A DNA stretch of 64,000 nt, taken from Leptolyngbya sp. SIO1E4 (lineage in GTDB: Bacteria > Cyanobacteriota > Cyanobacteriia > Phormidesmidales > Phormidesmidaceae). The stretch is taken from positions 248,001 to 312,000 of the forward strand of contig JAAHFU020000004.1 of the NCBI GenBank assembly GCA_010672825.2. Reading direction: 5' to 3'. Within the stretch, counting starts at the first letter, position 1; the number at the start of each line of letters is the position of its first letter. The position numbers and the translations under genes were made by a program. The notes under the pieces are model-generated. The model saw only the letters and a list, made by a program, of their open reading frames with translations. It was not told the origin of the DNA and did no database searches. Below, in pieces: positions 1 through 64,000 of this stretch.

Positions 1-14
1 GGAGAAGGTGCCTG

Positions 15-289
15 TAACTTTGGCGTATGTTTTTGCCCATAACTCTGGCGTATATCTCTGCGCTACCCTGTAACTTTGGCGTATATTTTTGCCTATAACT
101 CTGGCGTATCTAGTCTTAAAGCTTTTAGGCTGCACGCTACATGAGATAAAGGCTTTTTCAACTGGGTCTATAACTCCGGCGTATATTTTTGCCTATAACT
201 CCGGCGTATTTGAGGGGGTTAGCCTATAACTCCGGCGTATGCTTTTGTCTATAACTCCCGCGTATTGAGAGCCTGTAACGCTGGCGTAT
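15..289 (+). repeat. Iteron array (nine copies of a 14-bp repeat)
   Basis: Nine direct repeats of TAACTYYGGCGTAT lie at 15, 40, 71, 96, 171, 196, 227, 252 and 276 (first base). Steps between starts are 25, 31, 25, 75, 25, 31, 25 and 24 bp, so most are near multiples of the helical repeat. Copies at 252 and 276 each differ by one or two bases. Regular same-strand spacing about 400 bp ahead of a primase/Rep-like gene is what iteron-controlled plasmid origins look like. The array begins within 15 bp of the window edge, so more copies may precede it. An origin role is inferred. Confidence 0.7.
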
Positions 290-697
290 TAAGAGTTTTA
301 GCCTCTTGAGAAGCCTTGAGTTGGGTGTTAACCTTTCGCCATTCCTACCACCGAACATTCGCACTACCTAAGCAACAAGGAGGTTGACTACTCGCCTTAT
401 CACTCCTCAAGTCCCTATCTCAGATTCTCTGAGCTTGTGGAGATGGCATAAAGCCTGGGGGTATAGGCGCTCAGCTTTTAGAGTTCTTTCAGTAAAAAGA
501 ACCCCGCATCCCTACCACAGTCTGCCAGGGTTCTTTTAGATAACTCCTCTGCAAATACAGAGGAATCAATTTGTTATGCCTATTGATCGTAGCAATTCTC
601 ATCGTTTTTCTCCAGAACGGTGTCAATTTTTTAGTGCCTGTATAGCCATCAGCAGCTGCTTTGATGGTTATAGCGGGGGTGAACCATCGTTGCCGCG
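290..697. other. Leader region between iterons and rep-like gene
   Basis: About 400 bp without a convincing gene. No clear hairpin terminator or A+T-rich unwinding element stands out. Open frames on the minus strand here run into the antisense of the rep-like gene and look like shadows. Confidence 0.4.
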
Positions 698-2596
698 GTG
701 ACCCCTGGAACATTTGGCTATGTGCCAGAGAGCAAGGATGCGTTTCTTGCTCTGTTTTCCCATCGCTATGACTATATTTATGCACCTCATCCAGAGCCTC
801 ACGATCGCCCCCAGTGGCAAACTGAGAGCCGTCACCCCCTGAGCGATCGCCTCTTTCGTCAAGGGGCTTATCTCTATGGCGTGCGATTTGCCGCACAGAC
901 CCGTTATTGCCTGCTCGATATTGATGCGGGTAGCGCTTATCATCCCAGTCGAGACCCTTTAGCGATTTCACGGATCCTGGCAGCGCTAGAACCGTTAGGG
1001 CTGGTTAGCTATGTCGCCTGTACCTCAAGTTATTCTCAAGGGTTGCACCTTTATTTTCCCCTTCAGGTAGCGCAACCGTCTTGGCAGCTTGCCGCTGCAG
1101 TAACGGCACTGCTTGAGGGGCAGGGCTTGAAGGGCAGACCTGGCCAACTTGAAGTTTTTCCCAACAGCAAGCTTTATGTTGTTGAAGGTACCCCGACTCT
1201 CTTTAATGCCCATCGGTTGCCGTTGCAGGCGGGGTCTTATCTACTCAATAGCCAGTTTGAGCCAGTTTCTAGTTGTCATGAGGCGTTTGTTCGACAGTGG
1301 CAGCAGTGTCAGCAGCGAAATGTGGTTGAGACAGCGGTTATTGAACAAGTCCTCAAGCGAATAAAACGGCGACGCCATCGAGTGTCAGAAAGGGCGGATA
1401 AGTTCCTGAATGACCTGAATGCGGAAATTGAGGCGGGTTGGACAGCAAAAGGGCAAACTAACTACCTTTTAGGGCGTATTACGATGCGCTGCTATGTGTT
1501 TCACCATGTTATTAGAGGTGGCCTACCCCTTACAGGAGATGCCTTGGTGGACGAGATTGTATCAGTCGCCACCTCCTTGCCGGGTTATCGCGAGTGGTGT
1601 AGCCATCAACAGGAAATTCATCAGCGGGCGGAGGAATGGGCTCGGTGCATTGAAAATAGCCGTTACTTTCCCTATGGAAAACACCATGGAAAGTACAAGG
1701 CCAAACAAGCAAAGTTGGGAAATTCTAGTTCGGCCAGCAATGGATCATCGTTCAGCTGGAATCAACAGCGATCCCAAGCTGCTCAAACGAAGATTCAGGC
1801 AGCCATTGCTAAGTTACTAGAATTAGGACAGCTGCCAGAAACCGCAACCGCTCGCTTCAAAAAGCTCTTGACTTATGGCCTTGGGGGTAGCACCCTCTAC
1901 AAGTACAAGTCCCTTTGGCATCCGAAACTGTGGAAAACCCCCCAAACCCCCCCTACTTCTATTGAGGAAGCAGCGTCTGCAACGGCTTCGCCAGCAACCG
2001 CTGCTTATCCTCTAAGCTTATTCCCTGGCAATGGTAGTAATTCTATGCGGGATAAGGCGTTGAGCGATCGTAGTACGGTTGCTGGGGCCGAGGAGGATAG
2101 TAATCACGACCCCCGTGCAGCCTGGCGACAGGCATTGGCTGCCCTCAAACAACGGCAAAAACAGCAGCAAATTGACCGACATACCGCGCGATCGCAGCCA
2201 CCAGCGCCTTGGACGGTAAGGACAAAGCCAGAAGAGCCGGATCTGATTCAAAAAATGCAGGATTATCTGCGATCAGGGGATCCAATTTTGATGAAAGAGG
2301 CGCTGCATTGGGTGACACAGCAGAAAACTCAACCCCCGTGGCTGTTACTGCCGCACAAACTGGAGCACTGGCCCCAACAAGATCCACGCCTGGAAGCGCT
2401 GGTAGAGGTGCTGCAGGCGCTGTTGAGGCTGCAGTGGTCGCCGGCAGATATTCGCCGCAGTTTGCAGGCGCAGTTTGGGCAAGGGGCGATCGCGGGCTTA
2501 TCGTTTGCAGATCTCCATCAATGGGGGCTGCAGCTGCGCCAGCTAGTGAGGATGGCGTCTGGCGGGGATGAGGAAGAGCAGCAGACGGTCAGGTGA
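698..2596 (+). CDS. Plasmid Rep / archaeo-eukaryotic-primase-like protein
   Basis: 632-residue protein starting at GTG 698, the only start possible because a TGA at 680 closes the frame. Residues about 30-170 carry features of an archaeo-eukaryotic primase (AEP)-like fold: YCLLDIDAGSAYHP (a D-x-D metal-binding type motif) followed by a GLHLYFPL strand resembling the sxH/GlHlyf motif of these enzymes. A basic segment (KRIKRRRHR) and a helical region follow, then a Gln-rich C-terminal third. Cyanobacterial plasmids often carry such proteins as initiator/primase. The iterons 400 bp upstream support a replication role. The family assignment rests on motif recognition. A chromosomal cousin of unknown function is the alternative. 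Confidence 0.6.
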   Translation: MTPGTFGYVPESKDAFLALFSHRYDYIYAPHPEPHDRPQWQTESRHPLSDRLFRQGAYLYGVRFAAQTRYCLLDIDAGSAYHPSRDPLAISRILAALEPLGLVSYVACTSSYSQGLHLYFPLQVAQPSWQLAAAVTALLEGQGLKGRPGQLEVFPNSKLYVVEGTPTLFNAHRLPLQAGSYLLNSQFEPVSSCHEAFVRQWQQCQQRNVVETAVIEQVLKRIKRRRHRVSERADKFLNDLNAEIEAGWTAKGQTNYLLGRITMRCYVFHHVIRGGLPLTGDALVDEIVSVATSLPGYREWCSHQQEIHQRAEEWARCIENSRYFPYGKHHGKYKAKQAKLGNSSSASNGSSFSWNQQRSQAAQTKIQAAIAKLLELGQLPETATARFKKLLTYGLGGSTLYKYKSLWHPKLWKTPQTPPTSIEEAASATASPATAAYPLSLFPGNGSNSMRDKALSDRSTVAGAEEDSNHDPRAAWRQALAALKQRQKQQQIDRHTARSQPPAPWTVRTKPEEPDLIQKMQDYLRSGDPILMKEALHWVTQQKTQPPWLLLPHKLEHWPQQDPRLEALVEVLQALLRLQWSPADIRRSLQAQFGQGAIAGLSFADLHQWGLQLRQLVRMASGGDEEEQQTVR

Positions 2597-2634
2597 GGGA
2601 TCTGCTGTTGATCGCGGCTTGGGTATCGATGGCT

Positions 2635-2742
2635 TTGTTCAGTTGAGTCCAGGACATCTTGGCCAAGAGCGGGTATGGGGTCTAGGGTATGGGGTTTAGG
2701 GTTTGGGGGCTAGGGTGTCGTGGACCCGGACGCAAGCTGCCA
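2635..2742 (+). repeat. Dispersed element family A, copy 1
   Basis: Starts with GTTCAGTTGAGTCCAGGACA and has a core of G-runs built from TAGGGT/TTTGGGG heptamers (2672-2718), ending near a GCAAGCTGC segment. The arrangement matches copies at 7106, 48312, 48812, 50167 and 63238. Confidence 0.75.
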
Positions 2743-2818
2743 TGGGGCGCTGGCCATTTTGGTGCTCAGCACAGCATCAAAATAGCTCGCAGTTTTATCC
2801 TGATCGGACTGGCGACTG

Positions 2819-4651
2819 CTATAGGGGCTTCAGCTGCCAGGTGTGGTCTTCTGCTAGGCGCAGGAGCAAGTGGTGATAGGCTTCTAAAGATTCTCGATGG
2901 CCGACACTGAGATAGGTGGTTTCGGTGGTTGCCAGGTGTTGATAGAGTTGTGCTTCATTGGCGTGGTCTAGGGCGCTGGTGGCTTCATCCAAAATCGCAT
3001 AGGTAGGCTGATGCAGTAGGATACGGGCAAAGCTGAGACGCTGCTGCTCGCCTAAAGAGAGCACATCGCTCCATGCTTCTTCGGCCTCAAACCCGCCGAA
3101 ACGTTCTTCTAAATCTGGCAGATTCACCTGTTTGAGGGCCTCCCTCAGGGCCTCATCCTCAAGTTGGATATCGGGATAAGGGTAGAGCAGCTGCTGCCGC
3201 AAGTTGCCCAAAATCATGTAGGGCTTTTGGGGTAGAAATAGCAGGTGTTCCAGTTCCGGTCGCTGAATGATTCCTTTGCCTGCATTCCAGAGCCCTGCGA
3301 TCGCCCGCAGTAGAGAACTCTTGCCACAGCCGCTTGGCCCTACGACCAGTAAAGAGCTGTGCTTTTCGACTTTTAGGGAGAGGTCTTCTATGAGGGTGCG
3401 TTGGTAGTTAGGGGTCTGCAGGGTCATTTGGTGAAGGGCTAACTCTGGGGCAACCTCTCGGGTGATGACCGGCTGCGTATCGCTAACTGCCGCCTCAACA
3501 GCGGGCGGTGTGGCTTCAGAAAGCCCCGCCACAGACCTATCTTTCTTAGATCCGTCCTCTTCAGACTTGCCCTCTTCAGACTTGTCCTCTTTAGATTCGT
3601 CAACCGTTTGCAGGTGACCCAACGATTCGGCAAAGTCGTAAAGACGATCGATCCCGGCGCCAAAAGCCGTCAAAGACTGGAACCGGGCCACGATGACATT
3701 CAGGGAAAAGAACACCCGAATAAAGGCCCCTTGAGCTTCGCTGACTTTACCCACCTCCAGGTCGCCCCCAAATACCGCTGGCGCGACGACGATCGCAGGC
3801 AAAACGTAGGGAATAAACTCATAGGCATTGGTGAGGCCATTCAAATTAAGTTCCCAAAACAGCAGATGTTTGAAGTTCTCGAAGGCGGCCATGAAGCGAT
3901 CTTTAACTTGGGCCGATTCCTGGTCTTCTCCCTGGTAGAAGGCGATCGCCTCGGCATTTTCGCGAATGCGCACCAGGCTAAAGCGAAAATCAGCCTCTCG
4001 CTTTAGCTGCTCAAAGTTCAGCCGCACCAGGGGCTTACCGAAGACCCCAATTGCCACCAGCGTGCCGATCACGGCATAGACCACCAGAAAAACCACCAGC
4101 TCTCGTGAAATGCCCCACAGGACACCACTGAAGGCGAGCACCTCCAGAACTGAATCAGCCACCACCAACACCAACGTTAATGATTCTTGGGTGAAGCTTC
4201 GGACGTCTTCGGCAATCCGCTGGTCAGGGTTGTCGATGTCAGGGTTGAACTGATTAATGCGATAGAAGGCGCGATCGCTGAAATACCGATTAACAAAGCG
4301 TTCTGTAAGCCAGCGACGCCAGGCTAACCCCAAGCGATCGCGCAGGTAGGTGTAGCCTGCCAGTAAAGGCGCATACACCACCAGGACGCCGATGAACACC
4401 CCAACCGTTTGCCAAAACCGGCTTTCATTTTTGCTGGAAAGGGCCGAAATCAAGACACCGCGCTGGTTATTGAGCACGACACTCAGGCCAGTATAGGTCA
4501 ACAGTAGCAGCGCAATTAGCAGCAACAGCCCCCGTGCCTTCCATTTTTCATCCCCGAACCAGTAGGCTTTGGCGATCGCCCAAAATCGTGGCAAGGCTGC
4601 GAAATTAAATCGTTCCATAAGATAAGAGACGATGGCTATTGTTCCAGTCAC
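2819..4651 (-). CDS. ABC transporter, fused permease-ATPase (SbmA/YddA type)
   Basis: Fusion of an ABC_membrane_2-type permease (several membrane segments in the first 300 residues, with the LGLAWRRWLTERFVNRYFSDRAFY signature of the SbmA/BacA/YddA family) to an ATPase. Numbered from GTG 4651, Walker A GPSGCGKS lies at 438-445; a LSLGEQQRLSFARI signature and the Walker B/D-loop YAILDEATSALD follow. A low-complexity linker with repeated KSEE/KKDRS units (about 345-375) joins the halves. An internal ATG at 4618 (MERFNF) is the likelier start. Relatives import peptides or move fatty-acyl or cobalamin-type substrates; the substrate here is unknown. It is divergent from umuD, with about 130-160 bp between them. 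Confidence 0.88.
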   Translation of the reverse strand: MTGTIAIVSYLMERFNFAALPRFWAIAKAYWFGDEKWKARGLLLLIALLLLTYTGLSVVLNNQRGVLISALSSKNESRFWQTVGVFIGVLVVYAPLLAGYTYLRDRLGLAWRRWLTERFVNRYFSDRAFYRINQFNPDIDNPDQRIAEDVRSFTQESLTLVLVVADSVLEVLAFSGVLWGISRELVVFLVVYAVIGTLVAIGVFGKPLVRLNFEQLKREADFRFSLVRIRENAEAIAFYQGEDQESAQVKDRFMAAFENFKHLLFWELNLNGLTNAYEFIPYVLPAIVVAPAVFGGDLEVGKVSEAQGAFIRVFFSLNVIVARFQSLTAFGAGIDRLYDFAESLGHLQTVDESKEDKSEEGKSEEDGSKKDRSVAGLSEATPPAVEAAVSDTQPVITREVAPELALHQMTLQTPNYQRTLIEDLSLKVEKHSSLLVVGPSGCGKSSLLRAIAGLWNAGKGIIQRPELEHLLFLPQKPYMILGNLRQQLLYPYPDIQLEDEALREALKQVNLPDLEERFGGFEAEEAWSDVLSLGEQQRLSFARILLHQPTYAILDEATSALDHANEAQLYQHLATTETTYLSVGHRESLEAYHHLLLRLAEDHTWQLKPL

Positions 4652-4777
4652 GGTTGTTTATTCACTATCTATCAGGCTAAACGTCCTTGCCTGCAAATTG
4701 AATGTAAAGGACGGGCTTACCATCCTGAAGGACAGTCGGGAAATTAGTATGAGTGAACTGTCGCGTGGCCTAACCCT

Positions 4778-5110
4778 ATGGGCTTTCCTGTTCCTGGTGA
4801 TGCCATTGAGCAAAATCTAGACCTTAACCGGTATCTGATTCATAATCCTGCCTCGACGTTTTTCATGCGGGTTGAGGGCAATCTGCAGACTAACGCAGAG
4901 GTACAGCCCGGGGATCTGCTGGTGGTCGATCGCTCCTTAGTTGCCAAAAATCAGTCTCTTGTGGTTGCGGTGATTGCTGGACAACTCACCGTGTTGCGAA
5001 TTTGTAAACACCAGGACAAATGGATTCCTGCTGATCGGGATGGAGCTGCGACGACTGCCCCTGATCTGGATATTTGGGGCGTGGTGACTACCCTCATTCG
5101 CAAGAGATAA
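4778..5110 (+). CDS. umuD: UmuD homologue encoded as pre-processed UmuD', catalytic dyad absent
   Basis: 110 residues aligning with UmuD' from its first residue: MGFPVPGDAIEQNLDLN matches the C-G-FPSPAADYVEQRIDLN region of E. coli UmuD, so the initiator Met takes the place of Cys24 just before Gly25, where RecA-stimulated autocleavage occurs. The active-site stretch normally reading S-G-D-S60-M is E-G-N-L36-Q, and the TVK97 lysine is TVL73. Both halves of the Ser/Lys dyad are therefore missing, while the core (PGDLLVVDRSL, IWGVVT) is kept. A TGA at about 4757 closes this frame upstream, so no in-frame N-terminal arm remains. No strong Shine-Dalgarno is visible. umuC follows after 32 bp, indicating an operon. 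Inference: the product would act as UmuD' without needing cleavage. Confidence 0.85.
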   Translation: MGFPVPGDAIEQNLDLNRYLIHNPASTFFMRVEGNLQTNAEVQPGDLLVVDRSLVAKNQSLVVAVIAGQLTVLRICKHQDKWIPADRDGAATTAPDLDIWGVVTTLIRKR

Positions 5111-5142
5111 CTTTCGCAAGAGATCACGAGAGATAACTGCCG

Positions 5143-6438
5143 ATGTTTGCCCTGGTAGACTGCAACAGCTTCTTTGCTTCCTGTGAAAAGGTCTTCCGAC
5201 CAGAGTTGGAGGGCCAGCCCGTTGTGGTGCTCTCTAATAACGATGGCTGCGTGGTGGCCCGCTCCCCTGAGGCTAAAAAGTGGGTGCCGATGCAAGCCAC
5301 CTTATTTTCGATCCAAGATCTGATACAGCAGGGAGAGATCCATGTGTTCTCATCCAACCCTACCCTTTACAAAGACATGTCTCGTCGCGTCATTGAGACG
5401 CTCCAAAACTTCAGTCCAGATGTAGAACAATACTCGATTGATGAAGCCTTTTTAGGGCTCCATGGCTTTAATCAAAAGAACCTCACCGCTTATGGTCAGC
5501 AGATTCAGGTCACGGTCAAGCAGTGGACAGGGATTCCGGTTTCAGTGGGGATTGCCCGCACCAAAACCCTGGCGAAGTTGGCTGCCTACATTGCCAAACG
5601 CATTCCTGAGACAGGCGGTGTTCTCGATCTGCAAACGCTGGAGGGTGTTGATTCGGTTTTGGCTGACATTGACGTGGGGGAAGTGTGGGGCATTGGGCGC
5701 AATCTGCATGCCAAACTGCAGGCGATCGGCATTACCAATGTGCTGCAGTTGAAGAATGCCGATCAGGACCAGATCAAAAGTCATTTGGGAATTTTGGGGC
5801 TGAGGACGGTGCTAGAGTTGCGCGGTATCGCCTGTTTTCCCATGGAACCGGTAGCGACGCCTAAAACGATGCGAATTGTGTCTCGTTCTTTTGGCCGTTT
5901 GGTGAGTGAGTTGTCGGACATTAAAGAGGCGGTGGCCACTTACACGACCCGGTGTGCTGAAAAGTTAAGGGCTGATGGTTTGCTGGCCAGCCATTTTACC
6001 GTCACCCTCCGCACCCGCTACTACCGCAAGGAAGCCTCCTATGCGGCTGCCCGTTCGATCAAGCTGGATCCGCCGACTCACGATACGGCTGTGCTGATTC
6101 GTGAAGCCCTGCAGCTAGCTGAGGCAGCTTTTTTGCCTGGATACCACTATCTAAAAGCCAAAGTTATGGCGACTGAGTTAGTTCCAGCCAGTGAAGTGCA
6201 GGGCAGCCTATTTGTGTCGCCCCAAGAGACTGAAAAGCGAGACCGCTTGATGCAAACAATGGATCACCTGAATCGCACCCTCAAACCGGATGCGGTTAAG
6301 TTTGGCGCAATGGGATTTAACCCTACCTGGAAGATGCGATCGCAATATTTTTCACAACGGTACACCACCCACTGGGAAGAGATGCCAACCGTGAAAATCT
6401 GGAGTCAACAGCCCCCACCGGATTTGATCTCGTCATAG
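5143..6438 (+). CDS. umuC: Y-family DNA polymerase V catalytic subunit UmuC
   Basis: 431 residues, close to the usual UmuC length (about 420). The N terminus [18 protein letters not shown] holds the first catalytic Asp, and YSIDEAFL holds the paired Asp-Glu of the palm. [19 protein letters not shown] is the finger-domain signature. [17 protein letters not shown] and the helix-hairpin-helix region ([17 protein letters not shown]) follow, then the little-finger and UmuC-specific C-terminal part ending near [18 protein letters not shown]. It carries out error-prone translesion synthesis with UmuD'2. It is preceded by the truncated umuD in the same operon. The spacer holds a short imperfect duplication (GCAAGAGATAACT / GAGAGATAACT). 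Confidence 0.95.
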
Positions 6439-6440
6439 CT

Positions 6441-6485
6441 GTTAGGGAATGATTTGAGTAAAATGATGCCACTACATTCCCTAAC
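6441..6485. promoter_or_regulatory. 11-bp inverted repeat between umuC and the next gene
   Basis: Perfect arms GTTAGGGAATG (6441-6451) and CATTCCCTAAC (6475-6485) separated by 23 bp, ending 6 bp before the ATG at 6492. There is no T-tract, so a terminator is unlikely. The placement fits an operator for the small gene or an RNA hairpin in its leader. Confidence 0.5.
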
Positions 6486-6491
6486 AATTTT

Positions 6492-6800
6492 ATGGTAACG
6501 AAAACCCAAACCGATAAGCTGTTGCCTGCCCTCGCAACTTGGGATCTGGCAGACTTGCGGGATCTGCAGGCTGCCCTCACCGGACTCATTGAAGCGCTGG
6601 AATCGCCGCCGCCGGATGCGCCCAGTCAGCCCGAGGAAGCGACGCTGCCCGGCCCGAGGAAGCGCCCCACCCCCAAGCAGGGGCATATCGAAACCAAGTA
6701 CATTCCCCGTGGCAAGAAGGTTCATGGCCCCTATCTGTATCTGCGCTACTGGCAGGGCGGTAAGTTGAAGTCTAAGTATCTCGGAAAGCCCGATCGTTAG
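6492..6800 (+). CDS. Small DUF6788-like protein
   Basis: 102 residues. The N-terminal half is acidic and helical (LPALATWDLADLRDLQAALTGLIEAL), followed by a Pro-rich linker. The C-terminal part GPYLYLRYWQGGKLKSKYLGKP matches a short beta-rich motif (G-x-Y-x-Y-x-R-Y-x-x-G-G-K-x-K-S-K-Y-x-G) found in small proteins of cyanobacteria and plasmids, often annotated DUF6788. Function unknown. The gene follows umuC by 54 bp with a palindrome in the gap, so it may have its own control. Confidence 0.7.
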   Translation: MVTKTQTDKLLPALATWDLADLRDLQAALTGLIEALESPPPDAPSQPEEATLPGPRKRPTPKQGHIETKYIPRGKKVHGPYLYLRYWQGGKLKSKYLGKPDR

Positions 6801-7105
6801 CTGTGTTCTCTGGCGAATGTTGCTGAATGTTGCCGCATCGGGGCTTGATCCTGACTTTTGATATAGCGGAAGTAAAATCAGGAGTTACTCATAACTGTGG
6901 AGAGAATAAATGATGATCATTTGTCCTAAGACGTGCATCCGCGCGAAAACTTGCCAGAGCAAACTCCAACCACGGGCCATGCTCCGCTCAGTCCCACAGA
7001 CGTCTCCTTGCCCTTGGGGATATTCTAGATTGACTGATCAGCAGGCCTCAGTGCCGACGAGTGTGTTACGGCCTGCCAGGACTTTCCCCCGGTCGTAATC
7101 TTGCC
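6801..7105. other. Intergenic DNA without a supported gene
   Basis: A 62-codon frame starting at 6910 has no RBS support or recognisable motif. Nothing else is seen before the family A element at 7106. Confidence 0.4.
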
Positions 7106-7193
7106 TGATTCAGTTGCGTCCAGTCTATCTGGGGCAACGCAGGGTTTAAGGGTTGGGGTCTAGGGTGTGCGTTATTCGAATGCCAACCGTTAT
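7106..7193 (+). repeat. Dispersed element family A, copy 2
   Basis: Shows the family pattern: GATTCAGTTGCGTCCAGTC at the left, a GGGTTTAAGGGTTGGGGTC-type G-rich core, then GTGCGTTATTCGAATGC and an AACCGTTAT right end. Confidence 0.7.
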
Positions 7194-7283
7194 CGACTAA
7201 CATCGACGAACAACGGGGCCGCTGCAGTTTTATGGAAGATCGGCGAAGTCCTAGGTGCAGCCGACTTCCCCCGAGCGCCTGAA

Positions 7284-9962
7284 TCACAACCAATTCCCAA
7301 CTAAGACGTAATTTGCCCAAATGTAGGGCGTTGTATAGCCATACTCATTCATCAGCGCGAGCTGTGCCTGCCGCACACTTTCCGCGATCGACCTATCCGA
7401 CTGGGATAGATTTTCGTAGAAGCGAATCATAAAGTCTGTGTTCGGGGTGTCTTGAGCGATCCACAAGGTTGATAACACACTACGCGTGCCGGTTCTGGTG
7501 GCCAGCCCGGCTAATCCTAAGACCGCACGATCATCCCCTTGGGCCGTTTCACAGGCGCTTAACACCACCAGTTCTAACGGACGCGCCCCATTTCGACTTC
7601 CGATCTGAATTAAATTATTGAGGTCTTGAGCCACAATTTGTTCGTTGTAGGCGACGATATAGGTCTCCTGGGGGTCAGAGCTAAAGACCCCGTGGGTTTT
7701 CCAATGAATGGCTGAAAAGTCGCCCCTTTGCAGCTGCTGACGAATATTGTCGGTCGTAAACGATTCATCCATGAGTGGCTCGCTCACGTCTACATATTGA
7801 GCGATGCCTTCAAGCTCTTCTCTCAGCTTGGCAATGGGTGGAAATTGCGTTTCATTGATGACTTGGGGAATTCCTATGCCGCCCATTTTGACCTTCAGCG
7901 CGGGACGGGTCGCTCTGGGGGCAAACATTTGTAGGCGCGGGGCGATCGCAACCGCATAGCCCTTTTCGATTAAATACTGGTTCCCATCGTGCAGCACAGA
8001 CATGGGAATATTGCGCATCGTCCCGTCTAAGACAAATATCAGCGTCTGCACCGAGGCCTGACTCAGCTCGGCCTCAATGGGGCGCAACACCCAGTCGTAA
8101 ACTTTCTGGGCATCTGCCAGCACCTCGGGGGTTCGCTGTGGTGCAGCTAAGTTTGTCTGTAGTGCCAATAGCGTGGCGTCTAGGGTCGCCTGCGGGACCA
8201 AGGTCTCATGATAGGTGAGGGGGGTCGCCGCCCCCGGTAGCTGCGCAACCATCGCCACGCGATCGCTCAAGACAATCGGATAAAGAATGGCCGCTTGAGG
8301 ATCCTGCACCTGATCAACGCGCTGTACCTGGGTCAAGGCACAGCCTAAATAATTTTCTATCTCGGCTAACTGCAGTTGATCGACGGTTTGAATCGCTTGT
8401 TCTAGCTGTGGGGGTTGGGGGTCAGCTGCCTGAGACGATGTCAATAACAGCTCGATATATTGCCGATAGACAGGTTCAACATCATCTCGAAATGAAAACT
8501 GAACCTCTGCATTCACGTTTAGCAGGTCGTTGCGAACCCGTTGCAGGCTATTGACAGCAGCCTCATAGGCGCGGATGGCCCCAGGTTGGTCGTGCTGTTT
8601 TTGCCGTAGCCTACCCAGTTGCCATTCCCAGCGATACTGCAGTTCAGGGGCTTGAATCGTCTCTAATGTGAATAGGGCCTGTTCTGTTAAAGATTGGGCC
8701 TCAGCCCACTGTTGGGTCTGTTCATACACACGGCCTAACTGGCCCAAAGCGTAGGACTCAGCCTGTTTATCTGCGAGGGTTTGGGCGTGTTTAAAGGCGG
8801 CCGACAGCCGTTCGGCAACCGCTAGGGGGTGCAACGCATCTGAGGGCAACGCGGCGCTGGCGGTCGCTTCATGGGCGGGGATGAGTTGGATGAGCTTGAG
8901 GACACTCTCCGCCAGGTGAATGTTGGCATAGACAGTGGTGCGGCTGGGGGGCAGTGGGTCAATGGCCTGCTGCACGGTGGGCACTGCCTGGATGGCTGCC
9001 GTCCATTCCCCCTGATCGATCCAGAATCGGAGCAAATTTAACCGCGCCGACAATACATTGTCGGTGTCAATCGCTTGCTGATAGGCGGTGAGGGCGGCTT
9101 GCAAATGTGGCTGGGCTTCGGCCTGTTGCCCAATGGCCATCAGCCGATTGGCTATGGCCCATTCGGTATTGCCCAACTCCAAGAAGATCAAACCGGTGCT
9201 GTCGGGGTGAGGGGTTAACGATAGGCTGTTTTGCAGGAGGCTGCGAGCAGTGTCTAACTCGCCTATTTGCCGCAGTACGCCGCTCAGATGGCGCAGTCCA
9301 GTGGCCTTAAGTGCCATGTCTGGCTGTTGCTGCAGGGTTTGGTATACCTGTTGCAAGACGGTTTGGGCCTGACTGTTGAACCCTAAATGTTGCAACACCC
9401 TGGCCTGGTTGATTTGGGCGATCGCGACCCCGGCGGTATCCCCCGCTTGGTGATAGGCCTGCTCTGAGCGTTGCCACACCGCGAGGGCGGCTTCTACGTT
9501 GCCTTCTAACCAGTGCAGCTTGCCTTGGGTGTTCAAGACTTTTGCGTAAATCGCCATCTGCTCTGGCGTACCCGCCCCTGCCTCTACAGGTTCTATGGTG
9601 TGTAGGCTTTCAGTTAAGCGGTGCTCGGCCTGCCCTAACTCTCCTAGCTGTTGATGGGCTAAAGACTGGTAGCTTAGGGCTAAAGCCTGCCCCCAGCGAT
9701 CGCTTTGAGCGGTAAAGCCCTGATGAGCCTGCTGCCACTGTTGAAGGGCTGCTTGAAACTGGTCGGCTTCATAATGGGCCATGCCCTGCCTCAGTAAGGC
9801 TTGAGGGGTCTCAGCTGCGGCTACCGTTACTACCGTTAGGGCGCTGGTGACCCCAGGCAGCAACGGCAACCCAGCAGGAATGGCCACTGCCATCGCAAAG
9901 CTGAGGCAGCCCAGCAGCATCCACCGCACCAGGCCTTGCCAGCCCCCCTTCAACGCCAGCAT
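7284..9962 (-). CDS. Exported TPR-CHAT domain protease
   Basis: 892 residues. An N-terminal hydrophobic signal or anchor (about 12-50, ending near VTVAAAETPQ) suggests export. TPR-like helical pairs fill about 50-530. The C-terminal CHAT domain (caspase HetF associated with TPRs) shows the dyad His757 in HWKTHGVF and Cys804 in LSACETAQGDDRAVLGLAG, ending in the usual YIWANYVLVGNW. CHAT domains are caspase-like cysteine peptidases. The start overlaps the end of the TPS gene by 13 bp, so the two are probably translationally coupled. The genomic pairing suggests the TPS protein or an envelope protein as substrate; this is inference. Confidence 0.9.
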   Translation of the reverse strand: MLALKGGWQGLVRWMLLGCLSFAMAVAIPAGLPLLPGVTSALTVVTVAAAETPQALLRQGMAHYEADQFQAALQQWQQAHQGFTAQSDRWGQALALSYQSLAHQQLGELGQAEHRLTESLHTIEPVEAGAGTPEQMAIYAKVLNTQGKLHWLEGNVEAALAVWQRSEQAYHQAGDTAGVAIAQINQARVLQHLGFNSQAQTVLQQVYQTLQQQPDMALKATGLRHLSGVLRQIGELDTARSLLQNSLSLTPHPDSTGLIFLELGNTEWAIANRLMAIGQQAEAQPHLQAALTAYQQAIDTDNVLSARLNLLRFWIDQGEWTAAIQAVPTVQQAIDPLPPSRTTVYANIHLAESVLKLIQLIPAHEATASAALPSDALHPLAVAERLSAAFKHAQTLADKQAESYALGQLGRVYEQTQQWAEAQSLTEQALFTLETIQAPELQYRWEWQLGRLRQKQHDQPGAIRAYEAAVNSLQRVRNDLLNVNAEVQFSFRDDVEPVYRQYIELLLTSSQAADPQPPQLEQAIQTVDQLQLAEIENYLGCALTQVQRVDQVQDPQAAILYPIVLSDRVAMVAQLPGAATPLTYHETLVPQATLDATLLALQTNLAAPQRTPEVLADAQKVYDWVLRPIEAELSQASVQTLIFVLDGTMRNIPMSVLHDGNQYLIEKGYAVAIAPRLQMFAPRATRPALKVKMGGIGIPQVINETQFPPIAKLREELEGIAQYVDVSEPLMDESFTTDNIRQQLQRGDFSAIHWKTHGVFSSDPQETYIVAYNEQIVAQDLNNLIQIGSRNGARPLELVVLSACETAQGDDRAVLGLAGLATRTGTRSVLSTLWIAQDTPNTDFMIRFYENLSQSDRSIAESVRQAQLALMNEYGYTTPYIWANYVLVGNWL

Positions 9963-12900
9963 CGGCGGTGAGCCGCCTCATCATTTGGGGTAGCCGTGAG
10001 GACGATATCACCGGTATCACTCACAACCCATCCCTGGGCTTCTGTAATCGGTGCTGCATCCGGCACCGATTCAGGCAAGCGCAGATCCTCTAAGACGTCA
10101 TCGCTGCCGAGAACCTCTTCTGCCAGCGGGATGATTCCCCCACGCCCAGAGGTGTAAAACTCTCCCGGTGACGAGGCGTTTGCACCGGCCTGCTCACAGC
10201 CTTGCGCCAGCATTTGAGAGGCGTCTAAAAGCCCGGAGGGTAAAGCGACCAACCCCTGGTCAGGGTCAAGGTTGAGGGTGTTGATTTGAATGGTGCCGTC
10301 TACCCCTAACTCAGAACTGGCCCGAATGTCGCTGAATGCCGTGGGCTGAGCGCGGGGTTCGAGGCCAAAGACCCCTTGAGCCGTGATCTCAATATTGCCC
10401 CCTTGCCCCTCAAACGCATCGGCAACAATATCACTATCTTCTGTGGGGATGGCCACCACAAAGCCCTCTGACGCATCGATGGTAATATTGCCGCCATCAC
10501 CGCCTGCCTGGGCCAGCCCTGCTGTGGCTGAGATCAGACTACCGTTGCGCAACAGCAGTGCGTCTTGCAGGGTTAGCCTAATATTGCCCCCCTGATTTCT
10601 GGCCGTTGTTGCCGTGATCGTCGCACCGTTATTGAGGCTTAGAACATCTGCCGCTAGCTGAATGTTGCCGCCAACCCCAGTGCCTTGACTATTCGCTTCG
10701 ATAGTGGCGCCGTCTTCGAGGCTGATTTGCCGGGGGCCAGTAATGCGAATGTTGCCCCCGTCTCCGGTTGCCTCAGGGGCTTCTGTTCCGGCAAAGATGC
10801 CGGTTGTTGCGCCAGAGAGGGTCGCGCGATCGCGGATTTCTAGCTCAATATTGCCAGCATCAGAGCGGCCCTCGGTGGTCGTAAAGAGAAACCCCGCCCC
10901 GCGCATATCGAACTGGTTAGTCCTGATCATAATATTCCCCGATTCTCCCCCCGCCTCTCCCAGGGACGAGGCGCTGAACTGGGTCGCCTCACCGAGAGAA
11001 AACGTCTGGCTATTGACCGTAATATCGCCTCCCCGCCCTGGGGCGGAGGTCTCCGCTGATAGCCGGGCCCCATTCGATAAGGAGAAATCGCGAGTCGTAA
11101 TCTCGATATTGCCCCCATCCCCTGCGGAGCCCGGCAAGGCGTTGGTAGATATCGAACTCCGACCAAAGGCGGTGTTTCCATCCACGGCGATCGCCTCCGT
11201 GAGATTGAGCGTGATGTTACCTGCGGCACCGCTGCCCAACAAATCAGTGATGGCGGCTAGCCGAGCCCCATTCGTTAACGCCAAGGTTTGGCCGGTAATC
11301 TGAATATCTCCCCCCTTGCCGTCACGGGCCGTCGTGAAGACACCTGTTCGTCTGATCTGCCCTGCCTGGGTACTCACCCCATCAAACACGACTTCGTCAG
11401 CGGCAATGAAGACATCACCCGCGTCGCCCGTCCCAAACGAGGCGGTCAAAAAACTTGCCCCGTCGGCCACCCTCAGTTGAGGGGTGGTGATTGAGATATT
11501 GCCCGCATCTCCCTGTGACCCCGGAACCGCATTGCTAAACAAACTGGATGGGCCACTACCGTCTTGGCTGACCCCCTCTAAGGTGACCGACTCTGTGGCT
11601 GTTATGGTGATATCGCCAGCCGCGCCTGCGTTCAGAGCAAACGACGAGGCGTTGCCGCCCCCTACCATTTGCAGCCTGCGGGTCGTCAGGGTGACATCAC
11701 CGCTAGACCCGGTGGCTGCTTCATCGGAGACAGTAAAGAGTGAGCTGCCATCAAGGCTCACGGTATCGCGGGCCTGAATCACTATCGGGCTGCCTTCTCG
11801 CACCCCGGTTGTATAGGCCACAACGAATACTTCCTCCCCGAGTAATCGAACCGAGTCTGCTGATAACGTGATGCTTCCGCGTCTAGGTGAGGGGGTTGTT
11901 GCAGCACTGTTGCTGCTAATCACGCTGCTGCCTGTAGCTGAAATGGTCCCTCCACTTTGCAACAGAATATCGCCTCCGGAGAAGCCATTTGCCAAAATAC
12001 TCGATCCCTCCGTGAAGAGAATGTCACCCTGGGCTAAGAGGGCTACATTCCCCGCATTGGTCAAGGTTGCCGATGACGTAATACCACTCTCCATAAAAAT
12101 GTTGTTGCGGGCATCTAAAATAACGCTGCCCCCCTGGGTGTCAAAGCCTTGCACATCAATCCCATCGCCAAAGGCCCCAGCACCCGTGACAGTGATATCT
12201 CCCCCTGCCAGTGCGGGATTGGGTTGATATTGATTGGTGAGCAGCACTAACCCATTGGCAGCCGGGATAAAGACGTCTCCCACTGTGATATCGGCGCGGG
12301 TGGCCGGGGCTGTTAGGGTGGGGCCTTCTAAAAAAATATCTGTGCCGGCGTCAACGCCGGTAATGCCGATGACTCCGATCGCCTCAGGGCTGACCCCAGC
12401 ACGGATGTCTAGGGTGGGTTGGGCGCTGCCATCAATGGCAACGGCTGCTCCATTAGAGAGCTGAACCGTGTCTTGCAAGAACCCCTCGGTCGGGGCTCCG
12501 ACTTCGGGCTGGGTAATGGTGAGGGTGCCGATGTTAACTGAGCCCCCGGCCAAAATATGTAAAGAACTGCCGATGTACGCGTTAAAAGCAACATCCCCTA
12601 GGGTGCGGATCACTGGGTCATAGGGGCTAGCCAGGTTTCCTAGAGCCCCCGCCAGGGTTGTAACCTGAAAGTTGCCTCCACTCCAGTACTGGGCATCGCC
12701 TATGACTGGGGTTTCGCTTTGCAACTGCATATCTCCCCCCGAGAGCAGCCCGCTCTCGGGATGATTGAGAGCAAAGATATCAAGGGTCTGGGTCCCTTGC
12801 ACCAGCAGCTGGTCGTGCGCTGCGATCACTAGCGGCTGACTGCCGCTGTCGCGCAATCGCACGCTGTCGGTGCCAACCAGGCTCAGATTTCCGCCCGCGT

Positions 12901-13528
12901 GGAGCTGCCCTTGGATGTCTAATTGACCTGCGGTGAGGGTCAGGTCTTGGCCCACCGCTAAGATCCCTCGATTGATCAGGGTCGTTTGGCTGGCGGCGGC
13001 GCCTTGATTGCTGCCAAGCTGTAGCCCTGGATTGAGGGTGACGGTGAGCAGCGGCGGTGCCTCTGGCTCTGTGGCGCTAAATGTGGAGCCCTCTGCAAAG
13101 ATCAGGCTATCGGCTGTGCTCGCCGTGAATGAACCGCGAATATCGAGCTGGGCATTGGGGCCAAAAACAATGCCATTGGGATTGAGCAGAAACAAATTTG
13201 CGGTGCCGTTGGTGCGCAGCAGACCATCGATATCAGACACGGAGTCGCCCGTGACGCGACTGAAGATATTCTCGATGCTAATCGAGTTGTTGAAAACAGC
13301 TTCGCCCCCTGTAGGTACCGAGAACTCAGTAAAGCTGTGAAACAGGTTGCCACCTTGCTGGGTGCCGCCTTCAACGGTGCAAAGGGTGCAGCCCGGTGCA
13401 ACGCTGGAGGGGGTCGGCAGGGTATTGTCAGGGATGATTTGGGCGGGGGTGAGGGGGGCGATCGCAAGACTCCCGATAGCGGCCAGCCCAACCGTGGCTC
13501 CAGTCGCCCACCAGCGTGTCTGTTCCAT
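9950..13528 (-). CDS. Filamentous haemagglutinin-type TPS exoprotein (TpsA-like)
   Basis: About 1,190 residues. ATG 13528 (MEQTRWW) is preferred because GTGAGGGT lies about 8 bp upstream; the frame remains open to 13552. A signal peptide ends near PLTPAQIIPD. The N-terminal TPS domain carries the NPNGIVFGPNAQLD motif and FHSFTEFSVPTGGEAVFNN. The rest is a repetitive beta-helix with recurring GNI-x-ITA/T and TLSNGARLSAxT units. It would be secreted to the cell surface by a TpsB Omp85-type pore, but no TpsB gene is in the window. It lies between a membrane-protein gene (about 33 bp upstream) and the CHAT gene (13-bp overlap). Confidence 0.9.
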   Translation of the reverse strand: MEQTRWWATGATVGLAAIGSLAIAPLTPAQIIPDNTLPTPSSVAPGCTLCTVEGGTQQGGNLFHSFTEFSVPTGGEAVFNNSISIENIFSRVTGDSVSDIDGLLRTNGTANLFLLNPNGIVFGPNAQLDIRGSFTASTADSLIFAEGSTFSATEPEAPPLLTVTLNPGLQLGSNQGAAASQTTLINRGILAVGQDLTLTAGQLDIQGQLHAGGNLSLVGTDSVRLRDSGSQPLVIAAHDQLLVQGTQTLDIFALNHPESGLLSGGDMQLQSETPVIGDAQYWSGGNFQVTTLAGALGNLASPYDPVIRTLGDVAFNAYIGSSLHILAGGSVNIGTLTITQPEVGAPTEGFLQDTVQLSNGAAVAIDGSAQPTLDIRAGVSPEAIGVIGITGVDAGTDIFLEGPTLTAPATRADITVGDVFIPAANGLVLLTNQYQPNPALAGGDITVTGAGAFGDGIDVQGFDTQGGSVILDARNNIFMESGITSSATLTNAGNVALLAQGDILFTEGSSILANGFSGGDILLQSGGTISATGSSVISSNSAATTPSPRRGSITLSADSVRLLGEEVFVVAYTTGVREGSPIVIQARDTVSLDGSSLFTVSDEAATGSSGDVTLTTRRLQMVGGGNASSFALNAGAAGDITITATESVTLEGVSQDGSGPSSLFSNAVPGSQGDAGNISITTPQLRVADGASFLTASFGTGDAGDVFIAADEVVFDGVSTQAGQIRRTGVFTTARDGKGGDIQITGQTLALTNGARLAAITDLLGSGAAGNITLNLTEAIAVDGNTAFGRSSISTNALPGSAGDGGNIEITTRDFSLSNGARLSAETSAPGRGGDITVNSQTFSLGEATQFSASSLGEAGGESGNIMIRTNQFDMRGAGFLFTTTEGRSDAGNIELEIRDRATLSGATTGIFAGTEAPEATGDGGNIRITGPRQISLEDGATIEANSQGTGVGGNIQLAADVLSLNNGATITATTARNQGGNIRLTLQDALLLRNGSLISATAGLAQAGGDGGNITIDASEGFVVAIPTEDSDIVADAFEGQGGNIEITAQGVFGLEPRAQPTAFSDIRASSELGVDGTIQINTLNLDPDQGLVALPSGLLDASQMLAQGCEQAGANASSPGEFYTSGRGGIIPLAEEVLGSDDVLEDLRLPESVPDAAPITEAQGWVVSDTGDIVLTATPNDEAAHRRCWR

Positions 13529-13561
13529 CGATTCAACCCTCACTGTGTACACCCACGATGC

Positions 13562-14407
13562 TTAATCCGCAAACCCTGACCCCAGGAGAACCCAAAGGAG
13601 AATATTGCTGACTATCCACGCTGTCCCGATGCCGCTGCTCAGGGTCACCACGGTTTGGGTGGCGCGATTTGCCCGCTGCCGCAGCAACAGAACTGCGATC
13701 AGCGTGACACCAATCCCCACAACCATTGCCCCTTGATTCACTACCCGATCCCAAGTCTCAGATGTAAACCCATAGGGGGTGACGGCAGCGTACGGCACGC
13801 TAGCTAGCGTAATCCAAGCCCACTGATAGAGGATTAATCCCCAGACGAGGCTGGCTAACCCTTTGGTTAACCAATGCGGATGCCGCCAGGCAAAGTAGGC
13901 CGCTATCACACCCGCAACCAGAGACAGCCCACTGCTGATGTTGATCAGACGTGATTCGCCCAAGGTTAGCAGGGTTTGAATTCCCCAGTATTTTTGCTGC
14001 ACCGCTTGCAACTGTTGCGGGCTCAATGCCAGGCCGGTAACCTCAAACGCCTCTGAGGTTATCGGTGCATAGTGGAACCCTTTACTGAGGCAGCTAATCG
14101 ATTGCCCATTGTATTGAGCCTGACACTGGCTTGGCCCAAAGTCAGTCATAGTTTCTAAAACCAGCACTAATGACTGGCCTTGAATGTCTGCCTGACACTC
14201 AGACCGCTGTCCGGTTTCTGTACAGTTGAAGATGCGATTAGGCAGGGCAATCGTTGTATCGGAGCCAGCGTTGATATAAACCCCGGCAAATGGCACATCT
14301 ATTCCCCCGCCTCGGGCTTCAAACACCAACAAAAATAGAAAAGAGCTAAATAATATAATCCATAGACCAAGCAAAAATCTTGTTAGGAAAATGCGCAAGC
14401 GACGCAT
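13562..14407 (-). CDS. Four-TM membrane protein of unknown function
   Basis: 281 residues. TM1 at about 8-30, an extracytoplasmic Cys-containing domain of about 125 residues (Cys in NCTETG, SECQAD, PSQCQAQ and ISCLSKG, potentially two disulphides), then three or more TM helices (ISSGLSLVAGVIAAYFAW, LASLVWGLILYQWAWITL, GAMVVGIGVTLIAVLLL). Not assigned to a named family. First gene of the apparent operon with the TPS and CHAT genes, so it may anchor or monitor that system. Confidence 0.7.
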   Translation of the reverse strand: MRRLRIFLTRFLLGLWIILFSSFLFLLVFEARGGGIDVPFAGVYINAGSDTTIALPNRIFNCTETGQRSECQADIQGQSLVLVLETMTDFGPSQCQAQYNGQSISCLSKGFHYAPITSEAFEVTGLALSPQQLQAVQQKYWGIQTLLTLGESRLINISSGLSLVAGVIAAYFAWRHPHWLTKGLASLVWGLILYQWAWITLASVPYAAVTPYGFTSETWDRVVNQGAMVVGIGVTLIAVLLLRQRANRATQTVVTLSSGIGTAWIVSNILLWVLLGSGFAD

Positions 14408-15004
14408 CGCGTCTAACCTCCATCGAGTTAATTTGTTTTAGAGATGTCTCAGAGATCTTTCAAGATGAAAACTGATGCACTAGACGAGCCTTCAAGGGGG
14501 AGTGCAAGATTCCCCAGGTAGCGCTACCCTTCTGATTCGCTCAGGTGAATTCATGGGTCAGAAGACGGTCCTTTTCTCTTGAGAACATAGACACCCTGCC
14601 TTTAGCCAGGAAGGAAAAAGCGATCGCGATTGCTCGTATGTAACTGTTTGAACTGCCTGACTCCTGAGTTCTTCAAACGTAACAATCCATGGGATTATCG
14701 TGATCCAGTTTATGTAATCTTCAAATTAATTTCTATTGCCCTGTAACACTCTGTTGGATGATGATTAAGCCGTCGTGTTTAGCGACAGATCGGTAAAAAG
14801 ATCTCAAAAAAACAACCCTGAAATTCTGTCAATAGCCTCATCTCTTCACGGAGGTTTACATTGTGAAGACAGGAGAAGATTGCCTTGTCTTTAATCTGGT
14901 TGATTCAAGGGGGGAAGGTCTCTCGGCGTGCTCCAAGCAATCACGTGGCGCGGGATGATTGTTATTGGCACTCTTCCCAAACGGCTATGGGAATAGCCAA
15001 TTGG
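14408..15004. other. 597-bp intergenic region upstream of the TPS operon
   Basis: Contains no convincing ORF. Probably holds the promoter of the minus-strand operon starting at 14407. Its right end contains the palindrome listed at 14990. Confidence 0.4.
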
Positions 15005-15011
15005 CTATTCC
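14990..15011. promoter_or_regulatory. 22-bp perfect palindrome at the end of the DUF928 gene
   Basis: Left half GGAATAGCCAA (14990-15000) and right half TTGGCTATTCC (15001-15011) are exact complements and overlap the stop codon of the DUF928 gene. As RNA it could form a 9-bp stem with an AATT loop, but no T-tract follows. It is either a weak terminator or processing hairpin, or a protein-binding site. Confidence 0.5.
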
Positions 15012-15769
15012 TCCTCTTCTAGGGGCAAAACAGGTCCCAAAAATTGAGCGTCTCCGACAGATTCTGCCTCAATCAGCTGCAGTAGTTCCTGCCATTGAGC
15101 GGATAGCTGACTCTCTTGGGGAGAGGCTTGTAGGCGATCTGCAACGCTTGCCAGGGCGTCGTACCAAATCTCTGGAGACCCTGCCTGGATTTGTTGTGCC
15201 CGTTCGGGTGTCAGGGCCACTCGCTGCATTGCGCCATGCAGGGTCAGGTCAGGTTGGGTGTCTTCATCGTCTTCACAGTGCAGCTGAAAATACCAGCGAT
15301 AGATTTGGTCTTCTGCCAGCGCATACTCCGGCACCTCAGGTAGGGTGATACTGACGATCCCGGGGGACGCGGGTAGGGTGAAGCGAGTTTCATAATGGCG
15401 GATTTCTTCATCGGGCCAAAGCAGCAGAGAAAACTCACCGTATTGAACATCTTCAGCACCCGCGGGAATGTAAAACAAAACCGTAGGATAGGCGCGGGTG
15501 GTCAAGACAGGATTTTCGGCGGGAATCAGTGCCCGTAAGCCATCGTTGAGAGGACTGCACAAAGACTCATCAGGGTTGAGCCCGCCCCCCGGTCGGGTGC
15601 CATTTGGAGGGGGGGCATTGGGGGGAGGCGGGGGTGCTTGGGTGGTTCCTGCCATGGGCGTGCGGGCAGGGGCGTTTTGAGGAAGCCATAGAAGGGATAG
15701 CACCAGACTGCTGGCTAACGTACCTGCGATCGCAATGGGTAGCTTCTGAAGGGTCATTCTGAATTCCAA
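15005..15769 (-). CDS. DUF928 family exported protein
   Basis: 254 residues (MTLQKL at 15757 is an alternative start). A signal peptide, a Pro/Gly-rich linker, then the DUF928 core: LCSPLNDGLRALIPAENPVLTTRAYPTVLFYIP, EIRHYETRFTLPASPGIVSITLP and YRWYFQLHC. The last 25 residues are acidic. DUF928 proteins are predicted periplasmic beta-rich proteins regularly found beside CHASE2, DUF1822 and TPS genes in cyanobacteria. Function unknown. Confidence 0.88.
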   Translation of the reverse strand: MEFRMTLQKLPIAIAGTLASSLVLSLLWLPQNAPARTPMAGTTQAPPPPPNAPPPNGTRPGGGLNPDESLCSPLNDGLRALIPAENPVLTTRAYPTVLFYIPAGAEDVQYGEFSLLLWPDEEIRHYETRFTLPASPGIVSITLPEVPEYALAEDQIYRWYFQLHCEDDEDTQPDLTLHGAMQRVALTPERAQQIQAGSPEIWYDALASVADRLQASPQESQLSAQWQELLQLIEAESVGDAQFLGPVLPLEEEE

Positions 15770-16059
15770 AGGGGCGACAGGTTAGACAGAGAATTTCCCA
15801 AAGATCACTTTGCCTAAGTTCTTCCCTAGTCAGCATTAGCCTTTCATCAGAAAGAACTTGGGAAGATGCCTCACAGTAGCTCGCTCCTGCTGTTTATACA
15901 CATCTTTCACGATCCGCGTCAAAAGGTTGCATTTGCCCCCTTTGTTCCCAAAGTTGAGGGAACCTGCGCTTGCAGTCTCCCAGAATGGGGGGATTGAGAA
16001 GGCAATGCACTGAAATGGAATGGGAAGTGACTGATGTATACGCTGCAGCAGTTGCTTGT

Positions 16060-18564
16060 TCAGAGGCGATGCTTGGAACTTCTTCTCAAGACTACAAACC
16101 CGCCGGTCAGCAATACGGATAATCCTGTCGGGATTAATGGTAGCCAGAGTCCTTGGCTTAAGGCGACTAAACACAGGTAAGAGAGGCCCCAAGTCATTGC
16201 GACTAAGGTCAGAATTGCCCCCAGCCGCCATCCCAGCCGCAGCCCTAACCGGCGCGATCGAAGTCTGCGCGTGTGCACCCAATGGCTAACGCCGCCACTG
16301 AGTAGCGACCCCCCTAAGATCCACCCTGCATCTCCCCATTGAAAACTTCGCCACTGGGGTAACACCTTGATCAAGGGCCGTTGGTCGAGCACCGCACTTA
16401 ATAGCTGACTCACCATATGCGCATGGAGCCAAACCCCCGCCATTTTGCCATAGGGGGTATCTAGGGTATCTCGGGCAACTGGGGCAGTGTACCCCACCAA
16501 GACGAGTCGGTCTTGCACCCTATCAGCACTGATTTGCCCTGCGAGCACCTCTTGTAAAGATACCTGCTGACCGGGCTGGGCGGCCCGATAGTTCAGCATG
16601 AGCTGAGTGCTCAAACCATTGAGCGTTTGATATCCGCCGAATCGGCGAGTGAGGGGCTGAAAAACCACAGAGCCAAACTGCCACTGGTCATTCTCGGTGA
16701 CCGTGAGGGGCTCAATTTCTGCCTGATGCAGATATCGATAGACAAGTTGAAGGCTCAGACTGTAGGGCGTTGAGCAGCGTGACTGGGTTGAGGCCAGATC
16801 GGGGTTATATGACAGCAAGTGACGACGAACGACTCCCCCTGGCTGGGCCGCCTGCTGAGGTACTACCGTGGTGACATTACGATGCTGTCCCAGCATCTGG
16901 GTAGGCTTGTCTAAAATAACGTTACTAAACCCGACCTGTTCTATGCGCTGATTATCTGAAAACTCGACAGGGGGGTCATAGTCTTGAGCGATCTGATCAA
17001 AGGCACACACCGTAAACAGATTTGAATGCTGCTGAAAGTGGTTGAGTAATGGCTGACGCCCTGCTCCCCTGGGGCGATGGCGATGCATGTCGAGGGCAAT
17101 GGCGGTAGGTCGCAAGGCTTGGAGAACCTCGACCGTTTCTGCGAGAACGGCATCGGCTAACGGATAGCCCCCCAACGCATCCAAATCAGTTTGAGTGACT
17201 TCTACGATCAAGATGCGCGAGTCAACTGTCTCGGCTGGGCGCGATCGCATCAGGTAATCATAGGCGGCCAGCTCAACTGGCTGCAGTATCCCCAGCAGCC
17301 GCAGGGCTACGATCACCCCCGTCACGATGATACTGATCCAGAGCCTGCGAAACCCTGGGAAGGGGGATGTACTAGAAGCCCTGGCTGGGGTGGCTGGGGC
17401 GATCGGTTTTGCCCCCCTTAGCTGGGGTCTTGACTGAGGTGTTGGCTGAGGTGCTGGCTGAGGTGCTTGAGCCGGTTGCCCCTGCAGGGTTTGCCAGTTG
17501 GGGGGCGCCACGAGCGGATTTTGGTAAATGACCGGCAACCAACTGGCACAGGGAAACTGATGTTCTAACCCTTGCAGTCTTTCTCGGGCTTGACGAACGC
17601 ACAGATAGAGCGCCTCACCGGTGGCAAACACTTCTAAAAAATACTTTAAAAACGCCTCGGCTACCTGGTCAGCGACAGGCTCTCGCATCACAATCATCTG
17701 CGGGATGCCCAGGTGTTCGAGGGCGGGCGCCAGCCCTAAGCCATCACAGGAGTTAAAGATCGCCAGCTGTAAGCCCTGGTCAATGGCCCGGCGCAACCCA
17801 AAGCGCAGCTCTGAGAGCGACAAACTGTCAGTCTCGTTGATAAAGATGCGTCCCTGACTACGGTGGGTTTCGCTATGCCCGGCAAAGAATAAAATATCCC
17901 ACGGCGTTTCCCACAGCTGATCGTTAAGCTGCGGCAGATCGGGCTCCACTAAAAATGACACCTGAGCCTGGGGTAACTGAGCCAACACCTGGCGATCTGC
18001 CGCAACATTGATGCCGTGACTGTGCCCTAAAATTGCCAGGATTCTAACCGGATGAGGAGACCCCGGCTGCATTTTGGGCTGTACTGATTCGTATTCAGGG
18101 GTGCTGAGTGCGACTTCTGCATAGGGATAGCGCTCAAAAAAATCCCACTCGTGCCAGGGCAACTTTTGGAGATTGAAATCTTGGGTGCGGATCAAAAAGC
18201 GAATCACCTCATGGCGGCTGAGTTCTTCCCGCAGGCGGCGATCAATCGGCTGAAACGATTCGGCATTCAGCCAGGCCCGAAAGCGATCGCGCAGCGCCTG
18301 GGCCGAGCGTTGACAATCTGCCAGACGCTGACTAATGGAGCCTTTGTGGATGATTTTTTGGCCTTTAATGCGGAGTGGAACGCCCAGAGGCCGATAGACC
18401 CCATGCCAATGGTGGCTGAGTTGGGCTGCGATTGCAGGAGACGGCGGTAAAAAGCCTTTCACCTTTAGGGCTGGGAAGTCATTTTCAGCCCGAATTTCCA
18501 AGGTTGCCCGAAATCCGGTGAGGTTAAAATCCCCCTCTAATTCCAGGATGACCCACTTATCCAT
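16060..18564 (-). CDS. CHAT-CHASE2 membrane sensor protease
   Basis: 834 residues. The N-terminal part holds an alpha/beta region and then a CHAT-like peptidase domain with His230 (FFAGHSETH) and Cys273 (IFNSCDGLGLA). A Pro/Gln-rich linker (about 365-400) leads to a TM helix (LWISIIVTGVIVALRLL), then a CHASE2 extracytoplasmic sensor domain (AAYDYLMRSRPAETVDSRILIVEVTQTDLDALGGYPL and VLVGYTAPVARDTLDTPYG) and C-terminal TM helices. This implies an outside sensor controlling an inside caspase-like peptidase. The upstream DUF1822 gene is 35 bp away, so the two are co-transcribed. Confidence 0.9.
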   Translation of the reverse strand: MDKWVILELEGDFNLTGFRATLEIRAENDFPALKVKGFLPPSPAIAAQLSHHWHGVYRPLGVPLRIKGQKIIHKGSISQRLADCQRSAQALRDRFRAWLNAESFQPIDRRLREELSRHEVIRFLIRTQDFNLQKLPWHEWDFFERYPYAEVALSTPEYESVQPKMQPGSPHPVRILAILGHSHGINVAADRQVLAQLPQAQVSFLVEPDLPQLNDQLWETPWDILFFAGHSETHRSQGRIFINETDSLSLSELRFGLRRAIDQGLQLAIFNSCDGLGLAPALEHLGIPQMIVMREPVADQVAEAFLKYFLEVFATGEALYLCVRQARERLQGLEHQFPCASWLPVIYQNPLVAPPNWQTLQGQPAQAPQPAPQPTPQSRPQLRGAKPIAPATPARASSTSPFPGFRRLWISIIVTGVIVALRLLGILQPVELAAYDYLMRSRPAETVDSRILIVEVTQTDLDALGGYPLADAVLAETVEVLQALRPTAIALDMHRHRPRGAGRQPLLNHFQQHSNLFTVCAFDQIAQDYDPPVEFSDNQRIEQVGFSNVILDKPTQMLGQHRNVTTVVPQQAAQPGGVVRRHLLSYNPDLASTQSRCSTPYSLSLQLVYRYLHQAEIEPLTVTENDQWQFGSVVFQPLTRRFGGYQTLNGLSTQLMLNYRAAQPGQQVSLQEVLAGQISADRVQDRLVLVGYTAPVARDTLDTPYGKMAGVWLHAHMVSQLLSAVLDQRPLIKVLPQWRSFQWGDAGWILGGSLLSGGVSHWVHTRRLRSRRLGLRLGWRLGAILTLVAMTWGLSYLCLVALSQGLWLPLIPTGLSVLLTGGFVVLRRSSKHRL

Positions 18565-18599
18565 CCGTGCACTCCTCAGCAGACGTTCTGCGGTGGTGG

Positions 18600-19565
18600 C
18601 TATATCTCAAACCGCTCCGTCACGGTGAACTGATTAAACGTGATCTGCACACTAAATCGTTCACCGGCTCCACCACTAAAGTGAAATTCTAACCCTTCAC
18701 TCTGACGTCCCTCGGCTTGTAAAACCGGTGTGTTGGCTTCATCCATGACGACCATCTGTAACGTCGCTGGCAAATAGGCCTGATTCCCCGCTGGATAAAC
18801 CTCCACAGTGATATTAAACGCCGATTGCTTCTGGGCGGGCATAATGCCAACGATGAATAAAACCCGCTCTTCAGAGACTTTGCTCAGGGTTAAAAATTTG
18901 CCCTGCTTAACCCCGGCGGTTGCTGGCTCAATCAAGCCAGTTTTGGCGGCTGGGGTTCTAAAACTGAAGGCGCGATCTTGCCCTTGCCACTCTGCTATCA
19001 GCTTATCTAAGTTGGTCCAGCTGGCATCCACGATCTGGGCCAGCCAGTGCTGTAACGTCACTCTGGGCGCCGACGATACGCTTAAACAATGGCGCAGCTG
19101 CTCTAGATATTCTGGAAAAGTCTCTAATGACTGCAGCTGCCCCAGAGGAACGCTCGCCGCTTCAGGCTGAGGGAGAAACCCGAGTAAGGTCGCTTCTGTG
19201 AGTGCGGGGTCAACTTGGACAAACAGATACCCAATGCGATCAGCCCACGCCTCTGATGGGATGTCTACCGTAGACGAGTCTGGGAGCACTGGGCGACATT
19301 CTAAACGGCCCAGGTTGCCTACCCAGAGGTCAGCCGTATCGGCTAAAACCTGTAACGTTGGGTTCCAGCTTTCACTTTTTTCTAAAGAGGTTTCGATCCC
19401 TAAACAGGTTAGGTAAAACTGTGCTGCCTGCACGCTAAGCGTGTTCAAGTAGACCCGCTTCCTCTTTTGGGGTTCACTGTGGTGGTGGTAAAACCCCTGA
19501 GCAGCTTGATGAAAAGCGTCTGTAAGAGGCACCCTAAATGTGGTCTGGTCGCGTTTGACAGTCAT
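18600..19565 (-). CDS. DUF1822 family protein
   Basis: 321 residues. Hallmarks of DUF1822: an N-terminal FHQAAQGFYHHHSEPQKRKRVYLNTLSVQAAQFYL stretch, DIPSEAWADRIGYLFVQVD, and a central LQSLETFPEYLEQLRH. No TM segment. Always seen in cyanobacteria next to sigma-like and CHASE2/CHAT genes, but its biochemical role is unknown. It follows the sigma-like gene by 29 bp and precedes the CHASE2 gene by 35 bp. Confidence 0.9.
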   Translation of the reverse strand: MTVKRDQTTFRVPLTDAFHQAAQGFYHHHSEPQKRKRVYLNTLSVQAAQFYLTCLGIETSLEKSESWNPTLQVLADTADLWVGNLGRLECRPVLPDSSTVDIPSEAWADRIGYLFVQVDPALTEATLLGFLPQPEAASVPLGQLQSLETFPEYLEQLRHCLSVSSAPRVTLQHWLAQIVDASWTNLDKLIAEWQGQDRAFSFRTPAAKTGLIEPATAGVKQGKFLTLSKVSEERVLFIVGIMPAQKQSAFNITVEVYPAGNQAYLPATLQMVVMDEANTPVLQAEGRQSEGLEFHFSGGAGERFSVQITFNQFTVTERFEI

Positions 19566-19594
19566 TGTCTTTAGAGAAAGTGGGTTGGTTGCAT

Positions 19595-20242
19595 TTAGAC
19601 AGACACATATTCTTTGAGTATGGGGGCAAACTTAATCAAGCATCTTTGATAAAAGGAGCTAAGGGTAACGACTTTAACATCAACTTCAGCGGAGATCTCT
19701 TTCCAGGAATAGCCCCCTAAAAAACGCAAGGCAAGGTACTGAAAGTTAGCTTCGGGTTTTTGCAGGATATGGGTGCCTTTAAATAGGCCGTCACGATCAT
19801 CTTGAATGCACTGAATTACGGCCTCTGAGAGGGATATCGTAGCGTGCGATCGCGCCTCTATCGGCTCTTGTTTGTCGAGGGCATCGAGCGTAATTCGTTT
19901 AACTTGCGATCGATCCATCCCTTTAGGGGCCGTTGGCATCACATCTCGACTTGCCTCAACGAAGAATCGCTTTTTCATCAAAAAATTTGCCCATTGCAAC
20001 ACCTCTAACTCCGGGTTATATCGATCAATTTTCTCGCATAAATATAGAAACAATCGCTGCTGAGCCTCGGCATAAATGTCTTCATAAAATCCATGAAACT
20101 GACCTTGATAGGGGCGCACCAACTGCTTAGATCGACAAATCGTGCCAACCAATTGAGCCAAGGCTTGCTGCCGCCGGGGAGTTCTCGGGGGATGCTGTTG
20201 AGCTGCCACAGCCAGTTGCTTGAGCTGTTCGTCTAAGGTCAT
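19595..20242 (-). CDS. ECF-like sigma-70 family regulator
   Basis: 215 residues. The N-terminal half resembles a sigma region 2 (YEDIYAEAQQRLFLYLCEKIDRYNPELEVLQWANFLMKKRFFVEASRD), the C-terminal half a region 4 helix-turn-helix (YLALRFLGGYSWKEISAEVDVKVVTLSSFYQRCLIKF). This atypical cyanobacterial sigma-like protein typically leads DUF1822/CHASE2 clusters, and here is the first gene of the minus-strand block. It likely directs transcription of the block; this is inferred from position. Confidence 0.8.
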   Translation of the reverse strand: MTLDEQLKQLAVAAQQHPPRTPRRQQALAQLVGTICRSKQLVRPYQGQFHGFYEDIYAEAQQRLFLYLCEKIDRYNPELEVLQWANFLMKKRFFVEASRDVMPTAPKGMDRSQVKRITLDALDKQEPIEARSHATISLSEAVIQCIQDDRDGLFKGTHILQKPEANFQYLALRFLGGYSWKEISAEVDVKVVTLSSFYQRCLIKFAPILKEYVSV

Positions 20243-20682
20243 TACTTAATCAAACTAACTCAGTGATGTTAGACGTCAGAGTCACTGGCTTCCAAGCGGG
20301 TAACCCTGCTGTTTAGAACCAGGTTTCCTAAAGACATCTCGCTAATCAAGGGCCCGAATTCTGTCACCGCCCCAAAAGTTTACAAAAGTACATAAAGTAA
20401 GACTGCGTCTACGACTCATTAACTCTTTGCAAAGCCGTCGTCTATCTTTGCTGCAGCTTCAGATGTTATGTGTTTATACGGAATAGAATAATAGCAACCC
20501 ACGGCTAAGGCTGTCTAAAGTCCCCAACTTTACTTTTCAGATATCTTTAGGACTCAGGTTGCCAATGCTCTCGAGCCGTTCGAGTCTCTTGCATCATACC
20601 AACGGCTTTTGATTGCTTCGAGGTGAGCATTGCTACCAAAGGTACCCACTCTATTTGATTGTTAAGCAATCTATATAATGCC
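20243..20682. promoter_or_regulatory. Divergent intergenic region, sigma-like gene / PEP-CTERM-like gene
   Basis: 440 bp between divergent genes. Should carry both promoters. No clear operator palindrome was found. Confidence 0.4.
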
Positions 20683-21507
20683 ATGAATGTATCTTCACGG
20701 TATCGATCGGCCTGCTTATATGTCGGGTCTGCTGTCGCGGCCACGTTTGCGATCGCAGCACCCGCTCAAGCCGCAGCGTTTTCATCAGTATCCGGCAATT
20801 TTCAAATTGATTTTCTATCCTCTCCTCTAGAGATTGGTACTTTCACCGATACAGACAGCAATGCTGTATCGGGTGGAGGCTTGATAGAGGTGAGTGGCGA
20901 TGCTGATGCTGACTTCGAGGTTCTATCAACGGGGGGTGTTCTTGAAGCCTCTGTCTTCAGTTCTGCTGAGGGGAGTGATGGAGCATTCTTTGGGTTTTCT
21001 GAAAGCCTGGCCCTCAGTGATGGGCTCTTTAGTTTTGAGGCAGATGAAACCTTTTCCTTTACCTTCTCGGGTTCATTAGAACTCAACACGGAAATTGATG
21101 ATGCCGAGCAAGAATCGGCATTTGCCTCAGGTGAATTTGGCCTGTTTTTGCTTAACGAGTCTGACCCCAATGCAGAGCAGGAATTTCTACAAATTTTCAC
21201 TTTCCTCGAAACGCTAGGCAGCGAGGAAGAGCCCTTGATTGCAAGTCAAGGTAATTTTGACATCACTTCCTTAGACATCACGCAAGCGTTGGGTGGGCTT
21301 GAAGAGTTTACCCGAATTGACTTCGCAGGAACCTATAGTCAGACCTTTGACAGCCCCACTGATATACGATTGCTAGAGGCCAGCCTCTTTTCGGCAGTTG
21401 ATGTTGTGGCTGATGCGACAGAAGTGCCTGCTCCAGGTGTTCTATGGGGGGTGATTAGCGTCTGCGGATATGGGCTTCTACGTCGGTTGCGTAAGCTGAT
21501 GGCTTAA
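20683..21507 (+). CDS. Exported protein with PEP-CTERM-like sorting signal
   Basis: 274 residues from ATG 20683 (the frame is open to TTG 20659). A signal peptide ends at AAPAQAAA. The mature part is acidic and rich in Ser, Phe and Gly (beta-rich). The C terminus has VPAPGVLWGVISVCGYGLLRRLRK: a PEP-CTERM variant with V-P-A-P, one TM helix and a basic tail, as used for exosortase-dependent sorting. No exosortase is in the window. Probably an extracellular matrix or surface protein. Confidence 0.8.
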   Translation: MNVSSRYRSACLYVGSAVAATFAIAAPAQAAAFSSVSGNFQIDFLSSPLEIGTFTDTDSNAVSGGGLIEVSGDADADFEVLSTGGVLEASVFSSAEGSDGAFFGFSESLALSDGLFSFEADETFSFTFSGSLELNTEIDDAEQESAFASGEFGLFLLNESDPNAEQEFLQIFTFLETLGSEEEPLIASQGNFDITSLDITQALGGLEEFTRIDFAGTYSQTFDSPTDIRLLEASLFSAVDVVADATEVPAPGVLWGVISVCGYGLLRRLRKLMA

Positions 21508-21647
21508 GGTTTAAAGTATGGACGGGATCTTCAGAAATTTTCAACAAAGAATTAGAGAAGGAGAAGCTCCCGTTCAGACAGTCTGCTGTTCGCTTTCCAA
21601 GCTGTTGAAAGACATTAGACCGCTTGCATCAATCCTAAACGCCCCCT

Positions 21648-21751
21648 ATAGCAAAGGGCAGAAATCAGAAGGCAGAAGGCAGAAATAAAAACCCTGCTGC
21701 ATAAGGATTTCAGGAAATTCGACTGTCCTAACCAGCACTTCAGGTGTAATA
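21648..21751 (+). repeat. Dispersed element family C, copy 1
   Basis: TATAGCAAAGGGCAGAAATC, heptamer-like AGAAGGC repeats, then a conserved CTGCATAAGGATTTCAGG block and an AGCACTTCAGGTG end. The same order appears at 48922 and, inverted, at 50379 and 51335. Confidence 0.75.
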
Positions 21752-21907
21752 AATCCCCTGATGCTGGAGGGACTTTTGACCCTTGATTGTGGGCATATAC
21801 AGACTCTGAAAGAACAGTTTTTCCCAATTTTTGGGGACGGAAGGGAGCCTCATCTTATTTGCGAAAGAGGGAGGTTTACTATCGATCGAAAACGGTGACT
21901 TACTGAG

Positions 21908-22675
21908 TTAATTGGAAGAATCTGACATATCTAATTTTGCCTGCCCGCAATGGACAAGGTAGTTTAATTCACTCTCTAGCCACTCACTAAAAAGGCTATC
22001 TAATATTTGTGTCTGAATTTCAGGTGTTAACTGTGGGGAAACAAAGTCCTCAACCATCCATATTTCATACCCCTCCCCTGCCTTAAGAACACCAATGACG
22101 TCGCGCGGGTTAGCGCCAAAAATTTTTGCCGACAATTCAGCGTCAATCTGCCACCGAGATAATTTTCCTTCAAACCCACATGCAAGGCGCCTACTTTCAT
22201 CAACATCATAGAGATGGGCTGCTTTAAAGAAGCTAATTTCTTCTTCTTCAATTTGATAAAAAATTTCTTGTGCTAGAGGTTTGTAGGGAACAACGATTCG
22301 ATAGAGAACAGCTTGCTCATACTGAATTCTATTTTGGGCAAAGTAAGTTTCTATCTGTTTTCCAAATAGATGTTGGGCTAATTTTTGTGATAGCAAGCGA
22401 TCGTAGATGCCTTGTTCCCAATCGTCTGGCGTGATCAGTTGATCCTCTAGCCAAGTGTAGGTTTGAGATGCATTTTCTAGCTTATTCTGATATCTAAACT
22501 GGTCTGCTTCAGACTGAATCTCTTCCGGAGAGACATCAATGCCATACTCCTTGGCAGCCTGAACAACAATCAACTTCTGTAGGATCTGCTGCTGAACGCT
22601 CTTAATTTTCATCTCATGCTTGAGATGCTCTACAACTTTCTCAGGATTAATGACAGAATCCGTTAGCCGAACCAT
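21908..22675 (-). CDS. Parvulin/SurA-like peptidyl-prolyl isomerase
   Basis: 255 residues without a signal peptide. The N-terminal helical SurA_N-like region (IKSVQQQILQKLIVVQAAKEYGIDVSPEEIQSEADQFRYQ) precedes a rotamase-like domain (VPYKPLAQEIFYQIEEEEISFFKAAHLYDVDESRRLACGFEGKLSRWQIDAELSAKIFGANPRDVIGVLKAGEGYEIWMVE). Such cytosolic parvulin-like proteins commonly accompany HlyD/C39-ABC exporters in cyanobacterial bacteriocin clusters, likely holding or presenting precursors; this role is inferred. Last gene of the minus-strand cluster. Confidence 0.8.
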   Translation of the reverse strand: MVRLTDSVINPEKVVEHLKHEMKIKSVQQQILQKLIVVQAAKEYGIDVSPEEIQSEADQFRYQNKLENASQTYTWLEDQLITPDDWEQGIYDRLLSQKLAQHLFGKQIETYFAQNRIQYEQAVLYRIVVPYKPLAQEIFYQIEEEEISFFKAAHLYDVDESRRLACGFEGKLSRWQIDAELSAKIFGANPRDVIGVLKAGEGYEIWMVEDFVSPQLTPEIQTQILDSLFSEWLESELNYLVHCGQAKLDMSDSSN

Positions 22676-22847
22676 TTTGTGTAACTAAAAGAGCCGATGT
22701 GCTTCTTTTGAAGATATCATTTCAGAAGCATTGAAATATGCCCATGATGTCAAAGTAATAATTCTTTGAATTGGCTTTCTGTAGCAGATGAGACAACGGT
22801 ATTGCTATCTTCAAATGATGCTTTTGATATGCAAAAATCATCGCAAT

Positions 22848-23735
22848 TTAAAGCAATCCTGCGAAATCAGCCTGCCTTGACGGATCTATCAAGACGTTAT
22901 CAAAGCTTCTGCTGGCATTAATTTCAACAACGTTCAAAGTGATATCACTGAGATTAAAGGTTTCCAGTGTTTGTTGGCGATCGCCCTGACCGAAGAAAAG
23001 CTCTATCACGGCATCAACTGCCTCTAGAGTTCTCTCGTAGTTTTCAGGCAGAGAAGATAAATCTGCGGAGTGATACATCACTAATAAGTCTGGGTCATCG
23101 ATGCTGACAAGGGTTGCATCTTCAAGAGTGCCGATGAGAAAGTCAGACACGTCTTCCCCAAAGGCATCTTCAAGAGTGCCGATGAGAAAGTCAGACACGT
23201 CTTCCCCAAAGGCATCTTCAAGAGTGCTGATGAGAAAGTCAGACACGTTTTCCCCAAAGGCATTCAACGTAACGGCTGTAACCTCTATCGGTAACTCGAT
23301 ACTATCAACGCCTGGGTGCTCGACAATCAAGGCTAAAGGGTCGTTTTTATTGACTATCAGCACAAAATTAGGCGGAATTTCTTCAGAATGAGTAACAGTG
23401 ACAGAATGACTGCCAAGGAGATCGGCAAGCGATAGAGGATCTTCATCACTATTACTGTCACTCTCATCGGCAGTGACATTTTCAGAAGCGCCATTGTCAT
23501 CACCCTGGGCTGGAATCGAAACGTCTGCAGAGGTTTCGATAACCTGGTGAGAAATATGTGTGCTGGCCTGGGCACTGACAGAATGAGCCCCAGAGACAAA
23601 GACCTCCTCTTGAGTTGTTTGGGTTTTCCCGGTGGACGAAGTTGCCGATGCACGACTGTGCCCACCTGCGCCTGAGGAATTGACGTAGGCGATCGATTGA
23701 CTCGATGAACTGGAAGAAGAATACTGCTGATTCAT
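22848..23735 (-). CDS. Ser-rich repeat protein in the peptide cluster
   Basis: 295 residues. A GAGGTG Shine-Dalgarno lies 6 bp before ATG 23735. The N terminus (residues 6-12) is a run of seven Ser, followed by an Ala/Ser/Thr-rich stretch with GAGGHS at about 22-27. The middle is acidic (DESDSNSDEDPLSLADLL). Three 16-residue units of the type AFGE(D/N)VSDFLIxTLED follow, encoded by three 48-bp direct repeats. No family is recognised. It lacks a classic double-Gly leader. It lies downstream of its own TGCCA-N3-TGGCA site, so it is probably part of the same regulon. Possible roles are an exported adhesin or a large substrate of the exporter. Confidence 0.7.
   Translation of the reverse strand: MNQQYSSSSSSSQSIAYVNSSGAGGHSRASATSSTGKTQTTQEEVFVSGAHSVSAQASTHISHQVIETSADVSIPAQGDDNGASENVTADESDSNSDEDPLSLADLLGSHSVTVTHSEEIPPNFVLIVNKNDPLALIVEHPGVDSIELPIEVTAVTLNAFGENVSDFLISTLEDAFGEDVSDFLIGTLEDAFGEDVSDFLIGTLEDATLVSIDDPDLLVMYHSADLSSLPENYERTLEAVDAVIELFFGQGDRQQTLETFNLSDITLNVVEINASRSFDNVLIDPSRQADFAGLL
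23116..23259. repeat. Three 48-bp tandem repeats inside the Ser-rich protein gene
   Basis: Units start at 23116, 23164 and 23212. The first two are nearly identical and the third differs at a few positions. The period equals 16 codons, so the frame is kept. Confidence 0.9.
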
Positions 23736-24013
23736 ACGGACACCTCATGTGACTTAAAGGTGATTCACGAACTGTACGGATGTCAGCGGAGAGAATGATC
23801 CCCGAGATTTTGGGAGACCTAAGCGCAATGCTCACATGTGGTCAAGCTTGACAGCGTAGCTGAGGCGCTCAATCTGCAACGTTATCATTGTCGCTAGGAA
23901 TTCTGGAATCGTTTCATCTGAGAATTCCAAAAACTGTCGCAACGGTAAAATGCCCCTAATCACTGACACCCAAATACTGGCCTTTATTATGAGGGCGTTA
24001 TGACTCAGGGTGT

Positions 24014-24026
24014 TGCCAAATTGGCA
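24014..24026. promoter_or_regulatory. Palindrome TGCCAAATTGGCA (site 1)
   Basis: 13-bp palindrome with arms TGCCA/TGGCA, 279 bp upstream of the Ser-rich gene at 23735 and downstream of the terminator of the precursor gene at 24213. Identical to site 2. Confidence 0.65.
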
Positions 24027-24117
24027 GGAAAATCAAACGCATCGTTCTGAGGGATAGGCTACTAACGCCAAGATAAATTTCAAGCAGGGCGATCGCGGAG
24101 GATGTTTTCACCTATTA

Positions 24118-24158
24118 AAAAGCCGCTAGAGACATCAATGATAGACTCTAACGGCTTT
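24118..24158 (-). terminator. Terminator after precursor gene P1
   Basis: AAAGCCGCTAGAG pairs with CTCTAACGGCTTT (one mismatch). On the minus strand the stem is followed by a T-tract, 55 bp after the stop at 24213. Confidence 0.7.
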
Positions 24159-24212
24159 GATTTTTGGCTCAATTATGAGCCTTAGACTAGCAACTCAATC
24201 ATGAGCTTTGAA

Positions 24213-24437
24213 CTAGTTGATCTCGTTGGACTGGAAGGTATTGTTATCGTTCTTAGCAACCGCAATGGAGTATTTGCTGTACTTATTGAAGGATACTGCT
24301 TTTGCATTTTGCTTAGTCGCGTTGAAGTTGACTTGCTTGTTGCCTTTAGCAACTTCGATATTAAAGTACTTTCTCCAGCCACCACCAGTTACTTCATGAG
24401 CTGCGGTTTCAAGATAATTCAGATCGGAAATAATCAT
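24213..24437 (-). CDS. Double-glycine leader precursor peptide P1
   Basis: 74 residues from ATG 24437, chosen because GAGGA lies about 7 bp upstream (the frame opens at 24482). Leader MIISDLNYLETAAHEVTGG resembles C39-peptidase leaders (hydrophobic/acidic helix ending in GG). The core GWRKYFNIEV... is rich in Asn and Lys and ends with the segment SIAVAKNDNNTF. It shares a pattern with P2: (N/S)-A-(K/R)-A ... Y ... (S/A)IAV ... KND. No Cys, so no lanthionine or disulphide chemistry is expected. Own palindrome 86 bp upstream and own terminator. Confidence 0.75.
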   Translation of the reverse strand: MIISDLNYLETAAHEVTGGGWRKYFNIEVAKGNKQVNFNATKQNAKAVSFNKYSKYSIAVAKNDNNTFQSNEIN

Positions 24438-24522
24438 CACGTTTTCCTCAAATGTTTGAATCATGTCAGCCAATTTATTCAACTGACAGTAAAGACTATA
24501 TCGACCTCATTTTCGAGAGAAA

Positions 24523-24535
24523 TGCCAAATTGGCA
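24523..24535. promoter_or_regulatory. Palindrome TGCCAAATTGGCA (site 2)
   Basis: 86 bp upstream of the P1 start. Identical to site 1. Confidence 0.65.
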
Positions 24536-25079
24536 AGATATTACTCCTGGATGTCGAATCTACTTTTTTTTTACACTTTCATCTCAGCTTTATAAGGATG
24601 AAGTTGACTTCAAAAATGATTTAATTTGATTATTCCTAATCATTTTTCTGTAATTAATTGGTAGAAGATTTCACCAAGGATAAAAAGAAGTGTTAACGAG
24701 TGCATCCCAATTTCGCAAATTTCGTTCTGAGTGCAATGATAGTGAAGCGAAGACTCTCGGCATCTCACGCGATATACAGCATTCTCACTCTGATGAAGTA
24801 CTAACCTTAGACCCTAAATCCTAGACCCTATTGCGACCAGGATGTACCTCACTCAGCTAAAAAAGGCTGTAGAGATCCTTCACGACACTCCGTTTCATTC
24901 AGGATGACAAAACTGGGATGCACTCAATGTTAACTGAGTCTTTTCTTGCAGCTATATTAATCTTTCAGAGGATTATTACCTAAAAATCAGACGTAATTTA
25001 TCCTTTACAGGATCCTTGGTTTTGCCATCTGACTATGCTTATAGAGTGTCAGTTTAATGATGTTATCTTCGAGATCTGG
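24536..25079. other. Intergenic DNA with inverted element copy
   Basis: No supported gene. Holds the element at 24775-24871. Confidence 0.4.
24775..24871 (-). repeat. 97-bp TACAGC-ended element, left copy (inverted)
   Basis: Ends TACAGC/GCTGTA. Contains CTCACTCTGATGAAGTACT, a C-rich core (TTAGACCCTAAATCCTAGACC) and CTCACTCAGCTAAAAAAGGC. It is the reverse complement of 27076-27180 with few changes. The core is the complement of the family A G-rich heptamers, but the ends differ. Confidence 0.75.
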
Positions 25080-25484
25080 TTAAGTACGAGAATGATGCTT
25101 TAAGATCTTCCAAATTGCCTTATAGCTGTAGGTCTTTCCTCGAGTTTTTTTTACATATTCTTGAATGTCTTTAATTTTAAAATTTTTGTCTTTGATCTCA
25201 TCTAAGATGGCTTCCCACTCTTGTGTTGTTAGATAACTTTTTCTGCCGGCTTTTTCATGTTTAGGCTTTAAGCCCTTAAAGCTATCCTGATTCCATACGT
25301 CTAGCCAGTTGTAAATGGTTTTTTGGCAGACTCCAAGCTGCTGAGCAATCTCAGAAACTTTAGTACCTTCATAGGCTAATTTTATTGTCAGTAGTTTTTC
25401 TTTGACACGCCCATCTCTCTCCCGTTTATACAGGCGCTTTATCTCGTCTAGACTAATGTCATCACGAAGCTTTTTCTTCATGAT
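25080..25484 (-). pseudogene. IS630-type transposase N-terminal HTH part
   Basis: About 134 residues (from MKKKLRDD; the frame opens at 25502). Two helix-turn-helix units (LAYEGTKVSEIAQQLGVCQKTIYNWLDVWNQDSFKGLKP and LDEIKDKNFKIKDIQEYVKKTRGKTYSYKAIWKILKHH) are the DNA-binding half of IS630-family transposases. It stops at HHSRT with no DDE catalytic domain after it. Either an IS remnant or a retained stand-alone HTH protein. It sits inside the peptide cluster between precursor genes P2 and P1. Confidence 0.65.
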
Positions 25485-25645
25485 CGGGGTTTGCAAACTC
25501 AAGTCAAGAATGATGGAGCGTAACTGAGTGCTAGCAATCTTAAGTGTGTTGTTGATTAGGCTCTGATAATTATTAAATTTTCCTTGCTTATAAGTCTTAT
25601 TTCTATACTTGTGAGGGAGCGTAAGCTGTTTTCATGATTGAGATC

Positions 25646-25675
25646 AAAAATGCCTGGGTACAAGGAGACCCAGGC
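25646..25675 (-). terminator. Terminator after P2
   Basis: Perfect stem GCCTGGGT/ACCCAGGC with an 8-nt loop, followed on the minus strand by ATTTTT, about 60 bp after the P2 stop. Confidence 0.8.
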
Positions 25676-25736
25676 AAAATAGCATGTTTCTACCGTCAAA
25701 ATCGCAGACTTCAGGTTCCTCTCAGTAGGTCACAAG

Positions 25737-25967
25737 CTAAGCGTTGCCTTGAAGAATGACGGAATCGTTTTTAGAGGAAGACACTGCGATCGCATCTCCA
25801 TAATAGGCTAATGCTCGGGCATTTGAGCGAGCCCCTTGATAAACGATGGCGGTGTTAGATTGGGAAATAAGGGCCGGTGAATAACGACGCCCTCTCCGTT
25901 TGCCGCCTGCTAAGAAGCTGTGGACTCTAGTCACTTCTTCGAGATAGATCAGGTCTGAAATAATCAT
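25737..25967 (-). CDS. Double-glycine leader precursor peptide P2
   Basis: 76 residues. GGAG lies about 7 bp before ATG 25967. Leader MIISDLIYLEEVTRVHSFLAGG starts with the same MIISDL as P1. The core KRRGRRYSPALISQ... begins very basic and ends with DAIAVSSSKNDSVILQG, resembling the P1 tail. No Cys. Third gene of the P4-P3-P2 operon, followed by a terminator. Confidence 0.78.
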   Translation of the reverse strand: MIISDLIYLEEVTRVHSFLAGGKRRGRRYSPALISQSNTAIVYQGARSNARALAYYGDAIAVSSSKNDSVILQGNA

Positions 25968-26016
25968 TGTCTTCTCCGGTTAATTAACGCAGTCTAAGCG
26001 TAGAAAGCTCAGTGGC

Positions 26017-26301
26017 TTAACCCGCATCAGCAAAGGCAAAAGCTGAGGCTTGACCACCGATAGAAGTTGCCGAGGCAGCTGCCGAAGCAGCACTTCCTCT
26101 AGCAATTCGATTGATGCGAAATCCGTTCACTAAGTCGCCACTAACATCAGCGTTTGCGGTTATGCTAGTATCCAATGCTGTCGCAGCAGCTGTAGATACC
26201 CTTGGTGTAATTCTTCGGGTCATGCGTCCGCCTGAAATACTTGCTTCTGGCAAGCATTCACACTGATAAAAATCGAGATCGGTAACTTTTAACTGGCTCA
26301 T
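26017..26301 (-). CDS. Double-glycine leader precursor peptide P3
   Basis: 94 residues. AGGAGG lies 4-5 bp before ATG 26301. Leader MSQLKVTDLDFYQCECLPEASISGG contains two Cys, unusual for this set. The core RMTRRITPRVSTAAATA... is Ala/Ser/Thr-rich with alternating small residues and a second internal GG, ending FAFADAG. Central gene of the P4-P3-P2 operon. Confidence 0.75.
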   Translation of the reverse strand: MSQLKVTDLDFYQCECLPEASISGGRMTRRITPRVSTAAATALDTSITANADVSGDLVNGFRINRIARGSAASAAASATSIGGQASAFAFADAG

Positions 26302-26349
26302 AGAACCTCCTCTTAGACAAACAAGTTGTCAATTCGATCGTTTTCAACC

Positions 26350-26387
26350 TGTCAAATATTGCATCGAACTCGATGCAATATTTGACA
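26350..26387. other. 38-bp near-perfect palindrome between P4 and P3
   Basis: Left arm TGTCAAATATTGCATCGA (26350-26367), centre AC, right arm TCGATGCAATATTTGACA (26370-26387): 18 of 18 pairs. Lies just after the P4 stop. No T-tract follows on the minus strand. Could be a 3' stabilising hairpin that sets the P4:P3 ratio, or a protein target. Confidence 0.85.
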
Positions 26388-26401
26388 ATCACTTAGTTAA
26401 C

Positions 26402-26641
26402 CTAAGCAACGGGTAACCCCCTGGATTCTGCATAGGAAGAAGAGGAAGAAGAGGAAAAGAGTCCAGCAACTGCTTCAGCATTAGTAATAGTGTCGCTATA
26501 AGTCCGGAAACCAATTGCAGTTGCTTTAGCATCTGCAAAGGCTTTTGCCCTAGGTTGCCGACGACGCTTTTTACGACCACCACCCATGATTGGTGCATCT
26601 TCAGAAAGAGTGCTTAGGTGGTTTAGGTCATTGATTTTCAT
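26402..26641 (-). CDS. Double-glycine leader precursor peptide P4
   Basis: 79 residues from ATG 26641 (GGAG 10 bp upstream). Leader MKINDLNHLSTLSEDAPIMGG, then GRKKRRRQPRAKAF: strongly basic start of the core. A polyserine run near the end, then SYAESRGLPVA. The Ala/Thr/Ser alternation and the basic cluster after GG resemble P2 and P3. First gene of the operon, with a TGCCA palindrome 81 bp upstream. Confidence 0.78.
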   Translation of the reverse strand: MKINDLNHLSTLSEDAPIMGGGRKKRRRQPRAKAFADAKATAIGFRTYSDTITNAEAVAGLFSSSSSSSYAESRGLPVA

Positions 26642-26721
26642 GAGTTGATTTCTCCAATATTTGTAAGTGATCAACATGAATGTTGTCATTGATAAAGTAA
26701 CAACTAAAACGGATGGTCAGC

Positions 26722-26734
26722 TGCCATTTTGGCA
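26722..26734. promoter_or_regulatory. Palindrome TGCCATTTTGGCA (site 3)
   Basis: 81 bp upstream of P4; almost the same distance as site 2 to P1. Arms TGCCA/TGGCA are intact. Confidence 0.65.
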
Positions 26735-27075
26735 TGAAATCTTACGCTTTATTTTTGTTCTTTGTTATAGACAATGTGATTTTCAATGCTATTTAAAGCA
26801 ACAAAAAGCATTATCCTGAAATCAGGCAGATGATTTCAGGTTCCACTTCACGGAATAGATATTAGAGAAAACTTAAGGGCAGGGTGGATGACTTCTGCTC
26901 TTTAAAGACTGTTGATTTGCCGTCGTTTAACAGCTTTAATTAAGCAACATGATTTCGTCTTCACGCCTATCAGAAAGCAACCATAGTGCGTGAAAGATTC
27001 TGAAGTGTAGTAGAAAGTCTAGCCATACACATAGACTTTAGTCAAAAGGGAACAGGAAAATACGGAGCAATAGCT

Positions 27076-27180
27076 TACAGCCTTTTTTAGCTGAGTGAGG
27101 TATATCTTGATCGCAATAGGGTCTAGGGTCTAGGGTTTGGGGTCTAAGGCGAGTACTTCATCAGAGTGAGAAATGCTGTA
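27076..27180 (+). repeat. 105-bp TACAGC-ended element, right copy
   Basis: Inverted relative to 24775-24871. Contains a G-rich core GGGTCTAGGGTCTAGGG and TTTGGGGTCT. Its end abuts family B copy 1. Confidence 0.75.
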
Positions 27181-27476
27181 ATACCAGTTCTCGTTTCTAA
27201 AGCGACAGATCAGACCCGTCCCAACTTCTCCTTGCCAAGGCTACTGCTTATACATAAGTCTTGGTCTGATTCAGAGGTGTGCTGGAGACCTCCTCTAACT
27301 TCCCTTTCATAAAGGGGAGAACGGGATTTTCCTCCTTGAGAAGGTGGGATTAAGGGAGGTGATGCAGCATTGAGGTTCATCCATTTGAGATGTGTATCAG
27401 CGGTAAGCCTTACCAAGGGGAGGTGCCGCAGGTGTTGGGGTGGCGATAGGTAGCGCTGCTTTGGAGAACTGGGATA
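27180..27476 (+). repeat. Dispersed element family B, copy 1, split by an insertion
   Basis: Left half AATACCAGTTCTCG to CCTTGCCAAGG (27180-27240), right half from CCTTACCAAGG (27409) to GGAGAACTGGGAT. About 170 bp is inserted at the hairpin tip, flanked by an 11-bp duplicate of the hairpin centre. The insert contains another palindromic repeat (CCCTTT-CAT-AAAGGG, 27302-27316). Confidence 0.7.
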
Positions 27477-27597
27477 ACTCAGGCGTTGCTGTTGCAGCAA
27501 CGCCTTTTGATAGGATCCTGATGACTTTTGTCATCTACGCTAATCTGATTGCTCAGGACTAGCTGTCTACCTAAAAAAGCTTCTCCGATCGCGATCG

Positions 27598-27870
27598 CTA
27601 AAACCATTTAGATTGAAATTTACTGGCTTTAGGCTGGCGATGTCGGCCCATAGTCTTCGTGCTGAAAGGCATGAAATTGTTAGCTGCTGGTGCTGTTGAG
27701 CCGTTTGTGCTTGAAGATACAAATACCTGTACTGATGTTGTCGCTGTCGTATTATCTCCGCTCGCAAATGCATTCGATACTGCCTTGGTTACGGAATAGG
27801 AAGATGCGGATGCACCGTTTGTGGTTGTCCCGTCGATTGAATCGAGATGTTCTAATTGGTTAATAAACAT
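27598..27870 (-). CDS. Variant precursor-like peptide P5
   Basis: 90 residues from ATG 27870 (AAGG shortly upstream; the frame opens at 27891). MFINQLEHLDSIDGTTTNGAS resembles the other leaders in its I-x-x-L-E-x-L start but has no GG; DG and NG are at about 14 and 19. The rest is Ser/Thr/Ala/Asn-rich with a basic C terminus (MGRHRQPKASKFQSKWF). May be a non-cleaved or differently cleaved substrate, or a decaying gene. Palindrome 177 bp upstream. Confidence 0.55.
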   Translation of the reverse strand: MFINQLEHLDSIDGTTTNGASASSYSVTKAVSNAFASGDNTTATTSVQVFVSSSTNGSTAPAANNFMPFSTKTMGRHRQPKASKFQSKWF

Positions 27871-28591
27871 TGGCCTTGTCGAAATAAACAATTTTTTGCA
27901 GCAAAATCTCTTGCAACCATGGAAAGTCAGTATTTTCTAAAGATTAAGTGAGTCAATTTTTGATCAGATATTTCCTTAAAGCTTCAGAATTTCCATCAGC
28001 AGGAGAACGACTTCTCTTTATCTTAGTGGAGACTATAAGAGGTAGGTGCCACTTTGGCATGGATATCGAGATTTGATGTAGAGGCTTCAGCCAAGTGTCG
28101 ATCAAGATGTATAGATAGCGTCTACTACGAGTTCTCAATATTAGCGTGATAGATTGAATATCCCCCACTATTGCTGCCCCTATATCCTCCGAGCAGACTG
28201 CGCTAAAGTAAAAGAGGCGGTTCACTTTCTGGATTGGACTGCTCCTTTTGCAAGAGAGTTGGGAGATCCTTAAGTGATTTGGCGTATCGTTTGATTTTTT
28301 CGAATTGGTATCAGTAGCCCAGATGATATTGCCACCCAAAAGTATCATCAGGAACAAAAAATGATAGGAATTCCCGATAATATATGCTCAGCTTTAATTG
28401 ACAGCTTCAGAATAAGAAGTTTCTGTAACCAGGCTTTTAAACTCAAGGTCTAGTCGAGTTGACTGATATTTTTTATTGTGAAAATTTTTACCTTCTATTC
28501 ATTGCTAATAAAAACTGATGCGACCCTTTTAGGAAGGATCGCGATTATTCCCTATTCTGTGAGGCGCTTAATTGCTTCGCACTGTATTGCT
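27871..28591. other. AT-rich intergenic region
   Basis: 720 bp between P5 and the hetP-like gene. Contains the palindrome at 28047. A 134-codon frame at 27953-28357 has no motif and an unlikely composition; not called. Confidence 0.4.
28047..28059. promoter_or_regulatory. Palindrome TGCCACTTTGGCA (site 4)
   Basis: Upstream of P5 by 177 bp. Arms intact. Confidence 0.65.
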
Positions 28592-28951
28592 TTATCGTGC
28601 CATGAGCTTATGAGAGCTACAAAGCTGTATCAGACGAGTCCTAAGAGAGCCCCCTTTAACTCGGCTAGATATTCTTTCCGCTGTGTGGAAATGTGGCAGA
28701 TTATCGACTGATACCGATTGTTTTTGAAAGTCCTCCTTATTTTTCTGGACGTTTCGTTTCGGAGCACTATTTTCCTTCATTAAACGGTTATAGGTGCGGT
28801 AGGGAATGTAATGCAATGGATTGTAACCAGCAAACCTTAAAATCAAGAGACAAGCCCAAGAATATTTTCCATTTAAGATAGCATCGACAACTTGGCAAAA
28901 CTGGTCTTCTGTCATCGACCGAGTCATTTCTTCGTTAACTCGAGACATCAT
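28592..28951 (-). CDS. HetP family protein
   Basis: 119 residues. [49 protein letters not shown] is the conserved HetP-domain sequence of cyanobacteria. AGGA lies upstream of the ATG pair 28951/28948. HetP family proteins act in commitment and control of differentiation in heterocyst formers; relatives also occur in non-heterocystous species with unknown function. The C-terminal 60 residues are basic and not conserved in memory. Downstream of hlyD by 86 bp on the same strand. Confidence 0.88.
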
Positions 28952-29037
28952 GGTATCCTATCTCCTGATTGTGAGGGCTAACAAGCTTGAAAAGCCAATT
29001 ATTAAGGTTACGCGAATCACGCTTCATCCGTCGTCCT

Positions 29038-30504
29038 TTAAAGATTGATATTTCTCTTCTGTAATTTTCGAATGGGATCGAGTAATACGTTCAAAATGCG
29101 ACGCTGGCGAACGACAATTTCTGCCGTTGCAGTTTGCCCGGCCTTTAGGGGGATATTTTGCCCATCATGTTCAACGTAGGCCTGATCTAGCGCAATATCG
29201 ACTTCGTAGACTGCCCCCCTCTCTTCATCAGTCTTGGCATCTGGCGAGATGGATAGAACACTGCCAGGAATAATGCCGTAGTCTTGGTAGGGAAAGGCGT
29301 CAAATTTGATATTCACGGGCATCCCTACATCGACGAGTCCAGCCTCCTGACTCGGGAGTAAAGTGGACAAGATCAAAGGTGCTGAGCCGGGGGCAATTTC
29401 GGCGATCGTTTCTCCGGGCTGTAAAACCTCGCCGACATTGGCGACCTCTAATACCGACACCACACCGCTGACTGGGGCCTTTAAAACCGTCTGGGCCAGT
29501 TCAGCTTTACTTCGATCTAGTAGGATCTGAGTCTCTTTGACCTGGGCAATTAAACTGGTTGCCTCCATTTGCAATTGCTGCAGTTTTTCCTGTGCGGTCA
29601 ATTCCTGTTGATCTGATACAGCTTTGGTTTGAGCCAATTCTGCCTCTAGTTGATCGATCGCGGCCTCAGAACGCTCAAGGTTGCCTTGGGTCTCCGTAAT
29701 CGAGCGTTCGCGTTCGCGGAGAGACTGCTCTAGCTGAAACAGATGATCTTTTGCCAAAGCTCCTTGGTCTACCAATTCTTCTAAACGAGCCATCCGATCA
29801 ATCTGTGCCTGACGGTCATCCTGGAGTTGAGCAAGTATCTGATGATGGGTGTTAATCGTGGCTTTTTCCTGACTCAGGGACGATTGTCGTGCTGCAATGT
29901 CAGCTTGAGCCATTGCCTGGAGAATGTTGAGCTCTGATTGAGTTTGCTGTATCAGAGCTTCCGTTTGCCCTAGCTGCAGTTGACTGTTGGCAAGGCTCTC
30001 TTCTAAACGCTGAATTTCTTTTTCAATCAGCTGATGGTCGATTTCAGCAATCGTTTGCCCCTGTTCAACAACATCACCCGCTTCTACAAAGATCTGAGTG
30101 ACCTCACCGTTAACAGAGGGTTGAACTTTATAAACATCCCCCCTAGGAGACACTTTTCCCTCAGCGGTGCTGACCTCCTTGACCGCACCAGACCAAGACC
30201 ACAAACCTACGACTGCTACGAAGAGAACCCCTCCTGCAATCATATGGCGCGGCAGGGTTGCAGGGGGTTGCTCTAACAGTGACTGTAATGCCTCACTCCA
30301 ATGAGGATTAGCATCAGCATTGGCCCGAGTGTCTGGCTGATGGCCAGATACCGTGTCAGTGGAGGGAGTTGCAGAAGAGACGCCACCGTGAATCACTGCT
30401 GCCGCTTGAGGAGACAAGGGCTGCAGCTGACCATCTGGTGGGGTAGATAAAACCGTTGGAGGTTGGAGGTTGCAATTGGATCGAGCAATAAAGCGAGGTT
30501 CCAT
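29038..30504 (-). CDS. HlyD family membrane-fusion protein of the peptide exporter
   Basis: 488 residues. A cytosolic Pro-rich N terminus (1-85), one TM helix (about 90-106, MIAGGVLFVAVVGLWSW), a lipoyl half-motif (GKVSPRGDVYKVQPSVNGEVTQIFVEAGDVVEQGQTIAEID), long coiled coils (about 165-320), the second lipoyl half (LKAPVSGVVSVLEVANVGEVLQPGETIAEI) and a beta-barrel domain. Periplasmic adaptor for a C39-ABC transporter. GGAG sits about 10 bp before ATG 30504. The exporter gene is upstream, separated by 1.2 kb with a family B element. No TolC gene seen. Confidence 0.92.
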   Translation of the reverse strand: MEPRFIARSNCNLQPPTVLSTPPDGQLQPLSPQAAAVIHGGVSSATPSTDTVSGHQPDTRANADANPHWSEALQSLLEQPPATLPRHMIAGGVLFVAVVGLWSWSGAVKEVSTAEGKVSPRGDVYKVQPSVNGEVTQIFVEAGDVVEQGQTIAEIDHQLIEKEIQRLEESLANSQLQLGQTEALIQQTQSELNILQAMAQADIAARQSSLSQEKATINTHHQILAQLQDDRQAQIDRMARLEELVDQGALAKDHLFQLEQSLRERERSITETQGNLERSEAAIDQLEAELAQTKAVSDQQELTAQEKLQQLQMEATSLIAQVKETQILLDRSKAELAQTVLKAPVSGVVSVLEVANVGEVLQPGETIAEIAPGSAPLILSTLLPSQEAGLVDVGMPVNIKFDAFPYQDYGIIPGSVLSISPDAKTDEERGAVYEVDIALDQAYVEHDGQNIPLKAGQTATAEIVVRQRRILNVLLDPIRKLQKRNINL

Positions 30505-30901
30505 AATCTGATAGCTCCAAACGGGACCCTGGATAATTTCTAAATTGATTTAGTGAGCAATTCAGAACTTTTTAGCTGCTTTGATTTTTTGGATATTTAG
30601 ACAAAACCTGATGCTGCCAAAAGACATTTGGACAATACGGGAAAACTCAACGGCTGGTATCAGCCTGACAAGGATATCTCCTTCAAGAAAGGATATGCCC
30701 TTAAAGATAGGAAAAAGAGTTAGATAGGATTCTCTGATCTCACTAGATGTGCAATATTTCTCTGAAGGGAACTCCCGTGCTCACGCAATGGAAAAGTAGA
30801 GGGTTGCTTGTTTGAGGTTACCTATTTAACCTTAACTGTTGCTAGGAAAAAGATTCCGATTCCATTTGTTTACATTTTATTCTGTCTTTTGGGGGGTGGC
30901 C

Positions 30902-30914
30902 TGCCAATCTGGCA
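30902..30914. promoter_or_regulatory. Palindrome TGCCAATCTGGCA (site 5)
   Basis: 398 bp upstream of hlyD; arms TGCCA/TGGCA intact. Confidence 0.6.
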
Positions 30915-31471
30915 GAGAAGGAACATTGAGAGAGCTGAAAACCTTATGAAAGAGTTGCCTGAAGTATTGTTAAAAAGTTTGAAATTCACGAGATAAAATA
31001 AAGCTTTAGGCTACAGACTCTGTTTGAATCACAAAGTGTTCTCGCCGAAAACTATATATTCATGACTATATAAACCTCTAAAAATCGCAATGTTTGACTC
31101 TGAGCGCTTACGCTGAATTTGCCAGGCATGTCCAGATAAAAATCTACCCTGTGATAGGAGCCAGATTCCTATCGAACGCTAGCTGTTATCGAGTTAGGTT
31201 TTACAGAAGCTAGATTTCTAAATGCATTCTTATTTGCAGCACTCTAATAGAAAATCAACATGTTTGACGTCGTGAGCATGTTGGAAAGCTATTAGGAAAA
31301 ACTAACTCAATTTGTTATTCAATCAGGGAATTTGATGGCCTCGATCTATTGGGAGATATGGCGTTGCTTCAGACGAATAATTAGAGCGGAGCTTCAGGTT
31401 AAATCTTGAGCGATTGCTCTATTTGAAAGTTTAGAAAATTGACAGGTGTCAACATCTGCAAATCAGTCTTT

Positions 31472-31591
31472 TATACCAGTGCTCGTTTCTAAAGCGACAG
31501 ATCAGATCCCTCCCAACCTCCCCTTGCCAAGGGGAGGTGCTGCAGGCAGTGGGGTGGCGACGTATAGTGCTACTTTAGAGAATTGGCATTA
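31472..31591 (+). repeat. Dispersed element family B, copy 2
   Basis: TATACCAGTGCTCGTTTCT to GAGAATTGGCATTA. Internal hairpin CTCCCCTTG/CAAGGGGAG. Confidence 0.8.
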
Positions 31592-31702
31592 TTCCTTTCC
31601 GAAAGAAATGGGATAAAAAGCTGATAGCATGGCTTCATTTTTGAGGTTGCGCTGAGGCGAAATTAAACCTATCTCTCAGCTTTTTCTGAGAACCCGACCT
31701 TC

Positions 31703-34700
31703 TCACAGGTCTAGTTGTTGCTGGGCAAGACTGTAGTAAAGACCTCGCTGTTCAAGCAGTTCCTGATGATTGCCTTGCTCAACTAAAATTCCGCTATCGA
31801 GCACCAAAATGCGGTCGGCATTGCGAACCGTGGATAATCGATGCGCAATGATGAAGGTGGTGCGATCGCGACTGATGCGTTCTAGATTTCGCTGGAATCG
31901 CCTTTCTGACTCGGTATCCAGCGAGCTAGTGGCCTCATCCAAAATCAAAATTCGAGGATCTCCGAGTAATGCCCTGGCGATCGCGATCCGTTGACGCTGC
32001 CCTCCCGAAAGCGTTGAACCCCGTTCCCCAATTTTTGTGTTGTACCCCAAAGGCAGTTCTTGAATGAATGGGTGAGCTTCGGCGAGTTTGGCGGCCTCTA
32101 TTGCTTGTTCCAAACTAAAGTCGTAACGATAGAGGGTAATATTCTCCAAAATCGTCCCAGAAAATAGGAAGCACTCCTGCGGTACCACGCCTAACTGGGT
32201 TCTGAGGGAGTGGGGCGACACATGCTGGATATCATGTCCATCGACAAGAATGCGCCCCTTATTGGTATGGTAAAGTCCCTCCAATAGCTTTACTAGAGTG
32301 GTTTTGCCCGATCCACTCCGACCAACAACCGCGATCGTCTGCCCAGGCTCTACCTGGAAACTAAGATTTTCTAGCGTATTCTGTTCTGCATCATCGCCAT
32401 AGCGAAACGTGACCTTATCAAAGAGAACGCTTCCCTGAATAACTGGTAACACCAGCATGGGCTGATCGATCGGCTCTTCAGGTGGCGTCTCGAACACATC
32501 ATTCAGCCGCTCAACAGAGATGAAAATCTCCTGCAGCTCATCCCACAGATCCGCTAAATCAACGATAGGGCTGAGGACATAGCCAATCATCATATTAAAG
32601 GCTACAAACTGACCAATCGTCAGCTGATCTTGGATGACCATAGCCGCTCCTAGCCAGAGCAACGCTGTACTCCCCAGGGTATTCACAGTCCCATTAATCG
32701 CAGCTAAGCCAACCCCAAATTTCTGCCCCTTAAAAGCGACATTTTTGAATTGCGTTAAGGCATTTTCCCAACGCCAGCGCACTTCGTGCTCTACCCCAGC
32801 AGACTTAACCGCTGCGATGCCGTTCATCATCTCCACTAAAGTCGAGTTTTGGTTGGCATCTTCCTTAAACACCTCCCTCGAAATCCGCCGCAGAAAAGGA
32901 GTAGAAATCAGCGTGATAGCAACAATAGGGGGAATCAACGCCAACACCATTAAGGTAAGCTGCAGATTGTAATACAGCATCAATGCCAGATAGACAAACC
33001 CGGTGAGAACGCCTAGCCAAGCCAGAATCATCTGACCCACTAAAAACCGCTGGATTTTCTCGTTTTCCTGTACTCGGGTAATAATGTCTCCTACCCGGCG
33101 TGACTCGTAAAACTTGAGGGGTAAGGAAAGCGCGTGCCGAATAAACCCGCTGATCATCGTTAAGTCCAGACGCATAGAAAAGTACGCCAGCAAATAACTG
33201 CGGACTGTCGTCATCACGATGGCCCAGGCACTGAACATCAGCAAGCCAATCGCGAATACATTGAGCGTTGACGTGCTTTTTTGCACAACCACCTTGTCGA
33301 GAATAATTTGGGTAAAGAGGGGGGTGATCAGGCTAAAAACTTGAATGAGCAAAGAAACCACGAGGATCTGGAAGATTAGAGACTGATAGGGCACTAAAAG
33401 CTTGATGTATCGCCCTAACGAAGCCTGTTTGACCTCTACCTCCCGCAGGCGTTCAGTCGGGCTTAAAAGGAGCGCGTAGCCCGTCCAGTGAGCTTGAAAT
33501 TCATGTTTAGAAATGGACCGTTTGTCCAGGGCTGGATCGGCGACAACCACGCGATCCTTTCGCACTTGATACACGACCACATAATGATCCCCTTGCCAGT
33601 GGGCTATCCAAGGATCGGTTTGCGCGGCAATTCGCCCAAAACTAGCGCGGACAGGCCGTGCATGAAAGCCGATACTCTCTGCTCCTCTGGCCAAACTTTT
33701 GAGCGAGGCCCCGGCTCGCTCAACATTGGCTTTCTCCCGCAAAAACTTGATGGGCAAGCGCTTGCCCCAATAGCGAGCAATCATTGCCAGACAAGCTGCT
33801 CCACAGTCTGAAGAACTTTGCTGCTCTATCCAGGGAAACCGCTGAAACCTATCCAGCACTTTGCGCTTCAGGGGTTTAGGAAAAATAACCGTGGGTGGAT
33901 TCTCAGGGGTGGGTTTGGTAGGGTGCTCGATGCTGTCAACTTGACGGCCCGACTGAATCCCTAGGGGCTGTTGAATAGGGGTTGGCTTTACTGCCAATTC
34001 AGAGGTTCTAGAAGCCAGCCCATTGGCTCCGGGAGCGGCTTGATCAGAAGAGGCGGTGGTGCTTAGGAGCTGCTCCCAACCCATCCCCTCATCTAGCGCT
34101 TCAGAAGGCAGGTAATGGACAACCAAATCAGTCATCGCTACCCAACCCTGGTAGCTGAGACTGCCACCTTGCCACATGGCTCCAATGCTAGGCGTGTCGC
34201 CCTGGTGATTGTGGATGATACCCGAACGCAACCAATAAATTCCCGGCTGGTCTTGAAAAGCTGACGCTAGAAAAGTTTGAGCAGGTATCAGTTGGTCAGT
34301 GACTTTAGGGGCTAATTCTCGAATTTTTCGTCCAGGCAGGTGTTTGATAGAGCTTTGAGTTCGATAAAAAGCGACTCGCTGGTATGTACGTGTCGTTTCA
34401 GCCAGGTAAGGCTCTAAGTTCGGATAGTGGTTCAGTAAATTGGATAGCGTTGAAGAGTTCAAGCGATAGACAGTTCCTTCGCTAGCCCCCACTGCCTGGT
34501 AAGGTAAACATCCGTTAGAAAAAAAGCGAAAATCTGCTCCAAACCAATCACCGGTCTCTAAAACGCTCAGCGTTATCCAACGGTCACATTCGTCGTCGAA
34601 TCCGAGAAGTCGAACCTTGCCCCGAGCTATCACATAGAGATCTGACGTAGGAAACGCATGGTGAACTTCGTGATCGGATGTGCGATTTTCGTCCTGAATT

Positions 34701-34867
34701 TGTAATCCTAGCTGCAGTTTGAACGCTTCATAGCGGATATCGTTGAGAACAATCTCACTTGGAAGGTATCCAGCGGAAATTAAGAACTCAGCTATTTGTT
34801 GAGTTGCTGAGTATGTAGGCAGCGGCTGTAAATCCGATGCCCTGTGGATAACAGAATATTTGCTCAT
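31703..34867 (-). CDS. C39 peptidase-containing ABC exporter with cNMP-binding N terminus
   Basis: 1,054 residues. Residues about 25-170 match a cyclic-nucleotide-binding (cNMP/Crp) domain (VIARGKVRLLGF, VLETGDWFGAD). A second, degenerate-looking sensor segment spans about 185-270. The C39 peptidase at about 340-465 has Gln349/Gln350, catalytic Cys355 (SSDCGAACLAM), His428 and Asp444 (ADPA). A six-TM permease (about 490-790) and ABC ATPase follow, with Walker A GRSGSGKT (849-856), LSGGQ (953-957) and Walker B ILILDEATSSLD. It cleaves GG leaders and exports the cores, like PCAT transporters. The Crp-like domain may gate it by ligand. GAGG is 8 bp before ATG 34867. Confidence 0.95.
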   Translation of the reverse strand: MSKYSVIHRASDLQPLPTYSATQQIAEFLISAGYLPSEIVLNDIRYEAFKLQLGLQIQDENRTSDHEVHHAFPTSDLYVIARGKVRLLGFDDECDRWITLSVLETGDWFGADFRFFSNGCLPYQAVGASEGTVYRLNSSTLSNLLNHYPNLEPYLAETTRTYQRVAFYRTQSSIKHLPGRKIRELAPKVTDQLIPAQTFLASAFQDQPGIYWLRSGIIHNHQGDTPSIGAMWQGGSLSYQGWVAMTDLVVHYLPSEALDEGMGWEQLLSTTASSDQAAPGANGLASRTSELAVKPTPIQQPLGIQSGRQVDSIEHPTKPTPENPPTVIFPKPLKRKVLDRFQRFPWIEQQSSSDCGAACLAMIARYWGKRLPIKFLREKANVERAGASLKSLARGAESIGFHARPVRASFGRIAAQTDPWIAHWQGDHYVVVYQVRKDRVVVADPALDKRSISKHEFQAHWTGYALLLSPTERLREVEVKQASLGRYIKLLVPYQSLIFQILVVSLLIQVFSLITPLFTQIILDKVVVQKSTSTLNVFAIGLLMFSAWAIVMTTVRSYLLAYFSMRLDLTMISGFIRHALSLPLKFYESRRVGDIITRVQENEKIQRFLVGQMILAWLGVLTGFVYLALMLYYNLQLTLMVLALIPPIVAITLISTPFLRRISREVFKEDANQNSTLVEMMNGIAAVKSAGVEHEVRWRWENALTQFKNVAFKGQKFGVGLAAINGTVNTLGSTALLWLGAAMVIQDQLTIGQFVAFNMMIGYVLSPIVDLADLWDELQEIFISVERLNDVFETPPEEPIDQPMLVLPVIQGSVLFDKVTFRYGDDAEQNTLENLSFQVEPGQTIAVVGRSGSGKTTLVKLLEGLYHTNKGRILVDGHDIQHVSPHSLRTQLGVVPQECFLFSGTILENITLYRYDFSLEQAIEAAKLAEAHPFIQELPLGYNTKIGERGSTLSGGQRQRIAIARALLGDPRILILDEATSSLDTESERRFQRNLERISRDRTTFIIAHRLSTVRNADRILVLDSGILVEQGNHQELLEQRGLYYSLAQQQLDL

Positions 34868-35655
34868 GTTATAGCCTCTTCAAAGGCGACTTCCAGTCTC
34901 CAGTTTCGATGCCAATAGCAGTACTTCCAGTCGCAGCACTGCTAGCAAGAGCCACAGCATGGGGCGTGAGTAGTATTACTTAACGTGAAACTACCGGAAA
35001 GGCGACAAAGGACAGGGAACGAGCATCCTCAAAATGCGCCAGCATGTATTCTGACAGGCGGGGAAATAAATTATTTCACAGAATATTGCTTCGACAAAGA
35101 TTGCGTATAGAACTCCTGTATTGCGTGTAGAACTCCTGGAACAAGTCAAACCAGTATTCTTGTAGCTGTCTCAAGCAGAAAAGCTAAGCGATCGCGCAGT
35201 TCTAGGGACTTCTGATAATCCTACTGAACAGCAGAGTCAAGGGAACAACAGGCTTAGCCGTGTAAATCAGGAAACAGTCTGCTTACGCTGTTACATCTTC
35301 TACTAAAAAGATGAATTTGGTGTGTATGCTACATCACTCACTTTCGGTTTCGGGTCATAATCCGGAGTTTCGCAAACTTGCTTAATAAAATATTTGAAGT
35401 AAAGTAAACGCGCCTGTCTTTTTGATGTAAAGACTGAGGTGATCAGGCGAATGGTTTTGCTCCTCTTGAAGTGCAGAATTGGGCATTGCTGATGTTTGGA
35501 ATGCAGTCAATCGGGAGAAAAATATCTCGAACGCATTGATATAACCGGTCTTTCAAGGGTGTGAGTTTCTTGATCATAGTGGTAGGCCTCTTTCATGATC
35601 AGGATCCTTCCCAACGCCCAAATTTGCATGTCGTGACTCAACCCGGTTCTTGGCC
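34868..35655. other. Intergenic region upstream of the exporter
   Basis: 788 bp without a supported gene. Contains a 20-bp tandem duplication (35100-35119 and 35120-35139, one mismatch plus the last base), ATTGCGTATAGAACTCCTG. No TGCCA-N3-TGGCA site seen. Confidence 0.4.
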
Positions 35656-36204
35656 CTATAGCCCAAAGCTGGTCTGATAGAAGAGAACACGCTTGAGTTG
35701 CTGATAGTTCTGTGAAATGAATAAATCCTCAGCCACCAGCATTTGCTCAACTTTCTCTAGCACAGAACTATTGGCTTCAAACGGATAAATTCTCACAAAC
35801 CTAGGCAGTATGTGACGAAAAACAGTATGGTGTGGAAAATCAGTCTCAGGTAACTCGCAGACAAGGGCAGCTTGGGACAATACCCGAGTTGGTAAAGTCT
35901 GGCTGCTCCTAACCTCAAAAGATATGGGAATGGCGGGTGCAAGGCGGCGAATTGGCTTGAAGAGAGAATCTCGCGAAGACCTGGATCCTACTTTGAACTC
36001 ATCAAAGTGAGCAATGATTTTATGATTGTAAATAAGCCAGCCTTGAGTCTGATAAAGTCTCTTGGGTATTGCGATATGAGCTGAAAGGACATGCCTTTTG
36101 ATGGCTTTAGTCGTCGTAAGAATTGCAATTTGAAAACGATTCAGATCGGCGATCGCAATTTCATTAAACAGAGGTCCAGAAGTCTGAAGAACAGAATGAG
36201 TCAT
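35656..36204 (-). CDS. Unassigned protein, possible chorismate-lyase-like fold
   Basis: 182 residues from ATG 36204 (MTHSVLQTSG), chosen for AGGTG upstream; the frame is open to 36222. The start IADLNRFQIAILTTTKAIKRHV resembles the N-terminal LNRFQRxLLTTDGTVTxLLE segment of DUF98/chorismate pyruvate-lyase-like proteins, but the Asp-Gly and later lyase motifs are not evident. No TM or signal. It follows the HDO-cupin gene by about 50 bp, so it is probably a partner of that enzyme. Function not assigned. Confidence 0.55.
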   Translation of the reverse strand: MTHSVLQTSGPLFNEIAIADLNRFQIAILTTTKAIKRHVLSAHIAIPKRLYQTQGWLIYNHKIIAHFDEFKVGSRSSRDSLFKPIRRLAPAIPISFEVRSSQTLPTRVLSQAALVCELPETDFPHHTVFRHILPRFVRIYPFEANSSVLEKVEQMLVAEDLFISQNYQQLKRVLFYQTSFGL

Positions 36205-36254
36205 GACAACACCTGATGACACCTGACGGTTTTACTTGAATAGATTGGCGGTTT

Positions 36255-37571
36255 TCACTTTGATAAATGGAAGTAGTCAGCATCTCGATTGGCATGCATA
36301 CGAGCCGTTTTCAGATAATTGCCCATAAAGGCTTTGCTCGTCAGACCAAAATCTGTGATAGCCAGAATGACTAATGTCGTATCCCCAGTATTTTTGACTT
36401 GATGAACTGCCCAACGAGGGACAAAGACGATATCATCGACCTCAATATCATGGGGTTTTCGGTCAATCCACACTGTTCCTTGCCCTTCTTTAATCAGAAA
36501 AATCGCTTCATGGGCATGTCGATGACGCTCATTAGTTTTACCCGGTGCAATGCGCACCAATCGAGAGTCAAGAACTTCTGTCGGGAAAACAAACCTTTCA
36601 ACGCTAAAATCAATAGCCTGCTTACCCCAGGTGCCTTTGTTGCGATAGAGAAAGTCTCCAGATTGTTTGGCCGAATACTGTAAACTCTGCTCGGGATTGG
36701 CTAAAGACTTTTGTCCTTGAATGCGCTCAAGCTTGAGCTGGATTCGCTTAACTTGAAGTTGCTGATAAAGATGCTCAAAAAACTGCTCGCGTAAGTCTAA
36801 GGCAAGGGTCAGTGCCCGACAGCAGGACTCAAACCAACCAGGTTCGCTGGCGTAAGACACCATAATCTTTTCTAGGGTCACCGCGTGCTCATCATCACAG
36901 GCCGTGTGCAGATGAAAGAAGGTGAGATGTTCATCGGCAACCCCGGCGAGCTGCAGCCCTTTGATGAAAATTTCATACATGCGAGGCACAATGCCCTCTG
37001 TCCCTAATGACAAAAAAGCTGAACTTGCATGGGCTGGTGATTGCAAACAAAAAGACAAGATCTCTTTAACAAATATCTGAGTGGCGGGAATGGGAACCAA
37101 GTCCTCTACGACGATCCCTAATCCCTGAGTCAAAAAACAACGAAAAAGCTCGGCATGTCGTTGACTGAGGTCAGTTTCACCACTTTCTTCCCAAAGGTTT
37201 TCTACCAGCTGTGCCCGATGCATATCGTTATCGCTATTCGCCATAAAGCCTGCTAAATAGCGTGTAAAATTGCGGCTGTAAAATGAGTACTGACCAAAAA
37301 TAAACTGTAGATCTTTAAAGCCTAATCCTCCTGCTTTACATGCTCTAAAGAGGGAGTTCTGCCAAAATGAATGATTTGCCTGTAATTCTCTTAGCTGTGC
37401 GAGCTTGAGTTCTAGCTCTCCGCTGAGAAGGGGGGATTGATAGGCTTGAATGTCACTGTGGGGAAGGGGGGAAAGTGTACGCAGAGGGGGTGAATTTTCA
37501 GCTGTCGGATGCTTTTTGACACCCGCCTCTGAATCTGTGTTCACCCAATTCTCTTGCGTAGAATGCGTCAT
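36255..37571 (-). CDS. Haem-oxygenase-like diiron enzyme fused to a cupin
   Basis: 438 residues. GAGGAGGT lies about 6 bp before ATG 37571. Residues about 55-270 form a haem-oxygenase-like (HDO, TenA/PqqC-like) domain with candidate metal ligands Glu124/Glu128 (VENLWEESG), His139, Glu192, His222, Asp226 and His229 (HTACDDEHA). Residues about 320-420 form a cupin with His352, His354, Glu355 (RHAHEAIFLI) and His390. HDO enzymes oxidise amines, amino acids or acids with O2. Fusion to a cupin is uncommon. Position at the upstream end of the precursor/exporter cluster suggests tailoring of a peptide or production of a small regulator, but this is inference. Confidence 0.85.
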   Translation of the reverse strand: MTHSTQENWVNTDSEAGVKKHPTAENSPPLRTLSPLPHSDIQAYQSPLLSGELELKLAQLRELQANHSFWQNSLFRACKAGGLGFKDLQFIFGQYSFYSRNFTRYLAGFMANSDNDMHRAQLVENLWEESGETDLSQRHAELFRCFLTQGLGIVVEDLVPIPATQIFVKEILSFCLQSPAHASSAFLSLGTEGIVPRMYEIFIKGLQLAGVADEHLTFFHLHTACDDEHAVTLEKIMVSYASEPGWFESCCRALTLALDLREQFFEHLYQQLQVKRIQLKLERIQGQKSLANPEQSLQYSAKQSGDFLYRNKGTWGKQAIDFSVERFVFPTEVLDSRLVRIAPGKTNERHRHAHEAIFLIKEGQGTVWIDRKPHDIEVDDIVFVPRWAVHQVKNTGDTTLVILAITDFGLTSKAFMGNYLKTARMHANRDADYFHLSK

Positions 37572-38061
37572 GGTGTTACCTCCTCTAAAGATGACTTCAG
37601 CTCAACAAGACTCAATGCTTACGGCGTCAAGATGGGATGATGGCTGAAGCAGTCTGTTGAGCTATATGCGTTAAAGACCTCTCAAAAAGGCGGCAATAAA
37701 ATTCTGCAAACGATTACATCTGCTTACAAAAGTTTATAATCCCGATGTTTGCTGAAATCCTGGGAAAACGTCATTTAAGGGGGGTTATCCCCTTATTGCT
37801 CTCTTCGCTGTCCCAATCATGCGATTTTTAGGGCGATATGGCCTGCTAGCCTTCCTCACTACCGAAATCGTGGCTGTGTGCTGGCAATCAACCTGCGAGA
37901 GTAAGCCTTAAAGCCCTTGTTTGTAATACGCTTGAACTATTAAGCGTCGCTCTCGTTGCGCTTCCCGATGAAATTTACCTGAGCGGATCCTTGAGTCATC
38001 GGGGAGTCTATGCGCGGGAGTTTATGCGATTGAGGGCTTGTAGTTTAGTAAGAGGTGAGTG
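37572..38061. other. Intergenic region between divergent genes
   Basis: 490 bp; promoters of the HDO-cupin and HEAT genes expected. Nothing else recognised. Confidence 0.4.
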
Positions 38062-39036
38062 ATGGCGCGATCGCGAAAACTTGAAGAAGCCCTTGCCAGT
38101 CTTAAAGCTATCCGCCATGACTTAACCTCGGAAGCGGCTGTTGCCACACTGCAGCAAGTGCTGAAGAGTAAGGCCTCGATCGCGGTTGCTCAAGCCGCTA
38201 AGTTGGTTGGTGAAAGTGAGCTATATGCCCTGAAGCCTGACTTGGTGCAGGCGTTTGAGCGATTTATGGAAAAGCCAGCTGACACCGACCCTGGCTGTAG
38301 GGCGAAGGAACGGATTGCAGAGACGCTTTATCGACTGGAGTATAGCGATGAAACCCTGTTTCTCCAAGGCATTCATCACATACAGCTAGAGCGCACCTGG
38401 GGCACGAGTGTTGATACCGCAGCGGGTCTGCGGGGGGTCTGTGCTCTGGGGTTGGTGCGCATGAATTACCCCAATGTAATGGACGAATTAGCCGATCTGC
38501 TGGCAGATGCCGACCCATCCGCGCGGGCAAATGCAGCTAAAGCGATCGCCTATACCGGCAATCGAGAGAACCTGCCCTTGCTTCGCTTCAAAGCTCGGAT
38601 CGGTGATACGAATCCTCAGGTGTTCTCAGAATGTTTGATTGGGTTGTTGACGTTAGACCCAGAGGCCTCACGCGCGTTTGTCACGCAATGCCTTGAGACT
38701 GCCCCAGAAGCCTTTTGCGAAACGACCATCTTGGCCTTGGGGGAATCTCGCCTGGAGGTTGCATTTCCACTGTTGCAGACTTGTTGGGGGCACTCCTCCG
38801 CTCCCAACATTCGCCGCATGGGATTAATGGCGATCGCGATGTTGAGGCATGACGAGGCGATCGAATTTCTTATGTCTCTGATTGCAAAAGGCAGATTGTT
38901 GGATGCCCAAGATGCCCTGCTGGCCTTGAAACTGTATCAGCAAGAGCCAGTTTTATGGGAGCGCGTATGCCAGACGGTTCAGCAGCGAGGAGAGGATGCA
39001 CTACAGGCGCAAATGAACCGCTTAATGACCGACTGA
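38062..39036 (+). CDS. HEAT-repeat protein
   Basis: 324 residues from ATG 38062 (GTG 38059 also possible). Consecutive helical pairs of HEAT/armadillo type, for example VMDELADLLADADPSARANAAKAIAYTGNRENLPLLRFKARIGDTNPQVFSECLIGLLTL and LEVAFPLLQTCWGHSSAPNIRRMGLMAIAML. No signal or TM; cytosolic scaffold. Divergent from the peptide cluster. No specific function can be given. Confidence 0.75.
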   Translation: MARSRKLEEALASLKAIRHDLTSEAAVATLQQVLKSKASIAVAQAAKLVGESELYALKPDLVQAFERFMEKPADTDPGCRAKERIAETLYRLEYSDETLFLQGIHHIQLERTWGTSVDTAAGLRGVCALGLVRMNYPNVMDELADLLADADPSARANAAKAIAYTGNRENLPLLRFKARIGDTNPQVFSECLIGLLTLDPEASRAFVTQCLETAPEAFCETTILALGESRLEVAFPLLQTCWGHSSAPNIRRMGLMAIAMLRHDEAIEFLMSLIAKGRLLDAQDALLALKLYQQEPVLWERVCQTVQQRGEDALQAQMNRLMTD

Positions 39037-39383
39037 AATTGCAAACCTGAAATTCAGGGTGAGAAGACCTGAATTTAAATGAACTTTTCCACGTTGTAGC
39101 TGCTCAGCCCTTAAGCGATGATTCAAACATCCTGTAGACTCGCGTGTGCTCCTTGAGCACTGGTTGGGTTGGAGTTTCCGTTAGAGAGGCTTCAGCCCAG
39201 CTTTTTTACTTTAAAGAGCAATACAGGGTCTAGGGGCTAGGGTTTGGGGTCTAGGGTGGGCATTATCCACATGCAAACCGCTATAACTCGACTGCCTTCT
39301 GATCAAGCGTTTCATTCATCCTGCTGCCCTCATCACTTCTGCCTTGTATGTTGAGTACTTGGAAGTATGAGCAGCGCCCCTGC
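39037..39383. other. Convergent intergenic region with family A fragment
   Basis: Contains family A copy 3 (39223-39285). No gene seen. Confidence 0.4.
39223..39285 (+). repeat. Dispersed element family A, copy 3 (left end missing)
   Basis: GGGTCTAGGGGCTAGGG and TTTGGGGTCTAGGG core, with CATGCAAACCGCTATA right end. The usual GTTCAGTTGAGTCCAG left part is absent. Confidence 0.7.
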
Positions 39384-41492
39384 TTACTCTGCCTGCCCAT
39401 CGAGAAATGCCTTGTAGGCGCTAAGTTTACCCCGGTTGAAGGTTCTCTCATTTTTGGCCGTGACCCCAATACGCTGATTTTCTTGATTGACCTCTTCTCG
39501 ATAGTCTTCCAGAAAAGATACGGCGGCATCTCTGTGGATACCTTTGGAGTTGAGGATGCTTTGGTTGATCAAGATGGCCCGTTCTGGATGGGCTTGGTTC
39601 CATTGTTTTGTGAGGGCCCAAATCTTCTCAGCTCGCTTATAGGGGCTGGCCTGATGGCCAGACTCTTCACTCTGGCTTGGGCGAGTTTCCTGACGGCGAG
39701 CAGCAGCAGGGGAGGCGTCTTTTTCCGATTTCTTAGGCGGCTTAGCTTCGTCTGGAGACAGCTCAGGCATATTTAAGGCTTTACGGATTGAGTTGAGACT
39801 CTCTAAGGTTTCTTGCCATTGGGTGCGATAGGCTTCTGCCTTGGCGTGCAGTTTTTTCTTTTCATCGGTGGACTCTTGAAGCTGTTGCTTGAGGGCTGAA
39901 ATTTGGGCTTTGTAGCGGGCAGTATCACCAGACGCTTCAACTACGGTCGGTGGCGCTGCCGCATCGTTGGACGGCAGGCTAGAGGCTTTTACCTGAGTCT
40001 CTAGCATCCGAATCCGCTCATGCTGCTCGGCGATCACGCGAGCTTGGGTTTCGACCGTTTGAGACTGCTGCCCGGCAATGCGCTGGAGGGTGTCTACCAA
40101 TTGTTGGTTAATCATGTCGTCGTCCTTATCGGAAAAAGAAGTCTTGGCTGTCGGCTCGACGTCTGCCTCATCTGCCTCGTCTGCCTCGTCTGATTGATCG
40201 ATTTCAGCTGTTTCGGCTGTTTGGAGCGGGGCGATCGCCGAGGTATCCCTATCCACGTCGGGCGATTTCAGCGCGGCTGCTTTTACTGGGGAAGGTTGCG
40301 CCTGTGTAGCGTGAGCCTTCTCCTCAAAGTTTTGCTGTAATGCAGGTAGGAGACCACTGCTGGGAACCTTGACGCCCCTAGCCCGAATAGATTTTTTACC
40401 TCTCACCAGGTAGTAGTGGAAGTAATGATCCGTAGCCCTAGAGTTGGGGGCGATTTCTCCTTCTAGAACGTGGCCCAGATAATATTGCAAGAAGCGATGC
40501 TCGCGTTTATGTTCAGGGCAGAAATAATGGATGGCGATCGCCCCATAGAGCCCTCGTAATCTGTGAATGGAGACGGTTTTGAACCCTTCTAAGACGGGAA
40601 CGATCTGGGTATCTCCGAGAAGACGGTGCACCCCTCGATTCACCCAGGCGTTGATCCGTCTAACGTTTGGATGCTCAGAAGGTTTACCCTCAATCTCAAT
40701 CATTTCTGGCTTTTCTCGGAGGCGGTTGAGGGCAGCCAGCACATCTACTGCAGGCAATAGCGTCAAAATATCAAACTCTATGGCGTCTGCTTTCTTCTGT
40801 TGGCCCGAAAAGGTCAGTAGATAGGGGTGATCCTGAAGCTTAAATTGCCCGAGAGAAACCACTTCGGTGTGTCGGCGTCCGGTTGCAGCCGCAATCCCCA
40901 CAATTAATTCCAGCGTGTCATTGGACTGGAGCAGTTCCTGCACCTTCTCCATGTAGCGATCCAGGTTAACGGGCTTCATGTTGTCCTGCCGGGTGTTGTT
41001 ATGTTTGGTCGTGATCCCTCTTAATTTGATTTGGGTCTGATAGTCATAGACTAAGAAATCTAGGGCATGATGCCTGCGTTCTACACCTGTGCCGCTGCCG
41101 TCTTGCTTGTTCCACTGTCGCTCATAGGAGTTTTGATAATTCAGCGGTATCTCTTTAGCCGCGATCGCATCTCGAATGACCTTAGTGTATTTCGGCAGGT
41201 AGTAGCTATTAATGCTGGAAGCAGGGTAGGCCTCTTCTAGAAGTGTGATTTCGGCTTTGCAGAGGCGCTCAATGGCATCACGGGTATCAGTTCCGCTCTG
41301 AGCCATCTCAACCAATTTGTCTTTAAACATCAGCGTCAGCAGCGATCGCTCTTTGCTGGTAAGCTTGGCACGGCTGTTTTTTTGAAGACGAAGGCGGAGA
41401 GTTTCTATGATTTCAGAGCGACTGAGATCGTAGGTTTGTGCCAGAGATTGAGCTTTCCGAGGGGGCATAGGAGCCTCTTTCTTTACCCACAT
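39384..41492 (-). CDS. Telomere resolvase (protelomerase) family protein
   Basis: 702 residues from ATG 41492 (MPPRKAQS at 41468, behind GAGG, is an alternative start). The central domain is tyrosine-recombinase-like in the protelomerase style: TGRRHTEVV (Arg206, Arg207, Glu210), the FSGQQKK motif (228-234, Lys candidate) found in TelA/TelK/ResT as FSGQxK, SIHRLRG (His310, Arg313), LGH (339-341) and the nucleophile region HYFHYYL (Tyr357 most likely). An acidic linker, a coiled coil (about 455-565) and a C-terminal helical module (KIWALTKQWNQAHPERAILINQSIL) follow. Such enzymes cut replicated palindromic telomeres and seal hairpin ends of linear replicons. The family call is from motifs. Confidence 0.82.
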   Translation of the reverse strand: MWVKKEAPMPPRKAQSLAQTYDLSRSEIIETLRLRLQKNSRAKLTSKERSLLTLMFKDKLVEMAQSGTDTRDAIERLCKAEITLLEEAYPASSINSYYLPKYTKVIRDAIAAKEIPLNYQNSYERQWNKQDGSGTGVERRHHALDFLVYDYQTQIKLRGITTKHNNTRQDNMKPVNLDRYMEKVQELLQSNDTLELIVGIAAATGRRHTEVVSLGQFKLQDHPYLLTFSGQQKKADAIEFDILTLLPAVDVLAALNRLREKPEMIEIEGKPSEHPNVRRINAWVNRGVHRLLGDTQIVPVLEGFKTVSIHRLRGLYGAIAIHYFCPEHKREHRFLQYYLGHVLEGEIAPNSRATDHYFHYYLVRGKKSIRARGVKVPSSGLLPALQQNFEEKAHATQAQPSPVKAAALKSPDVDRDTSAIAPLQTAETAEIDQSDEADEADEADVEPTAKTSFSDKDDDMINQQLVDTLQRIAGQQSQTVETQARVIAEQHERIRMLETQVKASSLPSNDAAAPPTVVEASGDTARYKAQISALKQQLQESTDEKKKLHAKAEAYRTQWQETLESLNSIRKALNMPELSPDEAKPPKKSEKDASPAAARRQETRPSQSEESGHQASPYKRAEKIWALTKQWNQAHPERAILINQSILNSKGIHRDAAVSFLEDYREEVNQENQRIGVTAKNERTFNRGKLSAYKAFLDGQAE

Positions 41493-41560
41493 TTGTTGTA
41501 TTAAAACATAACGAATCTGACATCATGATTTTTTAGACGAATTTACCTGTCTCTATGGGA

Positions 41561-41587
41561 ATGCAAACGGATACTCACCGTTTGCAT
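41561..41587. promoter_or_regulatory. Inverted repeat upstream of the telomere resolvase gene
   Basis: Arms ATGCAAACGG (41561-41570) and CCGTTTGCAT (41578-41587), 7-nt centre. Lies 69-95 bp upstream of ATG 41492. Fits an operator. The arms are short and the centre is not palindromic, so it is a poor candidate for a replicated telomere. Confidence 0.55.
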
Positions 41588-41760
41588 GAACTGATATATC
41601 GAAGTGTAATGATATTCACGTTTGTACTCAGACCGTAATAGAGCATAAAGGTTGAAAAAGGTTTAGGGGAGGGATGATTTCCTATCCAGATAACGAAACG
41701 CCTCTCTTATGAAGCCTTTCAGTCATGCTTCTGCCTTCTTCTGCGTTGATGTTGCTTGAC

Positions 41761-44091
41761 TCAACTCGGTGAGAACAGGCTATCTCTGATTTCCCGCCTC
41801 ATTCCACGACTGGCATAACAATCGTTGCCTCTACTTAAACAATTCAGCAGGAGCGTATTGGCCTCGTAATAACGCTTTAACAGGGTTGTTTGCTGGCGAG
41901 TGAAGCGCCAGTCATGGCCAATGTTGCGATGCCGCATGAGGATCTCTCTCAATTCTTCAGTCCACGAGTGACCGTTCGCTTTCCACGTTGTCAGTATCGC
42001 TTTCCCCTCGGCTGGGGGCAGTGCCTCCGTGAGCTGCTGAAGAGATTTTCTCAAACTAAGATCAGGGGTCTGATTTAGGGCACTGATCAGGGTGCGACTT
42101 AAGACACGACGGTGATCTTGAATGCGCTCAAGGCAATATTCCTCATCCTCTGTGGTAGAGAGGGTGTCTATCCGCTCAAGACGAGCACTCAAATTTTGAG
42201 CGCGATTGAGGGCATATGTGAGATCGAAATCCAGATCAAGGTCTACGTTGCTGCCCTGATAAATACTACGAGCTTTGGGAAGCATGATGTCGAGCGCGAA
42301 ATAGAAGATCCTAGATTGTATGCTGGAAGGCGGCCCCTTAACCGATGCTGCTTTCTGGTTCACCCAACCCAGGAACTTCTGCAGATGCTGATCAGCCGCC
42401 ATCAGGTTATTCGCATGAATTTTCATCAGGCCGAGGAGATAGTCTGAGTTTGGCAACATGCCAATCGCCAAGAGAAAGACCTCTCGCCATCGTTTTTCTG
42501 AGATATGGGAAACCAGATTGACAAGAGCCTGCTCTTGAGCTTTAGGATCAGGGATATTGACAATCTTGCGGGCAACAAAATACTCATGAAAGGTCAAATG
42601 GGAGAACGAGTAAATCGTCCGAGCCCGTTCTACTAAAAGCCCATGTTGAACTTCTATCGCCTTGAGAACCGCATTACTGTCCAGCTGTAATGACTTTAAA
42701 TCTCGACTGACATCTGGAAGGTGTTTGATATAGTCTTTAACCTCATATTCAACCGTCTTCTGCTTGAAGAAGTATTCGCCGCGGTCAAAGGTTGTATAGG
42801 CAATCTGACTCAGCAGATCTTCTTTACGCTGTCGCGATAAATTGCGATAGGTTTGGCCGCGCTCGATATTACGTTTGGCATCCCATCGCTTCAGTAATAC
42901 GTCTAACCCTTCTTCATAAAGCTCTGAGCGATTTGTCGGAAAATCTCCTGAATCACCAAAAACGATGCATAATAACGTCAGCAATAGGGGGCTGGTCGCT
43001 AGCTCTTGAATTCTTCTATTTTGCTTGAGTTGAGCTATGAATTTAGCGGACTTAGGCTCGTCTTGAGCAAATCTAAACCAGTTCTTGGAAAACGCAATAA
43101 TCTGTTTGCCATTGAAGTCTGCAATCTCAACTTCTGTGAATCGCTCAAATGCATATTCTTGGGCTGCGCTTCGACAGGTGATGATAAATCGATTGCCAGA
43201 GAATTTGTTAGAAAAAGCCTGAATCTGATTGGTAATATGCTTTCGATCGGCATCAGTTACTTCATCCAGGCCATCTAACAAGATAAGCAGGCGAGAATAG
43301 TTTAACAACTGCTCTAGTTCGTATCGTTCTAGCCCACAAAGCTCAAACTTTTTGAGAATATACTGAAAAAGATCTGGCTTTACTTGATCTTCAGCAAAGC
43401 GTCTGAGTGGAATAAAAATAGGAACATGATCAGCGAGTAATGCTTGCCGAATACATTGAATTGCTAAAAACTTTAAGAAAGTTGTTTTACCTGAACCTGG
43501 CTTCCCTAAAATGACTAGCCGAGGATGGTGCTCAACGAACTTGAGCGCGGCAAATCTCTTCCCGGGTGTTATCCCTAATTTGGCCCCATGAAAATCATCA
43601 ATTTCTGGATTAAAGTCCCTAATTAAATCAGCAATTTGTATATGCCGACTGGAGGCAATGTGATCGGAGACCTGAACTTCGGTATAGATAGCCGTTACCT
43701 CAACGGGGTAGTTGGTATCAAGTACGCGCATAGAGCCGCAGTCTCTCCGAATCAGAGGCTCTAGCTTTTCGTTAACTTCCTCGACAAAGGTGTTGACTTC
43801 TTCATAGTCAAGATCTAGGTAAGAGTTGGGATTATCTCTTTGATAGATTTCAAAGATCCGAGAGAGTAATCTCACCAGTTTGCCTGGCCCACTTCCATCA
43901 ATGCCAAACTTTTTGTAGACACCTGTCATGCGGCTACTGTATCTATCTCGGGAGATATTCAGTTCTTTGGCGACAACAATATCTGTCTTTTTAGTATCTT
44001 TAAGTCGTTCTAGAAAAGCCTCTTTCTCATATGAAGTTAACCCATACTGATCAGCTAACCGATTCAGGAAGCCCGATGGTATCGCACGCAT
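41761..44091 (-). CDS. NACHT NTPase with N-terminal HTH and NCH C-terminal domain
   Basis: 776 residues. N-terminal winged-HTH-like region (FLERLKDTKKTDIVVAKELNISRDRYSSRMTGVYKKFGI, 27-64). NACHT NTPase at about 170-430 with Walker A GKPGSGKT (196-203) and Walker B LLILLDGLDEV (268-278). Helical region with the bacterial NACHT signature QHGLLVERARTIYSFSHLTFHEYFVARKI. The C-terminal third has no recognised repeats. Bacterial NACHT proteins are STAND NTPases, several of which protect against phage. The gene lies 270 bp upstream of the telomere resolvase on the same strand. Confidence 0.9.
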   Translation of the reverse strand: MRAIPSGFLNRLADQYGLTSYEKEAFLERLKDTKKTDIVVAKELNISRDRYSSRMTGVYKKFGIDGSGPGKLVRLLSRIFEIYQRDNPNSYLDLDYEEVNTFVEEVNEKLEPLIRRDCGSMRVLDTNYPVEVTAIYTEVQVSDHIASSRHIQIADLIRDFNPEIDDFHGAKLGITPGKRFAALKFVEHHPRLVILGKPGSGKTTFLKFLAIQCIRQALLADHVPIFIPLRRFAEDQVKPDLFQYILKKFELCGLERYELEQLLNYSRLLILLDGLDEVTDADRKHITNQIQAFSNKFSGNRFIITCRSAAQEYAFERFTEVEIADFNGKQIIAFSKNWFRFAQDEPKSAKFIAQLKQNRRIQELATSPLLLTLLCIVFGDSGDFPTNRSELYEEGLDVLLKRWDAKRNIERGQTYRNLSRQRKEDLLSQIAYTTFDRGEYFFKQKTVEYEVKDYIKHLPDVSRDLKSLQLDSNAVLKAIEVQHGLLVERARTIYSFSHLTFHEYFVARKIVNIPDPKAQEQALVNLVSHISEKRWREVFLLAIGMLPNSDYLLGLMKIHANNLMAADQHLQKFLGWVNQKAASVKGPPSSIQSRIFYFALDIMLPKARSIYQGSNVDLDLDFDLTYALNRAQNLSARLERIDTLSTTEDEEYCLERIQDHRRVLSRTLISALNQTPDLSLRKSLQQLTEALPPAEGKAILTTWKANGHSWTEELREILMRHRNIGHDWRFTRQQTTLLKRYYEANTLLLNCLSRGNDCYASRGMRREIRDSLFSPS

Positions 44092-44684
44092 AATTTAATT
44101 TTAGTGCACCCTATGTATTTCTTATATCTCAACGAGCTTTGAAAAAGAATTAAGGAATACTAAACGCAAAAAATGGTGATAATTTAGGTAGGCAAAGCCC
44201 GACCTTTGCTCCTTTCTGAATGATTTATAAAACTCTATCTTGATAGTATGGATAAGGGCTTGAATCTCCTACCGGTTAAGGGCTCTTGATGGAACAATAA
44301 TTTCTCACCTTCATGCTGAGTGCGTATGAAGGTAATGGGTTCCAGGTCTGGTTTATAGTACTTCAACTCCCTATTGTAAGGCTTGCAAAATTTTCTGCAC
44401 CCTTTTGTGCTTCCAGCGCTAAGGAGAACTCAATTCTCAAAGCCTGCTAAGATTTCAGCCCACAAGATAAAAAAAGTAAGATACTGCGGACGCGATCGCC
44501 AGTAAGCATTCGTCTCTTAATTTGAAATCTCTGCATCTAGCGCTCTACTCAACATCTAAAGCTCTAGATACATTGTGTCAGGCTATGTCAGGGGTATGTC
44601 AGGAAAAGTCAGGAATAAGACAACAGTTATGTCTGTTTCCCTTATGGGATGCTGGGTTCAGTCAATTCAGGGAAGGTGAATACC
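44092..44684. other. Intergenic region
   Basis: 593 bp. Short direct repeats of TATGTCAGG-type at 44575-44612. No gene supported. Confidence 0.4.
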
Positions 44685-44930
44685 ATGTTTCTCATACCAG
44701 AAATCACAGAAATTTCCTCTTCTGCCGAAATTGCTAAAGTGTTGCGAGTCATTACCTCTGAGGATGCTGGAAGGATCCGATTTCAAGGTACAGATTGGCC
44801 AGCCCGATTTCATCATCCAGATTCTCAGATGTCTGCCCCTCCGAGTGCCATGGTTCGAGTGGTTGGGCGTCAGGGGCTCACTTTACTAGTAGAGCCTCTC
44901 TGGAAGCAGCCAACAAATCATAGGGCATAA
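44685..44930 (+). CDS. Small NfeD C-terminal-like (OB-fold) protein
   Basis: 81 residues from ATG 44685; GGAAGGTG lies about 7 bp upstream. EDAGRIRFQGTDWPARFHH and MVRVVGRQGLTLLVEPL match the OB-fold of the NfeD C-terminal domain, found alone in small proteins. No TM segment. Role unclear. The terminator at 45011 follows. Confidence 0.75.
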   Translation: MFLIPEITEISSSAEIAKVLRVITSEDAGRIRFQGTDWPARFHHPDSQMSAPPSAMVRVVGRQGLTLLVEPLWKQPTNHRA

Positions 44931-45010
44931 AGAACTTTCCGGGTTCTAATTGTCCCTTATTAAACGTGGTAAACGAGGGGTGTATGATCACGACCGCAAT
45001 CAATACACAT

Positions 45011-45046
45011 AAAAAGACCCCAACCATGACTCATTGGGGTCTTTTT
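45011..45046. terminator. Bidirectional terminator
   Basis: AAAAAGACCCCAA pairs with TTGGGGTCTTTTT across a 10-nt loop; A- and T-tracts on both sides. Confidence 0.85.
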
Positions 45047-45101
45047 GTGCGCTAAAGGGGACTGAACACACAAAGCGTTTGAGTAGTAAGCCTGAATAAA
45101 A

Positions 45102-45127
45102 CCCCCTTGACGGCTGCATCAAGGGGG
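45102..45127 (-). terminator. Terminator of the FDELRREN repeat gene
   Basis: CCCCCTTGA/TCAAGGGGG with an 8-nt loop, followed on the minus strand by TTTTATT. Confidence 0.8.
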
Positions 45128-45204
45128 CGGGAGCGTGTGAGTGTGAACTAGACTAGGCGAAAGCTGCCGAAAGCCAATGCTGTCAACTAAGGAAGGCTGG
45201 TAGA

Positions 45205-45798
45205 TTAATCTTTCTCTAAATTCTCGCGACGCAGCTCATCAATGTTGGCCGCATCTTTGTCGAGGTTCTCGCGGCGCAGTTCGTCGAACTTGTTGCTTTT
45301 TTCTAAATTTGCCTGACGCAGTTCATCGAGGTTGACGGCATCTTTGTCGAGGTTCTCACGGCGCAGTTCATCAAAGCTAACGCCTTTTACCTGCAGTTCA
45401 ACCACAGCATCCTTATCAAGGTTTTCGCGACGTAGCTCATCGAAATTGACCGCATCCTTGTCGAGGTTTTCACGACGTAACTCATCAAAGCTAACGCCTT
45501 TTACCTGCAGTTCAACCACGGCATCCTTATCAAGGTTTTCGCGACGTAGCTCGTCGAAATTGACCGCATCTTTGTCTAGATTCTCGCGGCGCAGTTCGTC
45601 GAAGCTGATAGCCTTGAGCTGAATCTCAGCAACCGCATCTTTGTCTAGATTCTCGCGGCGTAGCTCGTCGAAGTTGACGGCATCTTTGTCTAGATTCTCG
45701 CGACGCAATTCATCAAAATTGGGGACGGCGTAAGCAGCAGGGGCAGTGGCGATAGAAACAGCGGTCAGAGCAGTGAGAGCAAGGGCAATGCGTTTCAT
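45205..45798 (-). CDS. Exported protein with ten FDELRRENLDKD repeats
   Basis: 197 residues. AAAGGAG lies about 10 bp before ATG 45798. A signal peptide (MKRIALALTALTAVSIATAPAAYA) is followed almost only by copies of (N)FDELRRENLDKDAV, ten in all, arranged as pairs separated by a short hydrophobic linker (AEIQLKAIS, VELQVKGVS twice). The last three units are more diverged (NLDELRQANLEKSN, KFDELRRENLDKDAA, NIDELRRENLEKD). Each unit is a charged potential helix with equal acidic and basic residues. No family is recognised. Probably periplasmic or secreted. Strong RBS, signal peptide and terminator argue for an expressed gene. Confidence 0.8.
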   Translation of the reverse strand: MKRIALALTALTAVSIATAPAAYAVPNFDELRRENLDKDAVNFDELRRENLDKDAVAEIQLKAISFDELRRENLDKDAVNFDELRRENLDKDAVVELQVKGVSFDELRRENLDKDAVNFDELRRENLDKDAVVELQVKGVSFDELRRENLDKDAVNLDELRQANLEKSNKFDELRRENLDKDAANIDELRRENLEKD

Positions 45799-46000
45799 AG
45801 TTTGAACTCCTTTCGTCGCTTGAGCAACTTAATCATCTTGAGTTCTATAGTGGAGCCCGCCGCTGAGTCCTCCCTGACCGACAAATAAGCTCACCCTAAT
45901 GGCTTCCTGAGAAAACTGAGTGCCAGGCTCGATTGAGCTGAGTGTGTTTTGATGCGATCGCGGCGTGCCCCACGAATTGGCCTAGCCGCCCCTGAGCAAC

Positions 46001-46030
46001 AAAAAACCCCTGGCTGTGATGACCAGGGGT
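46001..46030 (-). terminator. Terminator of the first DUF4278 gene
   Basis: CCCCTGG/CCAGGGG stem with a T-tract on the minus strand, 55 bp after the stop at 46085. Confidence 0.8.
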
Positions 46031-46084
46031 GGTTTTGAGGGGGTGGAGAAAACGAAGTGTGCTAAAGCAAATAGAGAATATCCT

Positions 46085-46261
46085 TTAGCGGCTGTAGCGC
46101 ACGCCGCGATAGGTCAACTCTACAGAGGGCTGTCGTTGAGCCACTTGGGTTTGCTTCATCTGATAGTGCTTCCCAAGGAAGGTACCGGTCTGTTCAGTGA
46201 TGGGGGCTTCGGTGCCGTTGATAGAGGACTGGTAAGTGATGCCGCGATAGGTGAAGTTCAT
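46085..46261 (-). CDS. DUF4278 protein, copy 1
   Basis: 58 residues starting at ATG 46261 (MNFTYRGITYQ). Two YRG-x-x-Y motifs at the ends (TYRGITY and LTYRGVRYSR) typify DUF4278, a small cyanobacterial domain of unknown function. The frame continues upstream to 46396, but the domain starts here. Paralogue of 46716-46892. Confidence 0.8.
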   Translation of the reverse strand: MNFTYRGITYQSSINGTEAPITEQTGTFLGKHYQMKQTQVAQRQPSVELTYRGVRYSR

Positions 46262-46423
46262 GGGGGCAAGTCTCCGACTTGTGTTGTTGATAATAGAAAC
46301 AGTCTTTCCCCAGGGCATCCCCGTTAGAAATGTGTGTGATTGATTACCCCAAGCGGGGTTTTGTATCACCTGCGCAGTGTGATCTGTGTTTGACACTCAA
46401 TTTGCATACAGCTGGATGAAGGC

Positions 46424-46470
46424 AGAAAGGGGAAGGCAGAAGGCAGAGGGCAGAATGCAGAAGGCAAAAT
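46424..46470 (+). repeat. Family C fragment (AGAAGGC heptamers)
   Basis: Only the GGCAGAA-rich heptamer part is present, without the CTGCATAAGGATTTCAGG block. Confidence 0.55.
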
Positions 46471-46497
46471 GGAGTTCTTTCTATGGGGGCCTGACTT

Positions 46498-46618
46498 ATC
46501 CCAGTTCTCGTTTCTGAATCAACAGATCCAGACCCCTCCCAACCTCACCCTTTCCAAGGGGAGGTGCCGCAGGCGGTGGGGTGGCGATAGGTAGCGCTGC
46601 TTTGGGGAATTGGTATTA
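46498..46618 (+). repeat. Dispersed element family B, copy 3
   Basis: ATCCCAGTTCTCGTTTCTGA to GGGGAATTGGTATTA. Its hairpin arm reads TCACCCTTT, so one arm is imperfect. Confidence 0.8.
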
Positions 46619-46640
46619 ACCTGACTGGCAATAGTGATAC

Positions 46641-46672
46641 AAAAAGACCTCCGATCACACGCGATCGGAGGC
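46641..46672 (-). terminator. Terminator of the second DUF4278 gene
   Basis: CCTCCGATC/GATCGGAGG, 6-nt loop, followed on the minus strand by TCTTTTTG. Confidence 0.8.
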
Positions 46673-46715
46673 TTCATTGTGTTGTTAGGAGAGGAGATGG
46701 AAAGTGATAGTCCGT

Positions 46716-46892
46716 TTATTGGCTGTAACGGACTCCGCGATACGTTAGCTGGTGGGGGTGCCGTTGTTGAACGGTACCCCCTTGCTTCACCTTGTACGTG
46801 GCGCCTAAAAAGGTACCGATTTGTTCAGATTCAGCCATCTCAGTACCTGTGACTGGGGCTTTATATGAGACGCCACGATAAGTGAACTGCAT
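46716..46892 (-). CDS. DUF4278 protein, copy 2
   Basis: 58 residues read directly from the minus strand, starting MQFTYRGVSYKAPVTGTEMA and ending QLTYRGVRYSQ. The same architecture and length as copy 1 indicates tandem duplication; the family B element and family C fragment now lie between the two copies. Own terminator at 46641. Confidence 0.82.
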   Translation of the reverse strand: MQFTYRGVSYKAPVTGTEMAESEQIGTFLGATYKVKQGGTVQQRHPHQLTYRGVRYSQ

Positions 46893-47620
46893 AACAGGAA
46901 CTCCAATAACTCGGGGGGCGCTTCAGAGCGCTGTGTGTAGCGTCTCTGAATTTCGATGAACTTATAGTCGCGTGAATTCCTGCTCTAAGTGGTGATTGAG
47001 GTCTTTTGCCGATAGTGATATCTTCGGTGACTTGTGGTGCTGAAGATTGGCGTTAACGGTGATGAAAACCTGGGATGCTAATGATGCTGATCACAGAAAA
47101 TTTTGATGAATTGCGGGTGACCCCTGTTGTCGATGGGGCAAAACCTATGGACGAAGCCTGTGGACGAACCCTACGTGGCAAAACTCTAGGAATAATGAAA
47201 GGCTGGATGAGAGAGTCGTTCAGTTGTTTGGTCTGTCTTATCCCAGTTTTCGTTTCTAAAGCGACAGAGCAGACCCCGCCCAGCCTCCCCTTGCCAAGGG
47301 GAGGTGCCGCAGGCGGTGGGGTGGCGATGTGTAGCGCTGATTTGGAGAATTGGTCTTAACACAACTATGGACTGCGATATGCCTTGCATTGCAGGAGGGA
47401 GGCTCAGGAGGGGCGCTGCAGAATATACAGGATGTGTTAGGTGTGCCAGTGGGGTAGAAAACACTGATTTTGGGTTGGCTGAAAATCGCCAAAAGTCCTA
47501 GAAAACGTCGCCTGCGTGATATTACGGTGTAGTGTGACAGCTCGCTGGCAGGCAAGCTTTGATCAGAGCTAATCTGGGTAGATAACGTTAGAAATAAACT
47601 CTAAATAGTAGGCAATTCTC
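46893..47620. other. Intergenic region with family B copy 4
   Basis: 728 bp. Family B element at 47239-47358. A frame at 47075 contains ENFDELR, matching the repeat protein by chance or descent, but there is no further support for a gene. Confidence 0.4.
47239..47358 (+). repeat. Dispersed element family B, copy 4
   Basis: TATCCCAGTTTTCGTTTCT to GAGAATTGGTCTTA. Hairpin CTCCCCTTG/CAAGGGGAG intact. Confidence 0.85.
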
Positions 47621-48259
47621 TTGCTGGCATACCGCTCAATTCAGGCAACCAGGTTAGTGGATAGTTTTGGGCTAAGAATTGCTTTTTATCCTCATAGGAC
47701 ACGAACTGTGATTGTCTCTCAAGGCCGAGCTAAATTATCTACTCTGGAGCGGCTCGCGCTGATTCGACAATTAAGCGAGCTGCCTTTAACTCAATTAGGG
47801 CAGATTGAATTTGCCCTCAATGTTCCGAAAAGCGTTATGCCAGGAATGGCTGCTCCTGTGGGCGATCGCGCCAAGGCGTTGCTGGACTGGGCAGATGGCC
47901 CTACTGGGGTTGGGTTGGGCGTTGTCTATGAGGTGGCGCAGCAAATAATTCCGACCCTCCGCCCGCTAGAGCAATCTGATCCGACAGGGCAGTCACTGAC
48001 GGTGCATCTCGTCATCACGCTTGCTGGCGATGCTGACGAGATGACGCTAGATCAGCTGCTAACGCTCCTGAATGAATTGCGGCACAAATCCCACAACGAC
48101 TTCCTAGAAATCATGAAGATAGATTCAGGAGACGGTATTCGATGTATTATCAACGGCTCGTCCTATGCTCTAAACAGTCTCAAGACCCAGCACCAGTTAG
48201 GCTGGTGCCAACATCTGCTCAATCGGCCTGTACTCTCAGTGGAATTTGAGTATGATTAG
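47621..48259 (+). CDS. Effector-associated domain (EAD)-like protein
   Basis: 212 codons in the longest frame (TTG 47621). GTG 47708 is an alternative, as residues 1-29 show no conserved pattern. STLERLALIRQLSELPLTQLGQIEFALNVPKSVMPGMAAPVGDRAKALLDWADGPTGVGL resembles bacterial effector-associated/death-like domains that couple NTPases, proteases and TIRs in conflict systems. The C-terminal part (SLTVHLVITLAGDADEMTLDQLLTLLNELRHKSHNDFLEIMKI) is an alpha/beta module often found after such domains. No obvious effector is adjacent; the NACHT and TIR-NB-ARC genes are 3-4 kb away. Confidence 0.65.
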   Translation: MLAYRSIQATRLVDSFGLRIAFYPHRTRTVIVSQGRAKLSTLERLALIRQLSELPLTQLGQIEFALNVPKSVMPGMAAPVGDRAKALLDWADGPTGVGLGVVYEVAQQIIPTLRPLEQSDPTGQSLTVHLVITLAGDADEMTLDQLLTLLNELRHKSHNDFLEIMKIDSGDGIRCIINGSSYALNSLKTQHQLGWCQHLLNRPVLSVEFEYD

Positions 48260-48311
48260 GCCTCGATAAAAATTACCCTGAGGTTTGGGTAAAGTGCGTC
48301 TACCTGTGACA

Positions 48312-48407
48312 TATAGCCTTATTCAGGTGAGTCCAGTACATCTGGGTTAAGGCAGGGGCTAGGGTTTGAGGTCTAGGGTGTACTGTATCCGACTGCAAAC
48401 CGTATAG
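48312..48407 (+). repeat. Dispersed element family A, copy 4
   Basis: TATAGCCTTATTCAGGTGAG to AACCGTATAG. G-rich core is GGGGCTAGGGTTTGAGGTCT followed by AGGGTG. Confidence 0.85.
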
Positions 48408-48414
48408 CCCTAAG

Positions 48415-48445
48415 AAGACCCCGACTCATTGAGTCGGGGCTCTGT
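48415..48445. terminator. Terminator between family A copy 4 and the small minus-strand gene
   Basis: CCCCGACTCA/TGAGTCGGGG with a 1-nt centre (effective loop 5). TCTTCTT on the minus strand, 30 bp after the stop at 48472. Confidence 0.8.
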
Positions 48446-48471
48446 TATTGGGCGTAATGACAGCTGGCAGC

Positions 48472-48669
48472 CTAGCAGCTAGCCAGGTGTTCATTCAAGC
48501 AGTCGATCACGGTATCTAGCCCTGCTGCTGCAGTGCGGATATTGGTATCCTGTAACCCTTCTGCAAGGGAGTGTTCTAGGTAGCCCAGCTCAATCACAAG
48601 TCGTTTGACAACGGCTCGTAGGCGACGCTGGTGAGCAGTGCGGTGGGTGGTTAGGGCGCGGGTGTTCAT
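48472..48669 (-). CDS. Small helical protein of unknown function
   Basis: 65 residues. GAGGAA lies about 8 bp before ATG 48669 and a terminator follows. Basic N terminus (TTHRTAHQRRLRAVVKR), then a predicted helical segment. No known domain. TGTTGCAA boxes upstream (48721-48800) may form its operator. Confidence 0.55.
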   Translation of the reverse strand: MNTRALTTHRTAHQRRLRAVVKRLVIELGYLEHSLAEGLQDTNIRTAAAGLDTVIDCLNEHLASC

Positions 48670-48720
48670 GGGTCGATTCCTCGGTTCATGGGCTACACCG
48701 CTGTGATATCACAACGTGCA

Positions 48721-48797
48721 TTGTTGCAACAACATGCAATATTTGCAGCAACTTGGCTGTTGCAATCTGTGTCGCGAGCAACACCCTGTGTTGCAAT
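48721..48797. promoter_or_regulatory. TGTTGCAA boxes upstream of the small gene
   Basis: Perfect palindrome TTGTTGCAACAA at 48721-48732, with further TGTTGCAAT copies at about 48769 and 48789. Iteration of one half-site upstream of a minus-strand gene is operator-like. Confidence 0.45.
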
Positions 48798-48811
48798 AGT
48801 GGGGCAGGCAG

Positions 48812-48909
48812 ATATAGCCTTGTTCAGGTGAGTCCAGTACATCCGGGTCAAAACAGGGTCTAGGGTTTGGGGTCTAGGGTGTGCTTGATTAGCCTGCATA
48901 CCGCTATAT
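48812..48909 (+). repeat. Dispersed element family A, copy 5 (most complete)
   Basis: 98 bp with 7-bp terminal inverted repeats ATATAGC/GCTATAT. Core AGGGTCTAGGGTTTGGGGTC then TAGGG, giving four G-runs of at least three. Confidence 0.88.
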
Positions 48910-48921
48910 GCCGGGTGAGCC

Positions 48922-49026
48922 TATAGCAAAAGGCAGAAATCAGAAATCAAAAGGCAGAAATCAAACCTTTGCTGCATAAGGATTTCAGGGAACCTGATTG
49001 TTCTAACTAGCACGTCAGGTGCAATA
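48922..49026 (+). repeat. Dispersed element family C, copy 2
   Basis: TATAGCAAAAGGCAGAAATC through CTGCATAAGGATTTCAGG to AGCACGTCAGGTGCAATA. Inverted copy at 50379, on the other side of the hydrolase gene. Confidence 0.85.
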
Positions 49027-49101
49027 TGCTCTCGTTATGCCGGTTTTGAAAATAGATATCGGCCAGTGTTCTTGCCGGATCGAGGATAGAGAAGAACGCG
49101 C

Positions 49102-50100
49102 ATGCTTTGGCTTATCGGATTGGTTGGTGTGACTGGGTTATTAGTTGGCGGTTTAGGCTGGCAGTATCGTCAATGGCTTGACGTGCGATCGCAGCGTGTA
49201 TCGGCGGAAAGCAGCCTCGCACAGACTTTAGCTGGGCAGGTTGAGTACGATTTGCGCGGCGATGGGCCGACCGTCTTGCATTTTCACGGTGGCAATGTGG
49301 GTCACAACGGTTGGTTTATGTTGGCGCATCTGATGGGTGCAGGCTACCAAGTGCTAACGCCCGATCGCCCTGGGTATCTGGGTACACCACTGGCGGATAA
49401 TGGCTCACCCGAAGCGCAGGCAGATCTCTTCGCGGTATTGCTCGACACGCTGAAGATAGACCGGGTTGCTGTCATTGGCATTTCGGCAGGTGGCCCGGCA
49501 GCGCTGCAGTTTGCCCTGAGGCATCCAAATCGTACGGCGGCATTGGTGCTGTTGTCTGCTATCACCCGGCGTACTGCCTTGTCTGATGATCAGCTCAACA
49601 GCATGTTGGGACGGCTGGTAATGACACCTCGTTTTCAGAATGCTGCTTATTTCTTCATTAACCAGGCGATGAAACGTCTGCCGAGACTGGCACTCCAAGA
49701 TTATGTGCGTACCGAAACGACCTATGACATGGCAACCGGTAAACGTTACATCCAGCAAATTCTGGCAGATCCCGATCAACGGCAGCAGGTGATCGCGCTG
49801 GCAGATGCCATTGTGCCTGCGTTACCGCGTTTTGATGGTGTCTCTAACGATCTCAAGGTTCAGCAAGGTCTGGATGAGTTACCCCTGGATCAAATCGAGG
49901 CTCCCACGCTCATTGTTCATAGTCAGCATGATGGTGACGTGCCTTACGAAAATGCCACTGATGCTGAGGCCAAAATCCCTAACGCTGAACTCATTACTGT
50001 GGAGCAGTTTGGACATATGGTGTGGTGGGGCGATCCGGCGGTGACGCAGGGGTTTCAGGCGAGGATCGAGGCTTTCTTGCAGACTCATTTTGCACGTTAG
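49102..50100 (+). CDS. Membrane-anchored alpha/beta hydrolase
   Basis: 332 residues. N-terminal TM helix (about 2-20), then an alpha/beta-hydrolase fold: HFHGGNVGHNGW (oxyanion region), nucleophile elbow GISAGG, acid Asp in HSQHDGDVP and His in QFGHMVWWGDP, giving a complete triad. The TM anchor without a cleavable site suggests an inner-membrane enzyme with an outward domain. Substrate unknown. Flanked by family A and C elements on both sides. Confidence 0.88.
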   Translation: MLWLIGLVGVTGLLVGGLGWQYRQWLDVRSQRVSAESSLAQTLAGQVEYDLRGDGPTVLHFHGGNVGHNGWFMLAHLMGAGYQVLTPDRPGYLGTPLADNGSPEAQADLFAVLLDTLKIDRVAVIGISAGGPAALQFALRHPNRTAALVLLSAITRRTALSDDQLNSMLGRLVMTPRFQNAAYFFINQAMKRLPRLALQDYVRTETTYDMATGKRYIQQILADPDQRQQVIALADAIVPALPRFDGVSNDLKVQQGLDELPLDQIEAPTLIVHSQHDGDVPYENATDAEAKIPNAELITVEQFGHMVWWGDPAVTQGFQARIEAFLQTHFAR

Positions 50101-50166
50101 CGATATATGCCTCTTGAAATCCAACGTTTGCCATCATGCCTGCTCTGAGGTGATTTTAACGGCAAG

Positions 50167-50263
50167 CAGCAGCCCTATTCAGTTCAATCCAGTACGTTTT
50201 GGTGAAGGTAGGGTCTAGGGTTTGGGGTCTAGGGTGTACTTGATCTAAATGCACGCTGCTGTA
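50167..50263 (+). repeat. Dispersed element family A, copy 6
   Basis: GCAGCCCTATTCAGTTCAAT to GCACGCTGC. Core GGGTCTAGGGTTTGGGGTC plus TAGGG. Confidence 0.82.
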
Positions 50264-50378
50264 GGGATGGATCATCTGCTTCTAATGGCTGTGGCATGGC
50301 ATTGAATGCTTGCTCCTCAGAGTGCAGGTAAGCATCAATGTCGGCACGGTTTGCTAAGTAAAAAGTAATCACGCCATA
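50264..50378 (-). pseudogene. Remnant of a DUF433-like antitoxin gene
   Basis: On the minus strand, YGVITFYLANRADIDAYLHS and EEQAFNAM resemble the C-terminal end of DUF433 antitoxins (ALAYYxxxxxEIDAxIxxEE). The N-terminal domain is missing: family C copy 3 begins at 50379, and family A copy 6 lies just after the remaining end. The open frame (50229-50411) is made up from the element sequences. Confidence 0.55.
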
Positions 50379-50483
50379 TATTGCACCTGAAGTGCTGGTT
50401 AGGACAGTCAAATTTCCTGGAATCCTTATGCAGCAAGGGTTTGATTTCTGATTTCTGCCTTCTGATTTCTGCCTTTTGCTATA
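50379..50483 (-). repeat. Dispersed element family C, copy 3 (inverted)
   Basis: Reverse complement of copy 2 with few changes: TTGCACCTGAAGTGCTGG, then CCTTATGCAG and TTTCTGCC-type heptamers ending TTTTGCTATA. Confidence 0.85.
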
Positions 50484-50604
50484 CCTTCTCTTTAATTACG
50501 TACAACTGTCATGAAGCCTGGTTAAATACTTAACAAGGTTGCTTCCGTTTATCTAAGTGTTTTTGCCATTATCTAAGTGCCCATCACGATAAAGGTAACT
50601 AAAT

Positions 50605-51183
50605 ATGAAACGAACTTTAATGATTGCTGCGGCTGGTGCTGTAGGAACTACGCTGTGGACTATGCCCGCTATGGCTATTGACTTTAACTTTAATTTCGAC
50701 AATGCGTTGAATGGCGGCGGAACGGTAACAGGTGTCATTCGAGGGTTAGAGGAAGGTACCGGAGCTGCAACGAGTGTGGAAGTTTTGAGCAACACCACAG
50801 GCTTAGGCATTGGTGAGTATGTCGGAAATCCTCTTACAAACTCGTGGACCGTGTTGGGTGGGGAGATTGTTGCATTTGATTTTCTCTCGGCTGGTGTTCT
50901 TAATACCCCTCCTGCCGTAACAGATGCCTTGCTTTTCTTTGATTCAACTGAATTGTCGGGGGCTTCATTTCGAGCAGGAGTTGCCCCAAGCCCTGGTCCA
51001 TTTGTTACTGGCAGTGGCTTTGTTTCCACTGAAGATATTGGCTTGACTTTTACCCGTTTCGATGAAGAACCTGAATCTGTCCCTGAACCGGCTTCCATGC
51101 TCGGCTTGTTAACCATCGGTGCCACAGTTGTAGGTGGTGCACTTAAGAAGAAGACTGCTCAAGTACCCTCGAATGAAGTCTAA
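50605..51183 (+). CDS. PEP-CTERM exported protein
   Basis: 192 residues. A signal peptide (MKRTLMIAAAGAVGTTLWTMPAMA) and a Gly/Thr/Asn-rich middle. VPEPASMLGLLTIGATVVGG then ALKKK is a canonical PEP-CTERM signal. Ten additional residues follow the basic tail, and the stop codon TAA (51181-51183) abuts family B copy 5, so the element may have created the present 3' end. Exosortase partner not in the window. Confidence 0.9.
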   Translation: MKRTLMIAAAGAVGTTLWTMPAMAIDFNFNFDNALNGGGTVTGVIRGLEEGTGAATSVEVLSNTTGLGIGEYVGNPLTNSWTVLGGEIVAFDFLSAGVLNTPPAVTDALLFFDSTELSGASFRAGVAPSPGPFVTGSGFVSTEDIGLTFTRFDEEPESVPEPASMLGLLTIGATVVGGALKKKTAQVPSNEV

Positions 51184-51291
51184 TCCCAGTTCTCGTTTAG
51201 ATCAGACCCCTCCTAGCCTCCCCTTGCCAAGGGGAGGTGCCGCAGGCGGTGGGGTGGCGATGTGTAGCGCTGATTTGGAGAATTGGTATAA
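51183..51291 (+). repeat. Dispersed element family B, copy 5
   Basis: ATCCCAGTTCTCGTTT to GAGAATTGGTATA. About 12 bp shorter than others (the CTAAAGCGACAG part is missing). Confidence 0.85.
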
Positions 51292-51334
51292 GCCATGATT
51301 GCCCCTCGCCGCAGCCACGCCATCCCTTTCTTGG

Positions 51335-51440
51335 TATTGCACCTGACGTGCTGGTTAGGACAATCGGATTTTCTGGAATCCTTATGCAGCAAGGGTTTGC
51401 TTTCTGCCTTCTGCTTTCTGCTTTCTGCCTTGTGCTGTAG
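51335..51440 (-). repeat. Dispersed element family C, copy 4 (inverted)
   Basis: TTGCACCTGACGTGCTGG to heptamers CTTTCTG and TGTGCTGTAG. Same orientation as copy 3. Confidence 0.8.
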
Positions 51441-51511
51441 ACCCAGCCACTGACATCGCCCGCTTTAGGGCGGAGTCAGATGGAATAGGTTGAACGAACG
51501 CTTGATGCTGC

Positions 51512-53917
51512 TCAGCCCTCGCACGCCTGTAGCGTTGCCTGAGCACTGGCGAGCCTGGGTGAGCCGAGCTGAGTGAAGATGGCCACGGCCCGACGAGCGT
51601 AGGGCAGGGCCTCGGCAGCTTGGCCCTGGCGCACTAGGGCTTTGGCAATGCGGTTACAATTCGAGGCGATCAATTCCTGGTGACCCACTCTTTCCACCAA
51701 GGGCAGCGCCTCGCGGGCCAGAGCCTCGGCTCCCGACCAGTCTTCCCGGTCCAGAGCCAGGGCAGCCAGATTGCCGGTGAAGATGGCCACGCCCTCAGTG
51801 TAACCCACCGCACGGGCCACCCGCAGCGCTTCGCGATAATGCCGCTCTGCTGCCGTGAAATTGCCAGAGAGCTGCTCGACGTCGGCGAGGTCATTCAGGG
51901 TAAGAGCCACATCCTTGCTCTCAACAGACAAACTGCGATGCAGGTCAAGCACCTCGCGATAGGCAATGAGCGCGGCGGGGTAATCCTGCTTTAATTGATG
52001 CCCGATGCCCCGCAAGCGGATGGCGATGGCGCGCTCACGGGCACCGGCCTGTGCCGCCTGCCAGTGCGCCGCCACTTGGTCGGCACAGGCTAGCACCGCG
52101 TCTGCCTGCTGGCGCAGAGAGTGAATCCATCCCGCTTGACGAGCTCGCCAGCCCGCATAGTATAGATCGTCCGCCGCGATCGCCCTGGCTTCTGCCTGTT
52201 GGCTGAGAGAAAGCCATTCATCCCAGCGACCTGTGAAGTCGAGGAAGTCATCGAGCGCATCGCACACGGTTTGCAGGCGGGGATTGGGGCCAGCGAGGAA
52301 AAGCGGGATCGCGGGGGCCACGGTGGGCCAAGCGTCAGCGAGCAGGGGAAAGCGCTCATAATTCTGATAACCGTTCTCGACAATGAGGGCGTAGGCATAC
52401 TCCTCCAGGCGGTTGCTGGTCTCCTTGATGACCTCTGGCTGTTTCCGCCGCAGGAAGTCAGCAACCATGGGCACGAGGGCAAAGTAGCAGTCTTCTAAGT
52501 CTGGTAGTACCAGAGCCCGGTTGGCGAGATCGCTCAGGGCACCTTGGGCAGCCGCTTCATTGAGGCTGGCCAGTTCGGCGATGAATTTTGCCGCCATTGG
52601 CGTGGTGAAATGGGTGAGGGCGGCGAGCACTTTGGTTTCATTGGTGGTGAAGGTGTCGAGCAGGTCGCCGAAGATAAATTCCAACGGGTTATTCGCCGCA
52701 GGGGCACTACGCAAGAACGCGAGGGCATAGTTGATAGTTTTGCAGCGGCCCAGGCCAAGCTGCCCCACAACCCAGCGCATCAGCAGTGGGTTGCCACCGG
52801 TTTCTTCATAGAGGGCGCGGCGTTCTGGTTCGGGGGTGTGGGCCAGTTGGTCATTGTGCTTGGCCAGCTCGGCAAGGAGGGCCAGGGCAGCAGAGGGGGT
52901 AAGCTTATCGAGGCGCACGATGCTGGCGCTCGCATCGGCCCGGCGGCGGCTGGTGACAAGGGCGCTACAGCCCCGAGGGAGACGATTGAGGAAGGCAAAA
53001 AGCTGGTCGCGGTCGCTTGCAGGCAGGGTTTCAAGATTGTCGAGCACCAGCAAGACCTCGGCCTCCCGCAAGGCCCGCAGGACTGCCTCTGAGCGCTCGG
53101 CTTCCGGCGATTTCGCCAAATCTGGCTGCGCTAACTCACGGGCAATGGCATTAAGCATTTCCAGATAGCTTGGCAGCACGAAGTCTCCCAGCGCCCGCTG
53201 CCCATCGGCGGTGAGTTCGCGCTCCTTTGATGAGAGGAATATGATGCGTCGGAAGCGCCCAGCAGGGATCAATTCGGCGGCCCGAATGGCGAGGGCCGTT
53301 TTGCCGATGCCACCGGGGCCATCAATCAGCGCCCCCCAAGCCCGCGCATCGGGCGCGAGGGCTGCGGCGATTTTCTGCAGCTCCGCCTCGCGCCCGAAGA
53401 AGGCGGGCAGGCGCGGCAGGTTGTTGGGGATGTTGGCCCTTGAGCGCCCGCTGCTACTGCCAGCGTCTTTTGTGTAGTAGCCTTTGGGCTGGCCTTCATT
53501 GAGGGCCAGCCGTTCGAGAATGAGCGTAGCGGCTTGTGCTGGCGTCTTGTGATCGAGTTCGACGAACCCAGCGGCGGGGCTCAGGCCATCGGCGGTGGCG
53601 TACTCGAACCGGCAGGGCATGACGCGCGGGCCATCCGCTCGGGTGAGTAATCCATAAATGTGAGTCCATTCCCACCCTGTCCAGCGCTTCACATCGTAAC
53701 GTGGGCAGAGCACCGGGACGATGAGGTCTGACTGTTCACCATAGAGCTGTGGTAGATATATGCCGAGGTTATATCGGGCAAACTCTGCCTCGTGATACTC
53801 GTCGTAGAGAATTTTATCCTCGCCAAACTGCTCGGCGAGGATGGCGGCCACTGCTTTGACAAACGCTCGCTTTTCTCCCGCAAAGGAGAAGGCGATGCGG
53901 AAACGCCGGGTACTCAT
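51512..53917 (-). CDS. TIR-NB-ARC-TPR protein (STAND NTPase)
   Basis: 801 residues. TIR-like domain at about 1-130 (FRIAFSFAGEKRAFVKAVAAIL, ILYDEYHEAEFAR, RWTGWEWTHI; Glu83 is a possible NADase Glu). NB-ARC at about 170-440 with P-loop GPGGIGKT (200-207) and kinase-2 LLVLDNLETL, plus an SALVTSRRR sensor. TPR repeats at about 600-790. Architecture matches plant NLR-like and bacterial TIR-STAND defence proteins. The gene is noticeably more GC-rich than the neighbouring peptide cluster. Starts 71 bp downstream of the giant LamG gene on the same strand. Confidence 0.88.
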   Translation of the reverse strand: MSTRRFRIAFSFAGEKRAFVKAVAAILAEQFGEDKILYDEYHEAEFARYNLGIYLPQLYGEQSDLIVPVLCPRYDVKRWTGWEWTHIYGLLTRADGPRVMPCRFEYATADGLSPAAGFVELDHKTPAQAATLILERLALNEGQPKGYYTKDAGSSSGRSRANIPNNLPRLPAFFGREAELQKIAAALAPDARAWGALIDGPGGIGKTALAIRAAELIPAGRFRRIIFLSSKERELTADGQRALGDFVLPSYLEMLNAIARELAQPDLAKSPEAERSEAVLRALREAEVLLVLDNLETLPASDRDQLFAFLNRLPRGCSALVTSRRRADASASIVRLDKLTPSAALALLAELAKHNDQLAHTPEPERRALYEETGGNPLLMRWVVGQLGLGRCKTINYALAFLRSAPAANNPLEFIFGDLLDTFTTNETKVLAALTHFTTPMAAKFIAELASLNEAAAQGALSDLANRALVLPDLEDCYFALVPMVADFLRRKQPEVIKETSNRLEEYAYALIVENGYQNYERFPLLADAWPTVAPAIPLFLAGPNPRLQTVCDALDDFLDFTGRWDEWLSLSQQAEARAIAADDLYYAGWRARQAGWIHSLRQQADAVLACADQVAAHWQAAQAGARERAIAIRLRGIGHQLKQDYPAALIAYREVLDLHRSLSVESKDVALTLNDLADVEQLSGNFTAAERHYREALRVARAVGYTEGVAIFTGNLAALALDREDWSGAEALAREALPLVERVGHQELIASNCNRIAKALVRQGQAAEALPYARRAVAIFTQLGSPRLASAQATLQACEG

Positions 53918-53987
53918 GGGGTCCTCTGCACTCCATCTGCTACGGTCTGGATCACTTCGCGCATTGTTTTTGGATTGCGTTCTTAGT

Positions 53988-56900
53988 CTAGCGAGCAGGT
54001 GCTAAATCATCGAAAAAAGCGGTTGAGCCTGTTTGTGTGATTTTCTGCACGCGATACGTGGTGGCATGACCCACACGCTTCGTATCTACCCATTGAAAAA
54101 CAGCGCGACGACGCACCACTTCAGTGCGCAGGTCACTGGCGTTGATCATCTCTACGCGATCGGGCATTACACTCCAGGCAAACCGGACGCATTCAACCGA
54201 CCCGTCAGGATTATGGCGCAGCAGACCATAAGCAGCCTCTGGGGTGGGTTGCACCGGGGCTGCAACAATTTGCACCAGTAAGACAACCCTGGCATCGGGG
54301 TCACGCGTTTCGTTGGTGTTCGTAGGGGGCTTTTCTCTATAGAGGTTGAGGGTGAGCTGTAACGTGTCGTCGGCTTGCAGATTGGCGGCCAGTCCTCGCA
54401 AAAGCGTCAAATCGGTCAGGGCAAATTGGGTCAGTTCTGCTTGGGGTAGGTTTTCTAATCGGGTTGCTAGTGCTGGAACCGTGAGGGCCGTTTCTACCCC
54501 GGCTCGAATGCGTTTGAGGGTTAGACTGATTTGCTGGAATTCGTCAGCTGCCGTGGCCTCCTCCCAGTCGTAGCGTAGCGACAACAGGCCATCTGGGTTG
54601 TATTCGCGGCGATCGGTTGCCAGTTTCAGGCCCACTAGCTTGGGCTGGTTGGGATCTGCCGGATTAGGAACCTGAACTTGGGTGGACTTATGGGCCGTTG
54701 GGGAGGCCAGTTGGCGGTTGTATTCCGGATCTTCAAAGTGGATGAACTGGGGCTGCAGCGGTAGGGGCAAGGTCGCCGAGTCTGTCATCCGCAGCGGAAA
54801 GGATAGGGTCTGGCTGAAGTTGTCTGTCGAGGTCGCTGGTTGAATGTTGGCTTGCACCATCAGCGTGGCCCCAGTCGGGAGCTGTTCCAGCTGCCTTTTT
54901 AGCTGCTCCCGTCGATTGCCATCAACCGGTTCATAGACCCCATCAGGGCCTGTTGCCGTGTAGGCAATGGGCATGTCGCGGACGATCGCCTCTACCGTAA
55001 TCTGCCAATCGCTGAGGTCAGTCACCTGACTCACGCTACCGAGGTTGCCCTCAATCCGAAACGTGAGCTGGCCGTCCCAATTGTCTGGAATGGCCCCCCC
55101 GGCAGGGCTGAGTAGCTGCATCGTGAGCCGTCTCGCGGGCGTTGGCGGCTGACTCGTGGGGTCTGCGCCAAAAAAGGCTTCATCTGCCGGAGCATCCGTG
55201 GCCAGGGCATTGCGAGTGGGTTCAAAGTAGCTGACCCAGGGCTGTAGGGCCTGCTCAGAGGATTGATTTGCCGGTAAGGGGACGGGTCGAGGCATGCGAT
55301 GCTGGACGGGAACGCTGCCGGACACAAACACCGATCCACGGCTGGAACCATCGGTAGCCAAGCTGCCCTGACGCAATAGCTGATTGCGCAGATTGAAGAA
55401 AACCCCGGGGCGATCGCCCACCATCAGATAGCGCAGGGTGCCGGGGAGAATGGCTTGCCAGCGATCCACTGGGTCTGCCTGCTGAAACAGCGCTGCGCCG
55501 TTGATTTCCGGTAGGGGGGGATGCAAGGCAACCGGTAACAGGCTGGCGATCGCGGGTGCCCGAAACTGCGCCGGGAGCCCTGCGGCGGGGCGGGCTGAGG
55601 CCGTTGCCGGGCGATATTGCACCGTGTACTGAGCGGCCTGCCACCAGAGCGTGCGGGTTTGGCTGCTGTTCGTGAGAGGCCCCACAACCCCGTGCTTTTG
55701 CCCCGTATTCTGAACGCTGACCCGCAGAGCGCTCAGGCCCGAAGGCCAGCTTTCCCCCTGGGGACGCTGGGTGAGATAGAGGGGCTGGGTGCCGATGGTT
55801 TGGGGGGCCGCCAGTTCAAACAGGTTCAGCGCTGCTTCCTGGGCAGATGTTTCCTTCAGGGGCGGTAACTGGCTGCCGCCGAAGTGCCCTTCTTGGAAGC
55901 GCAGCTGCTCAACCCGCGATCGCAGCCGGAAGACGCGCTTGAGCGGGAGTTCAGCCGCCTGCAAATCAGCCACAATGCCATAGGTGTAGGTTGTAATCAC
56001 CGGGGCAGCGGTCTCTGCTGCCGCCTCAGAAGCGGACAGGCGGCGAATTTCTCGGAAGCGCAGTACCGCCAGCGGCGACTCCGGGCATAGGCGTAGGTGG
56101 GTTTCCTTGGCCCAGGTCGTCATCAGATTTTCTGACGCCGCATCCGACTCGGTTAGCCCTTCCCACAGGTGGCTGGCAATGGGGCGCAGCGATCGCGTGG
56201 CCGGATCTAGACACAACAGCTCTGCAGACACCACCTGTCGTTGATAGGTGAGCCCTGCCGGTTGGAAACCCAGACCCAGGTAAGGGCTGAGGGCAAAACT
56301 TTGAGGCTGGGGATTGGCGGCGGCGGTTTGAGGCGCGATGGGCAGTAGGGTGGCCGCAGCGTACCGATTTAGCGTGGGTGCGGTGTCTTGAGTGAGCCGA
56401 CTGGTGGCCAGCTGCACCCCCGTATGGCCCCAGGGGTAAGGGTTGGCCCTCAGCAGACCCGTATACCCTTGGGCAAAGTTTTGAGAAACCTGACCGGCAC
56501 TGAGCGCCTGGTTATAAATGGCAACGCGATAGTATTTCCCAAACCAGGGCTTTCTACTTTCCGTGGGGCGTTGGTTATCGCTGCGGCGCACCTCATTGCC
56601 TAAGACCAGAGATAGCTCCGTTTCCCAGGTTGAAAAATCCCCTGTAACTGGCCGGGTGCCCAGCAGTTCGCCATTCAGGTAGAGTCGGGTTTCCCCCTGG
56701 GGGGTGCGGGTATACACCACATGGGAGAGACGGCTGGTCAGGCTACCGTTGGCGGTTCTGATGAACGGTTCCCCCGGCACCTCATCATCGAGATATTGGT
56801 TGCCCCGGCGGTTGGTTTGGCTGGTGCGCACTTTGGCCACATAGAAATTCGGCGGTTCTGTGCCCCGCAGCCGTCCGGTTCCTTGTTCTAACCTAAAGTT

Positions 56901-59900
56901 GGCCCGCGACAGGCGACCAAAGCTGACAATCGGGAAAGGGCCACCCCGCAGAGGATATTCCTCATCGTAGGTGGGTTCAATCCAGGCTTCGATCGTCAGA
57001 GCATTGGTGGCTTGGCACGCACGCAAAATTTTTGTCGGGGGCTGACGGGAGATTAAAATAGCCGGTCGAACAAGTCTCAACCCGTCGGCTTCCCATCGCC
57101 AGTGTGGGTCGGTCGCTTCCCCGTGATCAGGGCGGTCATCCCGATCTCCCCCATTTGGGTCGCCGTCATCTCGGTCATCGTCGTCCCGGTCGTCATCGTC
57201 ATCCTCTTCCTGAAAATCGCCGGACAGGTTCAAAATCTCTAAATCGATGGGGTCACCCACGCCCGAAACATCTGCGACGATATTGCCTGCCCCACCCTGG
57301 AACTGATAGAGCACCAGCAGACCTTCAGGGGCGGGGAGGGCTTGCGTCTTAAGTAGGCTCTGGGGTTGCCAGATGAGCTGATTAACGAGACCCGGCTCAC
57401 CCGGATCCGTCACAGGGGAGGGCGGCACCGTTTGCCGGAAGCTGTCAAAATTCTGGTTCAGTGCTTGAGCCCGACTGAGTCGGGCCGGGGAGTCCTGCAG
57501 GGTCGCCATCACGCTTTGGAACTGGGTAGGGTCACTTTCCGGGGCTGGATTTTGCAGGCGGAACCAGCTTTCTTCCAAAGACAAAGGATCCAGCCTGGCC
57601 CAAGTGCGTCCGGTGGCCGTCTCAAACCCCGAAATGGGTAGCTGGATGAAGGGTTCATCGCTAGGACTGGCTGGCTGCCAGGTCGCCAACATCAGGGCCA
57701 GCGGAGAGGGTGATGGGCTCTGGGCCAGGTGCAGCACCGGATCAACCTGCAGCGGTGATGGGCTGTCAGAAGATAAGAGGCCCACAGAGGAAACGCCAGA
57801 AGATGGGACGTTAGAAGCCTCGCTTGTTAGCGGCAAAGTCTCGATCGCTTGCAGCCGTCCCAGAAAGGGGAGCGTTAGCAACAGCCAGCGCGGATCCGTT
57901 GGGTCGGAGGGGCGATAGTTCGTGGGGCTGCTAATAATGCCCAGCTGACTGCCGTTTGGTAAAAACTGCAGCGTCGCGGGACTGAGGGTTGTCAGGGGGT
58001 CTTGGTTCAGCCATTGATGGGTACTGGCTTCGACGAACATCATCGGCTGCTGTCGCAACGCTTCAACCTCAGCTAATAGCGCTTGATTCAGGGCCGGATC
58101 AAAATAGCCTGCCCCCCCTGGGGCAATCCCTGCGGCGGGGTCGAGGCTGGCGATCGCGGCCCAGCTTTCTAAGCTGGTTTTGAACTGACCTGGGGTGACC
58201 CAACGGACTTCTTGGGTGACGCTCCAACGGCGATCGCGCTGGAGTTCGATCTGTAAGGCGTCGCCCTCTCCACTAAAGTCCACGGCAACCAGCTGATGCT
58301 CCACCACCGCCAGAAACTGCCAGAGCGCATTGGGCTGCAGTTGAAACAGCAGATTTCCCTGACCGACGGTGAGTAGGTCTGTGGGTAACGAATGCTGGTT
58401 GAGCAAAATTCGCAGGCTGTGGCGCAGGTGCGGCAGCGATCGCGCCCCCTCTGCTACGGGTAGTCGCGGCAGCTGCAGCTGCGTTGTTGCGTCCGTTGTC
58501 TGCACCGAGAGGGCTTGGGGCCAAGAAATCAAGTTCTTAATCTCTAGCACCCCGTTGAGCAGCAGGGTTTCTGGCCAGGTATCGTCACTGTCTTGCCAGG
58601 TGGTGGTGTAGGCACAGACTAAATCCCCAGATGAAGCCCCAAATACCTGCGCTAGCTGCCCAGTCTGTCCTTCTGCAGAGGGTGCGCCATCGGTCTGCGC
58701 CGCATCGGTTTGCAAAAACTGCCCCCACTGACAAAACAGCAAGGTTTCTAAAAAGGCACTGGTCAAGATCAGCGTGGGTACCCCATTGGCCACCGGCTGC
58801 AGCTCAAAGGTGAGGGCGGCAAATCCGGGGGTTTCGGTCTCGGATTGGTCGGGGCGCGATCGCAGCTTGATGCCGGGCAGCAGCTGCAGGTCTGAGGTGG
58901 GGGCGTGCTGCCACCGGAACTGCAGTGCCGTATTACTAGTGACGAGGGCGCTAGCGGCATCTATGGTGGCGGTGTTGAGGGTTAATGCCTCAAATAGTGT
59001 CGCGTTGACCCAACGGGGGGCATTGTCTCCCGTTGGCGAAAGGAGCGGAAACTGCACCTGCGCCGCAAACGGTGTGCGTTCTCCCAGCGCCATCCGATCA
59101 GCACTGTGGGGGAGATTGCCTAGCTGCACCTGCAAACCTAAATGCGCCTGATGTTGAAGCTCGACGGGATCCAGGGTCAACGACAGGCAATCTGGTCGTA
59201 GATAGGCAGAATCGGTGGTGGGAATGGCATATACCTTCGTCTGGGGTAGTCCCGTCGAAGTGAACACCCAGGCAGGATTGGCGTCGGGGGCTGCAGTGGG
59301 GTGGAGGGTGGTGAGTGGTACCGTCCAAATGTGATCGAACAGGACAAACTTCAGCTGAGGACTTTGGAGTGCTAGACCGTCCCTTGTTGTCGTTAGCTGC
59401 ACCCCTTGCCACGTTAGTAGGGGGGCATCGCTGGCTTCCCCATCTTTCAGGGCCAGGGGCCATTCCCCCTGTTCCGAAACCAGGGCGATCGCCGTCAGCG
59501 TTAACCCAGCCGTCGCAGTCGATTCATCAGCCCCAGCGGTAAAGGTAAGCTGCACCGCATTGCTCAATTCTGTCAGTTCTCGCCCGCCTGCGATCGGCAG
59601 CTGCAAGCGCCCAATAATCTCGACCTGCTGCAGGTCACCGCCCTGCAGGACAACGGTTTCCAGGGTGAGGGGATAAAAGTGCAGATTGAAGAGAGAGAGA
59701 GAGTCCTGGGTCTGGGTCGCCTCGCCTAAGCGCCACTCGTAACCCGCCAGAAAATCGTGCTCGCGGGAGCGGGCTTCTGGATCATTCACATCCTGGGCCA
59801 AGGGAGAGCGGCGATCGCGCCGCCGAAAGTGTCCGGTTCCAGGCGCTGCTGCACTGGCTAACTGCAGCGGTAAATCCCGGAACCACAGCGCCCAAGACGA

Positions 59901-62900
59901 CTGCCCATCTACCAATAGGGGCAGACTTTCCCGAGCCGTCGTGAGGGCATAGGGAACCTCCCCATCCGCGACGGCTTGGAAGCTAACGGGCGTTTGCAGC
60001 CAGCGCTCCGTCCCTTGCGGCCACCCCCGCACCAGCCCCCGCTGATCGCGTAAGCCCTTTGCCTCCAGCTGAGCCGCCATGCTCCCTGCCGTCACCGTGT
60101 AAGCAGGGGTTTCGACAGAGGTCTCAGCCGTCGGCAAGCGACTGAGTCTGCCTGCTGCTTCCACAAACTGGCCCGAAATGCCTGCTAATGCCGCCTCTCC
60201 AGTCAGGCTGACTGCAGACCCATTTTGCAGCGCTAATGTGCCTGGGTAGTCTGTCAGTTGAAAATCAGGCTGCACGGGCCAATCAAAGGGTTCAATTAAG
60301 TGCTGAATGCCTTGGCCCAGCTGGAGCCGATAGCGAGTTTCTCCGTCCGTGAGTTCCCAGTCTGAACCCGCTGTCTGCAGGGTCGCGCCAGCCGACAGCG
60401 AGAGGCCCTGGGTGGCAAACACCCGCTGCAGCGGCTCCGAGACAGGGCCAGCTGCGAGTAGGGTGTTCAACGCCACCACATCCACGCTGAACAAAAACGT
60501 CTCGGGTGCGCCAGCTCGGTAAACCCGCAGGTGCCCCCAGGCAGTGACGCCATCGGCACTGGCGAGACTGGCCAATTCGCTCAGAGTTTGCCAGTGCTCG
60601 CTAAAGGTCTCGCGGGTCAGGGGTTGAGGCGGCTCAGGTGGGGGTGAATCGGGTACCGGTGAAACCGCGTTGGGGTCAACCTCGGGGCTGGGGAGTTGGG
60701 CAAAGGCGTTGATTTCGTCGGTGTAGGGCAGATCAAAGCGGTAGTTGGGCGTCAGGCCCAGGGGATCTGGGGCCAGCCCTAAGGACTGCAAATCAGCCAG
60801 CGGATCAAGGATGACCCCCGGCAACGATAGGGCCGCCAGCGGTAAATCAAAGTGATCTTGCCATTCCGCTGCAGGCGCCGTCGCTACCCCATCGCTGAGG
60901 CGCAGCCAGGTGGCGGCATTCGGAGCCGCAAACGTCCACTGATTAGGGATAGAGACATCCCCTGCGGTGGCCACCGCCAACTCAAAGGGAACAAGCTGGC
61001 GACTGGCACTGGGATAGTTGGGGGGCGTCTGAGATTGGGTCAGGGGCAAAGCCTGCACCATGGGCAGGCGATCGTGGCGCTGCCAGATAAACGGCCGTTG
61101 CGCACTAAAGGTGTCTGACGGTAACACCCCCTGCTGGATCATACGGTTAAAGACCGTAGCGGCGATCGCTTGGGCTTGACTCGCCGCACTCACGGCCGCT
61201 TCGGCTGTCCAGTTCACGACGCGATCATCGACTGCGTAGGTCATTTGCCAGGTGCCCAATTCTGCCGAGGGTTGCAGGGTGCCCGGATCGCGCACGGCAA
61301 CGGTGAGTTCCTGGACGGTCATCAAGACCGGGGCTGGGAACAAATCTTGATCAGGACGGGCGGTTTTTAGCGGAAAGGACTGCAGCCCCGTGACCCAGTT
61401 GTCCAGATCCGGGAGGGCATCTTCCAGGCGAGGGGTGCCGGTACTGAGCCAGAAAAAGCCATTGAGTGTAATGATCGGATTGGCAACCGTGAGGTCGATT
61501 TGGCTGAGGCGATAACCGCCGTTCTCTTCACGCAGATTCCAGGTACCGCTGAGGCGATCGCCATCCACCCAGGTTAAATTCCAGGGCTGTTCTGCCGAGT
61601 AGTTGCCAAGCACCGCTTCGTTACCCAACGCGATCGCCCCCTGGAGCAGGGCACTGGGCGCCGACTGGAGGGGATTTTCGAGGGTGCTGTCGAGATAGAT
61701 CTGCTCCGTCAGGTTGGGCACTGGCAGCTGTGCCCAGCCATTCTCCAGGGGCATCAATCCCCAAACCACTGGCGGATCAATCACCTGCTGCGGCGCTGGG
61801 TCGCTAGCCTGCGTCCATTCCGGCTCTGGCAGTCCTTGAGTGTTGCGCACAAAGCGAGGCACGGCGACAGGGCTAAAGGCCGTTTTGAGGTCGGTGGTGG
61901 TGAAGTTTTCCTGAGTGTCCTCTACGGTGGCTCCGGTTTGATAGCGATAGCCGAGCTGTCCTGCAGGGGTCTGGGCAGCTGCGTCTGGTTTAGTCGTTTC
62001 TAAGGTGAGTTGCAGGCCCGAAGGCACCGAGGCGATCGCGACCTGGGTAGGGGCAATTCGCGCGATGGACGTGGGGGGATTTTGACCGTCATAGGGGGGG
62101 CGATCGCTGACGATCAGACTAAATTCATCCGGGGCAAATTGTAGTTGGGCCGTGTCTCCCCAGATGGCTGTCAGCCAGAAAAGATCCGGCACATCGTTGG
62201 GTGCCGTCATTTCCAGCGTCATCCACTGGGGCGGGCGCTGGCTTGGGGACACCGGCTGCGGTGATTGATTCAAAGGATGGGCCGGATTCAGATAACGGCT
62301 GAGCTGATTCCAAGCCGTTATCCACCCCGCCGCTTCTGTCTCAACCAATCGGTCCTTTTCCGCTCGGAGTCTGAAGCCACCGGCAATCACCGCACCCGCC
62401 TCGGTACGGTCCAGGTCTTGCGTCAGCAGAAAAGGCGCGTGTACTGGGGTGGCCTCTGGCGGCTGCCAGGGGAATCGGGTTTGACCATAGAGCGAGAGGC
62501 CACTGCTGTGGACGGTGATTTCTCCCAGGAGCCGGGTTACCTGCGGCTGATTGGGATCCGGGGCTGGATGCCGACCCTGAAGCGCGGCTGCGGCTCGATC
62601 AATCGGCAATGCCTGATAAAGCTGCGCGATCGCCCCGGCCTGTTCAGCCAATGCCTGCAGGCTGATTTCCCCGGCTAAACAGGTGAGCGAGGTCGGGAAA
62701 AACGCATCCGTATCCGCACGCTCTGGCCAGGCGGTGGCATCGGCCTGGACTACCAGCAATGCTAACGTCCCGCTTCCCAGGTCTGCCTGCAACGCATCCG
62801 GGGTTAAATTCGTGGGGGCCGCTTCCGCCTGCGATCGCTGCCACACGTAGCGGGTACCTGAATCAGGCGTGCCGTTGGGATGCACCACCACCCGCCGCGC

Positions 62901-63095
62901 AAAACATAGCACCAGCAGCGTTCCGGGCAAGAAGACCTCAGACTGCCCGCGAAACGGACGAGGTGTGTTGTCTAAAAACAGGGTGCGAAAGGCCCAGTCC
63001 TGACCGTCCGTGACTTTTAAGACCTCGACCTCAGCTGACCAGAATGGCCCCGTGATCTGGACAGTGTTGAGAGCGTCTTCAGGGATGCGGGACAT
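53988..63095 (-). CDS. Giant (about 3,000 residues) LamG domain protein
   Basis: 3,035 residues from ATG 63095 (MSRIPEDALN), chosen for AAGGAG 6 bp upstream. The same frame stays open to 63218 and would add a TM segment (LDLFLISVLGLILGGLFLFRFYPP), so a membrane-anchored long form is possible. The first two thirds consist of beta-rich, Pro/Gln/Ala-rich sequence without known domains. An Asp-rich stretch (EEDDDDDRDDDDRDDGD) lies near residue 1,970, followed by a LamG/concanavalin-like domain (ALTIEAWIEPTYDEEYPLRGG, ETRLYLNGELLGTRPV, YYRVAIYNQALSAGQV). The C-terminal 800 residues contain more beta-rich segments. No signal peptide is evident in the short form. Function unknown. Confidence 0.8.
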   Translation of the reverse strand: MSRIPEDALNTVQITGPFWSAEVEVLKVTDGQDWAFRTLFLDNTPRPFRGQSEVFLPGTLLVLCFARRVVVHPNGTPDSGTRYVWQRSQAEAAPTNLTPDALQADLGSGTLALLVVQADATAWPERADTDAFFPTSLTCLAGEISLQALAEQAGAIAQLYQALPIDRAAAALQGRHPAPDPNQPQVTRLLGEITVHSSGLSLYGQTRFPWQPPEATPVHAPFLLTQDLDRTEAGAVIAGGFRLRAEKDRLVETEAAGWITAWNQLSRYLNPAHPLNQSPQPVSPSQRPPQWMTLEMTAPNDVPDLFWLTAIWGDTAQLQFAPDEFSLIVSDRPPYDGQNPPTSIARIAPTQVAIASVPSGLQLTLETTKPDAAAQTPAGQLGYRYQTGATVEDTQENFTTTDLKTAFSPVAVPRFVRNTQGLPEPEWTQASDPAPQQVIDPPVVWGLMPLENGWAQLPVPNLTEQIYLDSTLENPLQSAPSALLQGAIALGNEAVLGNYSAEQPWNLTWVDGDRLSGTWNLREENGGYRLSQIDLTVANPIITLNGFFWLSTGTPRLEDALPDLDNWVTGLQSFPLKTARPDQDLFPAPVLMTVQELTVAVRDPGTLQPSAELGTWQMTYAVDDRVVNWTAEAAVSAASQAQAIAATVFNRMIQQGVLPSDTFSAQRPFIWQRHDRLPMVQALPLTQSQTPPNYPSASRQLVPFELAVATAGDVSIPNQWTFAAPNAATWLRLSDGVATAPAAEWQDHFDLPLAALSLPGVILDPLADLQSLGLAPDPLGLTPNYRFDLPYTDEINAFAQLPSPEVDPNAVSPVPDSPPPEPPQPLTRETFSEHWQTLSELASLASADGVTAWGHLRVYRAGAPETFLFSVDVVALNTLLAAGPVSEPLQRVFATQGLSLSAGATLQTAGSDWELTDGETRYRLQLGQGIQHLIEPFDWPVQPDFQLTDYPGTLALQNGSAVSLTGEAALAGISGQFVEAAGRLSRLPTAETSVETPAYTVTAGSMAAQLEAKGLRDQRGLVRGWPQGTERWLQTPVSFQAVADGEVPYALTTARESLPLLVDGQSSWALWFRDLPLQLASAAAPGTGHFRRRDRRSPLAQDVNDPEARSREHDFLAGYEWRLGEATQTQDSLSLFNLHFYPLTLETVVLQGGDLQQVEIIGRLQLPIAGGRELTELSNAVQLTFTAGADESTATAGLTLTAIALVSEQGEWPLALKDGEASDAPLLTWQGVQLTTTRDGLALQSPQLKFVLFDHIWTVPLTTLHPTAAPDANPAWVFTSTGLPQTKVYAIPTTDSAYLRPDCLSLTLDPVELQHQAHLGLQVQLGNLPHSADRMALGERTPFAAQVQFPLLSPTGDNAPRWVNATLFEALTLNTATIDAASALVTSNTALQFRWQHAPTSDLQLLPGIKLRSRPDQSETETPGFAALTFELQPVANGVPTLILTSAFLETLLFCQWGQFLQTDAAQTDGAPSAEGQTGQLAQVFGASSGDLVCAYTTTWQDSDDTWPETLLLNGVLEIKNLISWPQALSVQTTDATTQLQLPRLPVAEGARSLPHLRHSLRILLNQHSLPTDLLTVGQGNLLFQLQPNALWQFLAVVEHQLVAVDFSGEGDALQIELQRDRRWSVTQEVRWVTPGQFKTSLESWAAIASLDPAAGIAPGGAGYFDPALNQALLAEVEALRQQPMMFVEASTHQWLNQDPLTTLSPATLQFLPNGSQLGIISSPTNYRPSDPTDPRWLLLTLPFLGRLQAIETLPLTSEASNVPSSGVSSVGLLSSDSPSPLQVDPVLHLAQSPSPSPLALMLATWQPASPSDEPFIQLPISGFETATGRTWARLDPLSLEESWFRLQNPAPESDPTQFQSVMATLQDSPARLSRAQALNQNFDSFRQTVPPSPVTDPGEPGLVNQLIWQPQSLLKTQALPAPEGLLVLYQFQGGAGNIVADVSGVGDPIDLEILNLSGDFQEEDDDDDRDDDDRDDGDPNGGDRDDRPDHGEATDPHWRWEADGLRLVRPAILISRQPPTKILRACQATNALTIEAWIEPTYDEEYPLRGGPFPIVSFGRLSRANFRLEQGTGRLRGTEPPNFYVAKVRTSQTNRRGNQYLDDEVPGEPFIRTANGSLTSRLSHVVYTRTPQGETRLYLNGELLGTRPVTGDFSTWETELSLVLGNEVRRSDNQRPTESRKPWFGKYYRVAIYNQALSAGQVSQNFAQGYTGLLRANPYPWGHTGVQLATSRLTQDTAPTLNRYAAATLLPIAPQTAAANPQPQSFALSPYLGLGFQPAGLTYQRQVVSAELLCLDPATRSLRPIASHLWEGLTESDAASENLMTTWAKETHLRLCPESPLAVLRFREIRRLSASEAAAETAAPVITTYTYGIVADLQAAELPLKRVFRLRSRVEQLRFQEGHFGGSQLPPLKETSAQEAALNLFELAAPQTIGTQPLYLTQRPQGESWPSGLSALRVSVQNTGQKHGVVGPLTNSSQTRTLWWQAAQYTVQYRPATASARPAAGLPAQFRAPAIASLLPVALHPPLPEINGAALFQQADPVDRWQAILPGTLRYLMVGDRPGVFFNLRNQLLRQGSLATDGSSRGSVFVSGSVPVQHRMPRPVPLPANQSSEQALQPWVSYFEPTRNALATDAPADEAFFGADPTSQPPTPARRLTMQLLSPAGGAIPDNWDGQLTFRIEGNLGSVSQVTDLSDWQITVEAIVRDMPIAYTATGPDGVYEPVDGNRREQLKRQLEQLPTGATLMVQANIQPATSTDNFSQTLSFPLRMTDSATLPLPLQPQFIHFEDPEYNRQLASPTAHKSTQVQVPNPADPNQPKLVGLKLATDRREYNPDGLLSLRYDWEEATAADEFQQISLTLKRIRAGVETALTVPALATRLENLPQAELTQFALTDLTLLRGLAANLQADDTLQLTLNLYREKPPTNTNETRDPDARVVLLVQIVAAPVQPTPEAAYGLLRHNPDGSVECVRFAWSVMPDRVEMINASDLRTEVVRRRAVFQWVDTKRVGHATTYRVQKITQTGSTAFFDDLAPAR

Positions 63096-63237
63096 GGTGG
63101 ACTCCTTATGGCGTCGGCGCAGAATTGGCGGATAGAAGCGAAATAAGAAGAGGCCCCCTAGAATGAGCCCCAGAACACTGATGAGAAAAAGGTCGAGACG
63201 GAGGTTCATAGACGGCAATCGTGCAGATTCGCTGATT

Positions 63238-63345
63238 TGTAGCTCTGTTCAGTTGAGTGCGGTACATCCGGCTGGGGTTTGGGGTTTGGGGTTTGGGGTC
63301 TGGGGTTTAGGGGCTGGGGTGTACGTTATTCAAATGCACGCTGAA
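63238..63345 (+). repeat. Dispersed element family A, copy 7
   Basis: GTTCAGTTGAGTGCGGTACA, then an expanded core with consecutive TTTGGGG-type heptamers (63275-63320), and ACGTTATTCAAATGCACGCTG. Shows that the number of heptamers varies. Confidence 0.85.
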
Positions 63346-63397
63346 TCAACATTTAGAAAATTGACCGTTCTTGAAGTCCCCCAGAATTGGGGGATTT

Positions 63398-63516
63398 ATA
63401 CCAGTTCTCATTTCTAAAGCGACAGATCAGGCCCCGCCCAGCCGCCCCTTGCCAAGGGGCGGTGCCGCAGGCGTTGGGGTGGCGATGTGTAGCGCTGATT
63501 TGGAGAATTGGTATTA
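63398..63516 (+). repeat. Dispersed element family B, copy 6
   Basis: ATACCAGTTCTCATTTCTAA to GAGAATTGGTATTA. The hairpin reads GCCCCTTG/CAAGGGGC where others read CTCCCCTTG/CAAGGGGAG: a paired T-A to G-C change that keeps the stem. Confidence 0.88.
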
Positions 63517-63592
63517 GGGGGCGACGCAGAATCTAGCACTTTCATTCATTTCATTCCTCGATTCAGCAATACCAGGTCAAGGCTGAGGGTCG

Positions 63593-64000
63593 TTAACGCC
63601 CCAGATCGAAGGGCGGCAACCGTTCCAAATCGCTGGGTTTGGCGCTGCCACGACGGGACATTAGGCTAAGTTCACCTCCTTGCAAACTTTGGGTCATGGA
63701 AAGATTAAAGAGCGGTTGAATTGCCGGGCGATCGCGCTCCGCCACGGCCTCCCGCAGATCATTGGCCTCGGCGAGGGTCATCAAGCCGTGGTAGCGCAAA
63801 ATGGCTCCTGGCCCCAACCGCAGCTGCGATTCCAGCGTGATAGGCAGGGTGGGTGGGGAGCCTTGCCCCAGCACGATCGTTTCCACCGTGGGATCAACTG
63901 GGGCAGTGGGATCTGGGCGCGGCACCCGTTGCAGCAGCTCATCCAAGGCATCGATCAGGGCCGAATCCTCCAGATCCTTACGCCAGGTTTTGAAGGTTGT
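63593..64000 (-). CDS. C-terminal end of an unassigned protein, cut by the window
   Basis: The frame is open to the last base; 135 residues are visible, starting TTFKTWRKDLEDSALIDALD. LRYHGLMTLAEANDLREAVAERDRPAIQPLFNLSM resembles short helical segments of large cyanobacterial proteins often next to LamG genes. No domain can be named. Stop at 63593, about 500 bp upstream of the giant gene's ATG and on the same strand. Confidence 0.6.
   Translation of the reverse strand, partial: TTFKTWRKDLEDSALIDALDELLQRVPRPDPTAPVDPTVETIVLGQGSPPTLPITLESQLRLGPGAILRYHGLMTLAEANDLREAVAERDRPAIQPLFNLSMTQSLQGGELSLMSRRGSAKPSDLERLPPFDLGR

What the first reader, a model, noticed from the sequence alone, without database searches (positions are those of the whole stretch)
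7284..20242. Sigma-like / DUF1822 / CHAT-CHASE2 / DUF928 / membrane / TPS / CHAT block without TpsB
Two CHAT proteases, one cytosolic-facing with an outside CHASE2 sensor and one exported with TPRs, are co-encoded with a large TPS exoprotein whose start overlaps the exported protease gene. The recurrent cyanobacterial gene set suggests one conserved surface-protease system. The missing TpsB indicates use of a pore encoded elsewhere or a broken system.
Basis: partly seen in the sequence, partly recalled or inferred. Interest (0 to 1): 0.6.

Follow-up and report, generated by a model that had tools for sequence, protein, structure and literature searches.

The report
Cyanobacterial caspase-linked surface-protein release cassette
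A cyanobacterial gene block pairs a known caspase-type membrane sensor with a large surface protein and an exported caspase-like protease, and the surface protein ends in a conserved two-cysteine tail that the protease may cut to release it.

Summary
The block is real: seven minus-strand genes (sigma-like, DUF1822, CHAT-CHASE2, DUF928, membrane, TPS, TPR-CHAT), with both CHAT dyads intact. One detail is wrong: it is the TPS gene's 3' end that overlaps the protease start, by 13 nt. The sigma/DUF1822/CHAT-CHASE2 core is published (EACC2-caspase systems, Kaur 2021). Beyond that I find four things. DUF928 directly follows CHAT-CHASE2 in 114 of 134 homologues. TPS lies in 29 of 60 fetched loci (2.2 expected) and TPR-CHAT in 32 of 60 (2.8 expected). 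TPS-CHAT single-chain fusions occur in three architectures. The TPS proteins carry a C-terminal module not in Pfam or NCBIfam: a cysteine pair (43 of 49) bracketing a GRGG-like motif (42), in an otherwise nearly cysteine-free chain. The missing TpsB is normal: 55 genomes hold 663 TPS and 227 TpsB. Best explanation: a sensor-to-caspase relay linked to a surface adhesin held by an HMW1/CdrA-type cysteine hook, with the exported CHAT protease playing LapG's role. Conservation and linkage are shown; cleavage, release and sigma control are inferred. No shared promoter motif, modules without nearby CHAT, and fusions without the module count against parts of this.

The parts
19595..20242 (-). sigma-like (ECF-type) gene, 215 aa
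   Evidence: weak sigma-70 r4_2 / TIGR02937 matches, below cut-offs; of 27 homologues 8 match r4_2 and 4 match r2 at E<=0.01
18600..19565 (-). DUF1822 protein, 321 aa, no export signal
   Evidence: PF08852 1.4e-57; directly upstream of CHAT-CHASE2 in 101 of 134 homologues; model pLDDT 88, Ig-like C-terminal half, no clear PDB match
16060..18564 (-). EACC2-like N-terminus + CHAT + TM + CHASE2 + TMs, 834 aa; dyad His230 (17875-17877) and Cys273 (17746-17748)
   Evidence: homologues at E<=1e-30 in 245 of 388 class genomes
15005..15769 (-). DUF928, exported, 254 aa (ATG start at 15757 gives 250 aa); predicted FN3/Ig-like sandwich plus helices
   Evidence: PF06051 4.7e-37; directly downstream of CHAT-CHASE2 in 114 of 134; model pLDDT 82, Foldseek/VIA matches weak
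13562..14407 (-). 281-aa protein with N-terminal and C-terminal hydrophobic segments; accessory
   Evidence: no Pfam/NCBIfam match; homologues in 33 of 388 genomes; hydrophobic segments
9950..13552 (-). TpsA-type exoprotein, 1200 aa
   Evidence: PF05860 3.6e-55, TIGR01901 2.5e-25
9950..10297 (-). C-terminal module of the exoprotein: Cys1119 (10196-10198), GRGG with Arg1137 (10142-10144), Cys1198 (9959-9961)
   Evidence: no Pfam or NCBIfam family; 216 of 388 class genomes
7284..9962 (-). exported TPR-CHAT protease, 892 aa; dyad His757 (7692-7694) and Cys804 (7551-7553); ATG overlaps the TPS 3' end by 13 nt
   Evidence: member of a 50-sequence, largely TPS-linked CHAT clade, support 0.909

Best explanation
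Two linked halves. (1) Sensor half (a known kind): a CHASE2 receptor outside the inner membrane, probably helped by the exported DUF928 protein, controls a cytosolic EACC2-CHAT caspase-like protease that acts on DUF1822 and/or the sigma-like protein and so changes transcription. (2) Surface half: a TpsA exoprotein goes out N-terminus first through a TpsB supplied in trans, and its C-terminal module stays in the periplasm, closed by a disulfide between two conserved cysteines (the HMW1/CdrA hook). The exported TPR-CHAT protease, translated from the same message, cleaves that tail, perhaps at the conserved GRGG between the cysteines, and lets the adhesin go. It works like LapG-CdrA but with a caspase-family enzyme. 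Shown: gene conservation and linkage, catalytic dyads, cysteine pair and motif, fusions. Inferred: periplasmic location, the disulfide, cleavage, release, and control of half 2 by half 1.
For: Module in non-fused complete TPS: Cys pair in 43 of 49; 97 Cys in 6,860 residues of the last 140 aa against 13 in 39,058 passenger residues; GRGG-like motif between the Cys in 42, with Arg in 37 of the 43 pair-bearing proteins. CHAT-TPS link: 14 of 15 own-genome TPS within 10 kb of a CHAT (same-contig null mean 3.0, 0 of 20,000 reach it); TPS>CHAT order in 16 of 19 adjacent same-strand pairs, most within 70 nt or overlapping; one-ORF fusions in three architectures, one (L013, 2657 aa) placing TPR-CHAT exactly behind the module; one CHAT clade holds eight own TPS-linked CHATs and none of the own unlinked ones in L009-L012. 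Export: hydrophobic N-terminus in 34 of 41 clade TPR-CHATs against 2 of 143 EACC2-CHATs. In trans TpsB. Interchangeable intracellular output beside DUF928/TPS/CHAT in the same genome: CHASE2-histidine kinase (L013), 3xTIR-CHASE2 (L014), response regulator + CHASE2 (L004/L005, L007). Precedents read: HMW1/HxuA disulfide anchor, CdrA tail cut by periplasmic LapG, CdrA cysteine hook.
Against: 20 of 60 loci have neither TPS nor TPR-CHAT in the stretch fetched. No shared promoter-like dyad upstream of sigma, DUF928, TPS or CHAT genes, so sigma control of half 2 has no support. 11 of 43 hook-bearing TPS have no CHAT in their stretch, and some genomes have more modules than CHATs (e.g. G020 at least 11 modules, 9 CHAT). 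8 of the 9 complete fusions lack the module, and L017 has an adjacent CHAT without it, so CHAT is not dedicated to the hook. The Arg of GRGG is not universal (38 of 49). Other own TPS-linked CHATs (L015 fusions, L017, L003:527) fall outside the main clade. Having CHAT does not discriminate module-bearing genomes: 21 of 21 with the module and 15 of 17 without it have CHAT.
Confidence: 0.42

Rival explanations
1. The block is mainly a conflict or programmed-death device as proposed for EACC2 systems: the sensor caspase activates itself and triggers an immune or death response; the surface genes are passengers or the outward arm of that response.
For: Architecture matches the published EACC2-caspase/DUF1822/ECF systems; a 3xTIR-CHASE2 protein replaces CHAT-CHASE2 at a sister locus; Anabaena phage-resistance mutants include one in an FHA-N-domain gene and one carrying a CHAT-gene mutation, not shown to be linked.
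Against: No PADLOC defence model beyond a generic TPR match; DUF928 and TPS linkage are not part of that proposal; sister loci use kinase/response-regulator outputs, which looks like ordinary signalling.
Confidence: 0.25
2. The exported CHAT is the payload: TPS proteins carry or display CHAT outside the cell as an exoenzyme or toxin against neighbours, as the fusions suggest.
For: Three TPS-CHAT fusion architectures with C-terminal CHAT, a place where other TPS toxins carry their effector (recalled for CdiA).
Against: Most CHATs are separate proteins with their own signal-peptide-like start and no TPS domain, so they could not use TpsB by themselves. Whether a small immunity-like partner gene recurs was not tested (my maps leave out ORFs under 110-150 aa).
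Confidence: 0.2
3. Loose neighbourhood effect: signalling modules and surface genes accumulate in the same variable regions without acting together.
For: Optional and rearranged order; many loci without TPS/CHAT; 13 CHAT matches cluster elsewhere at C4 726-794 kb.
Against: 13-fold excess of TPS over density expectation, tight TPS>CHAT junctions, recurrent fusions.
Confidence: 0.1
4. The locus is decaying because its TpsB was lost.
For: No TpsB in the block.
Against: All ORFs open, dyads intact, TpsB present in every one of 55 genomes examined and fewer than TPS in 50; only 6 of 60 homologous loci have a local TpsB.
Confidence: 0.03

Closest known systems
EACC2-caspase systems (Kaur et al. 2021, PMC8195603)
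   Same: N-terminal alpha+beta domain + caspase/CHAT + variable C-terminus (CHASE2 among those named), with ECF sigma and DUF1822 genes (section 9 read)
   Different: DUF928, TPS and exported TPR-CHAT are not mentioned in the section read; DUF928 has 0 occurrences in that paper
CdrA-LapG adhesin release (P. aeruginosa; PMC5422565, PMC11898600, passages)
   Same: TPS adhesin with a C-terminal cysteine hook, periplasmic protease cutting near the C-terminus
   Different: Protease here is CHAT; the sensor is CHASE2-linked; cleavage not shown
HMW1/HxuA C-terminal disulfide anchor (PMC5422565, PMC8151025, passages)
   Same: Cysteines at the TpsA C-terminus, in a part that stays periplasmic in the precedents
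   Different: Here the cysteines are mostly about 75-115 residues apart, with a conserved GRGG and a second conserved block (EAQGW...G.V.L.A) between
FHA-SphB1 maturation (PMC5422565, passages)
   Same: Proteolytic maturation frees a TpsA from the surface
   Different: Subtilisin autotransporter, unlinked to the TPS genes; here the protease gene overlaps tpsA
HetF (Anabaena; PMC8406250, PMC12288457, passages)
   Same: Cyanobacterial membrane CHAT protease regulating a cellular decision by cleavage (PatU3)
   Different: HetF equivalog score 22.4 against cut-off 1200
CHASE2/DUF928/WD40 cluster of Nostoc (PMC5587647, one passage)
   Same: CHASE2 gene beside DUF928 noted
   Different: No CHAT or TPS noted; called lineage-specific, whereas the pair is widespread here

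Membership tests
EACC2-caspase systems | caspase-fold domain with His/Cys dyad behind a conserved N-terminal domain | tested here: met
   His230/Cys273 invariant in 33 of 33; conserved N-terminal 110-aa profile in 143 proteins
EACC2-caspase systems | N-terminal domain is EACC2 itself | tested here: inconclusive
   no published EACC2 profile at hand; assigned by position and partner genes
EACC2-caspase systems | variable C-terminus such as CHASE2 | tested here: met
   PF05226 2.5e-56
EACC2-caspase systems | neighbouring DUF1822 and ECF sigma genes | tested here: met
   DUF1822 in 106 of 134 loci, sigma-like profiles in 94 of 134; sigma identity weak
Two-partner secretion exoprotein (TpsA) | TPS domain after an export signal | tested here: met
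Two-partner secretion exoprotein (TpsA) | a TpsB partner in the genome | tested here: met
   8 good ShlB matches plus 1 weak in the own genome, none in the block
HMW1/CdrA cysteine-hook TpsA | C-terminal cysteine pair | tested here: met
   Cys1119/Cys1198; 43 of 49 relatives
HMW1/CdrA cysteine-hook TpsA | disulfide and periplasmic retention | not testable with these tools
   needs biochemistry
LapG-CdrA release system | protease of the LapG family | tested here: not met
   the linked protease is CHAT; no other protease family above cut-off in its Pfam scan
LapG-CdrA release system | cleavage of the adhesin tail | not testable with these tools
   none
HetF | equivalog NF045509 score over 1200 | tested here: not met
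   22.4 bits
Craspase TPR-CHAT (Csx29) | sequence kinship to the solved TPR-CHAT | tested here: not met
   no PDB sequence match at E<=0.001 by single-sequence search

The most novel reading that the evidence does not exclude
Cyanobacteria run a caspase-based counterpart of LapG-CdrA: CHASE2 with DUF928 senses the outside, a cytosolic caspase (or, at sister loci, a kinase or TIR output) relays it, and an exported caspase-family CHAT protease cuts an undescribed cysteine-hook module (C...GRGG...C) found at the end of two-partner exoproteins in more than half of the cyanobacterial genomes examined, releasing the adhesin and remodelling sheath or biofilm.
Probability: 0.28. Interest if true: 0.8.

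Novelty: new variant of a known kind. Interest (0 to 1): 0.56.

Why it matters
CHAT proteases are abundant in cyanobacteria (49 matches in this genome) and few have a known substrate. This gives a concrete candidate substrate and cut region for one clade, gives the orphan family DUF928 a setting (the partner gene of CHASE2 receptors), explains why TpsA genes lack local TpsB, and describes a C-terminal exoprotein module absent from Pfam and NCBIfam. If right, bacterial caspase relatives would do extracellular-matrix work, not only death or immunity.

Tried and rejected
Broken-system reading: rejected. GRGG as a strict mark of CHAT linkage: rejected, since module and nearby CHAT do not track (pair with CHAT in the stretch 32, pair without 11, no pair with CHAT 4, neither 2). 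Shared promoter for the sigma-like protein: none found by dyad counting against shuffles; the generic sigma-70 scan gave 8 sites against 9.0 expected. Genome-level dependence of the module on CHAT: not discriminating. Function from structure: DUF928 and DUF1822 models gave no PDB match at E<=0.001 and best VIA Z of 7.4 and 7.8, within the range the tool calls a common arrangement; no function claimed. PDB sequence searches for TPR-CHAT, CHAT-CHASE2 and TPS gave nothing. Craspase and HetF membership: rejected. PADLOC: only a generic TPR match. Literature: no held paper has 'CHAT domain' with 'two-partner secretion' and 'cyanobacteria' (0) or with 'filamentous hemagglutinin' (0); some searches were seen as listings, with PMC8195603, PMC8406250 and PMC10811720 opened for passages or a section; the spelling 'haemagglutinin' was not searched, and most subscription papers are not held.
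Full report
OBSERVATION. The seven minus-strand genes are present as described, except that it is the 3' end of the TPS gene that overlaps the TPR-CHAT start (13 nt), not its start. Both CHAT dyads are intact and conserved. The window is C4:248001-312000 of an unnamed 8.2-Mb genome. The nearest named homologous block is in a Leptolyngbyaceae MAG (L140, 69% identity). G347, in the same family, has a contig of the same length as one listed for Adonisia turfae CCMR0081, so I infer it is that organism.

CONSERVATION. The CHAT-CHASE2 protein has relatives (E<=1e-30) in 245 of 388 class genomes. I fetched 60 loci from the high-scoring places listed there (with L031); partial matches, tiny contigs and some second matches in a genome were skipped. 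In these 60, DUF928 is present in 57, DUF1822 in 51, the short sigma-like protein in 35, TPR-CHAT in 32, TPS in 29, at least one of the last two in 40, both in 21, TpsB in 6. With 78 named loci added (partly the same genomes), 134 distinct genes have DUF1822 directly upstream in 101 and DUF928 directly downstream in 114. Against each genome's own density, 2.24 loci with TPS and 2.8 with CHAT would be expected among 60. CHAT counts per genome there are floors where only 35 candidates were scored, so 2.8 is slightly low, and loci share ancestry, so the P values of about 1e-26 and 1e-27 overstate certainty; the effect is large regardless. The 281-aa membrane gene is an accessory (33 of 388).

PRIOR ART. 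Kaur et al. 2021 (PMC8195603, section 9 read) described EACC2-caspase proteins with variable C-termini including CHASE2, with neighbouring ECF sigma and DUF1822 genes, and proposed autoprotease signalling. That covers the first three genes. Their section does not mention DUF928, TPS or exported CHAT, and DUF928 has no occurrence in the paper. One paper notes CHASE2 beside DUF928 in a single Nostoc (PMC5587647, passage).

THE SURFACE HALF. The genome has 15 TPS, 49 CHAT, 6 DUF1822, 9 DUF928 genes and 8 good TpsB matches. 14 of 15 TPS lie within 10 kb of a CHAT (measured from the TPS domain; same-contig null mean 3.0). Three are one ORF with CHAT (L013, L015 twice). Elsewhere the fusions come as TPS-...-TPR-CHAT (L101, L104, L107, L109; L167 cut short by unknown bases) and TPS-...-CHAT (L110, L123). 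Eight TPS-linked CHATs of the own genome (window, L001, L004, L005, L006, L008, L013, L014) sit in one clade of 50 (support 0.909) without the unlinked ones of L009-L012; the own L015 fusions and the CHATs of L017 and L003:527 lie outside, as do two of the three fusion types, so the link seems to have arisen more than once. Where TPS and CHAT are adjacent on one strand, TPS comes first in 16 of 19, mostly within 70 nt or overlapping.

THE C-TERMINAL MODULE. In 49 distinct complete non-fused TPS proteins of 500 aa or more, 43 have one Cys 60-140 residues from the end and one within the last 16; the last 140 residues hold 97 Cys in 6,860, the passenger 13 in 39,058. A GRGG-like motif lies between the cysteines in 42; Arg is present in 38 of all 49 and in 37 of the 43 with the pair. 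The alignment also shows a second conserved block, (I)VEAQGW...G.V.L.A. Neither Pfam nor NCBIfam knows the module. It occurs in 216 of 388 class genomes (at most 11 candidates scored per genome, so per-genome counts are floors). Six of 49 lack the GRGG-like motif (L006, L016, L017, L108, L137, L201). In the L013 fusion the module stands immediately before TPR-CHAT; the other eight complete fusions lack it.

MISSING TpsB. In the 55 genomes behind the 60 loci, TPS 663, TpsB 227; TPS exceeds TpsB in 50, equals it in 4, is fewer in 1; every genome has TpsB. Use in trans looks like the rule.

SENSOR HALF. CHAT-CHASE2 has no N-terminal signal; hydrophobic segments flank CHASE2, so CHAT is predicted cytosolic and CHASE2 outside. 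In the own genome 7 of 9 DUF928 genes neighbour a CHASE2 gene, whose protein carries CHAT (window, L001), a histidine kinase (L013), three TIRs (L014) or an unassigned C-terminus, in two cases with a response regulator gene beside it (L004/L005, L007) and in one without (L020). I read this as a constant receptor and surface output with a swapped intracellular relay. Sigma identity is weak: 8 of 27 members match region 4_2 and 4 region 2 at E<=0.01; a longer protein in the same slot at L001 has region 4 above cut-off. A search for a promoter motif shared by sigma, DUF928, TPS and CHAT genes found nothing clear above shuffles. The two predicted structures gave folds (DUF928: FN3/Ig-like sandwich with helices; DUF1822: C-terminal Ig-like half) but no function.

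MECHANISM. The nearest working precedents are TpsA proteins held by a C-terminal disulfide loop (HMW1, HxuA) and CdrA, whose C-terminal tail is cut by periplasmic LapG; CdrA is thought to hang on CdrB by a cysteine hook (PMC5422565, PMC8151025, PMC11898600, passages). The present proteins have the hook residues, a conserved motif inside the loop, and an exported cysteine protease encoded with them. I therefore favour release by CHAT cleavage (0.42 overall). Results against: hook-bearing TPS without a nearby CHAT, fusions without the hook, the variable Arg, and the lack of any sign that the sensor half regulates the surface half. By function it may be LapG-CdrA-like; by family it is not (the protease is CHAT).

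VERDICT. A real, widespread association; the sensor half already known, the DUF928/TPS/TPR-CHAT extension and the hook module apparently new within the searches named.

Noticed in passing
L014:14526-17690 (own genome C1): A 1054-aa protein with three TIR domains and CHASE2 stands where CHAT-CHASE2 stands in the window, beside DUF928, TPS, TpsB and TPR-CHAT.
   Followed up: partly
G378:C38:19269-24470: TPS and ShlB matches are both reported with a 1805-aa open frame about 4 kb apart, apparently a TpsA-TpsB fusion.
   Followed up: no
own genome C4:726000-794000 (L009-L012): Cluster of 13 CHAT matches not linked to TPS, with three DUF1822 genes and two CHAT-CHASE2-like proteins of 819 aa.
   Followed up: no
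window 21908-22675 (-): SurA/PPIC-type protein whose best NCBIfam match is TIGR04500, a putative peptide maturation system protein (E 1.7e-17, below cut-off).
   Followed up: no
window 13562-14407: The 281-aa membrane protein has two more matches in the own genome (C2:948070, C12:288) and homologues in 33 of 388 genomes; unknown function.
   Followed up: partly
L085:12361-13134: A response regulator with a LuxR-type HTH lies between DUF928 and TPS in a homologous block.
   Followed up: no
literature, PMC10811720: Anabaena phage-resistant mutants include one in an FHA-N-terminal-domain protein and one carrying a CHAT-gene (all2170) mutation (passages).
   Followed up: no

Follow-up and report, generated by a model that had tools for sequence, protein, structure and literature searches.

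A predicted telomere resolvase of a cyanobacterial lineage in Leptolyngbya sp. SIO1E4 and the palindromic replicon ends of its relatives

KNOWN TELOMERE RESOLVASES AND HAIRPIN-ENDED REPLICONS

Much is known about hairpin-ended replicons from work on Borrelia, on Agrobacterium and on a few phages. In the scheme established for TelA, the palindrome at the meeting of replicated ends is cut, refolded and resealed, and Tyr201 is essential for hairpin refolding (PMC3558466). TelK carries a muzzle insertion and a stirrup, and ResT has a tyrosine at the position that is H310 in the protein described here (PMC3558466). The resT gene sits on the circular cp26 and serves linear replicons in Borrelia (PMC4379921), and Agrobacterium biovar 1 provides a further precedent for a trans-acting resolvase on a circular replicon (PMC13293297). 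For the Nostoc N6 plasmids pNPM8-10, hairpin ends were inferred by the authors from reads; the words telomere, resolvase and protelomerase are absent from the main text of that paper, which names no enzyme (PMC5987646). Our search of the open-access literature, with subscription papers outside its scope, found no paper tying the enzyme to cyanobacterial telomeres. The enzyme family is already known, as are the hairpin linear plasmids of one Nostoc strain (PMC5987646).

THE tel GENE AND ITS FAMILY

The window analysed is a 64,000-nucleotide stretch of a 963,703-bp contig (C4) of the Leptolyngbya genome (G000). The gene, which we call tel, occupies window positions 39384-41492 on the minus strand and is an intact open reading frame of 702 amino acids, from the ATG at 41492 to the stop at 39384. 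In an alignment of the closest homologs, the other proteins begin near M9 (MPPRKAQ), and translation may therefore really start at 41468 and not at 41492. The Pfam family PF16684 (ResT-TelK_cat) matches residues 171-360 over all 181 profile positions with an E-value of 1.2e-51 and a score of 175.3 bits, compared with a curated cut-off of 27, and the same search returns no integrase family. A phmmer search of the PDB finds TelA structures at 4e-7 and ResT at 8e-4. A profile of 18 cyanobacterial homologs recovers TelK (4.9e-28), TelA (4.5e-21) and also ResT. The score against the TelA equivalog NF052462 is 23.7 bits, below its cut-off of 800, and by sequence the product is a relative of TelA and not TelA itself.

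The initial annotation had read this gene as a telomere resolvase from the motifs TGRRHTE, FSGQQKK, HRLRG, LGH and HYFHYYL. All five are present in that order (T204-E210, from F228, H310-G314, 339-341 and 356-362), and the Pfam, TelA, ResT and TelK matches argue that the set is not due to chance. With agreement in both sequence and fold, the identification stands, and tel is, as far as comparison can tell, a genuine member of the family that seals linear bacterial DNA ends into hairpins. Its assignment to a cyanobacterial setting holds as well: the homologs are nearly all from cyanobacteria, and NCBI already lists homologs under the name protelomerase family protein. A phage collection gave just weak Vibrio phage matches, the best at 3e-7, and viral contigs contained neither a tel relative nor the telomere core described below.

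The sister group of the window protein in the tree is the clade of G402, G440 and G435, with support of 100/100. The protein sits on a long branch (0.87) and shares 44-51% identity with its relatives, so it may recognise a changed target. Within that clade the dN/dS ratio is 0.08-0.18, and for the Gloeocapsa pair it is 0.21. Labels of hairpin status do not fall into one clade but require 7 changes, as expected if many assemblies lose their ends.

ACTIVE SITE AND DOMAIN STRUCTURE

The catalytic domain (residues 171-360; 40413..40982, minus strand) contains R207, K233, H310, R313, H341 and Y357, and the active-site numbering was taken against TelA (PMC3558466). Arg255, Lys286, Arg366 and His394 of TelA align with R207, K233, R313 and H341, respectively. 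Y357 (40422..40424, minus strand) is invariant in the 18 homologs and is the candidate nucleophile; it is most likely the equivalent of TelA Tyr405, completing the same Arg, Lys, Arg, His and Tyr set. The two enzymes differ at Tyr363 of TelA, which is replaced by H310. Ordinary tyrosine recombinases have histidine at this position. The original motif reading was correct in its motifs and their order, while the HRLRG position needs correction for this substitution. Cyanobacterial members from hairpin plasmids have His or Lys there, and therefore the tyrosine is a trait of TelA and ResT and does not define telomere resolvases. The counterpart of TelA Tyr201 is Y149, invariant in a nine-sequence alignment of the closest homologs; TelA Arg205 aligns with T153 and has no clear counterpart.

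The catalytic domain is preceded by an N-terminal helical region (residues 17-111; 41160..41444, minus strand), which aligns with TelA chain residues 152-206 and is helical in the model. It is followed by a predicted coiled coil (residues 456-572; 39777..40127, minus strand), modelled as two long helices with moderate to low confidence, and by a C-terminal helical module (residues 617-701; 39390..39644, minus strand) with a pLDDT of 88. The AlphaFold model was built from three sequences; its mean pLDDT is 53.9, and confidence is low across residues 298-470. The first eight matches in a fold search with this model are all to TelA (Z 13.9), TelK (11.7) and ResT (11.5), lower-ranked matches cover the coiled coil alone, and no integrase occurs among the 50 matches listed. 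The best structural match over the catalytic region, which could have been an integrase, is thus to TelA, TelK and ResT, and in a model of partly low confidence the product appears structurally nearest to these enzymes.

Both the catalytic domain and the N-terminal helical region align with TelA of Agrobacterium (PDB entries 4e0g and 4dwp), but TelA lacks the coiled coil and the C-terminal module. ResT of Borrelia (PDB entry 8vs5) has a similar catalytic domain (Z 11.5) and, unlike the tel product, no long C-terminal extension in that structure. TelK of phage phiKO2 (PDB entry 2v6e), the best match of the family profile, does carry a domain after the catalytic domain, as the tel product does. 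TelK differs in its muzzle insertion and stirrup. The cyanobacterial module gave no credible match in sequence and fold searches of the PDB. It may bind DNA in the manner of the TelK stirrup, by analogy. The module is common to most cyanobacterial homologs and recurs in nearly all of those aligned, including those from hairpin plasmids, which agrees with the early suggestion that the coiled coil and terminal module are a cyanobacterial elaboration. These parts make the protein a cyanobacterial variant of a known enzyme family.

A second, divergent homolog of 428 amino acids lies on contig C6 of the same genome (155063-156346; L048 9064-10347). It retains the C-terminal module but shows SQTRPSD at the TGRR position, and a ParA-like open reading frame ends within it.

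PALINDROMIC ENDS OF REPLICONS CARRYING RELATED GENES

Many of the related genes lie a few kilobases from contig ends and point inward. In the taxonomic family of the window, a contig of 172,842 bp (G402:C7) has a 36-bp palindrome at its left end and a 44-bp palindrome at its right end. It carries two inward-pointing tel copies, the left one about 6 kb and the right one 4 kb from the nearer end, together with ParA- and relaxase-like genes. G440:C22 and G435:C82 have one palindromic end each, and an end palindrome with 36-bp arms is found on G401:C432.

Plasmid pGLO7428.02 of Gloeocapsa PCC 7428 is recorded as linear. Its terminal repeats are perfect and 1,340 bp long, and both ends open with the 36-bp palindrome TACATTGTTATATTGGAA|TTCCAATATAACAATGTA; C4 has neither feature. 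Over the catalytic half, the pGLO7428.02 enzyme and the tel product are 47.8% identical, and the two share the C-terminal module. The Gloeocapsopsis dulcis plasmid (NZ_CP119970), recorded as circular, contains a perfect palindrome of 3,476 bp centred on the pGLO7428.02 telomere. Fischerella NIES-4106 plasmids 4 and 7 (AP018302 and AP018305), also recorded as circular, have inverted repeats of 2.9 and 1.5 kb that meet at the record junction, and in the pC052_H record a 22-kb unit is present nearly as an inverted dimer. The linear plasmid pNPM10 of Nostoc carries repeats of 1.06 kb. Plasmids pNPM8-10 encode distant tel homologs, that of pNPM10 with the same C-terminal module, and their telomere AAATTAACRGAC is unrelated to TTGGAWWTCCAA.

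The public plasmid records marked circular or dimeric (L056 2481-5956; the record ends of L063 and L067; L065) have the appearance of linear hairpin molecules that assembly closed or doubled in error, which suggests that in several records a circular annotation reflects misassembly of a linear molecule. At 2110111-2116269 of G027:C1 (L046/L047) there is an inverted repeat of 6,159 bp; a single base separates its arms, each of which contains a distant resolvase homolog. This repeat sits inside a 4.68-Mb contig with different flanks and may be an artefact or an integrated element.

The telomeres of the window's branch (G402, G440 and G435) and of the Gloeocapsa branch have the common core TTGGA(W|W)TCCAA. 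The longer core TTTTTTGGAWWTCCAAAAAA, searched with at most one mismatch in 65 genomes of the order, occurs at five sites in four genomes, and a control pattern gave none. All five sites are palindromes running to a contig end, and each of the four genomes belongs to the 12 with a tel gene (hypergeometric p about 7e-4, ignoring kinship). The visible core is missing from the other eight tel-carrying genomes, that of the window included. The chemistry is known, while the architecture and telomeres are a lineage-specific variant. For cyanobacteria, the comparison yields a lineage of the enzyme, telomere sequences of three families and a prediction of the target site, so that ideas on how their linear replicons arose can be tested directly.

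CONTIG C4 AND THE PROPOSED ROLE OF THE ENZYME

C4 carries none of the 41 tRNAs of the genome, about five being expected at the genome-wide density. Its GC-skew minimum, at 249,063, falls inside a gene at window 698-2596 (plus strand) for a plasmid-type protein of 632 amino acids, a candidate replication gene with relatives in 66 cyanobacterial plasmid records. From the absence of tRNAs and the plasmid-type gene at the skew minimum, C4 is most likely extrachromosomal. The suggestion that this replicon may be linear found no support in C4 itself. The contig has no terminal repeat and no terminal palindrome, TTGGAATTCCAA is absent from the assembly, and none of the 24 contig ends in the genome is palindromic. 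A looser core has 14 matches against 14 for the control, which is the chance level, and the Gloeocapsa telomere core does not occur. Since eight of 12 tel-carrying genomes likewise show no visible core, its absence here is weak evidence. The tel gene is 288 kb from the nearer contig end and is not subtelomeric.

Two perfect palindromes, one of 50 bp on C4 (716160-716209, unique) and one of 58 bp on C6 (33953-34010), were dropped as targets because samples of contig C1 also hold palindromes of 38-40 bp. They are unusually long and spacerless and lie on the two contigs with resolvase homologs. Palindromes on contig C12 were set aside, as they adjoin transposase-like open reading frames.

We consider it probable that the tel product keeps a linear extrachromosomal replicon linear by sealing hairpins. 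Its binding site would be a palindrome containing the core TTGGA(W|W)TCCAA, formed where replicated ends join; the predicted target is drawn from the relatives around it in the tree, with TATATTGGAATTCCAATATA or CGTTTTTTGGAATTCCAAAAAACG as candidate palindromes. Y357 would serve as the tyrosine nucleophile in cutting both strands, and each cut end would, as in TelA, be refolded and sealed as a covalently closed hairpin. The replicon so maintained could be C4 or, with the enzyme acting in trans, a different one of this cell. Homology, the conserved active site, the palindromic ends of relatives and the common core are the observations from which this activity, its target and the replicon served are extrapolated. 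The wider reading we put forward tentatively: C4 may possibly be a linear megaplasmid of about 1 Mb with hairpin ends. It would then belong to a group of linear cyanobacterial replicons, widespread but little recognised and including several circular records, whose linearity is maintained by a resolvase lineage that has a coiled coil and C-terminal module of its own.

That the product is an ordinary tyrosine integrase or recombinase with a chance likeness to telomere resolvases is highly improbable. It would account for H310 where TelA and ResT have tyrosine, but not for the lack of a Pfam integrase match, the TelA-like N-terminal region, or a catalytic region that matches TelA, TelK and ResT alone in structure among the matches listed. 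The position of tel in the middle of C4 bears on two further explanations. The gene may have arrived on a linear plasmid that later merged with a circular megaplasmid or turned into one, leaving no hairpin end, so that the enzyme is unused or has another role. We regard such an orphan as unlikely: the genome has no telomere core, terminal repeat or terminal palindrome, and one relative lies inside a 5.46-Mb contig (G448:C7), but the 702-residue frame is intact with its catalytic and C-terminal module residues kept, and the missing core says little when most tel-carrying genomes lack it too. The other explanation is a sub-case of the preferred reading and differs from it over C4, which would be circular while the enzyme acts on a different replicon of the cell, a linear one. 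There are eleven other contigs in the genome, and Borrelia resT (PMC4379921) and Agrobacterium biovar 1 (PMC13293297) are precedents; nevertheless, no other contig end is palindromic and the relatives' gene sits on the linear replicon itself. We regard a circular C4 of this kind as rather unlikely.

SURROUNDINGS OF tel

An inverted repeat, ATGCAAACGG-7nt-CCGTTTGCAT, at 41561..41587 lies 69 bp upstream of the tel start and is a possible operator of the gene. A perfect 18-bp inverted repeat with a 2-base spacer is found at 26350-26387. Around tel, the window is dense in CHAT, CHASE2, TPS, NACHT and TIR/NB-ARC/TPR genes (7284-19565, 41761-44091 and 51512-53917), a signalling- or defence-like neighbourhood. 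In the relatives, synteny revealed no empty site, and the gene neighbouring tel is rare there.

Genes for UmuC-type polymerases with a small partner just upstream recur on tel-bearing contigs (window 5143-6438; L183 4044-5734; L184 16321-17984; L192 3209-4871; L180 10429-12673), and in G402 and G440 the polymerase gene adjoins tel. A homolog in a Leptolyngbya metagenome-assembled genome (L055:9423-12629) lies beside genes for Mu-transposase-C/rve, TniB and TniQ, which make up a Tn7-like transposition set. A short resolvase homolog on a plasmid of Nostoc UHCC 0926 (L053/L070 18083-19435) overlaps a nucleosidase gene and has large GTPase genes after it.
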